A stretch of 64,000 bases of DNA from Dromaius novaehollandiae (lineage: Eukaryota > Chordata > Aves > Casuariiformes > Dromaiidae). The DNA is taken from assembly GCF_036370855.1 (NCBI RefSeq), contig NC_088108.1:7091448-7155447 (forward strand), given 5' to 3'. Position numbers and translations under genes: made by a program. Numbering within the stretch: the first letter of the stretch is position 1; every line of letters starts with the position of its first letter. The notes beneath the pieces are model-generated. The model saw nothing but the letters and a program-made list of their open reading frames with translations, did not search any database and was not told the DNA's origin. Shown here in pieces: positions 1 to 64,000 of this stretch.

Positions 1-381
1 CATACAAAAATAAGTAATGTTCCTGTCTACAATGGGCCAGTGAACATCAGAATTTAAGGAAACCAAACCAGGTGCCTCACTAATACTTTTACAGTCCAAT
101 TGCCAAAGGGTATCCACTGCAAATTCATGGTACTTTTGTTTTGTTCTCAGTCACTCTCTTGTCTCAGTTTCTATTTCAGAATGGTTCACATCACCCCACA
201 CGGTCAAAATAAAAAAGTATGCTTAAGCTATGCTCGTTGCCACTGAGACTAATAAGGGCTTAATCTAATGGTAATGAATTTGAGACAATGTACCAGGGAA
301 TTACAGTCAAACTGCCTACATTTTTTAATTCTCTCAACAGCTTCAACCAAAGTTCAAAAACTAAAAAAAATTCTCACATAC
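1..381. other. PICALM-like intron 6, partial
   Basis: AT-rich intronic sequence left of exon 6. I see no exon matching the next ANTH segment on the minus strand and no recognisable repeat. The small plus-strand open frame beginning near 288 runs over the real minus-strand exon 6 and has no family resemblance. Confidence 0.75.
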
Positions 382-493
382 CTAAAAGATTAATAATCCC
401 CTCATTGTATGCTGCAAAAAGTCTAATGGAATCTTTAAAGAGGAGCATAAAGGCAGCATTTATAACACCGTTTGTTAGTTCATTTGGATTTGC
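382..493 (-). CDS. PICALM-like coding exon 6
   Basis: The acceptor is TACACAG|GCAAAT and the donor is TTTTAG|GTATGT. It encodes ANPNELTNGVINAAFMLLFK and DSIRLFAAYNEGIINLL plus one base. This is the highly conserved part of the ANTH domain that precedes EKYFDM in PICALM. The EKYFDM exon is not visible in positions 1-381, so it must lie left of the window. The last residue encoded here is about 219. Confidence 0.92.
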
Positions 494-596
494 CTGTGTA
501 GAAAAGCAATGAGAAAGTAAATTAGTATTAAATAAAATAACCAAGATCTTGCTTCAAAATAAGAGTGTTACCTAACAATGAGCTTAATGTACTTAC
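494..596. other. PICALM-like introns 5, 4 and 3 (494-596, 691-868, 972-1803)
   Basis: Three short introns. The coordinates given are for the 103 bp intron 5; intron 4 is 178 bp (691-868) and intron 3 is 832 bp (972-1803). All have GT-AG ends and pyrimidine-rich acceptors on the minus strand. Intron 3 is AT-rich without a repeat or other structure I can name. Introns this short within one domain are consistent with a compact bird genome. Confidence 0.7.
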
Positions 597-690
597 ATCA
601 AAATCAAGGAGTGCATCAAGCTGATTCTGTATGATTGGAAGGGTTTTCACAAGCTTTTCAGCATTCATGGTTCTCATCACTCCATCTATC
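597..690 (-). CDS. PICALM-like coding exon 5
   Basis: The acceptor is CTCTGTAG|GATAG and the donor is TTTTGAT|GTAAGT. It encodes [18 protein letters not shown], then [13 protein letters not shown], after completing the glycine of exon 4. It is the counterpart of the [24 protein letters not shown] segment. About six changes in 31 codons make this the most divergent of the six exons. Confidence 0.92.
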
Positions 691-868
691 CTACAGAGCA
701 GGAAACAGGTTTACTGTTTACCAAGAAACTTCAGCACATTATGTTGTTTCAGCAATATTACATTATCTGCAGGGTCACAATCAATACCAACACATGACAA
801 GCTTAAGGACAACTGGTATTTTCTCCCCATATGAAAAACCCCAATGAAAGAAGCAGCAATAGTCTTAC

Positions 869-971
869 CCTCTTTTCATTTTGGTGAAGTCTACTGCTAC
901 AAGTCTATATGAAAGTGCTTTTTCATTCAAGTATCTGCTATACCGCCTGATGAAGGTAGACATATCATAGC
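869..971 (-). CDS. PICALM-like coding exon 4
   Basis: The acceptor is TTTTTTAG|GCTATG and the donor is AGAGG|GTAAGA. It encodes [19 protein letters not shown] followed by [16 protein letters not shown]. The first stretch is the strongly conserved ANTH segment. The second replaces the VSYRQVAFDFTKVKRG I recall for PICALM. Reading frame is intact across both junctions. Confidence 0.92.
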
Positions 972-1803
972 CTAAAAAATTAAGTGCTTATAAGGTTAGA
1001 CATTTTGAAGATGTACACTTTTAAAGCTTTTTCCGGTACTATTCTCTTATTTGTCCATTTCACATTAATCTGCATAAAAAGAGCACTTCACAGGCACATT
1101 CCAGAATCTTGAGCTTCACGGTTTTCACTCTGAGATGCAGTGTTACAGCTATATTCTTCCCAACTTGCTAAGACTAAGAAAGTATTCATGACAGTTGTAA
1201 GAGAAACTGCTTACAGCATATAAAATATTAGGCAATTACCAAGCAGCTCTTGCTATGTGTTCTAGAAATCACACTGGAAATATATTCCTGATAAAATGCT
1301 AAAGACTTCACTAACATAACTGCAATGCCCCAAAAACCACATAAAGACCTAAAAATAATTTCCACCACTGGCAAGTAATTGGAAGCCCTCTCAGAGACTT
1401 GAATGAGTTCTCTTTATCTATACAGCACATTCAGTTACCATGCCATGCACCTCAACAACTCATATTTACTCCTGAAACACTGAAATGCAATGGCAAAAAT
1501 AGATCAGTGTGCTAATATTCATCAGATTTATTCTAGGCACCTTAAGAGCTCACTTTTTTAATTTATAGCTCTGTAAGTGCACAATATATGTATTACAGGC
1601 AAGTTTCCAGCACTCAGCTGGGTAACTCAGCACCTCACTTTCCTTGTCTCTTGCATTTACTAACATTTCCAGTGCCTCATACAATATAAATTGTAATACC
1701 CTTTTCATATGACAGTAATTTGTCTCTTAGCATGAAGTGACGCAGGTGCTAACACTGAGCAAAAAAAGCAGTAGAGTTGTTTCCTTCAGCGAAACATCCT
1801 TAC

Positions 1804-1879
1804 CCTGCATGGCACTTTTGTCCAGGTAGTTATTAAGATTGAACAATGTGTTTCGGGATGCAAGATACTGGATAAAGCG
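1804..1879 (-). CDS. PICALM-like coding exon 3
   Basis: The acceptor is CCAACAG|CGC and the donor is CAGG|GTAAGG. It encodes RFIQYLASRNTLFNL, then NNYLDKSAMQ plus one base of the next glycine. The first half is identical to PICALM/SNAP91. The second half (NNYLDKSAMQG) differs from the SNFLDKSGLQG I recall for PICALM, part of the case for a separate paralog. The phase (0 in, 1 out) fits exons 2 and 4. Confidence 0.92.
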
Positions 1880-4800
1880 CTGTTGGTAAAGAAAAAGTTA
1901 AGTGTATCATTTTTGTTGTTTTGAGAGCTAAAACATTTAAGCATAGTACAAGTAATTGTTTACTAGTAATCTCCATTAATACAAATTGGTTACAAGACAA
2001 ATTAAAAAACCTGTAATGATGAGTTAAAATGCACAACTAGATATTTAGCAAAAATACAAATTTAGTTTAAATAAGATGACCTCAGTGCCCACAAATGAAA
2101 TACTAGTAATCCTAGAGGAAGCTGCTTAGGTTAACCTTGTTGCTTAGAAGAGACAAGCTAGAAAACAGAAAACAAAAATACCACCCAAGTTATCCAAGCT
2201 CCCAAAGAGTGGCTGCTGCAGAAGATAGAGATAAGCTTAGTTACAAAGTTTAAAGAGTAATTAGTTGTATAATGTTTCTAGAACTGTGGTGAATAAAAGC
2301 ACTGAAGTTGGTGTAGTCAGTCTAGGATGACAAATGCACTGAGCTGGTTAAACAACATTTAAGTTTTGACAAATAATAGCTGGCTCAGACATGAGCAAGA
2401 GTAAGAGACCACAAATCCAGATAGCAAGGTAGTTTTAAAAGTTTCTCTGCCACTCTTCCATAGGCATTATCTCCCATGATGGCAATTTCTAGACTTTCAT
2501 GAATCTTTACATGTATGTTTTAGTCCATAAAATAGCACTATGATTAGTAGGGCATATGGGGCTTGTTGCACCCTTTATCCGAGTTCCTCTGCTGCTACAG
2601 CAGGGAAGGCCCTATTCCTTCACTTTTTATGGTGGAATTTCAGGTGTTTGTCAGGTTTGGACTACAGTATGCTGCACAGAACTCATGCTTTTTCAGCCAG
2701 CCTCAGTATAGGGTCTGCTCTTTGGGAGTTGCAATGCAGGCTCAGCACAGTGACAGAAAAATTCTCCTCCTCTCTCAAGTAAGATTTAAACCAGAAGCAG
2801 TACTTTCACCTTTCCCAAAGTCCCTCTTCCAAGGGGCTCAGATGATTTCCCAACGTGTCATGTCCTACCTCATCAGTAATTTGACACCCATTTCCAGGCT
2901 ATAATAAGAGAGAGTTTTGACAAGTCTACAATTAACAGCTTTACTGCCAACAGTTCTGGCACTGCTTTAAATTCTTATTCTGTTTTTCAGGAAGTGTTTT
3001 ATCTGGTCTTTGTACATCTTATTATTGCATTCAAAGAGACATAGAAGAACAGAAACAGCTGCAAAATGATCTGGAACAGAACAGTGATATTCAGGAGGTG
3101 TATACAGATTTGAAATTTAGCTAGTATTCTGAATCACATTCTAGGAGGACCTAGGCTAACTATCATCCTCCAAATGCCAATCCAAAATGTTAACTAGGCT
3201 ACCATTTTGAAACACTCTCTGGATGAGTGTTCTTCCATTACACAGGGGAAGCATAGAGAGATTGGCCTTTCTGAATACCACTCTTTGTTTACGTAGTGAT
3301 GTGCAGAACATGTGCTAGATCTACTTCAAGAGTTTACATGAAGTTTTTTGATGAAATACGTTATGGATTTACAGAAGTATGTTTATTTCAGTGCTTCACC
3401 ATGGACTGTCAAATAACTCACCTAAAAAAAAGAAAAGATCCTGATCAATGTTCTCAGATTTGTTACCAATCACAAGGCAGAACTTGAACAGAGAGGTCAA
3501 GAGAAGAGCAATTTACCAAGAAGCAATGATTCCGATCAGTTAGAGGGAACTGTTCACTACTGCAATTGACGCACTACAGAAAGGGGACTATCCACCACTG
3601 CTGTTGCAATCCAGGGCTTACCCCTAAACAGGTTTTGCGTTACACAAAGCAGAGGCGTGAAGATGTTTAACCTCCTTCATCCCAAACTCACAAGAAACAG
3701 GTAGTCATGCTGAACAAGAATCTGCAAGGCAGCAATTGCTCAGACATCATTCTGACCTTCTGCTATATTTCCTTGCACTTAAAATAGGAGTGCAACAACT
3801 GATAAGTTTTTTTTTTCCTCTGTTAAAGAAAAAAAAGCCTTCCTTTAATATCTTACAAGAGTGAGAGGTACACTTGGGTTTCGTCTTTCCATCTGAAATC
3901 ACAGAAATAGTGTTCCAGCTACAGGAGTCCAGCAGGCATAAAGAAGTTTAAGCTTCAAATGCATCCATTCAAAACTGTGGAGCGCTCTAGGGACAGACAT
4001 AAAATCCAAATCTTTTCTTCTACTACAAAATGCTACAAGGACAAATGGATACTGACTGGTAGCCTATAACTCTAAGCTCTGAATTCTTGTTCTATGGTTC
4101 AGTTGTTGGCTTTTGCTTCTTTCAGACTTCAGTGGAGAGATACGAACTGTCTTTGAAGAAGAGACATCAAAATAGACATACTGATTTACGGTATTCAATT
4201 TAGCCTTATTGTTATTCTGAGCACTGAATTTCACTTCCCATTACTCTCCAATTTCAGCCTATTGTCTTTTTTTAACTACAATGTAAGCATGTAAATAACA
4301 TGGAGAAGTGTAACACGGAATACACTGTTTTATGGACCATTTCATTAAGTCACCAGAAATTTGGAGAAAGGCAGCAACATTAACTTTTCAGAGCAGTTTA
4401 AGGGCAGGAAGCAGTACCACTGAGAATTATCATTTCAGTATTACCAGTACCTACAATAAGTACTTGAAAGTTAAGAGAATGGTTATACACAAGAACTAAA
4501 CTGCTACTTGGTCAAGATAAAGTTTAGTTTTTAATTACAGGACTGTGTAAGAAAGACTACATTTCTAGTACCATGTGATTACATTTCTAAAACCACACTG
4601 AACATATGCACTGCTGAAATAATTTAAGTGAACTAAATACAACAGAAAACAGTTTCAGCTGAATGTAATGGCAGAAACGTATGACAGCTTAGCCTATTGG
4701 ACAAGGATTTTCAAGCCCAAATATTCCTTCCCCTTCCAATAAATATTCTTATCTGTTAATAGGTTGCCGGTACAGTTCAGTGCTAACAGGATTTTTGCTG

Positions 4801-5108
4801 TGCTTTTACTGATAATGAAGTAAAGCACATCAGAAGTTCTTCAAGTCTTTATTCCAGAAAGGCCAGTCTAGCATTCCCTTATAACCCAACCCTGACACCT
4901 GCAGTCAAACTGCAAACACTGAAATATTTCAGTATTGAAATAATCAAGCATTATTTCTTCTCTGGGGAAGTACTTCACAGACAATGATAGAGGGGGAAGA
5001 AAAAAAACTTTGAAAAAAAAATGGAGGTACACATTTCATGCTTCATAGATCAACTGAGACAATTTCTTAAAACATTGTCAGGGAGGCCTTAACAAAACTA
5101 TGCCTTAC
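1880..5108. other. PICALM-like intron 2
   Basis: A 3.2 kb AT-rich intron between exons 2 and 3, with short homopolymer runs only. Open frames near 2540-2904 and 3296-3487 show no domain, no good splice context and no resemblance to the gene. Nothing else is supported. Confidence 0.7.
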
Positions 5109-5251
5109 CTCATTTCCATACATCATGAGGTGGTGTGTTGTAATTAGAGCTTTGAACACTACAACCCAGCTACTGTTTGCAGTTCTCTCAAAAAGTGTGT
5201 CTGCCAACTGTGGAATATTCACATTCATTTCATTTGTGCACTGTATCAGAT
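5109..5251 (-). CDS. PICALM-like coding exon 2 (ANTH helices)
   Basis: The acceptor is TTTAG|ATCTG and the donor is GAG|GTAAGG. The split codon T|AT joins exon 1 to give HLDYLIQ, the expected family junction. The 47 complete codons include CTNEMNVNIPQLAD, SSWVVVFKALITTHHLM and YGNE, the core of the ANTH superhelix. CTNEMNVNIPQLAD matches PICALM better than SNAP91 (which has ATNETNVNIPQMAD). Small departures from PICALM occur in the LFERTANSS, FKALI and HLMMYG stretches. No frameshift or stop. Confidence 0.93.
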
Positions 5252-8219
5252 CTAAATTAAAGAAAAAAACGCATTACAATGAGACACATACTTAAGAGGA
5301 TAATCATGTTATTGTGCATTTTCACAGGAAGGATTCATACTGAAGTGTTAGCCCAATTATTTCTTTAACAAAGAGCTGAAATTATTTTACATTCTCTGCT
5401 TAAATTCACTGCATTTTACTGACAGACAGAGTATGAACTTCAAAGGCATTCCAACAATTTTACAGAGTTCCAAAACCTCATCAGTAAATAACCTGCTCCA
5501 GCAGAAACTCTAGCCCCAAATTACAGTCTGAAAGCCAGCATAATATTCTCAGCATCTGACTGCATAAAGCAACTCAATCTAACCAAAACTGAAAAGCAGA
5601 GAAGAGAAGAAAAGCTGACACACCTACATCGCATGAGATCAACAGGCAGGAAGCATCCTACAACCAGGATCTAAGACCAAGTACTGACATACATGACAGT
5701 AAGTGGGATACTACAAACCTGTGCTAAGCCTCTTTTCTATGGGATTTAAGAGAGAAAATCTGAGTCTACACTGCTTTCCACTTAGGTTGGTAATTATGTC
5801 AGTTTAGCTAAGTGTTTTGTCGTGGATCACAGCAGGTCTCGAGCTTCTGCATAAAAACTCTGTGTCAAAGACAGATTATAACTCAATAATAAATTATTAA
5901 CTTGTGAGGCCACAGACAAAGGCCTTCAAGCCTCTGCTTCAATATTTACTGGCACAAACCTAGAAGAGGCGCCAGCAGATACATGGGTAAAAAAAACTGC
6001 CTGAGAACAGTAGTTAAGGTACTTGCTGAGAAGAGAACAAAGTGGTAAATCCAGAACTGTTCTAAACCCCTCAAGACACCCCCTACTATTAGACATGTCT
6101 TCTCTTTGAGCTAAATTTGGCTCAGGTGTGATCAAAATATACCTTAGGGACTGGGCAAGACTTGTAAACAACAAAAAAAAAAGCTTCAAAAGCTTCCTTT
6201 GTGGCCAGGTATTTAAGGCAAGTTTCTGAGCAGCCTGTTAGCTGCAGAGCAGCATCACTGCTTACATGTTTTTTTTGTGTAAGTACTTGAAGAAGGCTAG
6301 CTACTTAGGAAGCTGGGCAACAACTGAATACTGAAATGTCAGCATCATTGAAATGACCAGCTCAGCTACCTATTAACCTCATCAGGCATGAGCAGAAGAC
6401 CACATTATCATAAGCGATTTAAACATAAATTTAGAGACTATGTATTGACAGTTCAGGACAGAATGCCTTATAGAAATACTGCACTTAACACATCTATTCT
6501 GGTGCACAGAATACATTATGTATATATCCTAATTATAACTGTTTAATAGGTACATAATTTAAAAAGTCCTATGATTAAGGCTCACTAATGTTTACTTTGA
6601 ATAACTAATAACCAGAAAAACTTCAGGAGTAAAGAATTTTAGATAATATTCTGCCTCAAGAAGATACTTTAAATAGAGTTTAAGAATTTACTAATTCACA
6701 CTGATGCCACAGGTTTCATAACACATAGGAAAAACGCAAGTTGGGATGAAAACCCTTATTAACAATACACAAAAATGTGGAATAACAGTACAAAGTGACA
6801 AGCCCTGAAAAAAAGTTTTAAGAAAGCTACATATCAAAAACTTATTGCTAAGTAGTATTAAAATATTTCACTGTACAAAAATAAAGATTCTCAGAAGTCG
6901 TGTTACTCATCACTCACAGCTGTATTGTTGTTAGATGCTGTGTCAAATTACAATCTTTAAAAAAAGTATTCTAAAATTTCCAAAGTCCAAACAGTGCATA
7001 AAGACTTACTGCTTCATAAAATGAAGCAAGTCCCAGTTCTCAAATTTATATATAGAAAAAAACTGAATTTTAATTCAACAGCCTCATTTACTGAATGAGA
7101 ACTTTGTTATGTCATTACTAAGTAAATCTCTCTACACACATTAGGGCAAATAAATTTTCCTAAATCCAATCAGTTTATATGCAAGCATTATAAAGACATT
7201 ACTGATAGAATTAGCTCAGTATTTTTCATATAACTGAAGACACTGTAACCAAAGAAATCTCACAGAATTGTTACAAGTCATAAAGGAATTCTCAACTTAC
7301 CAAAAAAAAAAAAAATCACACAACCACTACACTGAGCAATACCTATAACATTACCACTGTAGAAGTTACACTGATCTGTTGAAAGCAATATTTTTGCACA
7401 TTTAGTATGCTTTTCATCCACATGAGCACTGAGCAAGTCAAATATTTACTGAAAATATTCAGCATTAAGAGTGCTTTTTTAATAATGAATGAAATTGGGA
7501 GGGGAGATCTAGATTAAAAACAACCAATCTTCTGCTTTAAAAGAGCAAAACAGTAGCCAAACTAATTTAACTCACATTTTGCTAGAACATCTTACGGAGA
7601 AAGTTCAGTCTTCTCGTGCTCCCTCAGCTAAGGTTTACCAGCAGATGTTCCAGTAAATGTTAAACAGATGCTGAACACCTGGGAGATGTCTGACACATCT
7701 GACACCGATATAAAAATCTGTTCTTACAGTGTTGCTCAATGATCCTTTGTGATAGAAACCCTATTGTTAGCAACTATATCAAATGTTGTAACTAATCACC
7801 TCTCTAAACCCTACCTCAATTAAAAACAAAACAAAAAACACACACACGCAGTTTTGGCTCATCTTGCCATCATAATGGTTTATTACTACAGAAAAGTCAT
7901 TCAGATGTCAGTCTTCAAAACTGCTAACTGCCCCCTGCTCTGGTACTCAAGACTAAAAGATGACTTCTGCCATGTGACAGTGACAAAGTGGAGGGTGAGA
8001 AAACTGGTGCCTTTGAGAAGTTCGTACATCATCCTTATTCCTGAAGTGTGGCTCCATGCGACTGATGAGTACAGTTCCAGCAGTTCTGTAACAGTGCTAG
8101 CAAGGTTTTCCAGGATGAACTTCTTACCTGTGTAATATTGGAGCCTGGCCATTTTAGCAGGTATGAAAAAGGTAATATTTCAACTTAGGACACCTCAGAG
8201 ACCAATTTGAGTTCTGCTT

Positions 8220-8235
8220 GAGGTCAGAGGACCTC
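8220..8235. promoter_or_regulatory. GAGGTC palindrome, nuclear-receptor-like inverted repeat
   Basis: GAGGTC-AGAG-GACCTC is a 6 bp perfect inverted repeat containing an AGGTCA half-site. More GAGGTC copies follow within 120 bp (near 8292 and 8334). The resemblance to nuclear-receptor half-sites is seen in the sequence; function is only a guess. Confidence 0.2.
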
Positions 8236-9027
8236 AGTGAGGTGCAAGTTCCACACACTCTAGGTAATCAAGACACACGCTGGCTCCTCTGAGGTCAACT
8301 TGTATTGAAGGCACTTATCACTTCACACCACTGAGGTCTGTGGTTCCAGACCCTCCCTGAATGCACAAGCACAAGTCACAGTTAGCCAATACCGCGAAAC
8401 ATCTGCTCGGGAAAGAAAAATATCCCTGAAATACTAATTTAAGAAAAAACACTAGGGGGGAAAAAACTCAGTGCACTTTATAGGCTAAAACTTGTCTTTC
8501 ATATTGTAAAAATCTAAAGAGACTCTTTAATAAGGCTACTCAAAGAAAAATTTTAGTAGTAGTAACAGTGCTATTTAAAGCTAGCATATTGGAATTATAG
8601 TATTCGAGATATGTAAAAAAAAACGCAACTATCATCTCACTGATTCTTTTAAATCTGCAACAGGAATATTTACATAGAGACAGCAGTATGGATTTGTAAA
8701 AGCTGGAAGTAGAAGAGGAAAAGACCATTACCACCATGTATGTGGAAGTATAACTGAACACATACACACCTGAGACACTGACAGCTGGGCAGCTATAGTA
8801 TGGATTACTTTGAAAAAGATATTGGCAGCAAAGAATGGAATAAATTGCATAGGGCAAGTGATGCTTATTTTCTTATCACAGTACTTCTGTGAACGCTTCA
8901 CAACTCCCAAGCACTTTGCCAGCTACCTAGAGGAATCATTTCAACTGCAAGTGAAATTGTGCTGCTATTTCTAGAATGGAATTCGGAAACTTGTTAACAG
9001 CACGCAGCAAAATCAAACAGCTTTAAG

Positions 9028-9127
9028 TCAGAGGAGTACTGCAGAGGAATTCAAGCAGCCTGGCAGAGCTGTGGAAATCTCACTGCCTAGAAGAGTACTC
9101 AGAACTTCTCTTCCACAGCTCCTCTGA
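9028..9127. repeat. Interrupted inverted repeat (17 bp arms)
   Basis: The right arm TTCCACAGCTCCTCTGA (9111-9127) is the exact reverse complement of TCAGAGGAG (9028-9036) joined to GCTGTGGAA (9068-9076). The left arm is split by 31 bp. The inner pair alone gives an 11 bp perfect stem (9066-9076 with 9111-9121) around a 34-base loop. It lies in PICALM-like intron 1 and would be transcribed. Confidence 0.6.
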
Positions 9128-12100
9128 AACACTGGCACATCAGCTATGAAGCCAGACGTCTCTTCAGAGAAGAGCATGAATAAATCCAGATATTAAAAAA
9201 AAAAAAAGAAAAAAAAATCAGTTTTTTTGAAATTTCTCAGCCAATCACTGACAAAACTGACACTTTTAAATATCAGGAGTTATTTCTTTCTTGGTTCATA
9301 AATACATCTTTTAAGAGAACTGCATATATCAGTTAAGACAATCATAATTGCTTAATATTCCTGTATTTCTTCCATTTTCTCACAGAACAGACTGCTGTAA
9401 GAGAGGCAGATGCAAGCATTCTAAGAGTGGTTACCTTAACCCCAGCAGTCTGTAGAAAATGGCATTCTTACTTGGAAGTTGTACTGCAAACTAAAGAGAA
9501 GAACCATATACACACATTTTCTCAATGCAGCCTAAGGAATGTAGCGATTCTTGCTGGAGGCTTAATTAAGAGATAGTACCTGACTGATACAAACATATGC
9601 TCTTCTACTGCAGATCTGAGAGCAATCTTTTAATTTATATAAGAGCTAAATCTGTACCATCTTACAGAGTTATATTTACTAGAAGAAAGGTAATTCAGCT
9701 ATCCTGTTCTACTCTCTCCCTACTAAACAAGGATACAAGATGGCCCATAAAGCTTTTTCAAAAGCTTTAAGTAATTGCTAAATAAAAGATTACTTATAAA
9801 TTCTGACAACACTAATTCTAATTTTTTTCTTGGTTCAAGTCAAATTGCCTCAATTACAGTACTGAAAAGCTTCACGGTTTAATAAAGAGCTTCAAATTAA
9901 AGAGAACTGCCTTACTGCCCCTGGATGAGTCTAAGAGCATTTGTTTGTGCTGTTTCCCAACTTGTCTATCTCTAAAAACCACACTGCATCAGAATGCACC
10001 AGACAGTCATGAGCTCTAGCTGCCAAGAGTACGAATGGGCAGACATACAAGAACATCCCAAAAATGTGACAGTCAATTTGACATTACTGGCAAAAGTTTA
10101 AATCCACAATGATTTGTCAGAGACCTGAACTTTCACCCACACAAAGAATGAAGCCTGATTTTGTTACTTAACACAACTTTACAGTACCTGAATTACCACT
10201 TTTGACAGGATTTCCAAAGCCTGTATATGCACAGTTGCTTTAAGTTTTAATGAGCAATGTTAACTACTTTCCTTCCCATTCACTTCTTAACTGGGCTGTA
10301 TGAAAATTAAGCAGGAGTTGCTTGCTCTTCTTTATTACTGTGTTCATTTAAAAGTTCAGAATAAAATCAGTTTTGTTTTGCTAAATTTTGGTCTACACAT
10401 AAGTCTAGTCTGCCAGTTACCAGCTTTGCCACAGCTTTAATTTGTTCATTTTTATTATAGCTTTTCAGCAGTTAGCCAAGAAAATATCTATATCTATAGA
10501 TATCTCACCAAAAGAAGCATCTAACCCCATTCTACTGGGACCCAAAATTAGGAGGCAGAAAAACCACCACCATATAACATTTTATTTTATCCTAGAATAT
10601 TACAAAATATTACAGAAATAGATTTGTTGATTTATTTAGGACACTGACCTATTTAAAGAAAAATATTCCTATTACTTAAGTTTTGGGGGTTGTACTCGCT
10701 CTTAAAGAAAGTGTGACTATATTACCCAGAAATTAGTAGCCAGAAAAACTCCTGGACTCTGGAATACCAGTTCACGCAGTGCATGTGTAATGTCTTCCCC
10801 ATTGATACTCATATTGTAATTTTAAGCTTTCCTTATAACTAAGGAAATATGGCAAAGAGAGGATTTTAGAAATTAATCTGAACTGAGCACACTGACTGAA
10901 ATTCCCACACGTTCCCAGATGCAACTGTAGCAACTCTCAAGAAAATGTTCTTGGTCAAGTTTTTTTTTGAGCAGCAATTACAAGTAATACCAGATGGTGC
11001 AGCATTTTTAATGATACACACGTGTGGGGACCAAGGTGCAACTTGCAGGATTAGATCCAAGTTATGTTTTAATTTATATTTTACTTAACTTAGAAAGCGT
11101 TTTCACTGTACCTTTGAAAATGCACTGTGTTATTGTTTCAGAGATTACAGTGTAAACTAGTATCATACCTGCTTGCATTTAATACGGGCAAGTTCTGTGT
11201 ACAGGTGTACAAGTAAAAAAAAATTAGCAAGTGCCACACAAAGGCTTTAATCTAGCTATTTCAGTGGATGTTTGAAAAGAAGCCTGGATATGCTCAACAA
11301 ACATTTTCTAGTGTTCATTGGGATTTTTTTTAAGCCCCTTACAGAGATATTTGTAGTACCACATTTCAGACCCCTTTTTCTCCCACCTCATCAAAATGTT
11401 GCTCCATTTCAGATAAGCAGTTAGAATAACATGCTTTTTATTCGTCTTGGACAAAAGTCAGAGAAAGTGAATTATACCAAAACACAGAACTCATTCAGCA
11501 CAGGAGGTCCCTTCAGGAGACTGACAGCTCTAAACAGGTTTGTATCAAGAGATATCCAAAGGAATTTGATAGTCACAACCTAATCTCTATTTATGTTAAT
11601 CTCAAATCACACAGTTTTTCCAGTTTTCCATTTTCTTATTTTGTGAGGTTATATTAGGTGACATTATCTTAAGAGTATCTTTCAGACAGTACGCTACTTC
11701 TGGTAAGCTTCAGAAACTTGTAAGCTATTGAGCAAGCTACCACCACATTCTGGCTTCCTGTTATGTTGCCATTTCTGGACTTCAGGGTTACCTCATTAGG
11801 TTGCTCTACCACAGGCAGAAAATAACACAAGATAAACTAATGGTGCAATGAAAGTAGTACCTTAAAGGAAAAAGAACAATCAAGGGTAAGCTACCCAGTC
11901 TTAACACTTTTAATATCAATAGAGTAGCTGCAGTATTTACCATTGTAGCTGGCTTCCAGTCATTAGGATCAATAGCAAGTGAAATATATTTGCTGTTTTT
12001 TAATTTTTAACTATTTGATCCATCTCAAAGGCTCGCATACAAGATGCCCGTACTAACAGATGAGTGCCACAGAATCAGAGCGCCGAACTATCCTCAGATA

Positions 12101-12952
12101 ACTTAACACAGTATGCCTGTTCTGAGAAGTTAAAACAGCAGACTTAACACCATCAACTTGAAAGAGTCCTGCACTGCTAGCAGCCTGCTCCCTTGACTTT
12201 GAAGAAACCAACATACAGTTTCATGTTTTACTTCCTTCCTCTCCTTAACCAAAACACACACGCTACCATCACTTTTAATAGACAGCGACAGGGTATACCA
12301 CCCAACATGCAAGCTTTGAAGCATTCAATACAATTTTGAGCAGTCAAATGATACCAACAGTGACTTCAGCTGCCAGTCAGTTATTAAAAACTGACACGAA
12401 GCAACAGTACTGACGCTGGGCAGACTCTGGGGGTAGCCATTTACATTCTTTGACATACAGGAAGGAGTTTTAACATATTAACTGTTTAAGTATACGGGCA
12501 GCAACCTGCTCCCATCTTGGAGAGATGCACTGATCTACTTCTCCCCTTCCTTTAGCTCACCTCAGGTGCTTGATCAAAGGTGTAAGACAGAAAGCATGGT
12601 ATTTTGGGAACTGTTAGAAGTGCGCAAACAGCTGGCCTCCACCAGACGGACAGAAGAGCACTCAAGAACAAAACCTCTCGCTCACTACAATAATACCACA
12701 GCACTTAATCCACCTTTGCCCCAGGTGCAGGATTAATAAGCACTACTATATCTAGAGCGCACAGTTAAGAAACACTTCTCGGGAAGAGGAGTTCACAACG
12801 TTGGGAAATGCTCCTGCACTTCTCCCCCCCGGCTGGACGGGGCGTTACGCACCTCCCGCTCCCACGTGCAGGAGGCTCCCGGCAAACTCGGGAGCCGCGG
12901 CCGGCCCCGGCCCCCCCGCGCAGGCCGCCCCTCGCCGCCCGGCCCTACTCAC

Positions 12953-13082
12953 AGTCCAGGTGCTTCTTCTTGGGGCCCATCACCTCGTGGGTCGTGGCCT
13001 TGCAGACGGCCTTGGCGACGGCCGAGCCGGTGACACTGTGCTGCGCCGCCGTGATGCGGTCGGTGATGGACTGCCCCGACAT
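12953..13082 (-). CDS. PICALM-like coding exon 1 (start codon, PIP2-binding site)
   Basis: The ATG is at 13080-13082 in the context GGAAGATGT, and translation begins [20 protein letters not shown], the invariant start of the AP180/CALM family. The exon encodes 43 codons plus one base and ends at an ACT|GTGAGT donor after KKKHLD. The phosphoinositide-binding residues known from CALM are all present: K28 and the cluster K38, K39, K40 and H41 in GPKKKH. Membrane binding should therefore be intact. Differences from PICALM as I remember it: I for L at 6, A for S at 23, A for T at 25, V for I at 34. Some of these (A at 23 and 25, V at 34) are closer to SNAP91. The start lies inside the CpG island, about 370-470 bp inside the likely transcription start. 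Confidence 0.93.
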
Positions 13083-13452
13083 CTTCCGCCCCCGCGGCGC
13101 TGCCTACCCGCCCGCCGCCTCCCGCTCCCGCTCCGCGGCAAGGCCGGGGCGCCGGCGGCCGCTGCCCCGCGAGCCCAGCGGAGCCCCCGCCGCCCTCCCG
13201 CCGAGGAGGGAGCCCGCAGCGCCCCGCCGGCCCCCCCGGCGGCACCGGCAGCGGGCGCCGCCTCAGCCCGGCTCCGCTCGCCCCCGCCGCGGGGCTCGTC
13301 CCCGGCGCCCTCCGCGCCGCTCCCTGGCGGCGAGGCGGCTCCCGCCCCGCCGGCTCGGCTCGGAGGAAGGCGGCCGCCGCTCGGCCGGCCCCGCTCTGCC
13401 TCCGTCCCCTGGGCGCCGCTCCGGCTTTTCCTTTCACATTTCCACTCCCAGA

Positions 13453-13464
13453 CAAAATGGCGGC
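13453..13464 (-). promoter_or_regulatory. YY1-type site GCCGCCATTTTG
   Basis: CAAAATGGCGGC on the plus strand reads GCCGCCATTTTG on the minus strand, the classic YY1 motif found just downstream of the start site in many TATA-less promoters. Position and orientation suit the PICALM-like promoter. The ATG inside it starts a plus-strand open frame that I regard as spurious. Confidence 0.5.
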
Positions 13465-13493
13465 GGCGCGGCCACGGCGTCAGGTGACCGCGC

Positions 13494-13550
13494 GCCCGCC
13501 CCGCCCCGCCCCGCCCCGCCCCGCCCCGGCGCTGCCCCGCCCCGCCCGGC
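13494..13550. promoter_or_regulatory. GC-box (Sp1-type) array
   Basis: CCCCG repeated without a break from about 13498 to 13530, then a further cluster to 13550. It reads as overlapping GGGGCGGGGC Sp/KLF boxes on the minus strand. It sits where a core promoter would be expected, 410-470 bp upstream of the start codon. The array is also a simple pentamer repeat, so length variation between individuals is likely. Confidence 0.65.
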
Positions 13551-16075
13551 GCGCGAGGCGGCCGTTGGGAGCAGCCGCAGCCTTCTGCCGGTCGGTGCCC
13601 TGCGCGGGGCCGCTGTGGGACGGCTGCGCCTCTCGCGGGGCCCGTTGGGTTTTGGAGGCTCTTGTCCACGTCCTGCACGTTAAAAGCAGTCCGCAAAGAC
13701 CTAGCAAGTCGGGTGGCGGAGGCGAGCCGCACCTTGGGCCTCGGCTCCACACCGCCAGCCGGCGTGGGCAAGCCGCGCCACGGTGCTCGCGGCCGCGCCA
13801 GGGTGGAAGGCTGCGGTGGATGTTCAGTGTTGCAGGAAGCTTCTGTGGGGCCTTCGAAGCGCTGCAGACCTGTTCGCCATGAGCAAAACGTCAACCTCTT
13901 CCTTTGCCCCTTCCCCACCATCTTCAGCTTTTTGTTCTCTGGATAGATCTAAAAGAAAAAGAAAAGAGCTGGTCTGCTGGCGTTATGTTTCCTGTGGTAA
14001 GAGGAGCACCCCAGGAGTACGAGCGCTGGCAAGCACTGCCAAAGTGATGGAAGAGAGGAGCTAATGCAACGTTTTATCGCTCGTTTTTGTGCACCAAGTT
14101 TTCTTATTTAGCCTTGTGTAGCAGCATTCGCTTCTATGGGATTGCAGGGAAGGACCTGCAAAAGGGCTTTATGCATGGCTTTTCAGCATCTCTTGGTGGT
14201 TACAGAGAAAGAAGAAAAGTCCCTCAAAAAGCTGTTTTTCTCTTGCAGACTTTGTGTTTTATTTTCAGAAGCAACATCTATTAAAAGAATAAGTGCAACC
14301 TCCCTTGTTGAATCCATTGCATGTTCAAATGAGGAAATTAAATTTCTTTTGAAGTTCCTCCCTGTAATTGTGTTGTATGCGTACTCCTATATTAGAGTAT
14401 TGAAAAGCTTCACAAGAAACTTCTTTATCGGGGCACAATTGTATCGGGGAATCTGAAAACCTGTTTAACCGCAACCACATTGACCTGGTTTTGAGGATAT
14501 GGGTCTTGTTTATTTAAAATCACAACAAAGAACCAGGCAGGACAGGAGCTGGGTGACGGACCTAACTAAAGAAGGGAGGGGGGAAATGGTAGATTGCTAT
14601 ACACATATATTCACTCATTTGCTATTTTCCTGAGAACAAACAAGAAAGCAGTTGCAGCTTTTGCCAAGTGTGATAGTGGTTTCTGTGATATGGAGACCTG
14701 CCCATTGGAGCTGGACTGTTACCAACAATATGTTTCAAACAACTACCAGTCATATGTTAATGATATCTTGTGAGGAGAATTAAACAAACAGTTTAGAAAT
14801 GATAGGCTCTATAAGTCACTAGCAATTCCCTTGATCCTTCCAGGCTGGCTGTTTTCGTACCAGCTCATTAGGTGGCTAAAAATATGACAGAGGTTTAAAG
14901 AGAACTACAGAAATGAGCAGGGACTTCTCCCTAGCAGAACTGTTCTGGAGCAGAAATTCAGGAGTCCAGTTTGTGGGATCTGGCTCACTTAACGGGGGTC
15001 AGCTGGGTTTGATTTTAAAAATACTCTCCAGGAAGCTCTCTTTTCTTCGCATCCACATAAATGGCAGCTCTTACAACGATAGGAAGAGACAGAAAAAGCA
15101 GTTTTGAAGAAACCTTCTTACTCAGAACTTGCTCCTCTGCCTATTACACTGACAACCAGTGACTATATATGCTCTCTGACTTCAGTGAAAGTGAATTTGA
15201 GCTTCCAGGCCAAAATGAGAAATTTCCCTTTTTCATCATCCAGCAGAGTGAGGAAAGGTGGGTTTTGCAATAAAATGGAGTCCAATTGTATCGCTAATAT
15301 GACAGCACATTACTATAAATTGCGCATCACAGAATAACTGTTATAATTTCAATTTATGATTCCACTCTGAATAGGACACCCATCCCCATCCTGTAAAGTA
15401 AATGTTCATTTCTTATATTCTCTGATGTTCCATGCATCCATCCAAATGGGTGTCGTGACATTGTTATTCTTTTGGCATTACGATTTCCAAAGATGGTGTT
15501 CCCCGAATGACAATGAGGAAGTTTCACTGTTACTGTAAGAATCATTAATTGTTTTCCAGCCAGGTCTTGAGGCTCCAGTGAGGACACGTTCAATTGTACA
15601 AGACCCTGCATGAAAACTTAGGAAGAAACATTCCTTCTCCCTCAAGTGTTACATTCTCAGTTAGTGTCTTCAAACCTGATTTTATCTTTAAGATAGGTAT
15701 CAATTTATTCTTGAATATGTGCATAGAGTAACATATACTACAGAAAAGCGTGACAGTGCAGTGGAAATATTAGCAGTCCTGTGATCTGGGGTGGAGAATA
15801 TTCTGAGTGAAGGATTTCCATAACCCTAAGGGCATAAATACATTAAAACATGGTCACTGCTATTAAAATATTGAACACTTCCTGTACCAGAAAATGTTAC
15901 GGCATCTTTAGCTCTGCTGGCAGCAGGCAATTTCTACCTGCTTTATTTTTGCCTTAAGACTTGTTGTTTCTGGAAAAAATAATCTTGAATCTTCAAAGCC
16001 TGAGGAAACATCAAAACAGTAAGAAAAGAGGAGATGGAAAGATTAAATAAGCATTATAAAGATGTCTGAATCTCT

Positions 16076-16170
16076 TAGGGCTTGTCTAAACAGGGAAGCT
16101 CTTTCGAAATAAGTGAGCGTGTGAGCTGAAGCACAACAGCTATTATCCACCCGCAGTAGGGACTTTCTTA
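16076..16170. mobile_element. Possible relic of an old amniote DNA transposon
   Basis: TAGGGCTTGTCTAAACAGGG resembles, from memory, the terminal sequence of hAT-type elements common in reptile genomes. No second inverted terminus was found, so this is a weak call. Confidence 0.15.
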
Positions 16171-17713
16171 TTTTATTCTATTTCAGAAAGCCTAATTTTC
16201 ACATAGGTGCCTGAGGTGAGTGTTTTCCACTGGCTAGGAATGCCTCTGTCTTTACTGAATTTGCTGGTCAGGCCCAAATAGGAGTTCACGTTTCTCTCTG
16301 TAGTCAGCCCATCAGCTTGCTCCAAATTCAAGCCATACTATGCGCAATGTGGATGACTGAAGATCATGCCATTTGGCATGAACTTATAAATGGATGTAGC
16401 CTGTAGAATCTAAATGCCAGACAGTAGGAAACAGACAGATATTTAATGGCATTTAGGTCATCTGAACGTAATGCGTTATAGAAGCACCTTGTTTCAGGTT
16501 AACGGAGCCAGCTTCCAAAGCACTGCTTTTGTGGAGCAGATGCACACGAAGAGCTAGGTAATAGCTCTTCTTTAATGACTGCTTATTGAGTACTTGTGTA
16601 ATTCTTATTCCAGCCAACAAATTATGCTGGGATACTGAAAAGTATCCTGAAACCTTCCTGCAAGTTTTATGAAAATAGTGTGGTCAAGAAGTCCATGCTG
16701 TCCTGACAGAAGGAAAACCAGAGATACTAGCTCAAAGTACATATACATCAGAGTACTACTTGTCAAAGAATCTCTATAAATACCCCCATAGCAGGAGAAA
16801 CATGTCAGAAACTGCTGCCTTTTAGACATTCTGCTATGCAACACAATATATATACAGTAAATCAGGTACTTGCAGCACACCTTATCTTCCAAATGCATTG
16901 GTTTTTAGTTATGTGAGAAAAATACTTACTGTAACACAGAAGTGCTTCATAAAGAAAAAAAGTAACTAAAAATAATTTGAAGGGAAGTGGTGTCATTTTA
17001 GCCCTGCACTTCTTTGGGATGTTCCACTCTGCCACTAAACACCTCTTTCATGCTACAGTTCCCAGGACCTGTAGGCAAAAAAAGAATTCTTGTCGGTGCA
17101 CAGGGTATAAAAAGAGGAAGAAATCAAGTCAAAGGTATAAGTCTACATTTTTGCTGTAATGCAAAACTTTATCCCGTTAGTAACAGAGTGTTTGGGTGAA
17201 ACACTACACGCTTAGAATCAGATAAGGGCAAGGAATTATAAGCTCCCACCCACTAGGGCGGAGTGACGAGGTGCATTCATCATCCTAAATTAGAGATAGT
17301 TGTGCTGTGACACCATGAAAGATGCACAATTAGCTACGCAAATTGTTCCATAGAGATTTAATTGAGAGGTATGTACCTAGACTAAAAGGAGGGCTGGAAT
17401 GAAACCTTATCCACCTCTCTATCAGCTCCCCAGTGCTGACATGCTTGATTAGTCCCAAGGAGATAAGGAAGGGTCAATGTTTTTTAGGGCTGACATTTCT
17501 CTCTCACCTCACTCCTGCAGTGCCACAAGGTGAGCGGAGGTTTTCTGTGTTTCTCCAGGAGTCACTTGAGCACATACAGACTAAAATGCAGCTTGTTGCT
17601 CTCCCATTTTCTTGCTTCTGTGGTTCTGCCAGGAGAACAACAGCAGATCTTATGTGACGTAGCTGGCAGTTCTTGCATTTACACCAAATAGGTACTTTTC
17701 CATAGCCTTCCTT

Positions 17714-17727
17714 CCCCCCCCCCCCCC
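17714..17727. repeat. Poly-C run (14 bases)
   Basis: Fourteen consecutive C on the plus strand, a mononucleotide microsatellite. The complementary strand is an uninterrupted G run able to form a quadruplex. Confidence 0.9.
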
Positions 17728-20203
17728 GTTTATCCCTCTCATGTGGAAACAGCTCATCTTTTACAATTTAGTTTAGCTTGCTCTTTAGCAAATCTCTTTT
17801 CTTATTCCTTCTTCCTGCACCTATGGACTTATGTTCATATTTTTATGGATGAAAAACTGGAAATGATATGTTCAGTTTACTTCTTGGGTCATTCATTATG
17901 CTGCCTAGCGTTTATTATAGGGCGAGTGATTAGGGCTTTTGGAGAAAGGAGACAGGAAACAGACTCCAGACATTGTTAGCGTATAAATAGCCTTGGGGAG
18001 GTGGTAGTGGCGGAGAGAATGGGACATTTCTGGGATTTTGCCATAACTGAATGACACAGATGGTTTTCCAGTAAAATGAATATTTTGGTAATGAGTAGTG
18101 AATGTGCTTCAGTCTGGCAGCACCTACAGCCCCAAGAATGCAAACAATGTAGAAGTAGGTTTGTAAATAAATACCATCTGTTCAACAGCATTGAATCCAA
18201 AATATTGCAGAACCTGCCTTAACGGTGACTGCTGTTTTGGTAGACATAGGTGAGATAAAAATCACTACTAAATACTTCTCATAAATAGTGTGATTCTCAT
18301 CTCCAAAGTATAAAACTTGCCTAAAATCAAACTAGTTTATTCCAAATTTAAGTCTGAGAGAATTAAACTGATGCAGTTAGCTTTTTTGCTGACGGACGTG
18401 AGGCATCTCCACTGAAGTGCAACTATAAGAGCGCAGAAGCTGCTTCTTACGCAGTAACTTCTGTAGCTGGGACAGTTAAGTATCTGAAAAGCGTCTTGCT
18501 ACCACTCCTCCCCTCGAGGGAAGGAAACATGCAATCCTGTGAGCAGCAGCAGTAGTGAAGCCTGGTTTCCTAGTTACTACGACTGGTGTTTGGAGGTTGA
18601 TTTCCCTTCTGAACACACTGATACCTGATAAGAGGTGAGTTCCTGCCGCAGCCTTTCTTTCTGTAAAGACACTAATGGTCATTTCCTCTGGCTCCCTATA
18701 GTCCATTAAATTTGCAAACCAGAATATCTTTGTGATCTTTACTCCGGTTGGATTTTGCTGAAACTGGCTGATGGACTCAAAGGTTTCTAGGAGAGAAACA
18801 GGCAGACAGAAAATAGAGAAATGATTATGTTCTAAAAAGTCTAAAAAAATTGTATAAATGAATTTTAAGAACCTTAGTCTTCTAGTTGGCTAATTTTTAT
18901 CTGTTCAGAGACATCACAGAAAAAAAAATCATACTGTTGTCCAGCTTGGATTTATGGCTATGATAATCAGGCAATCTGTTTTAAAGGTTTTCCTTTGGTT
19001 GCACCAGCTGTGAAGGAAGGAGGAGTGACGATGCAAAAGCTAATTGTCAGCTTGCCATGTGCGAAACCATGAAAAGTCACAGCTCAAGAAACGCAAAGAA
19101 CACAGCACCGCTTCGTTCTGCCCTCGACCTCGGGACAGTCCTAGAGGGCTGTTCACAGGCTAGAGAAGATGAATCTTCATTTCCCTCTGAAAACTGAGTT
19201 GTAAAATGTGGATAAGAATTTTAGCTACATAACTGGGACTCTGTATAACTAAATTTGTCCGAATCTTGCATAACTGCAAAATACTAAAAGATCAGATCAC
19301 GAGTCTGTCAGTGGAAACTGCGTAGCTAAAAACTCAGACCAGTTTTTATGTTTAAGTTGTCTTTTTTTTAGTGAGGGATCAGAGAGAATTGCAGGGAGAG
19401 ACAGGCCTGAAAAAGCAATTCCTTAAAAGAATAATTTAATAGAAAAATGTAGTATGAAAATAATGGAACAAGGAAAAAAGTGAAGATTCAAACAAAGATC
19501 AGTGCTGAGGACTGGAATTCCCAGCTCATTTTCTCTGCGGAAGAACAGAGGTGATGTACAAAGAAGAATCATAAAAGAGATGGATGGAGGAGAACAGAAA
19601 AGTTTGCTGGAAGCGTAAATCATAAAAGATCCTTTTTTAATGGAGACTGCTTACATTTGTGTAAATCTGGAATAAATCCACTTACCTCTATGTTTCATTG
19701 ACATCAGTAAAGTTACTTGACACATACAGATTTGCAAACAAATCTGGCCTGAAAATGGCAAGACAGAAATTGGTCAGAGGAAATTTACTCTTTGAAAAAG
19801 TTTCATCTACAGCTCTCTGTGTGTCTATTGTGCTTAAAAAGCTTACGATGCTTAAAAAATGGACCATTTTTTCTTCTGAAACAACTAATATTAAACATCG
19901 TAAGAAACAGGTAAGCAACAAAAAAGCTGTCAGTAAAAATATTTTATGAACTTTAGCTGCATCTTGTTACTATATTTTCTCCTTGTAGCTTAACACGTGG
20001 TGTGGTTCCTGGAATAAAGGATGGGGGAGAAGCTAAAGCTGGATTTTGGCCCTCTGTATTCTGTCCTTGCTTTGACTGGCACGTCGTAGTCCTCAATGGC
20101 AGGCAGTAGAGATTCTCACAGGTTCATTCTGACCAACTGAATGACGAGAAAATGTTTGACAGGCCGATACCAAAATGGTATGGGGCTGGGAGTGGCATGA
20201 GAA

Positions 20204-20313
20204 AAATCTCAGAGAAGTATATTTCTGTAAAAACCCACGAGAAAGCTGCTTCCAAATCTCAGGTAAGTGTATTTCTGTGAAGTCCAAAAGAAAGTTACTT
20301 CCAAAAATCAAAC
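20204..20313. repeat. Imperfect tandem duplication, 50 bp period
   Basis: The unit starting AAGTATATTTCTGT at 20215 repeats as AAGTGTATTTCTGT at 20265, exactly 50 bp on. Both copies carry AGAAAG and CTTCCAAA at matching offsets, and the AAATCTCAG preceding each copy also matches. The copies are clearly diverged, so the duplication is not recent. It lies inside long open frames on both strands (minus 20093-20836, 247 codons; plus 20175-20768, 197 codons), neither of which I recognise. Confidence 0.7.
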
Positions 20314-21562
20314 CAACACTCAGAAAGATAAAACTTGCCTTCAGCGAAAAGCGTGACCTCGCAAGGCACTGTCGCCGTCGGCGAAGAAACGCTGCTGAAA
20401 GGAGTCGGGAGCTCTTACAGAAAGGTAGCACCGCTGCCGGGTCCTGCTCCACGCGCCGGCGGTGTCCAGCGGGCCCCAGGGGAAGTTCGGCTCTGCCCAG
20501 AGGTTCGATGGAGGTTCCTATAAACTTCTTCAGCCCTACCAGACTGGTCCTGGGATTGAGCTGGGATAAAGCTCTTTTTTCCAGGACAACAAAGTGGCAC
20601 CGGATTGCGATCAGGTTTGTTTTGGTACCAACCAGGTGTACAAAATCAAACACAGCCTGTGTTGCCTTTAAGCCCTTTTTCAGAGTGCTCCAGAAACATG
20701 GAATTTGTGCTCCACAGCATATGATCAGTATAAGCCACGTATTAATTTTCTCATCTGCTGTCACATGAAGATAAGTCACACTTCCTCTGCTTCCTCCTTC
20801 CATAACGCTCTTGTTGGCAAACAGCGGCCTCAGCAAGGAGCGCTGGCATCAGTCTGTGCCTAGAGCCGGACGCTCTGTCTCACGGCGTGCTCCAACTTCT
20901 GCCTTCGAAATCGCTGCTGAAGTTTGAACTTGTAAATTGCTGACTCCGTATAGGGAAGGGGCAAAAGAAAGAGGAAAAGAAAGAATGAAAGGAAGGGCAA
21001 CAAAAAAAAATCTAGAGTTATGCCACAGTTGCGTAAGTGTTGGTAGGCAGAAAGTCAGCCTGCCCCTGCACCATCAGCTTTGAGCAACTATCTAGTAGTG
21101 CCTTCCCTTAGATTAATCTTATTCCCTGAAGATGTGTTACTGCCCATAGGGACATATTGGAGAAGAGTTCTGTATTATTTCTGAAGTGCCTCCTTTTAAG
21201 AGATTTTCTATTTGGTCAAGAAGCTATTCTGATTTTTGTTGCTGAGCATTTAACAAAGATTCCTGAAAGCCACCTTGCTTTGACTTCTCTCCTTGCCTTT
21301 AAAATTCAATGTCTTTTAAAAGATAAAATAAAATAAATACTACAATATAATGTAAATAGTGTAGTAGAATTATTTTAACCTGGTCCAGTTTCGTCCGTTA
21401 CCTTATGGATTTAGTTCTGAAAAGCAGGCCTGACTGAGGAATCCTGTGCAGATTCAGGTTCCTGAATTTAGGCTTGAAGGTCTTGGTTTAGGGGTAGGGG
21501 GTCCACGTTTCTCTTTTGGCTTTGGGACTCTCCTGGGATGAGTCTTGCTTATTTGCTAGAAC

Positions 21563-21600
21563 TGTGTGTGTGTGTGTGTCTGTGTCTGTGTGCACATGTG
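21563..21600. repeat. (TG)n microsatellite
   Basis: TG dinucleotide run with interruptions (TCTGTGTCTGTG) near its right end. Ordinary simple repeat in intergenic DNA. Confidence 0.85.
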
Positions 21601-22851
21601 AGCAGTTTTGATACTGAGAGTCACTGTCAGCATTACCAGAAGTAAGAGCTGAAGTTTGCAGGACCCTTGGTGAGGACCAGGATGGCCATTCTGACGCTCT
21701 TAACACTGCTCATTTTAACTACAGGCTTACTAACCTTGGAGAAACAAGAAAGCTAAAATCATCAGACTAATACAATTATACAAATGATCTTGTTGCAGTG
21801 GGCCAGAGAAATATTTTCTTACGTCCTGAGGAAGAACAACATACCTGCTTTATGGGAGATGAATTTAACGTTTGGGCGCTGATTGGGTTGTAGGGGCTCC
21901 CACCATGACAACAGAGGAAGGAAAAAAACAGGGTAGCTTTGGCAAACATTCATATAAAACTGCTAATAAAAAACAATCCTGTATTAAAATCAGCTTAAAG
22001 CAGTCCTGGAAATTGTAGTCTTGTCAGCCTTATTTGTGTACCAAAAAACCTGATGGGAACAAAAAAAACCCCTAGAATTATGAGACATTTAGGGGAACAA
22101 GAATTAGTAGGGACAAAGCTGCATAAGTCCACAAAGCAAAATCTTTCATCTCAAAACATATAAAATTCCTTGAGTGTGTCGCTAGGAGATAAGGGCAAAC
22201 CAGCACATATCTTTTATCTAGACTTTCAAAAAAGACATGGAAGAATGAGCTAAGGCACTTCTGAAATGCCCTCGAGGCATCTTGCTGTTTGGCTAGGTGC
22301 TTACAAACCTTTGAAAAGCTGATCCGAAAAGGAAGAAAAAAAGTAGACGTAAATGGTGAATTTCTGCTCGGCAAAGAGCTAAGAGTGTTTAAAGCTCAAA
22401 TTCTTAATGTAATTACCTGTCATTGCTGATGAAGCAAGAACTGAGTCAACGCCACTGAAACACAGCAGCTCCAAAATGGCCCGGGAGACGTATTTTTATG
22501 CAACACACAATTAACCCAAAGGGCCGACCTGCCGACCTCTCCCTGGGCGGCCGCAGGGTTTCTGCCGTCTCCCCTCGAGGTTTCCGCGGACCTCGAGGCT
22601 GGTGGGCAGCTGGTTCACCGGCTTTCCACAGTCAGCAATTCCCTCTGTTCCTTTCATCTGGCTTTTTGGAAAATCCTAGAGCTAGCAAGCAGCTCCACGA
22701 GCAACAGAACTAATGAATAAACTCATACATAACGTTCTATACAATTATGTCATCTGATTGACAGGGTTTTTAGCTGATTTCTCCTAAGTTTGCAGCACAA
22801 CGCTGTTGCTTATGAGTCATCAGAAAAGCCACGTGTTATGCACATCCTAAC

Positions 22852-22919
22852 CACTGGAAAAGCTTCACGGGAGTTCACACTTTATTGAACATCAGAGAAT
22901 CCACACGAGAGAGAAACCT
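22852..22919 (+). pseudogene. Decayed C2H2 zinc-finger fragment
   Basis: On the plus strand, AAAAGCTTCACGGGAGTTCAC reads KSFTGVH and continues TLLN. After a one-base loss, 22890-22919 reads HQRIHTREKP, the zinc-finger end and linker (consensus HQRIHTGEKP). The spacing F-x5-L-x2-H-x3-H is exactly that of a C2H2 finger if the frameshift is allowed for. The CxxC half is lost (HWKSF in place of CGKSF) and a stop codon follows the linker at once. It is therefore a broken single-finger relic, perhaps from a retrocopy or a lost zinc-finger gene, and not a working gene. Confidence 0.6.
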
Positions 22920-25900
22920 TGACTGAAGAGTGGATTTTCTGGTGTCTAACAAGACCCAGGCTCCCATTATGGTTTTTCGCAGAGCTGAATTAATTCCGCT
23001 GCCTTTCTCTTGACAGAGACGTTAGCAATCTCTCTCTCTGCTCAGCTTGATCATCTGTTCCCACAAAATTTGCAAGAACTTAATTTTTTTCAACCATTTG
23101 TTCCTCAATCACGTTCAAAGTGGCCAGGGATGAAGAATTGCTGGGGAGGGGGTGGATAAAGACTATGATCTTACAGGCTCTATTCCCTTTCCAGGGATGA
23201 GAAAGGAACAAAACTGGCTCATAAATGACGCAGAGAAGAAATACTGCTTTTCGTCCCTGAGGGAAGGCTGCTTTGCTGTAGCTGCTGCTGCTCAGCCAGG
23301 CGTGGAGGAGCCCCAAGGGCACGAGGAAGGTGCCACGAAGCCCCCAGCACCCCGTGCCGCAGCTGTGCAAGGCCAGGAGGATATTTCGAACGGGCTGCAT
23401 GCCGGAGAAGCAGTGAGGTCCCTGGCAAGCGTGCGATACGTGCCTCCGGGCCCGTAAAGCGGCTGGGCTGATAGCAGTGCGGGGTGGATCTGCAGTCAGG
23501 AAGCCAGGTCCTGTGCTTAATTGTGCTGGAGAAAATCCAAAGTGAGCAACAACAGCTTCATTAGCCAGCAACGGCAGGGCTTCAGGGCCAGCACCCGGGA
23601 GGGAGGATCCGTTTGCTTTTCTGCAAGATGGTTTTTAAGAGGTTACGGATTGGTGCCTCTTACTGTCTTCTTCTGTCTCATCCTTTAACTGTTTCTATCT
23701 TATTAGACAGTAACTTTTTTAAAGCAAAGATGCCCGCCGGGTGTGCAACACCTTTGGGTGCTGAAAAGCCCTTTTTTGTTTACTCCAGCTGCATCGTTGT
23801 GCCCGTTGAACAGTATCACCTCGTACTGCACATCTCACTGTCCTTGCCCCCGAAATATCATGCCACAATAACAATTCCTGTTTTTCCACGGTAGAGGAGT
23901 TCCTCTTCTGTTTATGCAATTAAGCAGTGAAAAATAAAACTGAATACTGGCAGCCCCTAACGCTTCCCTAATCTGGAAATTCTGACAGCAGTTTTACCCG
24001 CTGAAGGCAAGTCTGTGCTGCTAACATGCAAACACGCACACACTTGCATATTGATGAATTAAGTTCCTGCTCCACATTCGTCACGCCGAAGTCTTTCAGT
24101 CTTTCAGGGTGAGGCGCTTGGGGAGACCGAGCGGAGCCGATGCTCTTCTGGGCTGGGCAGAGATGGGCTCCTCCTCTGCAGGTGTTTGTGCCCAAGCATG
24201 GTTTAGGTGCCCAGTAGAGAGAGACAGGGTGGAACCTGGGCCAGGAGATGGATACGGTGGGACCAACAGGCCCCCTGCGCCGTACGGAGCAGGAGGAAGG
24301 GGATATACTCTTTTCCTGTGCCACCAGCAAGGAGTACTTTCTTCACTTAGAGATAGTGCAAAGACTCCACACATCACAGGGTGAAGATAACTGCATTCGT
24401 ATATAAATTTATTTGCCTGTTTTAGAAGTTAGAATGAAAAAGAGGCAAGAATAGCAAGAATAGGAACTAAGAAACCTCTCGCATCTGAAACTGGTTGTGT
24501 TCCCGGAAGCCCTTGCCCAGGGACGCTCCTGGACCTCCACAGCTCCAGAAGAAGAGGAAGAAGTGTAGGCTGGAAAAATGAGTCACATATAAAAACTCAT
24601 TTACGGAGAATATTGCTCAGTTGGCAAAATGAGGGCAAGCAACGGGCTTGGAAACTGGTGGTGTGCAGTGGGTCACAGTGACACGGGTCACAGCCCATCC
24701 ACCTGAAAGCTTCTGGGTGTCGGCACGTTAACGTTGCGTAGCTCAGGCAGAAAACAGCTTCCCAAGGAGGAGCCGATGGGGAGCACCCTGAGCTCGCTGT
24801 GCGGTGCCTGGGCACAGCGAGATAACGCTAAGCAAGATACCGTGTTATCGCCCCGGGCAAGGTGGCCCGTTGTAAGAGGGGAGGTTGCACCAAGCCGACC
24901 TGTTTGCTGCTCTTCAAATGTGCGCGGCAGCCTCTTGCTCAATGTGTCCGTGTTCAAATTGCAGCACTTTAATTGCTCATTCTGAACAGCACCTGGGGCT
25001 GCATCGCAGCTCCTATCCCAATGCATCAGCCAGTGGCAAAAAACAAGGATTTTGGTACCCACTGCCGGCAAACCAGAGCCAACAGCTGCTACAGGGATGA
25101 ATCCCACAGGCAGCATCTAAGCATATATGGCTGAAGTCCATCACTATCATCTACTGACCAGGAACAAAATTATCATAGGTGGCCCAGCTGCCTATTTCTG
25201 TAACCAAAATGCACATTAACCTGTCAAAGAAACAACTAGAGCAGTAATGCGGGTGTCCGTGAAAGGCAGGCAGGGAGCAGGGGAGCTCCCACCTGCGGCA
25301 CCGGGGATTTTGGCAGGACGGCACTCGTGCAGCGGGAGGCAGGAGGTTGTACGCGGAGCTTTGCTTTGAAGGAGTATTAAACCCAAACATTTGGGGATCA
25401 CATGCAAGATTTTGAGAGTACCAGAATGTACATTTCTAGTAGCAATAAAATAAATAATACCAAAATAAAGAGCTATTTTTCCTTCCTGCTGTAGGATTCG
25501 GAAACAAAAGCCACCCTCCAGTCTGGGTTTTGGCAGCATTGCCATCAGAGCCGGACGGGATCACCAGTGGTGTCCACATCTCAACTTGTCCCCGGTATTG
25601 CTGCAAGTCAGCACTGTGCTGGAAGAGCCAACAGGGAAAACAATCATTTTCTCTTCCTTTTTCTAGCTTGTTTATTCTGTCAACACGCAGAAGTGGTGGT
25701 ATGTGCACAGCTTCCCAGTTTTTGGTAGTGTACTCTGCCCCCGACACGGCGGGAACAGGCATCGGGCAGCAAAGCTGGTGCTGAAATAGGAACTCTGGTT
25801 ATATATAAAATGTTTTTTTTTCAGGGCATACTATTTCATGGGCAGCCCTTCAGGGATGGGAATGTTTTCCAGGTTGGTTAAGTGAAATATAAGCAAGCGG

Positions 25901-26999
25901 GTGATGGAGGTTGGCAGCAGGCCTGCTCTTGCTGGCCACCCTCAGCCACTTACTGACTGTTCTCCTACGCATCTAACCAGGTGGTAAAGAAAAATAACAC
26001 ACAGCAACAATTCTGGATTATTTTAGTAAATCCAGGGGTTGGACTAGCTCATTCTGTCGGGATCGGCTAGGGGAGGAGCTCTGCGGGAGAGGTTACTGCG
26101 AGGGGTTAAGAGGGGGCAACTGGGGGCAGCAACTTCCTAGGTCAATTTAGCATCAGCCAGAACAGCACTTGGTCTGATTTTATTACCAATGAGCTGATTC
26201 TTTTTTCAAAAAAGAAACCCAGATTAATCACTTATGCGAGGGCTTAAATCCTGTATTTCCCTCCTATATTTTGATCTAGCCTTTAAGATCTACTGCTGGT
26301 TACATTTCCGTCTGCCTTTGACACTTGAAAAAACAGGGGAAAAAAGAAAGAGGAATACTGCTGAATTTTATCAACTTTTAGTATTATCCCTTGACAAACT
26401 ATGATCTGCAGCAATAGCATTTTGTTTGCTTTTTTTAAAAAATAGCATGTATTTCTTCATCAAGGAGCGTAACACTCTGTTTGGAGAGTTCCATGAAAAT
26501 GACGCCAAATGACAGCTAAAAATCTACCACTTCCTCCAGAAAAGTTTCATAAGCAGCAGTGGAAGCTCAGTAAGGAGGCACCTGCCGTGGTTCTTCTCCT
26601 TTGCCCGGACAAACCCCGAGGCACGCGCTTGCAGCTCACCTGGGAAGTAGAGGCATGACTGATCTTGGCATTAGCTTCCCCCATTGCTTTTATTTTGTGA
26701 TATTTCCTGAGTGTTTTTTTTTTTTTTTTTTTTAATAAGCACGGCACAATGGGGATCTCATGACACCGGAAGATCTCCACTGCACTTTTTGGTAGGCAGT
26801 TTGCTAACATTGAGCACATTCTTTCATTAGAAAGAGTTTCCTTTTTCTCCCCCTTCCTGTTTTCTCTGCGTTGACAGCTGTGAGGCCACACAGGAGCTGA
26901 GCAGAGCTAAGCACCAGCTCCAAACCTTTGGAAAGACAGCTGGGTATCAACACACTTTTCAAGTCTCCAGGCCAAAATAATTTTGGGTGGCGGAGGCTG
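22920..26999. other. Intergenic, middle part
   Basis: Mixed-composition sequence with no identifiable gene. It includes a 20-base T run (26714-26733). Open frames at 23080-23571, 23968-24377, 24688-25116 and 25436-25784 are overlapped by equally long frames on the other strand and show no known domain, so I do not call them. Confidence 0.6.
26714..26733. repeat. Poly-T run (20 bases)
   Basis: Uninterrupted T20 on the plus strand. It could be a simple repeat or the poly(A) tail of a minus-strand retrocopy, but no recognisable retroelement body lies next to it. Confidence 0.85.
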
Positions 27000-29717
27000 C
27001 GTTCCCTCAGGCTGGGTGCTGCTGGAGGCACAAGACGCAAGCGGCCAGGGACAGTGTCCCCTCGGGTTCAGGCAGCCACAGGAGCTTGCGCAGGACTTCC
27101 AGCGACAGCGGGAACCTGTGCTCCTCGGCAGACAGCAAGCGCCTCTCGTAACTCCCGCGTGTCGCCGAGCGCCGCGAACCCGCCGGCGCGCTGGGCGGTG
27201 CGAGCAAAGTCACAGCACGAGAAACGACAGCGATAAGGATGCACCGACTGTGAACCACTCCTGTTCCTGCTTGTAGACTATTAAGACAAGGCATTTCCAG
27301 GGCTGGGATGCTGCCTGTAAAGATCCTTTTCCTTATTTGTATTGTAGCGGTTTGGGGAACTGCATCTGGGAGCTGGGAGCTGCTGTCCTGGCTGCTGCCG
27401 AGGCCCTGAAGGTGACCCCGAAATACAGCGTCTCCCTTGTCCGGAGCAGTACAAGCCGGAGAGCCTAAGGCTGATGCAGAGAGCCAGCAAACTTTGCTGT
27501 CTTACTTATCACCTGACGCGCTTTGGCCACTGCTGTAGAATAATGCAATAAAAATACACTTTTCTGAATAAAATAATATTTTTCTATAAAAATCACGAGA
27601 ACAGATCTAGACTTTGTACTAGCCTATAAAATTAATTTCAGAGTTATTAATGTAGGTTTCCTAGACACCATTTCTACGCAGAGTGTCTCATCTATGGGAA
27701 CAAAATCAGCCGGATCCAGCTGTTCTCCTCTTTTCTCTAAACCAGGGCACATCTCTCTTTTCTCACCTCCTCCCAGTACAGACCAGCAACTCCGCCTCCT
27801 CCCTGCCCTTTTCTGTATGAACCATTGTGGTCAATAGAAGCAGTGAGAGCTAGTTAGACGGATTAGTGTTACACTACTGAGGGAAAGAGCAGCACTTTCA
27901 CCAAGATTTCTCCCATTTTTGAGCACAAGTGTATAGGCTACGATACCTGATAAAGTGACAGGAAAACTTCCCTTTCCCCCAGCCTGATGCAGGCAGGCTG
28001 GAGACAGCAAACTTGCACCCGCTTTTCCAGCCAGCCCAGCTGGAAGCTCTGCAGGGAGTAACAGTGTGGTCACCAGCTAGAAGGGCCACAGGGCAAGCCT
28101 GCAATGTAAATAAGGTTATTAAATGAGCATTAAATGCCATTTGAGATGGTCAGAACTGTTTAGAGAAAAGTAAGCTCCACGAGGCGAATGGATCATACAA
28201 GGTGCTTTTGTGGTTTATATAAGCCTGGAAAAAACCTGCTGAGATCACCACAGTTATTCCGGATTTTCATTTCGTGTAGCAATCAGATTCTGGAGGAGCT
28301 CTGCCTGCGGCAACCCCTCCTTATTTTGCTTCCCTGTCGCTCTTACTTCACGTGTCCTGCCCCGGGTCGCCTTCACTCGCCGCCGGGAGCCTCCCGTGCC
28401 GCCCGTCCGCCGCTCACCCGCCGCGTGCTGGCCGCGCGGGATGGGAAGGATTTCCTTCGGCGGCATTTCCGGGCAATTTCTGACTAATTGCAGAGGAAGT
28501 CAGACCAAAGAAACGATGAATCTTCCATTTTTTATTTTTAGAAGAGCTTCAGAAGCAGCATCTCTTGTTTTTGAGCTACGAACAACCTGCCCTCCACCCT
28601 GCTAAAGGTCTCGTCTCTACGAGCAAGGCAGGCACCAAAGCTAAATGCGTTTTCCGCTGGGAAGCCGTTACCCTTTGGGGAAGCTTTACTTGCCGGCTTT
28701 GGCACATGGGGACTGGCCCGTGTTTTTAAGCAAGTTCTCCAAGACCTGAAGGAGCCGGCGGGCGCCCGTGCCCGGCTCGGCGCCGGGAGAAGCTGCGGCA
28801 GGGCTGGCACGGGGCTGCGTCACGCAGACGCGGCACTAATACGAAACCGAGGGGCCGAAGAGTCACCAAGGCCCCCGCGAGCTTGCGAGTGCCCGTGTTG
28901 CTCAACCCGCCGTCTGCGTGGGGCAGCCGTCCCCGGGCTGCACGAAGGTCGCTCTGAGAGCTCGCCCCGAACTTTGATCCCGCAGCCGAAAGCCGTGTTT
29001 GCCTTCTGCGCTCCCCTCCAGCGCTGCAGACACCCGCCGGCACCGCCTTCCTTGGACCGTCTGCCTTTTCCGTGGTCCTAGCTTTACTCGCGTTTTTGCG
29101 AGGGATCTGTATGCTTTCTCTTGTGGGAAAAAACGCAGAGCAGGCCTTCCCCATCGCGCTCTCTGCTCAGATGGGGAAGGAAGCAAAAAAGGGAAAAAAC
29201 CAAACCCCAACCCCTCCAGCAACAGCAGCAACATCTCTAGCTAACAGCATAACCAAAGGTGCTGAGCTTGCGGACAGAGAACGGAATAATGTTTTTGAAC
29301 AAAAAAGCAAACCAAACTGCAACAACAGTGTGCAAAGAAAATACCCACAAGTCACATTAAGCACTACAACGCTCGGGGAAGCCCACGAGCGGAGCGGCGA
29401 CTTCTCAGGCTCTCACGCCGGCATGGATTTGCCAGCGCTCTCCTGAGCACCGAGATTTCCTTGGCTGTCAGGACGGGGGGCAAGTCGGGACTGTGCAAAC
29501 GTGAGGATATGCCGTAGCCAGAGGTTAAAGGAAAACCAAATGCCAAAGTAAAGCAGCGCAGGACAGTAAAGGAGAGGTCGGGCTGTTCTGTGATCTCTCC
29601 CGCGTTACAACAGGGCCCAGTACTCGGCTCTCCGGGGGGAGATGGCCAAGCCCCTGCCAGATTTCCTTCCTTTTATTTAAATTCTGGCTGCAGTGCTGCT
29701 GACACCCAGCACGCTCC

Positions 29718-29725
29718 TATAAATA
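29718..29725 (+). promoter_or_regulatory. TATA box in a GC-rich patch
   Basis: TATAAATA with GC-rich flanks (CACGCTCC before; CGTCCGCCCGCGC about 25 bases after) has the look of a TATA promoter reading rightward. The next open frame (29797-30141) is unrecognised. A start site near 29748 would be expected if it works; no other support. Confidence 0.25.
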
Positions 29726-31407
29726 CAGGTAACAGGGGGAGCAACGTCCGCCCGCGCTGTCGGCCCTGAACAACCGCAGGAGCAGCCTTAGGGGCTGTGC
29801 GCTGGGGACGTGCGGCTCCTCGGAGCTGCCACACCGCCGCGTGCAGCCCGCAGTCACAGCGGCTACAGGCAGGACTGAGACCCCAGAGCTGGGCATTTCC
29901 ACTTCTGCCGCGAGCCCCGGGTGAGTCCCTGCTCCTCTGCCCGCACCCGAAAATCGGCCCAAAGCACCGGCCTCAGCTGAAGGTCCTGGCGGTGTCCCGG
30001 AGAGGGGCCCGAGACCCGCGTCGCTGCACTGGCGCAGCCCCTGGTGTGGGGGGTTACAAGGGGACGGCCGGCCTTTTTCAGGTAGTGCTCTACTGGGGTG
30101 ACCATTTCCAGTTAACAAAGACCAAAGCATTGCACTCCTAAGCAAAACAGTTAACAGAGGGAAAAAGCACTGGGGTGGTGTGGAATTACTGCTTTTCTGG
30201 CCCTTGTATGGCCACGCACCCGGGAGGCAAGGGGCTTGTGTTTCGCACCCGGGGGACGATTCGGCCAACCAGAGGAGGGACCCCGGGCTGCGCCCGTCTC
30301 CTCCGGGAAGGGGTGTCGGGGGATGGGGGCAGCAGCTGAACCTTATTTATCCCACCCGCCCTCCCTACAAGGCTGATCACAAAATCTTGCCTGGTTGCCT
30401 GGTATCGAGCCCCCAGAGCTAGGTGCATCTCGGTTACGTGTATCTGTGCTTCTGAAGAGGCGCAGCCCGGCTTCCCTCCAGGTCTCTCTCAGCACGGCAG
30501 TCCCTTTGCTCACTGCGCCACGGGCACCTAGCCAGGACTGCAAAGCACACAGCTCTAAAAATGACGGTTGCCTGAAGGAATAAATAAGCTATTTCCCAAG
30601 CTATGTGCTTGCTGGGAGCTAGCAGGTTTGCCCCATGCTGTCGCAGCAGACGTGCGTGTTAAAAGGATCCCGTATCACCAGCACTGCGCATGGAAACGTC
30701 ACTAATGGCAGCTGGGCTCCTCAGCACAGGACGATTAAAGGATCCGACTAAACAACAACCAACCTTTATATCCAAGCCCTGAGCATATGCTTAACAAACC
30801 TATGTTCACAGTCTTCTTTGGTCAGTAAAGCGCGGCCCTGTCCTCCCGCAGCGCCCCGACCTACCCGTGGCCCGGGGAGGACGTGCGGGCAGGCTGCAGT
30901 CCCGCCCAGCAGCTCCGGCCTCCTCCTCCTCTTTCCTCGGGGCATCCGCAGATGAGCTTGCTGAGGTGCAGGTGTGCACAATTTGTTTGCAAGCAGAACA
31001 TGCATCCAAATAATTTATATGAACAAGCCACAGTCTAATAAATAAAAACCTGAAAAAGCAATACAAGAAAAATGGAAGTGGAAGAAAAGTTTCCCTATGG
31101 GCATCTTGACTTATCAAAATTATTAAAGATCACAGCTATGTTTTATATTAATTTATTAGAAAAAAAGATACACAGCTTAATGTGCAAATATATACAACAA
31201 ACATTACAACGAAACATCGGGAAGGGAGAGCCACTCCCTTCTATAATGACTTACTCCTCCTTAACAGAGATGACTGTTTAATGCTTCCTCACAGATTTAC
31301 AAATACAAAAAAGTATAATGCTTCACTTGCACAAAACAAAAGTTTATTTTTATTTGAACAAAAAATATTCTGGCTTTGAAATGGCAAAAGTCTGCTGTTT
31401 TGGTGGC

Positions 31408-31427
31408 TTTTTTTTTTTTTTTTTTTT
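31408..31427. repeat. Poly-T run (20 bases)
   Basis: Uninterrupted T20 on the plus strand. On the minus strand it reads as A20 and lies about 70 bases before an AATAAA-type hexamer (near 31340). No retroelement body was recognised beside it. Confidence 0.85.
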
Positions 31428-32836
31428 AACCTGAGCAATTTTTGCGGAACAGGGGCACAAAGGAAAGGCATTGCCCTGTGCTTCATTCTCGTCACAGCAT
31501 CTGATGGTCTTTGAATCACTGAACCACTGAATCATTTAAAGTGAATGCAACTCCAAAATCTACGTCTAGCTCGTAATCAGCAACGCTGAAGAGAGCAGGC
31601 CCTACCCTTGGCAGCAGGGAGCTGGCTGAAAACACCCAGCTCCAGCTGAATGGCTGTTGACATTCTCAGGCAAAGTGTTCATTTCTGACGGTAAGGTATT
31701 TAATGCTGTCTTCTGAAATAAAGGTACTCTAAAGAAATGAAAAATATAGTTTAGTCCAAAAAATAAGAGAGTCCTGGGTCCTGCTACTCCTTGCTCAAAC
31801 GAGTGATCGTTGAAAGGCTGCAGAAAATGGCCATAATAACCCCTAATTGAGCACAGAGGTTAAGAATCCCTGTAACTCCAAGCAAGTACTCAAATCCTGC
31901 TCTGTTCAGGAAAGAAGTTTGGATCAGATTAATTTATTTACGGTTCTTTAGGATTAATTCCAAGCAGGTGTCTGACGCAGGTAGTTTTTGTGCTCACTGG
32001 TGGCAGGCTATTTAAGTAAAAGCGATCCGTATCGCATTGACCTTCCTCCTCCAGTGCCTGGGTGCTGGCCTCGGCTCATTTCGCCACAGGGCACGACGGC
32101 TTGGGAAACGCAGCTGCTCAGCGGAGCCTCCCGCCTGGATTTTTCCTAATTTTTCCACCAGGACGGAAACCCTTTAGTGTGTTTGTGCGACCCGGCTCCG
32201 TCCGAGAGCTCTGCTGAGCGATGTTTCCAGTTGCACCAGACCTGCTTGCTCGGTGCTGCTCTCCGTCTCACGGGCCCCCGGGTGCCGAGGGGCCGCTGGC
32301 TGCCCCATGCGCGCAGAGGTGCAGGGCCTCCCTCCTCATCGGCCCCGCTGTCCTTAAATAACTACTTACAAGTAGCAAAATGACAGCGCTGGAGTAAAGG
32401 GACGCCGCTGCGCGTGGGGCGTGCCCAGCTGCCTCCGCAGCCGGGGTGCGTTTGCAGACAAGACACTGTCCAAAGCCGCTGCCGTTTTGGGGCGCTTTCG
32501 GTTTCTCTTTCCTCTTTGGCCATCAGTATTTGGGAGCAAAGTTAATGAAACGCCGACTCCGCTTTGCTCTGTCACTTGCCTCCTCTCCTGCCATTAGGCT
32601 GCAACGAGGCTGGTGCTGAGACGCAGCGCCCGCCGCCCCAGCGCCCGCAGTACGGCAGTTACGTACCGCAGCAGCTCCACTCGGGGCGAAACCTTTAATG
32701 ATGGGGTGACCGCAGCAGATCTGGCTCTTTTGCTATCCCCACACCATCCTCCTCTTCTTTAGCCTGTTTGGAGCATTGTGGAACTCAACTAAAAGTGAAA
32801 AAAAAGAATAAGAAAAAAGCCTTGGGGAAGGACTGC

Positions 32837-32842
32837 TTTATT
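32837..32842 (-). terminator. GAB3: Candidate distal poly(A) signal AATAAA of GAB3
   Basis: TTTATT on the plus strand reads AATAAA on the minus strand, about 2.8 kb after the stop codon. It is the first canonical hexamer I noticed downstream. It would give a long 3' UTR, plausible for a signalling adaptor but unproven. Confidence 0.25.
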
Positions 32843-35445
32843 TCAAAAAAATTTTTAATTGCTCCTGTTTCGAGCGTTACACACGCGTAAGAGTGCATGT
32901 CATAGGCCCTACAGCAGTAGGTAAAAAGGGACCCTGCATGAAAAATCAGAATGGAAAAACAAGCTTAGTTTTTGGTTAAAAAGTGAAAGTTAGATGCAAC
33001 TAAGCTGTGTTTGATCAAAATAACATATCTCCACGCCCAGGAAGGAGACACAGAAATTTAAAGGTGGTCTATTCTGATCTAAGGAGAGTTAGCTTCAGCC
33101 CACATGTTCGTGTCCACTTAGGAAAGAAAACCACTGGAAGAGATCTTCATTTTCTAAACTTCTGAATGATGCAGTAGCCATGTTTGTGAAGGCTTAAATA
33201 TTTTTACGATAAACTGGAAGGGAGTCAATTGTTTTCAATAATGTTGTATTTTTCCATTTCACAGGATATTCTGACAGCTTGAAAAGAAACACTCCAGTGA
33301 GACGTGTCCCGGTTTGCACACTGTTGCAATCTGAATCGGCAGCTCCCATGCCATCGCTGTGCAGTTGGGATCTGCAGGAGCGGAGTGCAATTTGTGGAGG
33401 TTTTCTGTGCTCTGCAGGGCTCTTGAGCATGGGGGTCCCATATTGTAATACACTTCTTAGCTGGTCTTTTAACTCTTTCAGTACTGCAGCATGCACCAAA
33501 AGCATGCAATGCTTTTGAGCAGGGAGGCAAAAGCATCCGCGTCTTTGTAACGATGGTTCTTCTGCTTCTATCTCCGAGCCACCTCTGAGGAGGTGCATGT
33601 CTCCCCTGCCTCTCCCTGACCCCCCTTCCCCTGCCACAGCACTGGACACAGGGCACAGGTGGTCAGAGCTCTCCTAAATCAGTTTTAGGACAAAAAATTG
33701 GGGTTTCAACAAACTAAATTTCACACCAAACTGGTATGATTTCTGCTGAAAAGTCTGAATTCTTCTCAAAGCTTTTCTGAACATCAGCTTTCATTTTAGA
33801 GCTTTTTTTGGGGAGGAGGGAGAAGGCTGAAACAGCAGGTCAACTTTCTGCAATATGACCCCCATTTTACCAAGCAGCTCCAGTCCAGGACGCTTCACGC
33901 CTGCAGGGTCGGGTGCACAGTTTGCCCCTGAGTCAATAAAGGTCCGTGAAGCTCGTTGTTCTTGCAGGAGGAGCTAAGAGACTGATCATCGTGGGTTCCC
34001 ACCTTTGCTTTCACTCTAAAGAAACGGCGAGGTTTGCAAGCACTTTAGCTATCTTGAGGTAGGTGAAAAACGGTGTTTCTATTAGCTAAGCTGCCGTTTG
34101 TAGCAGGATGTTGGACTCGGTTGTGTCCCTCAGCCCCAGCGGCTGAACGCAGAATGCAGGCATGAAATATGATAACTAGGAAGCCTGAAATGTCAGCGAT
34201 TTCTGTGATGACACTTTGATGACCTCGGTTTGGTAAATCAGCATTTTTTGCATGTTAAATTACAGTAGTATAATGTGGTAACAACAGGCACACGAAGGGA
34301 GGCCAGTGAATTGGCCCTGTCAAAGAGGAAAACCCTCGTAAAGATCCTGGTTCTCTCTCTTTGCTGACAGGAACAGACCTCTTATGGCTAGTGGAACTTA
34401 CTTGCACGAAGAAAGGCTCCAAGATCAAATCCAGTGTGGGGTAACGCGATGGTGCTGCATATTTCCTTCATTCGAGAGGCCGTGTGCCACTTTAAAATAA
34501 AGATTGCAGCCAGGCTTTTAAAGTTAAATATGTTATAAACTATACACGTATGCGATCCTGAGATAGTGCCCGAAACAAGTCCCAAGGTAGACAAGCTTCC
34601 TGAGCCCCGAGGTCCTCCCGCTGCATAAGCGCATTGTTGCTGTTGTATTTTGGCAGGCCTGCCGGCCTCTCGGACCACGCGGCACTTCCTAATGCTCTTT
34701 CTCGTCGGGGTGTGTCTAACCAAACAATCAGTCTGACGACTGCTACCAGCAATTCCACTTGCATTTCTTCTGCAGTTCAGATGAAAGCATTCTTGATCCC
34801 TTGCCAGTTCTCCCAAGACTTGCAGAAACAGGCTTACAGCTTCCTTTTCTACTTTTTGGCCAGGCAAGAGCTGTGCGTCTGCAACCTCCTGCTAGAGGAG
34901 CGGCTGTGCTGTGCCGTGCACAAGAAAATATCAGTAGTAATCGGATGGAAAGGCAACATGTATAAGCCACAATAGGGAGAAGCAGCTTAATATGATGACC
35001 ATCATCTGGAGGGTCAGAGACCAGGCTCTCCAGTTCCAGCGGTGCATAGTCCTATTTTGAGTTTCTAACAGCATCAACTCAGAGTCAGACCTTTTAAACT
35101 CAGGGGAAAATTATTTTCCAAAATTCCATTTACTTAAGCACTATATATTTATAAAGTTCTTTTTACTGTTTCAGTATTTTAGCCCTTAGTTGATTAGTCA
35201 CCAACAGCTGTCAGATGCCCGTTGCCATAAGCAGTTTGAGCACCTGCAGTATTTGAAGGAATATCAAAAAATAGCTTTAGCAACTAGGAATTACACAACA
35301 GAGGGAGAAGGCAGGACTAACTAGATTAATGCAACATGTAGTGGATTTTTTGTTAACATTAAGTGTATGACTTGTCCCAGAATCATGCCAGAAAATGGTA
35401 CCATGTAGCTTACTGGTAAGGGCAGCAAAAAGAGTAATGCATTAC

Positions 35446-35451
35446 TTTAAT
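35446..35451 (-). terminator. GAB3: Candidate poly(A) signal ATTAAA of GAB3
   Basis: TTTAAT on the plus strand reads ATTAAA on the minus strand, about 200 bases after the stop codon. It is the nearest common poly(A) hexamer variant. No clear downstream GU-rich element was identified. Confidence 0.25.
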
Positions 35452-35647
35452 CATCAGCGAACCACTCACTTATTCAACATACTATTTCCAGCTGATATCA
35501 AAGGTTTTCTTTAAAAATGTAATTCCTCTAGAGACCATAAGCATCTTACAAGTCTCTCTGCCTTTGAACTCTACTGTGATAGCTGCTTCATTAACATTGT
35601 GGTTCCAGTGCAAAAAGAAAATCCTCCAAATCCCAAACCTTCCTCCT

Positions 35648-35764
35648 TTAAACTTTAGATTGCCTCTCATCTGTCCATTCCTGCTTAGTGTTCTGTAAAG
35701 CTTGAGTCTTCTGCTCGTCTACCTGGACGTAGTCCACTCTCTGCTCCTCAGAGAGAAAAGGTTT
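35648..35764 (-). CDS. GAB3: GAB3 exon 10 (SHP2 site 2, stop codon)
   Basis: The acceptor is TCCCACAG|AAACCT. It encodes KPFLSEEQRVDYVQVDEQKT then QALQNTKQEWTDERQSKV and the stop TAA (35648-35650). VDYVQVDEQKTQAL is the highly conserved C-terminal SHP2-binding motif of all GAB proteins. The C-terminus DERQSKV matches human GAB3 as I remember it. 3' UTR follows toward lower coordinates. Confidence 0.96.
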   Translation of the reverse strand, partial: KPFLSEEQRVDYVQVDEQKTQALQNTKQEWTDERQSKV

Positions 35765-36790
35765 CTGTGGGATAGAGAGGAAAAAAACAATATATTCATT
35801 TCAGGATGAAAAGGGATGCTAGTGAAACTTGGCTTGATTTTCTGTTTTCGCTTTCCCTTATTCTTTGGTTGCTTCACTTCACCTTGAAGCTCACAGTGAC
35901 ATCAGCTGACAAAAGCATTGCTTTACAGCCTGCTTTAGACATAATTATCCATCTGTCACCCTGTCACTCAGCCCAGCACAGTGAGAGAGGGAAACATGCT
36001 GTTCTGGCTATTTCCATACGGATAATCATTCTCTTGTCATCCAAATTATCCTGCTGCAGGGATAACCTACCAGCATTTTAACCAAAGGGAAGCTTTAAAT
36101 TAAAGGAGGCTTAGCAGTCTCTTGCCTCCAAGAATATTAACTGATGGAGAAAATGATATGCAGGATGCAAAACTTCCATGATGGCCCAGACAGACAGTAG
36201 TTCTCTGCTTTGCAGAGTATTGCATTAGTTACCTTGACCAGTGCTCCGGTAGATTGTAAACAATTTGGAACAAGGATTGTATTTTCTCAGAGTTGCTAAA
36301 GAAATTGAAATGCTTTTGGTGACGCAAGAATAAAGATGCACATTTTACCATGGTACAAGAGATGGTACATTTTTACCCTGCAGATTTATCACGGGCTATA
36401 AACTTACTACTGCAGACAGATTTGGAGGGGGAAAACTAGCAGGAAAGGGTTTGTGGAGACTCAATAAAAATGGAAGAGCATGCAGAGATCCTGCAAGCAC
36501 CAACAAGCTTGCCCACAAGCCCTTACCGCTGCACACCCAAGGGCAGTCCCGTGCCCTCTGCTGAGCTCACGCTGATGGCATCACTAGGACTCGTGCTAAG
36601 GACACCTTGTCGTCCCTTCTAATCGTGCTTTTATGTTGTTAATCTTGAGCCTGTTATGAATGCAATCAGCTGGAAACATGACTGGCTTCATCGTACTTAG
36701 GGCACCTAACGAAGTGTGAATCTTGGTTGTGTTTTCCTCCCAGCAGACAAAAAGATAGGAGGCTATGGGGTTTTCAGAGATGACTCATAC
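35765..36790. other. GAB3: GAB3 introns 9, 8, 7 and 6 (35765-36790, 36905-38154, 38258-39965, 40048-41220)
   Basis: Four introns of about 1.0, 1.25, 1.7 and 1.2 kb; the coordinates given are for intron 9. Sequence is AT-rich to mixed, with no repeat or transcript feature I can name. Open frames near 39064-39503 and 40589-41003 occur on both strands without recognisable protein content. Confidence 0.7.
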
Positions 36791-36904
36791 CTTCTGTACA
36801 GGGGATGGGGAAGCAGAATTAAAATCCAATGCTAAGTAATCAAGGTTAGATTTCCTTGTCCATGGAAAAGCACCACTGTATGGAGATGTTGCCTGTCTGT
36901 GTTC
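36791..36904 (-). CDS. GAB3: GAB3 exon 9 (SHP2 site 1)
   Basis: The acceptor is CCTGACAG|GAACAC and the donor is CAGAAG|GTATGA. It is a symmetric phase-0 exon of 38 codons: EHRQATSPYSGAFPWTRKSN then LDYLALDFNSASPSPVQK. LDYLALDF is the first of the two tyrosine motifs that together engage the tandem SH2 domains of SHP2. Because it is in phase 0 at both ends, skipping it would remove this motif without a frameshift. Confidence 0.95.
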
Positions 36905-38154
36905 CTGTCAGGAAAGAAGAGAAACGTTTAATGCTCTTAAACCATGATCCTAAAGGGAAAGACGACACTCTGAGGTGCCAGACTCATCTGGCAAAAGGCA
37001 AATGAGGAAAGTCAGCACCCACGTAATTTTCTGTGCCAAGGGTATATTTATTGACTAACCACAGGATAACACTAATTGGTTGTGGGATGGTACAAAGAAA
37101 TTCAGGAAGCCTTATTCTCCTGGTAATTATAGCTGAACAAGCAAACTGGGCTGATTCTCATTCTGATTTATAAAATCAGGAGGGATTTGTGCCCAGCTTT
37201 CCAAAACAAACCTTTGGAAGGCTCATATTTACAGTGGATGCCATCTAAGCCATCAGCCCTCTAGGAATTTGAAGAAATTATGATAATTCTGTTCATATCT
37301 ATCAAGTGAATATTAATGTCAGGAAAATCACATATGACCACATATAGGTAGAAGGCTTTAATTGACTGGAAAATCAAATAGTGAGTGGTTACACCTGGAG
37401 CTGCCTCGGTGAGCAGATTTGGAATCTAGCAGAGGTATGGGTTAAAATTTGAAACTATGGTTTGTGGTCAGTGGTCAGTTTTGCAATACACTTGTACAGC
37501 CATTGCCGCTGAGCTTTGGCTCTGGAGCCAGATTTGTAGACACTGACTCAGATCAAGGGTTTTGAGATCCATTTCCACCTGAAATTCAAAAGAAACTGAG
37601 ATTCTGGTCTTTTGCAAGACATGGCTAAAGAGTGAATGAAGAAAAGGAAGCCACAAAGCCAGATGTTCTTCTTTCATGGGATGGGAAGTGGGGTTAGTGC
37701 CACCAGCCAAAGCAGAAGCAATAGGAGACTTTAATGGAGGTTCTGTTTCTGCACAATATTTGGTGTGTTTCTTTAGGAAGTGCACTAACGGCTTTCTGTC
37801 ATTTCCTAGGAGATTTTGCAGGGCACACTTTTAAAAGGTGAAAAGATTTAATTTTCCTTTGCCTTAATGAGTTCTCATGTAAATATGGCTGATCCCTGTG
37901 ATCTCTTGGAACTGCTCAGCAACATTCGTGGGTGAACAGCTGAGTTCTGCAGAGCAGAAGAAGGGCTCCCCTTATCTCTCTGTAAATTGGACCCAGTGTC
38001 TTTGGTTTAAAACCATTTCATCATTTTTTTTTTAAACAGAAGGCAAAGGACAAACCTCCTCAACATTTTTTCTTAGAAAACAAACTTCTGCATTCTCCAT
38101 CAGTGTGACAGAGCAGAATAAAGCAAAGGATGGCTGTGTGAAAATGAAGATTAC

Positions 38155-38257
38155 CATATGAATGTAACTTTCTTCCTCTTCTCCGGAAACTGAATTGGCA
38201 AATATTCTTGCTGAATTAATACCGTCTCTTTCTGGTGAGATAAAGCTCATTCGATTG
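38155..38257 (-). CDS. GAB3: GAB3 exon 8 (third YxxM)
   Basis: The acceptor is TCATAG|CAATCG and the donor is CATATG|GTAATC. It completes a Tyr codon with exon 7 and encodes NRMSFISPERDGINSARIFA then NSVSGEEEESYIHM. ESYIHM is the third YxxM motif; human has YIEM. The donor GTAATC departs from consensus at +5 (C for G), so this is the weakest splice site of the gene and a place to look for alternative splicing. Confidence 0.93.
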
Positions 38258-39965
38258 CTATGAAGAAAAACACAGGAGAGGTTAAGGAAGCATCTTACAG
38301 ATGCTCTGAAATGAAGCCAAAGCCTGACACAGTCCGTATGGTGAATAAACTCACACTAATGCTGCAGCCTTTATGGAGAGGATGTCCAAAAATGTTTGTT
38401 AGTTCTAAAGAAAGTGTGTTATAGTCCTATGAGTGCCTTGGTTGATTTTTTTCTGGGCTTTTCTTGATGTTCTAAAAGTTTGCCATCTCTGGCATGACAG
38501 AAAGCATAAACCATCAGAGCAATTCTCCAGCAAGGGCACAGACAGAGGCAGACATCGTTCCTCTGGGTAATATGTGCTGATGGAGCAGTTACTTTGTTGT
38601 GCGGGTATCCACATTTTGGAGACTGATGTGAATTAATCAGCTGCTGGAGGTGCATGCGGAGGAACGTGGCTGGCTTTGAACACAGTATAAACACATGCTA
38701 TCTGTGCCGTGGAAATGGCTGTAGCTCAGCCGTTTTACACGGAAATTTCTTCCACTAACACAGCTGTCAGAAGCATATCCTGAGTAAATTATTGCAGGCT
38801 GGCACAGTGGAGTTAGTTATTAAGAAATTAAATAGTTACTTCATGCAGAATGAATAGTAATCCCTTTTGCTTTATTAGTTCTGGGCATACTTCTTTTTTA
38901 GTTTTGTTAATGTAAAACATACAGACTCCCTCAGAGCTCGTTATTCTTCAAGACTCTGTACTGTGTCATCATTAATTAACCGTGGTGCTCTAGCAGGGAT
39001 GCTCGGGAGGCAGACCAGCGGGTTTTCCTAATAAGCAACACGCGGCAGCCAGTGCCCAAGGGGTTAACCAGCTTCAGACTGTGGGGCTGGAAGAGGACTC
39101 TGCAATTGAGGAATTGCCTGTCGCTGACATCTTGACAGCTCGGGTGCCTTTTGCACGCCAAAGGCTACCTGGTCAGGGGGAGAGGACAGCTCTGCTTGGC
39201 ACAGATACAGGGCAGGAGGTTTGCGAGGATTTCTGGCTTCGTATACACATTTCCGTGGGACGGGCTCTGCTGTCACACTTTCCCCAGGAGCTGGAGGCTC
39301 CCCGCGTCCCTGTGGCCCTCGCCCGGCTCATGGCTGCCCCAGGGCTGATTCTTCCACTGCCTTTGGAGCCCGGCACTACAGTTTCTTCGCATTACCTGGG
39401 CTCTGGGACCAAAAGCATTTGTTTTACCCCACAACTAGTTTCCAGTGACAAAAGGTCACAACAACAGATAAAGCCTGAATTTGCATGTGGCAGGGCAGAA
39501 TAGAAACACAGTCAACAAGTTAGGCAAATCTTTATCTTAACTAGCTCTCCTTTGCTATAGAAATTTGCAGGAACAAAAACGGCTCTATCTTTGAAAAAAA
39601 TGAAGGCATGTGAAGCTTTTAACTGCCACAGTAGCCATGCAGATTAGCTTCAGCCTTTTCAAAAGGAACCTTCAAAAGAGCCTATCTGAATTTTGAGAAA
39701 ACCCTAATTTGCAAGAGATGCAAAACACAGCACTCCTGACAGCACCATATGATGCTGAACACACTGAATCTGTCTGTCTTTAAAGGGATCCTTACTTTTT
39801 AGAGACAGCAAAAGCCTTGGAGATGCTGGAAGGAGTCCTGTGGAATTTTTGTTTGTGGACTTTGCCAGGAAACTATTTCTTGTGGAATGTGATAAATTAG
39901 TTTTAACTCCATGCCACAATGTTAATGCTTAAAAGATTGGAATGGCAGGTTTCTTGTTGACTTAC

Positions 39966-40047
39966 TAAGGCACAGTCCACATCCTGGTCACGGCAGCATG
40001 CTCCCGGATTGTGGAGAGGTTTCTCAGGTCCAGTGGAGGAGGCCGTG
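39966..40047 (-). CDS. GAB3: GAB3 exon 7
   Basis: The acceptor is TACTTGCAG|CACGG and the donor is GTGCCTTA|GTAAGTC. With the split codon T|CA it encodes SRPPPLDLRNLSTIREHAAV then TRMWTVP, matching human SRPPPLDLRNLSIIREHASL. The exon is 82 bp, both ends split codons, and the frame is not the one that gives the longest open stretch here, so it was placed from family knowledge. Confidence 0.93.
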
Positions 40048-41220
40048 CTGCAAGTAGATACAAAAGGAAGCAAATTTACAAAAGGACTTACTAAGAGCTC
40101 AAGAAAAGTACCCATTTCTCAGAAAAATACAGTTTTATATTAACAGCAAGAAACTAAACAGTGTATTTCATACAGCACAATTGATATAACCAAGAGAGAA
40201 ATCAGTAAAAAATGTCCACTTCTATCAGCTCTTTAAAGCAAAGTCCCTTGTTTGTCCTAAAACAACAGAAAAAATGCAATGGGCAATAGGAGAGCAGAAT
40301 CTGCCATGAGAACTATGTCCTTGCCTCAAATCTTCAAGAGAAGCCTGTTCGGCCTACGGGTCAAGACAGAGCTTTGGGCTGTCCTCTAAACCCAAAGGTC
40401 CCACATGCGGAGATGAAGATCTTTCCCCTCACCAATCAACGCACATTTCCCACCCATTTCTCAAAAGCCTCTAAGAAAGGACTTGAACCTGCTTTGCTTC
40501 CCCCTCAGTGGTCTGAATTTCTTCCCCCACCCCACAGAAGTATTTCCTGAACTGATTTCTCTGTCGCCCTGTAGCCCAGAGAGCTTCACTATAGGCTGGG
40601 CTTAGGCAATGGCTCCTCTGCAAAGCTGAATTTCATTCCCAGTATATCCTCTGGCAGTGCAACTCTCAAGAGATTTTGGAGGTGCCATGGGAAGTGGGAG
40701 CAGAAAATTATCACCAGTAAAAGCATCTGCAGGAAATTCCTAATTAAACCAAGACAGCTGCACCTACCAAACAGAGATTTAACCAGCAGACCACACAACA
40801 AGTCTGAGGATTCGTGTGTTTGGACATCCTGTCCCTGGAACGTCAGGGAGCTGGTGAGATAGCAGTGCACAGCCAGCGCAGTTGCAGGATTTTTTTTGCT
40901 CTCTCTCTGAGGTTTTATCTGTTTGGCTGTCTGCAATCAGTGTATGTGCAGGGCGAGTGGCAGGGTGAATATGAACACCCCTGCACCACGCTAATGCAGT
41001 CACAGGCTCTCAGACTACAAAAGTAGGCACAGCCGCTCTTTCTCTGCTTGCAGATGACCCTGCAGACGTAGCCTACTATGTTACAGCACTAAAAGCCACT
41101 AAACCGCAATTCAATCTCCTCTCTAGAGCGGGAAACATGTTACAACGTGCCAAGGACACTATCAAAGGAGGTCACCGGTGTCCCCCTTGGCTTCCAACTG
41201 CTCATTAGGTCTAGCCTTAC

Positions 41221-41476
41221 ATTTCCTACGAGGCTTAAGGTCTCGGTTCACCGGCGGGGGCTCCAGGTCCGAGGGAAGCTCAGGCAGGGGGCTGGTGAGT
41301 TTTTCAGTGCTGACGACAGGGAAAGTAAACGTGGCTGATCCTGGGCTCATGGGAATGTAGCCGTCAGGCGAGCAGTCGGAGCCGGGGATGGACGGCGAGG
41401 TGCTGGGGCGCATGGGCACGTAGCTGTCCTCTGTGCTGTCTGATGTGGTCGAGTAGAGCGGGGAGAATCGACAGGG
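41221..41476 (-). CDS. GAB3: GAB3 exon 6 (two YxxM motifs and SH3 ligand)
   Basis: The acceptor is CTTCTGAAG|CCCTGT and the donor is AGGAAAT|GTAAGG. It encodes PCRFSPLYSTTSDSTEDSYV and so on, with EDSYVPM and DGYIPM as p85 SH2 ligands. LPSDLEPPPVNRDLKPRRK contains the PxxxRxxKP-type ligand for the GRB2/GADS C-terminal SH3 domain. Between DGYIPMSPGS and SPLPELP there is a stretch, ATFTFPVVSTEKLT, that I remember as shorter in human GAB3. The frame runs on past the donor to a stop in the intron, so intron retention would truncate the protein. Confidence 0.95.
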
Positions 41477-42753
41477 CTTCAGAAGCAGGAAGGAAAAGAA
41501 AGGGAAACGGGTCAGTAAATCAATAGCTAAACCCCTGTAACCCAGCCAGCGCTACGAACTGGCAATGGAGCTGAACAGGGCCGCGGGCCAGGAGAGTCCT
41601 GATGTGAACTGTGTGAGAGGCAGAGGACAGAATGACACGAGATGAACACGTGGGCTCAGACGCTCATGCCAGCTTTGGGAAGTTCACTTCTGAGCTTAGC
41701 AACTCACTGCTGGAAACTAGGACCAGATTTGTTGGTGACTTAAGTAGGTTAAATCCTCTGACTTCAGCAGGGTTGCACTTGCCTCTCCCAGCAGCAATTT
41801 TGACCTATAAAATGAAGGAAGCCTGTTCATGCAAAAACCATCTAAAAGAAGAACACCTGATGAACTACATTTTTGCAAACGTGGAAGCCGAGAGCGCAGA
41901 GACACAGGCACACAAGTTACTTCTCATAGCTGGGAATAAACACTAGAAATTCATTTCACACAGGTTAGTACTGGCTGAGTACTGAGAAGTGTTGGTTACA
42001 AACCTTGCAAGCTTTCAGGGCAAGAAAAATACAGCTTGCACAGAGCTTACGTATAAGCAGCAAAGGATCTCCCACACAGGAGACAGGGCGTGCAGCTCCA
42101 GGCACAAGGCTGACTGCACAGTTATGGCACACGCCACAGCGTGCAGCGCTGCTACGTATATAACCCATGTCTGTGCAACGCTGAGTCACGAAGCCGCGAA
42201 CTGACAGATGCTTGAATCACAGGGATTTTGAAAGCAGAGAATTTCATGTGCCCTGAAGAGGAAGTATCCATTGGGATCATGAAGTGCTAGGCTCCTTTAG
42301 ACCCTTTTTTCAAGAGATAAGCAGTTTTCTCGGGTGCTCTTGGTCAACAGTTTCCTCCTCAAGCCTGCTGGTTTCCTCCTCTGTGGCAGACCTGGCTCCG
42401 TCAGGGTGTCCTCCGCTGCGACCTCTCTCTCCCTCTCCCCAAGGTTTCCTGCGGCTGCGAAGGCTCTTTCCCCCGACGCCCTGCCAGGTCACCCTGCCCG
42501 GGGAGATGGTCCGAGAGGGACCCAGCAAGAGCCCAGACAGGGCCGCGGCCGCAGGCAGTGGCTTGGCTGCTTGTGCTGGAGCACTGAGATGGACAAGTAG
42601 CAGCACAAACGTAGTTTAAATCCCAGTGCTTCTCCCATTTTTTATTCTTTTGCTGACCACAGGAGAGGATCCTGGATATCAGGATGTGAAATGATTCACT
42701 TTCTATAGTTCATTATGTGCCAGTGTTTAAATGTATGCGAGCAGAGTACTTAC
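41477..42753. other. GAB3: GAB3 intron 5
   Basis: A 1.3 kb intron. A GC-rich patch at about 42380-42600 gives long overlapping open frames on both strands that look compositional. No other feature seen. Confidence 0.7.
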
Positions 42754-42809
42754 CAAATTCAAGCTAAGCCTCTTATCCCGGCTTCTTAAAGAACTGCCTT
42801 CCATGTCTG
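42754..42809 (-). CDS. GAB3: GAB3 exon 5 (short exon)
   Basis: The acceptor is ATTGCAG|CAGACA and the donor is AATTTG|GTAAGT. With the split codon it encodes ADMEGSSLRSRDKRLSLNL, the counterpart of human ADVEGQSLRHRDKRLSLNL. It is 56 bp long, so it was found only by expecting the segment between exons 4 and 6. The frame fits both neighbours. Confidence 0.93.
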
Positions 42810-43080
42810 CTGCAATATAAAAACAGTGATTAAAAATTTGATAAGGCAGTGAAACCTTAAGGAAATAATTGAGTAAAGCGTATGGCTCTAAAATAACCAG
42901 AGCTTTATAAAGACCTCAAATTCCTTATTATTTACCCTAAATGAGGAAATCCAATGAAACTTAAGACCAGAACCAACTTAGTAGCATTTCAAGAGCAATT
43001 ACATCCATTTTAAATATGATGAATCCAAGAAACATGCTCATGTACAATCCCGTTGTAAATTATGCTTCCTATAATCACGA

Positions 43081-43215
43081 GCAACTGGGGAGAAAGACTG
43101 GTGCAGAGGGGAGAGCAAACAGCTAAGCAGACACAGAATTTGAATCCAGCTTCTGTTCTGGTTGCAGGACCTCTGAACACCCCTTTCTGTTTTTCCATCT
43201 GTCAAATTCAGGGAA
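43081..43215. mobile_element. Possible ancient MIR-like SINE
   Basis: ACAGCTAAGCAGACACAG and GAATTTGAATCCAGC resemble the MIR core (ACAGCTAG...GATTCGAACCCAG). Similarity is by eye and weak. Confidence 0.2.
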
Positions 43216-43682
43216 TTATACCACAAAGGACTGTAGGCAAGATTGATCGATTATTGAAAGCTATTTGGGAGTGCTGAATGTAGGGCGTTAGGGGAGCGCA
43301 CGTTATCGTACAGCCGGCAGGGAGGGAGCGTAAGGGCAGGGGAGGAATTCTCCTCCTTGGCACCGGGAAATGCTGGTGTCTTGCAGGTGGTTCAAACTGG
43401 GCAGAAGTAAACAGCTGGTGAGAAGGTCCCTCGTCACACTGCCCCCTCGTGCAGACTGACTTTTGTCTTGGGCTACGTCAAATTTATTTTTGAAGCAAGA
43501 GGCAAAAAAATTGAAAACCAGCTTTCAGGGCGTAGAAAAGCAGCTGTGGGAGACGCTGAAGGTATTTTATTCTGAATAGTGGCTGATTGTTGCAGTTTAT
43601 TTTCAAGTAGCGTAGAAAAAATGAACTGGGGGAATGGGAGGAAAGAGAACTACCTACCAGCCTTCACTCCAACACGCATTTC

Positions 43683-43740
43683 TATGTATATATAAATATA
43701 TATATATGCACGTACATATACATACATACATAAATATATA
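43683..43740. repeat. (TA)n / (CATA)n simple repeat
   Basis: TATATATA tract followed by CATACATACATA and more TA. Common unstable simple repeat in GAB3 intron 4. Confidence 0.85.
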
Positions 43741-43895
43741 TTTGTATCCATGCTTAAAATTACCATCCTTCTTTTGTGGAAAATGCTTTTCTTTGGAGAA
43801 AATGGCTTGTCTGTGGTTCTACAGAGCCTGTCCTTGGGAATGCCATAGAAAACCCTGTAACCCTGTTAGTACAGTCCACACTCCCACTGAGGTCT

Positions 43896-43938
43896 ATGTG
43901 TATATATATATATATATATATAAATATATATATATATG
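43896..43938. repeat. (TA)n microsatellite
   Basis: About 20 TA dinucleotides broken once by TAAATA. It lies about 160 bp from a similar TA tract. Self-complementary, so it can extrude a cruciform and is likely to vary in length. Confidence 0.9.
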
Positions 43939-44383
43939 TTGACGTAGACACAGTCACTGTCCTGGAACAGCTATATTTATTTATTATTTTAGCAAAAAGA
44001 CGTCCAGGCACAGCGCTCTGGCAGACGCGGTGATGCCGGGATCCAGGTGCTTTGTGCAGATACGGCTCATTCCCCGCCACGCAAGGGGGATCAGCACAGG
44101 CTGCCTCTGCGGTGCCGTGCCAGGGCCCCCGTGAAGCTGCTGTTCCCCTTGCCTCGACCAGGCTGGCTAAAGCTGCACAGCTTTCACAGGTTGCCAGGGT
44201 CGAAAAATGGGCTAATAACTCGAGTGGCCTCACTCCAGGAGCCAGTGAGGAACAGCTGTTTTCTCTGTGTTTCTTTTTCATATCTTACATGTTAAACACA
44301 TTTCAGTTCAAACTTTGAAGTTGCACATAGTTTCAAGCTATGCTTGGGGTAAGAAAAAAAATAGCAGCACTTATTAATTCATT

Positions 44384-44398
44384 GCTGCCCCCTGTCAG
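44384..44398 (-). promoter_or_regulatory. CTCF-like motif
   Basis: On the minus strand CTGACAGGGGGCAGC matches the CTCF core at about 12 of 15 positions as I remember the consensus. No other support. Confidence 0.22.
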
Positions 44399-45039
44399 GC
44401 AGAGATAACCTTGCAGCACTTCAGCAGAACATGACATTTGGGCACTTAATCCTCTTAAAAATATTTTGGCATAAATTGGAGTGGAGAAACATTAACCATT
44501 GCAAACGTGGCAGGTGGTGTTAAAGTGGCACATGCTTGGAAGCAAAAGCAGCGTTTTCCAGGGAGCTAGCAACCGAAAGCAATAGTCAAGAATACCATTT
44601 CCACTGATGGGTGTTTCTCCAAAAACCTTCCAAGAATTGTTTGTACACTGATAAACAGGCTGGGCAAAGGCCTCCATATTTTAGCTTTGAGCCTTAAGAG
44701 AAAGACCTAATAGCCCCAAAACACTTGGTGGTCATTCAGACTGAAGGAATCTGAACATAGCTTGTATTTAAACCTGAATATAAATGCCTGCATTCTCCTC
44801 CTCGTCAAAAACAGCACCTCACTGCAAAATATTTGATAATTTCCAGCTAGGTATTTCAACCGCTTCTCTCTGTTCTGTGGTTTCACAGAGTAAAACTTTC
44901 TCATACTGTGTATGCTGGATTTTGATACCTGGGATGCTGTGGATTTTTGACTGTTATTTTTGTGTGAGACGACAGTGTTTCAAGAACAAGTGGAGAAGTC
45001 ACCTCAGCTCAGAGCAGAGTTGGTTTGCAGCAGAGACTC

Positions 45040-45145
45040 TTGCTCTGTGGCTCATTTTCAAGCTGCCCTGTATGAAATGCAAGGACGCGGGAGGATTTGC
45101 TCAAGGACACAGAGTCCCTGGTTCGTCTGGGATTACATCCCATTG
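45040..45145 (+). mobile_element. Possible ancient MIR-like SINE
   Basis: TTTGCTCAAGGACACAGAG, then GGGATTACATCCC about 18 bases on, follow the order and spacing of the MIR core (TTGCCCAAGGTCACACAG ... GGGATTCGAACCC). Recognised by eye only. Confidence 0.3.
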
Positions 45146-45975
45146 CCAGCGTCTTCCTGGCTTCCAGTTCTTGACTCTAAACATGTGAAAAGACATCCTT
45201 CTTCTACGGGAAGGACTAAATGCAGCAGAGCAGAGCAGCTAAGAAAGCATTTCTCCTGTGTAAGCTCACGTTTTGACCTGCAGAAATAGAGTTGGCACTG
45301 CCTGATTTGCTGGCTGGCTTCTCCTTTGTTTCGTTGTTTTTTGGCTGCTTTCTTTTTTGGGGGAGGAGGGGGCATTGCAAATTAACAAGTCATGAGTCAC
45401 CCTGCAGAGATCACAGCTAAATTGCTGCCTGTGTTTACACACTGATGGGCATTTACAGGAGCAGATGCTGAATATAGCTGAGGGACAGGTTTCAGTCCTG
45501 CTCACAAACTAATCAGAAACAAGCTTTTGAGGTTGCTCTGAGGGGTGTACTTTTTTGCAGGCGGGAGGCTGCGGAGGCACCCAGTGATTCTTGGCTGATT
45601 TCATAGCACCTCTGCTCTTACCTAGGTCTCCACATATGGTTAATAGAGCTTTGGGCACACAATTTTCCGTAGGAGCTAAAACCTGGTGCCTGAATGAAGA
45701 GGGCACATTGGCTATAAGGTCTACAAGGACTTAAAAAAAGGAATGGGAAAAATAGGTGTCAGTGCTGGGCAGGGAGACAGAGAGCTTTGCCTCCTTTGCG
45801 TTTCTCCTGACCTGCCCCACACCTGGTGCCTGCTCGCGGCCGAGCTTAGGGCGACTCTGGGGTGAACATTTTAGATGAGGGCATGCAGCAGGAGATGAGC
45901 ATCTGCTCTGCGCTCAAGGGGCAGCTCCATCCCTCGCGCCGGGCATACCTCGCTGTCTTGCAGAAACACACTTAC

Positions 45976-46454
45976 CTTTCCAGTTCCTGACATTGTCTAA
46001 ACTGGACAAGGAGATTCTCCTCGGCACTAAAGCGACCTGGGCCCGGCAGATCCCCGCGTGGCCGTTGTGAAGGGGCCCACTGCCCGGCTCTTCCCCTCTC
46101 CTGTCGGAAAAGTGGGTGGGCTTGGGCGGCCGGGGCGGTGGCGTGTTAGACAGCACATCCAGCTTGGTTACTCCATAGGGCAGTGCGTTTTGGCTCTTGT
46201 CAATCTGAAAAGTTGGTGTTAGCGGTGTCCCCAGCAATGGAGAGGAGGAGGAAAAGTCACTGGATGGCCCGCTAATGTCTATGCTCCTGGAGGTGGCTCC
46301 ATGGTTTGCCGCGGGGGCCCCATCCTGGTGGACGCTGCCAGCACTGGATGGCTGCACAAGGTACAAGGAGGGCTGGGACTGCAAGGAGTCGACAAAAACA
46401 TCGTCCGATGAGGTCTGCTCCAGCGATCTGTCAGAGTTCGACCAGCTGTCGCAT
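45976..46454 (-). CDS. GAB3: GAB3 exon 4 (proline-rich, SH3-binding)
   Basis: The acceptor is CCGTGCAG|ATGCGA and the donor is TGGAAAG|GTAAGT. It starts CDSWSNSDRSLEQTSSDDVF, matching human GAB3 closely. It contains SNTPPPRPPKPTH, a typical class of GRB2 SH3 ligand, and ends VPRRISLSSLDNVRNWK, where RRISLS is a plausible basophilic kinase or 14-3-3 site. At 479 bp it is the largest exon and the least conserved in its middle, as usual for the disordered linker of GAB proteins. Confidence 0.95.
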
Positions 46455-47779
46455 CTGCACGGGAGACAGAGAGATCAAATACTGCCCTTTCCTTTTCTTG
46501 CAATTGCAACTGAGCAAACGCACGCTCTGATAAACCCACCCAGCGGGAGATCTCCACAGGCACCCCGTGGCCAGCCAGCACACGAGCCTGCCTCGTGCAG
46601 GGGCTCGCTGAGGGATCTGATCCGCTGGAGCACCTCAGCCAGCCGGCGGCCGCTCCCGTGGCCCGCTTTTCACTCCCAATTTGGGAAATGTCCACTGATC
46701 GCTTAATGTCACTTGCTTCCTGCAAAGGCGTCATCGAGCAAGTGTCGGTGTGTCCGTTTTAATGCACCGCCCCAGGAGCTCCTCGGCAGAGGGCTGGCCT
46801 GCCGCAGCGCCCGCAGACCACGGCAGCTGCAAGGGGCACGGCCTGACCCTGCTTGGCTGCCAAGGGGCTGCGCAGCGGGTCCGGCACTGGCACTCGCGTG
46901 AATGCCGCGTGTGACCGTGCGTGGCCGCAGCGCCTGGCCTTCGAGCCCGCTGCCTGGGTGCCCACTCACGGGGACGCCGCTGGGCTCTGGAGCGGTGCCC
47001 ACGCCCAGCTCCAGTGCCGTCTCGGAGGGCCACCAGGCGAGCAATGCTCCCACCCCAGCTCGAGCCTGGAGGATTTGTCCCCTCTGTGTTGGTGGCGATA
47101 AGCCCGAGCCCTCTGCACTTGCGCATGTGTATGGAAAGGGAACAGTCCTTGCAGCAGCACTAGGCAAGTTTCAGCCTCTACACCGTAGCGTATGTTAAAA
47201 CAGCTACCTATTTCTCCAAATCTTGTTACCGGACAGGGGAAGATGTGGCTTCCAAAGCTGTGTTCTCATAAAACGAGACATTTGTCATGTTGCAGGAGCC
47301 CAAACTAAAAACCAGAGGGGCTTTCAGAAAAGGAAGAGGAGGAGCAAGAGCACTGCTTGGCTGCGACTTCACCCACGCAGCAATTCAACACAGCGAAGGG
47401 CACACTCCGCGCCAAAACCTGTCCCTCCCCTAGCAAGCAACCGGGATGAGTCCCGGGGCTGGGGGCAAACAGGCCGGGGCTCAGGGATGCTGCTGCTCCC
47501 CAGATGTTTTCCCTGTGCAGTTGGTGCCTCTGCTCAGGAGCATGCTGGGGCCAAAGCACGATGCCGTACTGCTAATCTCAGCTATGAAAAGTCCCCAGTA
47601 AATTGGATTGAGCTAATGGCCTCCCTGCGGGGCTCAGGAGCCTGTGCGGAGCTGCAGAGTTGAAGACCCAGGTTGCCGCCAGCGTCCCGGGACGTCACCG
47701 GAGGGGCCGGCAGGCGGCCCGGTAGCACGTCTGCCAGGCGATGGCCTGGCGGCACCCGCGGGGCAGCTCGCAGCCCTAC
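46455..47779. other. GAB3: GAB3 intron 3
   Basis: A 1.3 kb GC-rich intron. Long open frames on both strands (for example 46709-47167 minus, 46902-47198 plus) are compositional. No other feature recognised. Confidence 0.7.
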
Positions 47780-47996
47780 CTGGTGTGACCCAGCTTGCCC
47801 GACTCGCAGTTGGAGAGGAAGAGGTAATCGGGGAGGAAGACCGACTCCGACTCGCTGGGGGTCTCCTCCGCGGCGGAGGCGTCGGCTGCAGCGCCGTCGA
47901 CGGAGAAGGAGGGATCGGCGACGCGGGAGGCGTGGGTGGAGGCGGCCGGCGAGGGCTGCGGGGACGAGGTGGTGTGCGACAGGCTCTCCACAGAGT
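47780..47996 (-). CDS. GAB3: GAB3 exon 3
   Basis: The acceptor is CGTTGCAG|ACTCTG and the donor is ACCAG|GTAGGG. The split codon G|AC joins exon 2 as GTDSVESLSHTTSSPQPSPA. The middle is a low-complexity Ala/Ser linker (VDGAAADASAAEE). The end, SESESVFLPDYLFLSNCESG then KLGHT, matches the GAB3 segment SESELLFLPDYLVLSNCETG. The DYLFL tyrosine is a possible phosphosite. Confidence 0.95.
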
Positions 47997-50900
47997 CTGC
48001 AACGAGAGGCGATGGCCCCGGCTGAGGACCAGCTGCCGTGCCCTCCCAGGCACCTCCCGGCCCCAGCCACGGTGCCGGACAAGCCACGTTAACCCCCTTG
48101 GTATTCCCAGAAACCAACTGTTTACTTAAGAGGAGACATTGTGGTCCTAAGTGACCTGCAGCCGCATCCCCCTCGCCCTGCAAATGCACTAGGTGGGCTC
48201 CAAACCCGCTCTGTCCCGACAGGACGGGGCAGGGGTCCCACCGGCTGCCCTCACCCGTGGCCACACCAGCACCCGAGCGGGAGCCGGGCGGCCTTGCGGC
48301 GCTCGCAAAGCCCCAGGGGAAAGGCTGCCCACTTCCCCTGCGCTGCCGCCCTTCTCCAGCCGGGCACGTTTTACCCCAAACGGGCAGCGGGTCGAGGCAG
48401 AAACGCGGCTTCTGGGGAGAAGGAGCCCGGTCGGCAGCTGCTGCCCCTCTGCAGGACGGGCCAGGGCAGAGCCCCAGGCCAGGGGATGGCCGCCGCGCGA
48501 GGGGCCGGGGAGGTGCGGCCCCGCGGCCCTCGCCTCGCCGGAGGCCGGGCTGCTGCCTCCCTCCGGCACGTAGCGATGGGGACGGCCTCCTCGGAGGGAA
48601 GCGTCGAGGTGGAGCATCTGCTTTACCAAGGGGTTTTTAGGACCTCTCTAACACAAATAATTAATTATTAATCTCCAACACTTCAAATTAATGGAGACAA
48701 GGGAAGGGATTGATTTCTTCCCACTTTCGAGATCTCAGAGGGTGAAACCGATCTCTGCCGCTTGGAGAGGAGCCGGATTTGTTGCACCGCAGCGCTTGTC
48801 TGCCGGTTCCCTACGCCTCCCGATGTCGGACACCTTTCGGACAAAGCTGCAAGCGCGACGGTGTAGTTACCACCGGCCAGGTAGGGGCTTGGCGACTTTG
48901 CTGAGGAAAGAGGCAGCAAGGCGGCCTCCAGGCGCAGGGGCTTGGAGAGCAATGTCTATCCCCAGCGCTGCCTCCAGCACAGCCGCCTCTTCACTCCCTC
49001 CTCCCCAGCAATGTCCAGGCCCTGCCAGACGCGGCTGCTGAGACAGCCGGGAGCATTTCTAGGCCGCGGGAGGCAGGGTGTCACCCTCCAGCCCCTCCTT
49101 CCCGTTCCTGGCGCAGAGAGATGGCAGCAAACCTACGGTGCACGCCGAGCGCTGCAGCAACGCGGTCTGTTACCTGCAGGCGAAGCACCACGGAGCCAGG
49201 GCGAAGCACCGCCTCTGGCCCAGCTTTTGGGGAATTTTGCTCTGAAACCGAGCCCCAAGTGCAAGTCAGACACCTCCCTGCAGGCAGCTGTGGGGTAGCT
49301 CTGATGGAGCAGCTCCCCCGCCTCTGCCCGCTCCTCACGGCACGGCCAGCCAGCAGCGCCGGGAGGCACCGCCCTCGCTTAGGCCTGCGCGCTCCCTTCC
49401 CGACCAGGCTGCCGCGCGCGGTTCCCCGCCGGGGCCGTGCACGAGCGGGTGCCCGCGCCGGTGCAAGCGGCAGGTGCCCATCTCCAGCCAAAGCACAGGC
49501 GCCGCCCCAGTCAAAGCTGCAACATCCTTCTTCCAAACAAACCCACAGCAGAAACAAACACACACACACAAAAAGACAGCTGATAAAGCCAAGCCAAGCC
49601 TAAGCATGCTTCAAAGCTTAGCAAGAAAGGAGATTTCTGTAATTCTGATGTGCAGAATCTGCCTGAAACACCGGGGACAACTCCCTGACTGCCCACGCGT
49701 GCTGCAGGCCAGATCCCGCACGGAGCAGGGAGATCCCGAGATCCTCGGATCCTTGCACCGTACTCAGCTGCGGTCGTCCCCTCTCTCCCGGGAGGCCCTG
49801 GTACATGCGCAAGCAGATCAAGGCGGGTGGAGACAGCTTCCAAGACACAACTACTGGACATCGCTAAAAAACACCGCTAAAAGCAAACAAAACCCTCCTG
49901 TGAACCCCGACTTACGCGTCGGACTTCACCCCATCATCTTTCTGGTCTAAATTATAAGAGTAAAAAAGCTGATCATTTTTGCAAGCGCAGCAAAGTCAGT
50001 GGAGTAAAATACGTAGGGAAAACTGTGAGGAAACAAGCAAAGCCCAGCGCCTGTTAAACTAACAACTTCTAGTGTTGCCCGGCGGCTCATCCCTTTAAAT
50101 TGAGCAAGTGGTGGGGGAGGGAGCCGACTCTTTCCTTCCCCTCTACCCGTATTGACTCACTGCTGTTTCCTCTAGTTAACTTTGGCCCTAAGGGGTCATG
50201 GTAGATCCCAGCTCAGCAAAGCATGTAAGCACATGCTTAAATTTGAGCTTATTCAACAAAACATTTGTTGAATTTTAAGCAGGTGCTTACAGCAGCAGGA
50301 CTTCGGCAGTGCTGTCCACCCCGGTCATCATACTTTTACGGGGTTTCACGTTTGGAAAGTGGGGCTGATGGCTGAAAGCTTCCAAACAGGCAAAATAATT
50401 TTTCCCTTTCTATTCTGCTGGCTAAGATGGTAACTCAGTTTTCACATCTTGGACTTAGAGAACTGTCTTGTAAACTGGGAAGATCAAATATGTACTGGGC
50501 TAATTCTGTAGGGATCTCAGAAAAATGTGTGCATGTCACCATCTGACCACGTATTTAAAAAAAAACCCTCAATGCACCCTCAATGCATGCCAAGAAAGAG
50601 AAATTAATGACATTCTGGGTTATTAGCACAAGCAGAGGTAGCAGGCCTAAACTCCATCTGGTACTCGCAGGCTTTAGCCTCAGATTATCCCATCAGCAAA
50701 GACCGAGCACATGGTACCCGCAAGGTGCTGCAAGGACAGGGACAGCACGGCCGTGCCCTTTCCTCACCTTCAGGGCACTCGGAGATTGCATCCGGCTCCG
50801 AACAGAGCGGGCCAGCCCCTGCCAGCCCTGCCGGTAACCAAATCGGCGTGCATTAAAGTTACGCTGCAGCAGCAGCTGGGGAGAATGAATTATGCATGTC

Positions 50901-53900
50901 CATTTTCTCCAGCGCGAGGGCGGAGAGCAGGTTTGGTGCTGCTCATCCTCTCTCTGCTCGCCAGCAAGGCAGTGGTGGCTTCGGCCGCTTCCTCGGGCAT
51001 GGAGCAGCACGAGGACAGGGCTGATGGGCTGCTGGCTCCGGGGCTTCCCGGGAGCGAGGGCAGCCACAGGGGCTTGCAGGGGAGGCCGCCGGCAGGCTCA
51101 GCCTGCGGGGCCACTTGCTTCCCGGCCTCCCGTGCAGCAGCTTTCCTGCAGCACGATGGGAGATGCGGAGGGCTTCTCCCTGCCGCCGGCACCATCGAGG
51201 GGCAGCGGGAGCTGTGCTGTGAGGGGTCCCGCTCACCACGGAGGTGGAAACACCTCGTGCCCCACCTGGCCTCCAGCCAGGGCGGGGAAGAGCCGTCCCG
51301 CTCCCACCCCAGGGCGAGCTGAGCCTCCTGGGCTGCTCGCTGGCCTCGCGGGAAGGGAGGGGGTGCAAGAGGGGTATCCTGAGAGCAGAGTGCCTCTGCA
51401 CCGGCAGCGTGGCGGCTCCCGGCTGCTCCAGGGCCCTGGCTCTGCGGGAAGCTGCGGGGATCACGCCATTCCCACACCCTGGCAAAGACGCCGCTCGCGG
51501 GGAGCTCGCAGGCAGGCAGGAGGCGGCAGCCATGGGGGCAAGGGTGCGGCTTGCACCGGGAGCTCTGCTGCAGCTCCACGGGCGCTCACGGGTGCTGGCT
51601 GCATCCGGAGGGATTTCAAGATTGAGGAACCGCCTTGGGCTTAGGGGCTGCCTGCCAAGGCATGACCTGGGGGAACGCTTAACGCTCAGCTGTAACCTTT
51701 AAAAGTGAGGCTTCCTAACGAAAAAGGCTACACAACCTTCACAACAGTTTCTCCAACGAAAGGCTGTCATATTGCACTGCACCAATTCATCATGATTTTG
51801 GCTTGCGTATCGGATAAGGTGTGCCTGCGGAGTCCCACGGCCACGTCATCTCATGCTCTGCTCGCCCTCTCCTTTGCCCAGCCCACGGTCCGAGCCTGCC
51901 GCTGACCCCAGCGTGGCTGCCTCTGGCGCTGGGACTCCCGCTCCGAGGGGAACGGTGGCTCCACCAGGCCTGCAGGGATCCCACGGCTGCTGGGCAGGGC
52001 ATCCCCTCCTGGCGCCCGTCCCCGTGCTGCTTTAACCCACACTTCTGCCCTCCATGCTGCAAAAGCAGCAGCCGCCAAAGGATTCATTGCTTTGCCGGAG
52101 GCAGGTTTTATGTAGCAAGGGTAGGAAAATAGGGAAGGGGCCTCCTCCTCTTGCAGCCGGACTCCCCTGGAGGTGCCAGCTCGCTCCCTGTCATTTTGAG
52201 CACCGCCAGCAAGCGGCACGGCACGGCTCCCGCGGCTGCAGGACGGCTCTGCCTGGCCAGCCCTGCCCGCGGCCGCCCGCCCAGGTGCTTCCTGACATCT
52301 GCCTGCGGCCGCCTTCCTCCTCCCCGACTCTCAGCCGGCCCCGCTCCTTGTTGGCTGAAAAAGGGGCGCCTGGGGCTGCCCTTACGCGAGCAGCAGGGGT
52401 TTCACTGACTTGGGTCTGCGTCTGGCTGCCTAAATGTCAAATTAGAGGGCTCTGATAAGTAGGACCCAGCTATTAATCCAGCTTTTTTGCCACTGGACGG
52501 GACTAAGAGCAAATGGCCCGTGTTTACAGCTGAGTCACTGTAATCTTGTGACCGCACTTCATATGTATTAAGCATAGAAAGCATGAGATTTGGTTTCGGC
52601 CCCAAAGTCACAGCAAATTTTCCAAAAGATGCAAGGATTAAAAATGATTGATTTCACAATGTAATACTGGCTTTGAGATTTATTTTAATACACAGAACAG
52701 CTTATTAAACTTCCTTGCAATTGATGTGTCTTTCTTTTGATGATTCATTTCAGGGACCATTATTTTTTTAACACAGTAGCATTCAATTTAAAAAAGCATA
52801 TGGCATTTAATAGAGCTTTTCTCTTCTTATGTTAATTTTTATGGGCAATTTGTTTAAACCTACAGGCACTTGGGGGATTTAGGTGCTTCCAAAAAGCTCA
52901 AGCAATTAACAACTGCTTGAAATGTGATGTGCAACCTGTGACATGGTGCAGACTTAAATCGGAGCTCAGGAGATAAATAAGATCTGAGTGTGCCCTGCAG
53001 CCTGACCAGAATATGCCCCAGACCAGACCACACCAGCAGGAGCCGCAGGATAAATAAGAGCCTGGGAGCTATTTTTCATTAGGGAAATAAGTGCATGTCT
53101 GGGAGCTTAGCTTACACTGTCTGTGGTGAGGGCTCTAAGTGCGGATGCCAGACTACACTGAACCAAGGCAAATGCTCTGCACTGTTGGACTTCTTCAGGG
53201 ACAACATTCGTCTTGAGGAACAGCGTAGAAAGCTGCAATGTCAACTTTTCAAACCGCTGCAGCAAGACCTATTGCTTCTCATCAGACAGCGTCTACCCTG
53301 GCAGTCTTTGCTGGCAGAGGAACACCGCTCTGTGACCCTCGCCGAGCACCGCCCGGGCAACGCTGTGCTCCACCAGTGTAACTGAATACAGGTTTCCCAG
53401 TATAAACGCATCTATGCTAGAGACAGCCGCTGCCTCAGCTCCTCCGAACCCCCACAGATCACGTCTCCCTGTGCACACCCTCAAGGCGCAGCGCTGGCAG
53501 AGGTCTACCTATCCGCTTGTGACACAAGGACGTAAGTTACTTTTCTCTTTTCTTTGTTTTGCACGGAAAGACTTATCTTCATTTCAGACCATTTGGTGAA
53601 ACTATGTCTAAAATAATGCCACAGCAAAAGCAGCAATGTGAGAGCAACACATCACGGCTTTAGCAAAGGCAAGTGGGTTTTTGAACGGACCCTAATTACA
53701 TCCAAGCTGCAGAGGGCTGTTGGCTCCAGTCCCCACACAGCCAGCAGCTCGAAACACTGTGTTTTGGTTCTAGCTTGCTAGTTGCACGCCTGGACAGTTT
53801 GCACTGGCACATAAAAACATCAGCAAGTTTTCCTGGTGGTCTCTAAACTGAATGCGAAAACAGCAGACCAGATTTATAACAGGAACACTGCAGAGCACTT

Positions 53901-55088
53901 CCCACTCCCTTCAATTTCCCCTCAGAATAAACTACTGAAGAGAAGATTAAAGAAGGCCAGGAACTGGGATAGATTAAAATAAAACATCTCATCATGGCCT
54001 TTTGTTTCCTTCCAAGTTACAGGACTACGGTACGTCTCCACGGCAGTTGCAGGCACCAGTAGCAGTCAGGCCGGAGCAGCGCAGAGACCAGCGCAGGGTG
54101 ATCCACCCCACCACGTTATGACACCCCAAAACATACTGCTGTCCTTTCCGAGTTCTCTCCGATGAGGCTGAGCCCCCTCATCCCCACCCTCTTCTGCTCT
54201 CGCGCTGGCTTTTATCATGGCGAAGGACTTCATTCTGAGTCACTTCCTACCAAGCTCTCAAATTGCTGCTGTATCTGCCCCTTGGAAATGTCAAGGGAAA
54301 GAGATTGCTGTTATCTGAGCCTGATCTTCTCATTTGAAAGGTAAGTTAATGATACAGGTCCCAGCATTAATTACTGGATAGATCCATTTTGGAGTGGCTA
54401 ATTCTTGGAAGCGTCCCAGCACATTCACCCTAGTGAGCATATACAGGTGTAAGCCTCGGCAAACAGGCTTCCTATATGCTTCACTGGCAAGACCATCTCT
54501 TAAGTCTAGGCACACACTCCTAACGCTCTCCTATCCTCTGCCTTTTCTTTATTTTTCTTCTCATTAATAGACTAAGATAGCTCAGTATTTTTGTCATTGA
54601 TTTATATATGTACATATACACACAAATCTATCTACATTCCACATCTAGCAAAGCCTGAGAAAATGTGAGTTTTGCAAGACACTTTCTCTTTTTTGGAACA
54701 GGTGTTTTACATTAAGCCAAACTAAATAAATATGGAATATGTAATGAAATAAAAGCCCCCAGAAGATAATGCTCAGTCAGCTTTTCACATAAACAACACC
54801 TTTTCTTATTAACGACCTGCTGTTTTTTCTAGCAGGAATTGGTTCATCGAAGCAAGACCAAGTGTCCAGCTACTATTTTTACCCAACAGAAATGAGATCC
54901 CTGACAACTTTTAAATCAGGGTTTAGCAGAATCTCAGTGCTGTGTGAAGCTCTGAGAAATACAAAGCCCCACATCGCCTGCCCTCCCAAACCAGCTGGCA
55001 AGGTCTGTACTTCCTGTGTGCTTCTATGAAAGAGCCTAAAAACGGATCATCCTCCCAAACCCCAAAATAAGCATGATCGTGATCCTAC
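47997..55088. other. GAB3: GAB3 intron 2
   Basis: A 7.1 kb intron. The exon-3 side (47997-49500) and 50700-52400 are GC-rich with many compositional open frames. A long hairpin lies at 50224-50291. An AT-rich block at about 52600-52900 looks like conserved non-coding sequence. A 96-codon plus-strand frame at 53095-53385 was not recognised. Confidence 0.7.
50224..50291. repeat. Long near-perfect hairpin (28 bp arms)
   Basis: TGTAAGCACATGCTTAAA (50224-50241) pairs at 17 of 18 positions with TTTAAGCAGGTGCTTACA (50274-50291). ATTCAACAAA (50251-50260) pairs perfectly with TTTGTTGAAT (50264-50273) across a 3-base loop. Nine bases (TTTGAGCTT) bulge from the left arm. The flank CAGCTCAGCAAAGCA followed by TAAGCACATGCTTAA resembles a palindromic repeat I remember as frequent in turtle and crocodile genomes, so this may be a surviving copy of an old amniote element. 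Confidence 0.7.
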
Positions 55089-55392
55089 CTGTGCCATCTT
55101 CTAAATGCCCAAAATTACAGATCTGGCTGATGTTGTGCACCCAGATCTGCATCTCCTCCTCAGTTTTGGCTACCAGGTAGAAGGTGCGGTAGGTGGTTCT
55201 CACGATGAAGACAAAGTTGTTCTGAAATTCCTTCTTGATGAAGTTGGGCCCCGAGTGCTTCAGTACTTCACACTCATTGAGGTCGATGATGCGAATGGGT
55301 TTCTTGGAGTGGTTGTTCCTGTAGTACTCCAGCACGTCCGGGTTCCCGCTCATGCGGCCTCTGCGGAGCACGAACCAGCGCTTGCGCCATGC
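55089..55392 (-). CDS. GAB3: GAB3 exon 2 (PH domain)
   Basis: The acceptor is TTCCGCAG|GCATGG and the donor is GGCACAG|GTAGG. It encodes 101 codons plus one base, starting AWRKRWFVLRRGRMSGNPDV. The rest of the PH domain follows, with LEYYRNNHSKKPIRIIDLNE, KKEFQNNFVFIVRTTYRTFY, LVAKTEEEMQIWVHNISQIC and FGHLEDGT. The basic KRW strand and the C-terminal helix tryptophan (IWV) of the PH fold are present. The exon begins in phase 0 at the conserved RY|AW junction, so the missing first exon should end in RY. GAB2 has [20 protein letters not shown] at the same place, which separates the two. Confidence 0.96.
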
Positions 55393-58300
55393 CTGCGGAA
55401 GGCACGGATAGGTTCCTTTTAGCCTTGACTGCCAGCCACATCACGTCAATCAGCCTGAACATGCATGTTTTATTAAAATAACAATAAAACCAGAAAGAAA
55501 CTGGCTGAATTGTGACTCTGATTTGAAATGCTTGCCATTAGCTTGCATTTCTGATAGGAAGAAAGGCAGAGTTGCCACTTTTAACAGTTAGGTCAAGATG
55601 AACTCGACTTCTCCGTAACATGGCCCTCAAACTGCAGGCAATACATATGCACAAGTCTGATACTTCACCTACATCAGCTACCATATGTGAACAAAGAGGT
55701 TAGAACACTTTTTTTTAGTGACATAAAAATGTTTAGGACTGTACCACGTGTTGTAGCATATTAGTTAATTCCTGGCAACAAACACCTTTGCCTGGTAAAG
55801 ACAAGGCTTCCAGATGACCTGGACAGCTTCCCTCAGACCGTTTTCAGTGCTAATAAGAAGCTATTAATGAGCTGCCAGTTACTTCTGAAAGCTGAGAACA
55901 AACCTTAAGGGAGTTGCAGTGCTAAACAGTTAAACAGGAAACTTCAAGATGTTCCAGCACATCTATTTACGCAGATACTGCCTGGAGGGACTCTGTCAAC
56001 CCAAATCAAAATCAGTAAACATGCATGTCTTTTGGGTCTCTGCATGAATGTATGGATGACATACAGGGTTAGACAAAATCCTGTGAGGACTAGGATGCTG
56101 CATCACTTTATTAAACTATATGCAAGATTCCAGAAACAAAATAAGACTTTTTTTCCCTTTTTATTCAGCAGCTGTTTTGGTTCATCAACAGTATAAGCAT
56201 CTCTGTGTTGATTACAGCTGTCACCAACATACTTACTTCGAGGGCCAGAAGAAATCCATCCTGACCTCCATTACACAGAAAAAAAAGCTGAAATAAGATG
56301 TTAGGAGCTTTTTCCTCACCAAACTCCATAAGGAGTGTGATCGGATAAAACCACATCCAAACCAGAAGGCCTCAGCAGCTGGCAGAGGGAGGGAATTGCA
56401 GCTGATGCTGAAGGTGCCCCAGCTCTGGCTGCAGCCAAGGAAGGGAGATAGTGCTCATACACGACCCAGGTGCCTGCCACAGCTACACCGGCACCAGCTG
56501 CTTTAATTGTCTTCACAAGAGTCAAAAGTTCACTGGAAAAAAAACATCTGAACAACCACAACAGCAGCTAAAATAAGCTCCCTACCTGAGCCGTTGCAAA
56601 ATGACTTGTCACAACAGCATAAAACGAGTAACAGCAAAGTCTTGCACACTTTGGGATCAAGCAGGTGCTACAGGTTTTGCTGAAACTGAGATCCAGTGGG
56701 TACAATGATAATTAAAATCATCAACAAAAAACCCAGCCATTTATCAAGAAAAAGCTTTTCGTGCAAAAGGGACTTCCTTGCAGTGCAGTGAAGCTTTTCA
56801 TGTTGTCTGTTAATATTCTCACATTCTTTTCAGGCAGACACAACTCGGTGTGAAAGATCTTGAATCCCCCTTCCAGACTGACAGACTATCAGACATGCAG
56901 GAGCCAAATGCTCTGTTCAGCCAGCAGTTCATCTAAAAGCACATCCATTCAGCTGGGCAGTACCTTACCCTACCCTGAAAGGAAAAGATTCTCCAAAGCC
57001 AATACACAAGAGCCAGAGAATGAACTATTGCAGATGGAGCTCTTGCAAGGCTGAACAAGCATGTATCAGCCTATGCAAAGGAATGATCGTTTCTTTTTAA
57101 AAAAGGGGACCAAATCACAGATAGGCAGGAAGCACAGGTGAGGTGCAAAGTATATTGCACAAACAAGACTAAGTCTTGTCCTCCTGACCTGTTGAAGTTT
57201 GAAGGTGATTTGGCCTCTGTTACTTTCAACAGTAAATTCAGAGGTAAATTGAAGATTACTGAAATATTACTGAGGTATCTGAGATATCCAGGCAAGTTGA
57301 ATTTTATAGGAGTCAAGGAGAAAGAAAAAAACCACAAAGGAAATAAAAACAGAGGAAAAATGTTTAAGGGAGAAAACACTGTCCTGACTAGCAAGTTTCA
57401 CCAGGAGAACATAACCCAGCACTTATCCTGCTTTTCATAGCCCCAGGCAGAGCCAGCTTCTGCCACTTGTAGCCCAAGCACCATGCATACTTGACACACA
57501 GCCCATAGGTGCCTCAGGGCAGGCTCCCTGACACAACACCAGACAAAAAGAAAAGCACTCCAGGAGCTATAAAGCACCTGAGACCTGCTCCTTTCCCCAT
57601 CAGGATGGTGGGCTCCCCATGGCAGGGTGGAATGAGCCCTCAAGACCCCCTCCAGCCCCAGCTCTGCAAGCAAAGCAGCCTACTACTACCTCCCAGCTGG
57701 TTAAATCCATCCGGCTCCTGATGGAAACGGGATTGAGATCACCTGCACACAAGTCCTGCCAAGGACGGAAGGGAGGCTGGGTGGTGTGGTGGTGGTGGCT
57801 GTTGGGAACGTGGGAGCTGAGCGCATAGGGGCAAATCAGCTGCTGACATGGCTACCTGCATTAACAGAGCCCAAGGACCATCTTTTTCACCTCTTCTCCC
57901 ATTCATATAGTCTGCCCCACCACTGTCACCTCCCTCTTAAGAGCTCATTTCTCTTCCGAAACTTTCACCAATATGTGGCTTTACTTGCAAAACAAATTTG
58001 TACTCCAAAATATTTTTGCGTGCTCTGCAATGCTGAGTGTAGCTGTGCTGAGTTTCCAAGGAGCCCATGGCTCCTGCGCAAGGTAGAGCTGCTTTGCTGT
58101 TGCTAGTACACAGTACTCACCCTGCTCTGCGGGAGATGCAAAGCAGGGTTTGACACACCAAAGACAACTTTTCAGCATGAGGCTGAAAAGTCTCCAAGAG
58201 TCAAATATCCTTCTCATTTCCCTGGCATTTGCCTGCAATGAACTAAATATCCTCTTTCCCCTTCGGAAGGGGATCCAGCACTGAACCCAAACGCTGCATG

Positions 58301-60215
58301 CTGAACTCGCCTGGCAGTTCAACGCCTCGCCTTGCACCGCTGGCCCCGGGATACTGTCTCGTCACGCTGGGAGGGTGACGCGCAGGGCACCGCGGGGCAG
58401 TGCGCAGGGCCCTGAGCCCACGGCACGCCGAAGGACAGCCCAGCCCCACCGCCAGCGCTGCTTCTGCTGAAGCACGTTCCTCCTCACGGCCCCCTGCAGA
58501 GAGCCACTGCCACCGCAAGGCCGTGCCCGGAGGAACAGCTTCTCCACGGTGTCAGCGTGCAACCGGAGCGCGCCTCCGAACCGGTGCAAAGTTTGGCCCT
58601 GACCAGGGCACGTCGGACACCAGCAGGGTCAGAATGCTGCGACGGGGCAAAGGGAGAATATTTTCAGCTGATCAGAATCCACAATGTCTGGAAAGGAAAC
58701 TATTTAGTTTGGAATTGGGTATGCTGCCAAACTTACAAGAGAATTTAGATCAATTTAAAGAAGGAAAATGGGGCTCCTATCGTTTAGATGAAGCAACCTA
58801 TATACTTAAATAGTAAACTATTCCTGGGATTCATCCTGGGTTTGTCACTTGTACTGTTGAAAGGATCTAAGCAGCCAGAAGAAATACCACATTTATTTGG
58901 GGGCCTCTTGAAATTAGTTCCTTCTTGATGAAGGAATGATATGATGATGATGTGTTTACATGTCCTTCAAAGCTTTGTTGGCATTGGAGAGAAGTCTTTA
59001 TCAGGAAAGCACAACTACAATCAGACAAGAGCCAGCATAAATCTAGAACAATTTTCATCTGCCCTTCGTAAGTGGAATAGTTCACTGCCAAAAGGAAGAA
59101 GGAATTTGCAGCAGCGTTGGTTGGATGCCAGCACATTGCTCTATGCAACACAAGATACCAGTGTTTTCTTCTGGCTTGTGAATTTTTCACTTCAGGAATT
59201 CCATAGCCACTTCTGGAGAGAAGAGGAATAGCTCTGTTTCCATTTCAGTAGGATTTTTAAGAAAATGATCCCTACTTCCACAATCTGACTTCTCTGCTTC
59301 TGCTGAATAAGGGGTGTGAGGTTTAACAAGCGCTACTACTACGTGTGAACGTTTGCTGCACCATGAGGGTGTTGTAATCTGTGGTGTCAGATAAAACAGG
59401 CCACAAGCAAACCTATATTGTGCCAAAAAACAGCTAGCTGGTAAACAACACCAGGATGGGAGCAGAGTGCTTATGTGGGAAAGTTTTAGCCAAAGAACTT
59501 AACCACTTAACTTTTATCTGGGGAGCGTGTTTTCATTTGTATGTACAGTATGCCCCGTACCTGAGATCTGGGTAATTAATTAGAGCACATACAAGCTAAA
59601 TGAGCTAAATTGGTCTGAAATAGTTTGCCCTGTGAGTTTTTTTTGATTTTTTGCTCGTTCTAATAACAAAAGACAAAATAGCTGACAAACTTAAAATTCT
59701 TTACCAGCTAAATTAATGCTGACAGCTCCCCTATGAGGATAATCTTCATTTTACAGACTGAAGCAAAGGGGATTACAAGGGGGACCAGAATAGTCAGGGG
59801 GCGTGTGCTGCCGCCTCGTCCTGCCTCGGGGCCTCGCAGCCACGCTTTCTGGTGGGCAAACAGCGCGTAGGCATCTCCAGGCCAGCAGCGGCCAGGTCTG
59901 ATGCTGAAAGATGAGCCTGGAGGTTTGTGATGGGGAGGACTGGAAATGGCTTGAACATTTGGGACAGCTCTCAGTAAACAGACTCTGTTGGAAAGACTGA
60001 TCTCCAAAGGCAATGTGAGAAGGGTCTGACATGGTTTCTCTGCCATGGCTGGTTGAGGTCTGGACATGTCGGTGTGCACGGGGCTCCTCCTGCTACGCGC
60101 TGTGGTGCTGCTGCCTTGAGCCACGCAGGAAACATCCCTGGGACAAGGAACCAGCAGAACTGCAGTACAACAGTCCTGCAGGAGTGCCAGCACTTGAGAA
60201 ACACATTTTCAAAGC

Positions 60216-60412
60216 CTTCTCTTCTCTTCTCTTCTCTTCTCTTCTCTTCTCTTCTCTTCTCTTCTCTTCTCTTCTCTTCTCTTCTCTTCTCTTCTCTTCT
60301 CTTCTCTCTTCTCTTCTCTTCTCTTCTCTTCTCTTCTCTTCTCTTCTCTTCTCTTCTCTTCTCTTCTCTTCTCTTCTCTTCTCTTCTCTTCTCTTCTCTT
60401 CTCTCTTCTCTT
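60216..60412. repeat. (TTCTC)n pentanucleotide array
   Basis: About 39 units of CTTCT/TTCTC with no point change, broken only by two extra CT steps near 60305 and 60403. One strand is pure pyrimidine, the other pure purine (GAGAA). The unit has no stop codon in several frames, which creates long false open frames of LLFSS or EEKRR repeats on the two strands. Almost no sequence decay means the array is young or actively turning over. Confidence 0.97.
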
Positions 60413-63400
60413 TGCCATTTTTAAGCATCTTATTTTAAGGAAAAATTTAGGCGGAACTTTATAGCATTTCCTACAAATGATTCAAAAGAGGAAGCTAAAA
60501 TTCATATGTAGACAGCTTTGCGAGCAGCTGATGTCTAAGCCTATTAAGGCCATATGAGTTAAGCTCGCTTGCCCCTGCTGCAGGAGGCAGGAGGTGCTGG
60601 AGCTGCAGAATAACATGCTGCGAGGGGGAGCTTTGCGCTGCCGGGAGAGGAGGAAGGGCTCAGGCCCATCTCCCAGCGAGCATCCTCGTGTGCGTGTGTT
60701 GGGAGCTCTTTGTGCCACCCGTCGCGAGAGGAAAGGGCCAGCGCTCAGCAGCTCGTCCTGGTGTAAGGGTTAATACATCTCTGTTGGCCGTGGTGCTCTG
60801 TAATAGCGCTCAGTTAACTCCTTCGCAGACATCTGAGAAAAAAAGCCACCGGCACCCCCCAGCCTGCCCCCCAGCTGGACTATAGTTTTGCTATTTCAGT
60901 CGTGGCTGTTGGTCCCATCAGCGCAGCATAGTAAATCTCTGCCTGACGAGGCTGTCTGCTTGTCCCTCCTAACGTGTCCCGGGCGGCGCTCTGGGGGCAG
61001 CCGAGCTTGCTGCCCATCGCCCCGTTATTCAACACCTCACTTGGATTTTTTCTCCCTTGCTCTCTGGTTCTCCTCATTTTCTACTCACATCTCACAAACT
61101 TCTTCAGCAGTAAAAGGCTGAAACTCAAGGTTTATGGCTGGGAAAGAACAATCAATAAATACTCAATTTAAGAGAGAAAAATACTCCTCCCTTAGGGCCT
61201 TCTTCTGCCTCCACAGGCATGTAATACTAATTTAACCCAGAGAGTAGAAAGAGAATTTTTCTGCAGTAGTCTTTCTCCCTTTACGTGGGTGCCCGGAGGC
61301 CTGGGTATTTGCCTGCGTCCAGGCCTGGGAGCAGCCCTGAGCCACGGCGAGCACAGGACCCAGCCCGCAGCTGTACGGGTCGACCTCCTCTCCTTCCCTG
61401 CCTGCTCGCGTCCGCCCCAGCTCTGTTTGCTGCGGGATGATTCCTGGTGCTCGTGTCGTCGGCACCGCTCGAGGCCAGCGCTCGGCTGCGGCGGGAAAGG
61501 GCTCTGAGCTAGCCAGGATTCCCAGACTTTGCACAGGGACTGGTGAAAATGGTCTGGCTCATCCGACGCAGGGAGCTCTAATGCCATGATTTCAGGACAG
61601 ACAAGAGTCTAACACTGTATTTCCATCTGCTACGTCGTGAGTCATTTATTGAGTCACTTGTCTTTCTGTTTGCGGTAGTTTCAGTATGACTCTAAATGCC
61701 CTTATTTCAGGAAAGTCAGCAAGAGTCTTCCTCCGAGGAGGTGCGAGGGGTGTGCAGTCGAAGGGGAAATACCTCATTCCTTTCAAGGTGATACAGGCAC
61801 ATTAATTGACTAAAAACACCAACCTGAAAATTTCCTGTGCTCTAATGTGCAATGCAAGCCCTGTAATAAAGAGTCCAGGGTGACGTCCTCTAGAACCGGA
61901 GAGGTTTCCTTTGTTTCTGTTTCTCACAGAAAGAAACCTGTGGTTTGTGTAGAAAAAGTGACACACGCCATAAAAAAAAGAAGAAAGAGACCCAAGTCAG
62001 ACATTGCCTCCTTCCCCGCACACATTCCCAATTGCCTCGTCTACCGCCCGATCCATAATATTTATGATGCTTTACATATACAAACATCTGCAACAGAATG
62101 AGTCACCACTATTTAATAAACAAGCAGATTCTTTGTAAAGCTAATGGGTTCATTTGGGCATGAAGGGTCAAAGTCATAGTGACTTAAAAACTTCGGCATT
62201 TGAATTCCTTGAAAACCTTGAAGATGATGAGAAAACAAGTTCTGCAAGTAAAATTAACAACAATAGCACTGTATTTTGGGGGGGAGGAGGAAGGAGGCAG
62301 ATGCTTGGATGGAGAAATGTCGTTTCACTCAGATCCTCTGTCTCTTTGTAAGACCAGAAAGAAATGTGACGTGTGGTTTTCACACACTTTTTGATTAGGG
62401 ATTTCCTGGGAGGATATTGGCGGGACGGCAGATCGTCTCCTTGCTCCTCGTGCGTGTGTGGCGAGGGGCGGTTTCTTGGCAAGGCACTGCTGGCCGGCGG
62501 GGAGCAGCCGTGCCCCCCCTCCTCCGCTTTTTCCCAGGCTGTCCGGTGCGCAAAGCGCATCTCTCGCGGGCTCTTGCGGAGATGAGAAATGCGGGTGCGG
62601 CGGTCGCGCTGCCTGCAAAGGCCCCGAGCTTCGGGAGGGGAGCGGCTGACCGGGACCTCGGCCCAGACTGGCCTGCTGCAGCGAGGAGCTGCTCGCTCCC
62701 TTGTGAAACCCACAGGAGCAGAAAACTTAGGGAGGGATCTGAGGATGGCAGTCTTGTTTCAGTGGTTTTTTCATTCATTTTACAAAGGAATCCTAACACA
62801 AACACAAAATAAATAAGCAGCCCTACTCATTATCATCTTAGGGCATAACTTTTGCATTCTTCCTGCTATTTTAACAGTGGTCAGCGGTGCTGACAGCTTG
62901 AAGCTTTTCGAGTTAACACCCACCCTATGTCTGTAGGGCCCTTGGAGTTCATTTATAGAAAGCATAAGGATCAGTCATTACGATACTACCATTAACTGAC
63001 ATCACAGGGCAGAAAAACAGCAATATCCTTGAGGGCGGCACCTCCCGCGAGAGGCTTGTGGCCGAGTGGGATTCATTTCACTGGACAGCCAGGACTGACC
63101 GGGGATCTTGAGAGCATCTACAGGGCGCCAGTGAAAAGACACAGTCAGTATTAATAAATAAATAAACTAATTCCCCCACTGCGCTTGGCAACTTTTCACT
63201 GGGACTAACAAGATGGTAAAGACAGCCTCACATCCTCTCAGAAAGCAAATGAGATTTCTGTGACTTGGCATCATTGTGAGGCAAAGCCCGAAGGGGTCTG
63301 GAGAGCTGCTGAGGAACCCAGCTTCGGACTGAGGCGGGCAGCTCCGGCGCGGGGTCCCTGGGAGCTGCGGAGGCGCCCAGTGGGGCGGCCGGGCTGGGCT

Positions 63401-63414
63401 GGGCCGGGCCGGGC

Positions 63415-63453
63415 AAGGAGGCCGGGCGAGGAGGCCGGGCGAGGAGGCCGGGC
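63415..63453. repeat. Three 13 bp tandem units (GAGGAGGCCGGGC)
   Basis: AAGGAGGCCGGGC followed by two exact copies of GAGGAGGCCGGGC. The G runs on the plus strand could form a quadruplex. Confidence 0.9.
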
Positions 63454-63519
63454 GGCGGTTGTGGCCGGGCGGCAGAGCCCCGGGTGCTGACCCGCAGGCC
63501 GCAGCCCAGGAGCTGGGTG

Positions 63520-63534
63520 ACAGCAGGTGGCGGC
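63520..63534 (+). promoter_or_regulatory. CTCF-like motif
   Basis: ACAGCAGGTGGCGGC differs from the CTCF core (CCASYAGRKGGCRSY, from memory) only at the first base. An E-box (CACGTG, 63537-63542) follows directly. Confidence 0.35.
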
Positions 63535-64000
63535 ATCACGTGGCCAGGGCAGGCGCGGGGCGGACAGCAAACCGAGCCTTGGACGTGGTCCTCCTCTTTC
63601 TGTTTCGTTCTGTCTGTGTCTGTCACTCCTGACGGGGATGTACAGCAGGTTCGAGCTCAGACTAGCGTTCCCAGCAACAGAAGAAAGCGCTGACGTTACT
63701 AGGTGAAGGGGTGATTTTAGGCCTTTGGAGGATCTCCTCCCGCCCCCAGCCGCCCTCTCTTCTGGGGCACATTCGTTGCTTCCCCGGGGCAGGCAGAGTG
63801 AAACACTCCTTCCTTGAAGCTGTCCCCCAAATGACACTGCCTGACTGCTGCTACATTTCTGCAGGCGTTTAAGCTCCCTGACAGTGAAGACTTACAGGCA
63901 GGACTCTTTATATGAGGATGTTTACAGATTCACCCTCCAGCCAAGAGTTTTAGTTCCATATTCGCCCACAGCATGTTTATGTGTAATATCTAAAATGACA

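Follow-up and report, generated by a model that had tools for sequence, protein, structure and literature searches.

The emu (Dromaius novaehollandiae) carries, besides PICALM and SNAP91, what we consider with a probability of about 0.87 to be a third gene of the CALM/AP180 family of clathrin adaptors, which act in the budding of membrane vesicles; this gene would be an ohnolog of PICALM, derived from the duplication of a whole block of genes long ago. The gene lies on the minus strand of contig C11, and its first six coding exons fall in the 64,000-nucleotide stretch of DNA that was analyzed (the window); it is called the window gene below. The strongest evidence for the ohnolog reading is gene order. 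The genomic evidence comes from one genome throughout. Mammals have two CALM/AP180 members, ubiquitous CALM and neuronal AP180 (PMC3669311).

Gene model and domain identity

The six exons in the window (Table 1) encode an ANTH segment of 219 amino acids plus one nucleotide in an open frame, and all of them have GT donors, AG acceptors and compatible phases. Extended past the window, the model comprises 20 exons and 665 residues, including one 31-nt microexon, with GT and AG at every exon end. The frame, described as undamaged in the initial annotation, is open in the six exons and in the whole model. Exon ends were set by hand at GT/AG with PICALM as a guide, the model being derived from genomic sequence alone. 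A SNAP91-like final exon was sought for the window gene and none was found; an Rfam search of the window gave no match; a search for a CR1-type tail repeat, used as an indicator of avian DNA, was negative; and viral and GTDB contigs contained no relatives of the window gene, as expected for an animal gene.

Table 1. Positions of the window gene, its probable promoter and the neighboring GAB3 (window coordinates unless a contig is given).
Feature	Position	Strand	Remarks
Coding exon 1 (codons 1-43 plus one base of codon 44)	12953..13082	-	amphipathic-helix region, PIP2-site residues
Coding exon 2	5109..5251	-	
Coding exon 3	1804..1879	-	
Coding exon 4	869..971	-	
Coding exon 5	597..690	-	
Coding exon 6	382..493	-	
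14 more coding exons, beyond the window	G000:C11:7090717-7076350	-	
CpG island, exon 1 and upstream; probable promoter	12751..14000	.	CpG o/e 0.91-1.05 in four 500-base windows
GAB3, syntenic neighbor	35651..55392	-	PH-domain exon match 55392-55081; last match ends at 35651
GAB3 first residues, beyond the window	C11:7191604-7191675		tblastn match

The predicted protein matches the Pfam ANTH domain (PF07651) with 187.7 bits (cut-off 21.5; E 2.8e-55), and its closest solved relative is PICALM, whose PDB chains (such as 1hf8, 7jxv and 3zyk) match with E of about 4e-130. When the segment encoded in the window is compared with mammal PICALM, exactly 25 of the 219 residues are changed, a number previously estimated as roughly 25. 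Residues K28, K38, K39, K40 and H41, which we take to form the PIP2 site, had been reported as kept; the alignment confirms this, and they are invariant across the window gene, PICALM, SNAP91 and fly LAP. Both VAMP-binding residues of CALM, L219 and M244 (PMC3669311), are likewise retained in the predicted protein, as is the putative N-terminal amphipathic helix formed by residues 1-18 (PMC4406947), where the single change from mammal PICALM is the conservative L6I. Three exon 1 residues had been called SNAP91-like: A23 and A25 are, while V34 occurs also in the genome's own PICALM. At this position the window gene, the emu PICALM and SNAP91 agree, and mammal PICALM differs.

Other family members in the genome

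In a family search of the genome 25 candidates were scored, and all 22 reported matches fell in three genes, PICALM on contig C1, SNAP91 on contig C3 and the window gene on C11. The PICALM gene on C1, a separate locus that the initial annotation had proposed to look for, shows 2 changes relative to mammal PICALM in 289 ANTH residues. In the window gene 31 of 289 residues differ (258/289 identical), which bears out the claim that it is too divergent for the PICALM ortholog. The SNAP91 gene on C3 is identical to human SNAP91 at 287 of 289 ANTH residues; the corresponding value for the window gene is 231/289.

One could regard the window gene as the fast-evolving PICALM ortholog of this species, as its nearest solved relative is PICALM, with 194 of 219 residues identical. 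This is refuted by the second, near-identical PICALM, which shares its stretch of C1 with SYTL2, and the full-length trees described below reject joining the two genes (AU p 0.0004 and 0.001); we give such orthology practically no credence. Orthology to SNAP91 was discarded, with SNAP91 being on C3 and the two SNAP91 rows uniting without the window gene (99/96 to 100/100). A retrocopy was ruled out by coding exons 1-8, which have equal lengths in the window gene, PICALM and SNAP91. Between the window gene and the C1 PICALM, both lengths and phases are equal for coding exons 1-9.

Gene neighborhood

The neighbor of the window gene had been named as GAB3, and this identification holds: a hand-entered human GAB3 sequence gave nine tblastn matches with 54-92% identity and outscored GAB1 and GAB2 wherever these matched. 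The order on C11 is SYTLx (7.03M), the window gene (7.076-7.105M) and GAB3 (7.127-7.192M), and that on C1 is SYTL2 (212.10M), PICALM (212.21-212.28M) and GAB2 (214.58-214.70M). In the tree of SYTL C2B domains, SYTLx stands next to SYTL2 (77/82) and outside the group of SYTL2 from this genome and human (99/96). The orientation differs between the blocks, SYTL and GAB being flipped, and therefore local inversions are needed.

A collinear block of paralogs thus surrounds both genes, and the tree dates the duplication before the bird/mammal split, as expected of ohnologs. The ohnolog reading implies that a block SYTL2 - PICALM - GAB2 would have been duplicated to SYTLx - window gene - GAB3, both copies surviving in the same order; the event probably belonged to the whole-genome duplications of early vertebrates (2R).

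Phylogeny and divergence

Full-length trees support the proposed position of the window gene beside PICALM and outside its ortholog clade: a PICALM clade without the window gene received 97/99 with fly LAP included and 99/99 with LAP left out, and joining the window gene to the genome's own PICALM was rejected (AU p 0.00043 and 0.001). These trees carry a long-branch warning, their human full-length rows were entered by hand, and the PICALM and SNAP91 tails of the emu genome are tblastn pieces. The ANTH tree suggested in the initial annotation, run on the window gene, PICALM, SNAP91 and fly LAP, agreed in direction (PICALM clade without the window gene, 73/85) and by itself fell short of significance against grouping the window gene with the genome's own PICALM (AU p 0.066; when LAP was left out, 0.044).

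The latter values leave a little room for a fast-evolving, lineage-specific segmental duplicate of PICALM, which V34, common to the window gene and the C1 PICALM, would also fit. Such a recent origin is very improbable, however, given the divergence of the two genes (dN 0.070 and dS 2.29, NG86, codons 45-289, with dS near saturation), the tail identity of 46% compared with 90% between the two PICALM tails, flanking genes that are old paralogs of the PICALM neighbors, and S160, a change in the genome's own PICALM that is absent from the window gene.

The window gene might also be a third ancient paralog that is not sister to PICALM, having split off before PICALM and SNAP91 diverged or grouping with SNAP91. 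With LAP as the root, placing it with SNAP91 or outside both was not rejected (AU p 0.094-0.139), and at eight ANTH sites it has the SNAP91 state while both PICALMs share another. Because LAP is evenly split at these sites, with the window-gene state at three (23, 182 and 268), the PICALM state at three (78, 185 and 276) and neither at two, they do not show the ancestral state. This placement seems unlikely, as the window gene agrees with PICALM against SNAP91 at 34 ANTH sites, the SYTL/GAB block is common to the window gene and PICALM, and the LAP-rooted trees unite the two (72/79 for ANTH and 79/91 for full length). ANTH differences per 289 residues are 31 between the window gene and PICALM, 57 between the window gene and SNAP91, and 51 between PICALM and SNAP91.

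That the window gene is a decaying pseudogene is hardly credible. It would be compatible with a model built purely from genomic sequence and with an ANTH end branch of 0.074 changes per site, although this branch spans all the time since the duplication. Against decay stand the 665 open codons over 20 exons with their microexon and intact GT/AG ends, the retention of all named binding residues, a dN/dS of about 0.03 relative to PICALM, and the CpG island at exon 1.

Comparison with known family members and proposed function

The window gene resembles PICALM in its ANTH fold and sequence, in the architecture (length and phase) of coding exons 1-9, in the PIP2-, VAMP- and membrane-helix residues, and in the retained SLANLVGNLG stretch and C-terminal NPF. 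It departs from PICALM in the ANTH changes and divergent tail given above, and in adjoining GAB3 and SYTLx rather than SYTL2 and GAB2. With SNAP91 (AP180) it shares the family, the ANTH domain, the lengths of coding exons 1-8 and DLF-type tail motifs; unlike SNAP91, it has 665 residues rather than 907 and a locus of its own.

The tail of the window gene, which would be disordered as in other CALM/AP180 proteins, contains four DLF/DIF/ELF-type motifs, one NPF and FDAVF; DPF and DLL were looked for in it and neither is present. In PICALM the tail carries a single DPF, a single DLL, two copies of NPF and a DIF; by comparison the window gene lacks DPF and DLL, has one NPF instead of two, and has more DLF/DIF/ELF; the tblastn pieces of the C1 PICALM likewise show DPF, DLL and both NPF. 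Judged by these motifs, the predicted clathrin/AP2 tail is reworked relative to PICALM.

The conserved residues suggest that the product would work like CALM. Its N-terminal amphipathic helix would insert into the membrane, the lysine-rich patch would bind PIP2 and the ANTH helices would bind small R-SNAREs (VAMPs), these contacts resulting in VAMP sorting and tuning of coated-pit size, while the tail would contact clathrin and AP2 through its altered motif set. Given this different set, the window gene may serve a particular tissue or cargo.

Multiple PICALM-like genes are also described in fish, with two in zebrafish (PMC4199285) and Picalm, Picalm-like, Picalma and Picalmb named in eel (PMC8834532). 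The fish picalma/picalmb genes may be either orthologs of the window gene or teleost-specific PICALM duplicates. A search of openly accessible literature gave no title or abstract on the window gene among the matches listed; a gene of this kind may already be catalogued, with a '-like' name, in NCBI or Ensembl.

Evolutionary scenario and significance

Variation in the PICALM gene is an established risk factor for Alzheimer's disease. Mammals retain GAB3 but are not known to have the PICALM copy, the literature listing two family members for them (PMC3669311). A wider scenario, to which we give slightly less than even odds, is that a third functional CALM and, adjacent to it, a sixth SYTL were present in the ancestor of vertebrates, both kept in the emu lineage and both lost in mammals, perhaps through a single deletion next to GAB3, after which PICALM would be the sole protein for ubiquitous R-SNARE sorting; the third CALM would then combine the membrane end of CALM with a rewired clathrin/AP2 tail.

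If true, a third conserved member offers a natural comparison, with the same membrane and SNARE contacts and a different clathrin/AP2 tail, and would allow one to test which tail motifs matter. It would also make it possible to ask whether species carrying the third gene better tolerate the loss of PICALM, and whether the dependence of mammals on PICALM results from a lost backup.

Structure of the third CALM/AP180 gene

The window corresponds to G000:C11:7091448-7155447. When the six exons of the CALM/AP180-family gene adjoining GAB3 are joined, 219 codons and one further base read without interruption and encode the ANTH domain. With 25 of 219 residues altered relative to PICALM, and PICALM chains as the closest solved structures, the initial annotation of an intact, PICALM-like segment with about 25 changes is borne out. 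With flanking sequence the model comprises 20 coding exons (665 residues and a stop) and is open throughout; exon ends were assigned manually to GT and AG sites with PICALM as a guide, and such ends are present in 19 of 19 introns. A 31-nt microexon matches PICALM NLGIGNGTTK, and a CpG island surrounds exon 1. Short GC-rich tandem arrays are found at window positions 13495-13547 (CCCGC, approximately 400 bases upstream of the start codon) and 63407-63454 (unit GGCCGGGCGAGGA).

Coordinates of the third CALM/AP180 gene and of related genes in the same genome
Feature	Position	Strand	Remark
Exons 1-6	window 13082-12953, 5251-5109, 1879-1804, 971-869, 690-597, 493-382	minus	spliced open frame
Full gene model	C11 7104529 to 7076350	minus	GT/AG sites guided by PICALM
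GAB3	C11; window 55392-55081 (PH-domain match), last match ends 35651	minus	matches to reference GAB sequences
SYTLx, synaptotagmin-like	G000:C11:7031692-7039329	plus	past 3' end of third CALM gene
PICALM	C1		PICALM query
SNAP91	C3		PICALM query
GAB2	C1:214.58-214.70M		
GAB1	C4		

Family members in the same genome

The assembly (1.468 Gb, 271 contigs) was searched with PICALM; 25 candidates were scored, and all 22 matches (E up to 0.1) fell within the C1, C3 and C11 loci. The separate PICALM that the initial annotation had proposed to look for is present on C1, with two of 289 ANTH residues differing from mammal PICALM (I34V and N160S), and SNAP91 on C3 likewise differs from human SNAP91 at 2/289. 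The third gene differs at 31 of 289 positions from mammal PICALM, at 31 from C1 PICALM and at 57 from C3 SNAP91. Because C1 PICALM also has V34, this residue, formerly listed as SNAP91-like, is no evidence for such likeness.

Of 13 matches in an ANTH family search, eight were in C1, C3 and C11, and five on C19, C17 and C14; those on C19 and C17 are presumably HIP1 and HIP1R, and the weak one at G000:C14:3105031-3105345 (minus; 27.9 bits) lies within a 240-aa open frame. Downstream of PICALM, at G000:C1:212213171-212213082 (minus), a stretch ending DPFAELSLQDFL resembles the SNAP91 C-terminus (50% over 30 residues, E 7e-4), suggesting that PICALM may have an alternative SNAP91-like last exon.

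Phylogenetic position

The ANTH-only trees, as envisaged in the initial annotation, placed the third gene outside C1 and mammal PICALM with weak support, 73/85 including C1 residues 1-44 (AU p 0.066) and 80/86 without them (AU p 0.057); without LAP, the fly outgroup, the fork was open (AU p 0.044). The full-length trees, in which the C1 and C3 tails are tblastn pieces and the human rows, PICALM ANTH excepted, are provisional, recovered a PICALM clade without the third gene (97/99 and 99/99) and rejected its grouping with C1 PICALM (AU p 0.00043 and 0.001), in a run that carried a long-branch warning. They argue decisively for a position outside the PICALM clade. Grouping with SNAP91, or branching outside both PICALM and SNAP91, is less likely, but the AU test does not reject these placements (p 0.094-0.139). 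At eight ANTH sites the third gene agrees with SNAP91 and departs from both PICALMs; LAP has the third gene's state at three, the PICALM state at three and neither at two, and therefore these sites leave the direction of change unfixed. The estimated synonymous distance between the third gene and PICALM is large (dS 2.29; dN 0.070).

Two family members, CALM and AP180, are described in mammals and one in most organisms in PMC3669311. Salmon picalm genes are placed on chromosomes 11 and 7 (PMC6377724, PMC12784476), and PICALM and SNAP91 are tabulated in PMC2374702; the passages concerned have no further bearing on orthology with fish genes.

Conserved gene order

The adjacent gene, GAB3, has the same orientation and was recognized by matches to reference GAB sequences, its first residues being matched outside the window. 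A CTTCT array (window 60216-60404; 37 copies, 97% matches) apparently lies within its first intron. Of 50 genome matches to SYTLx, the nearest lies at C1:212.10M, with about 106 kb separating it from PICALM's last exon candidate; among the weaker relatives are C23, C11:20.36M, C1:126.3M and C3:67.7M. In a C2B tree, short at 71 columns and hence of modest weight, SYTLx joins SYTL2 (77/82) outside the same genome's and human SYTL2 (99/96), and C11:20.36M joins SYTL4 (88/86); the names of the remaining loci are tentative assignments. By this sequence comparison SYTLx is closest to SYTL2 yet a distinct gene. Mammals are not known to have SYTL genes beyond SYTL1-5.

The order SYTL2, PICALM, GAB2 on C1 is the same as that of SYTLx, the third CALM gene and GAB3 on C11, with some orientation flips. 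Such a register of three paralogous pairs is the hallmark of an old block duplication, which probably belonged to the vertebrate genome duplications.

Predicted function

Residues 1-18, the curvature-sensing helix of CALM (PMC4406947), carry L6I as the sole change. L219 and M244, mutation of which abolishes VAMP binding by CALM according to PMC3669311, are both retained. The PIP2 patch is unchanged, in agreement with the initial annotation. The tail is like that of PICALM in keeping SLANLVGNLG and the terminal NPF, and FDAVF corresponds to FESVF of PICALM; DPF and DLL are absent, and there are four DLF/DIF/ELF motifs versus one in PICALM. The protein would thus act as an R-SNARE-sorting, curvature-tuning endocytic adaptor, the clathrin/AP2 contacts of which may be altered.
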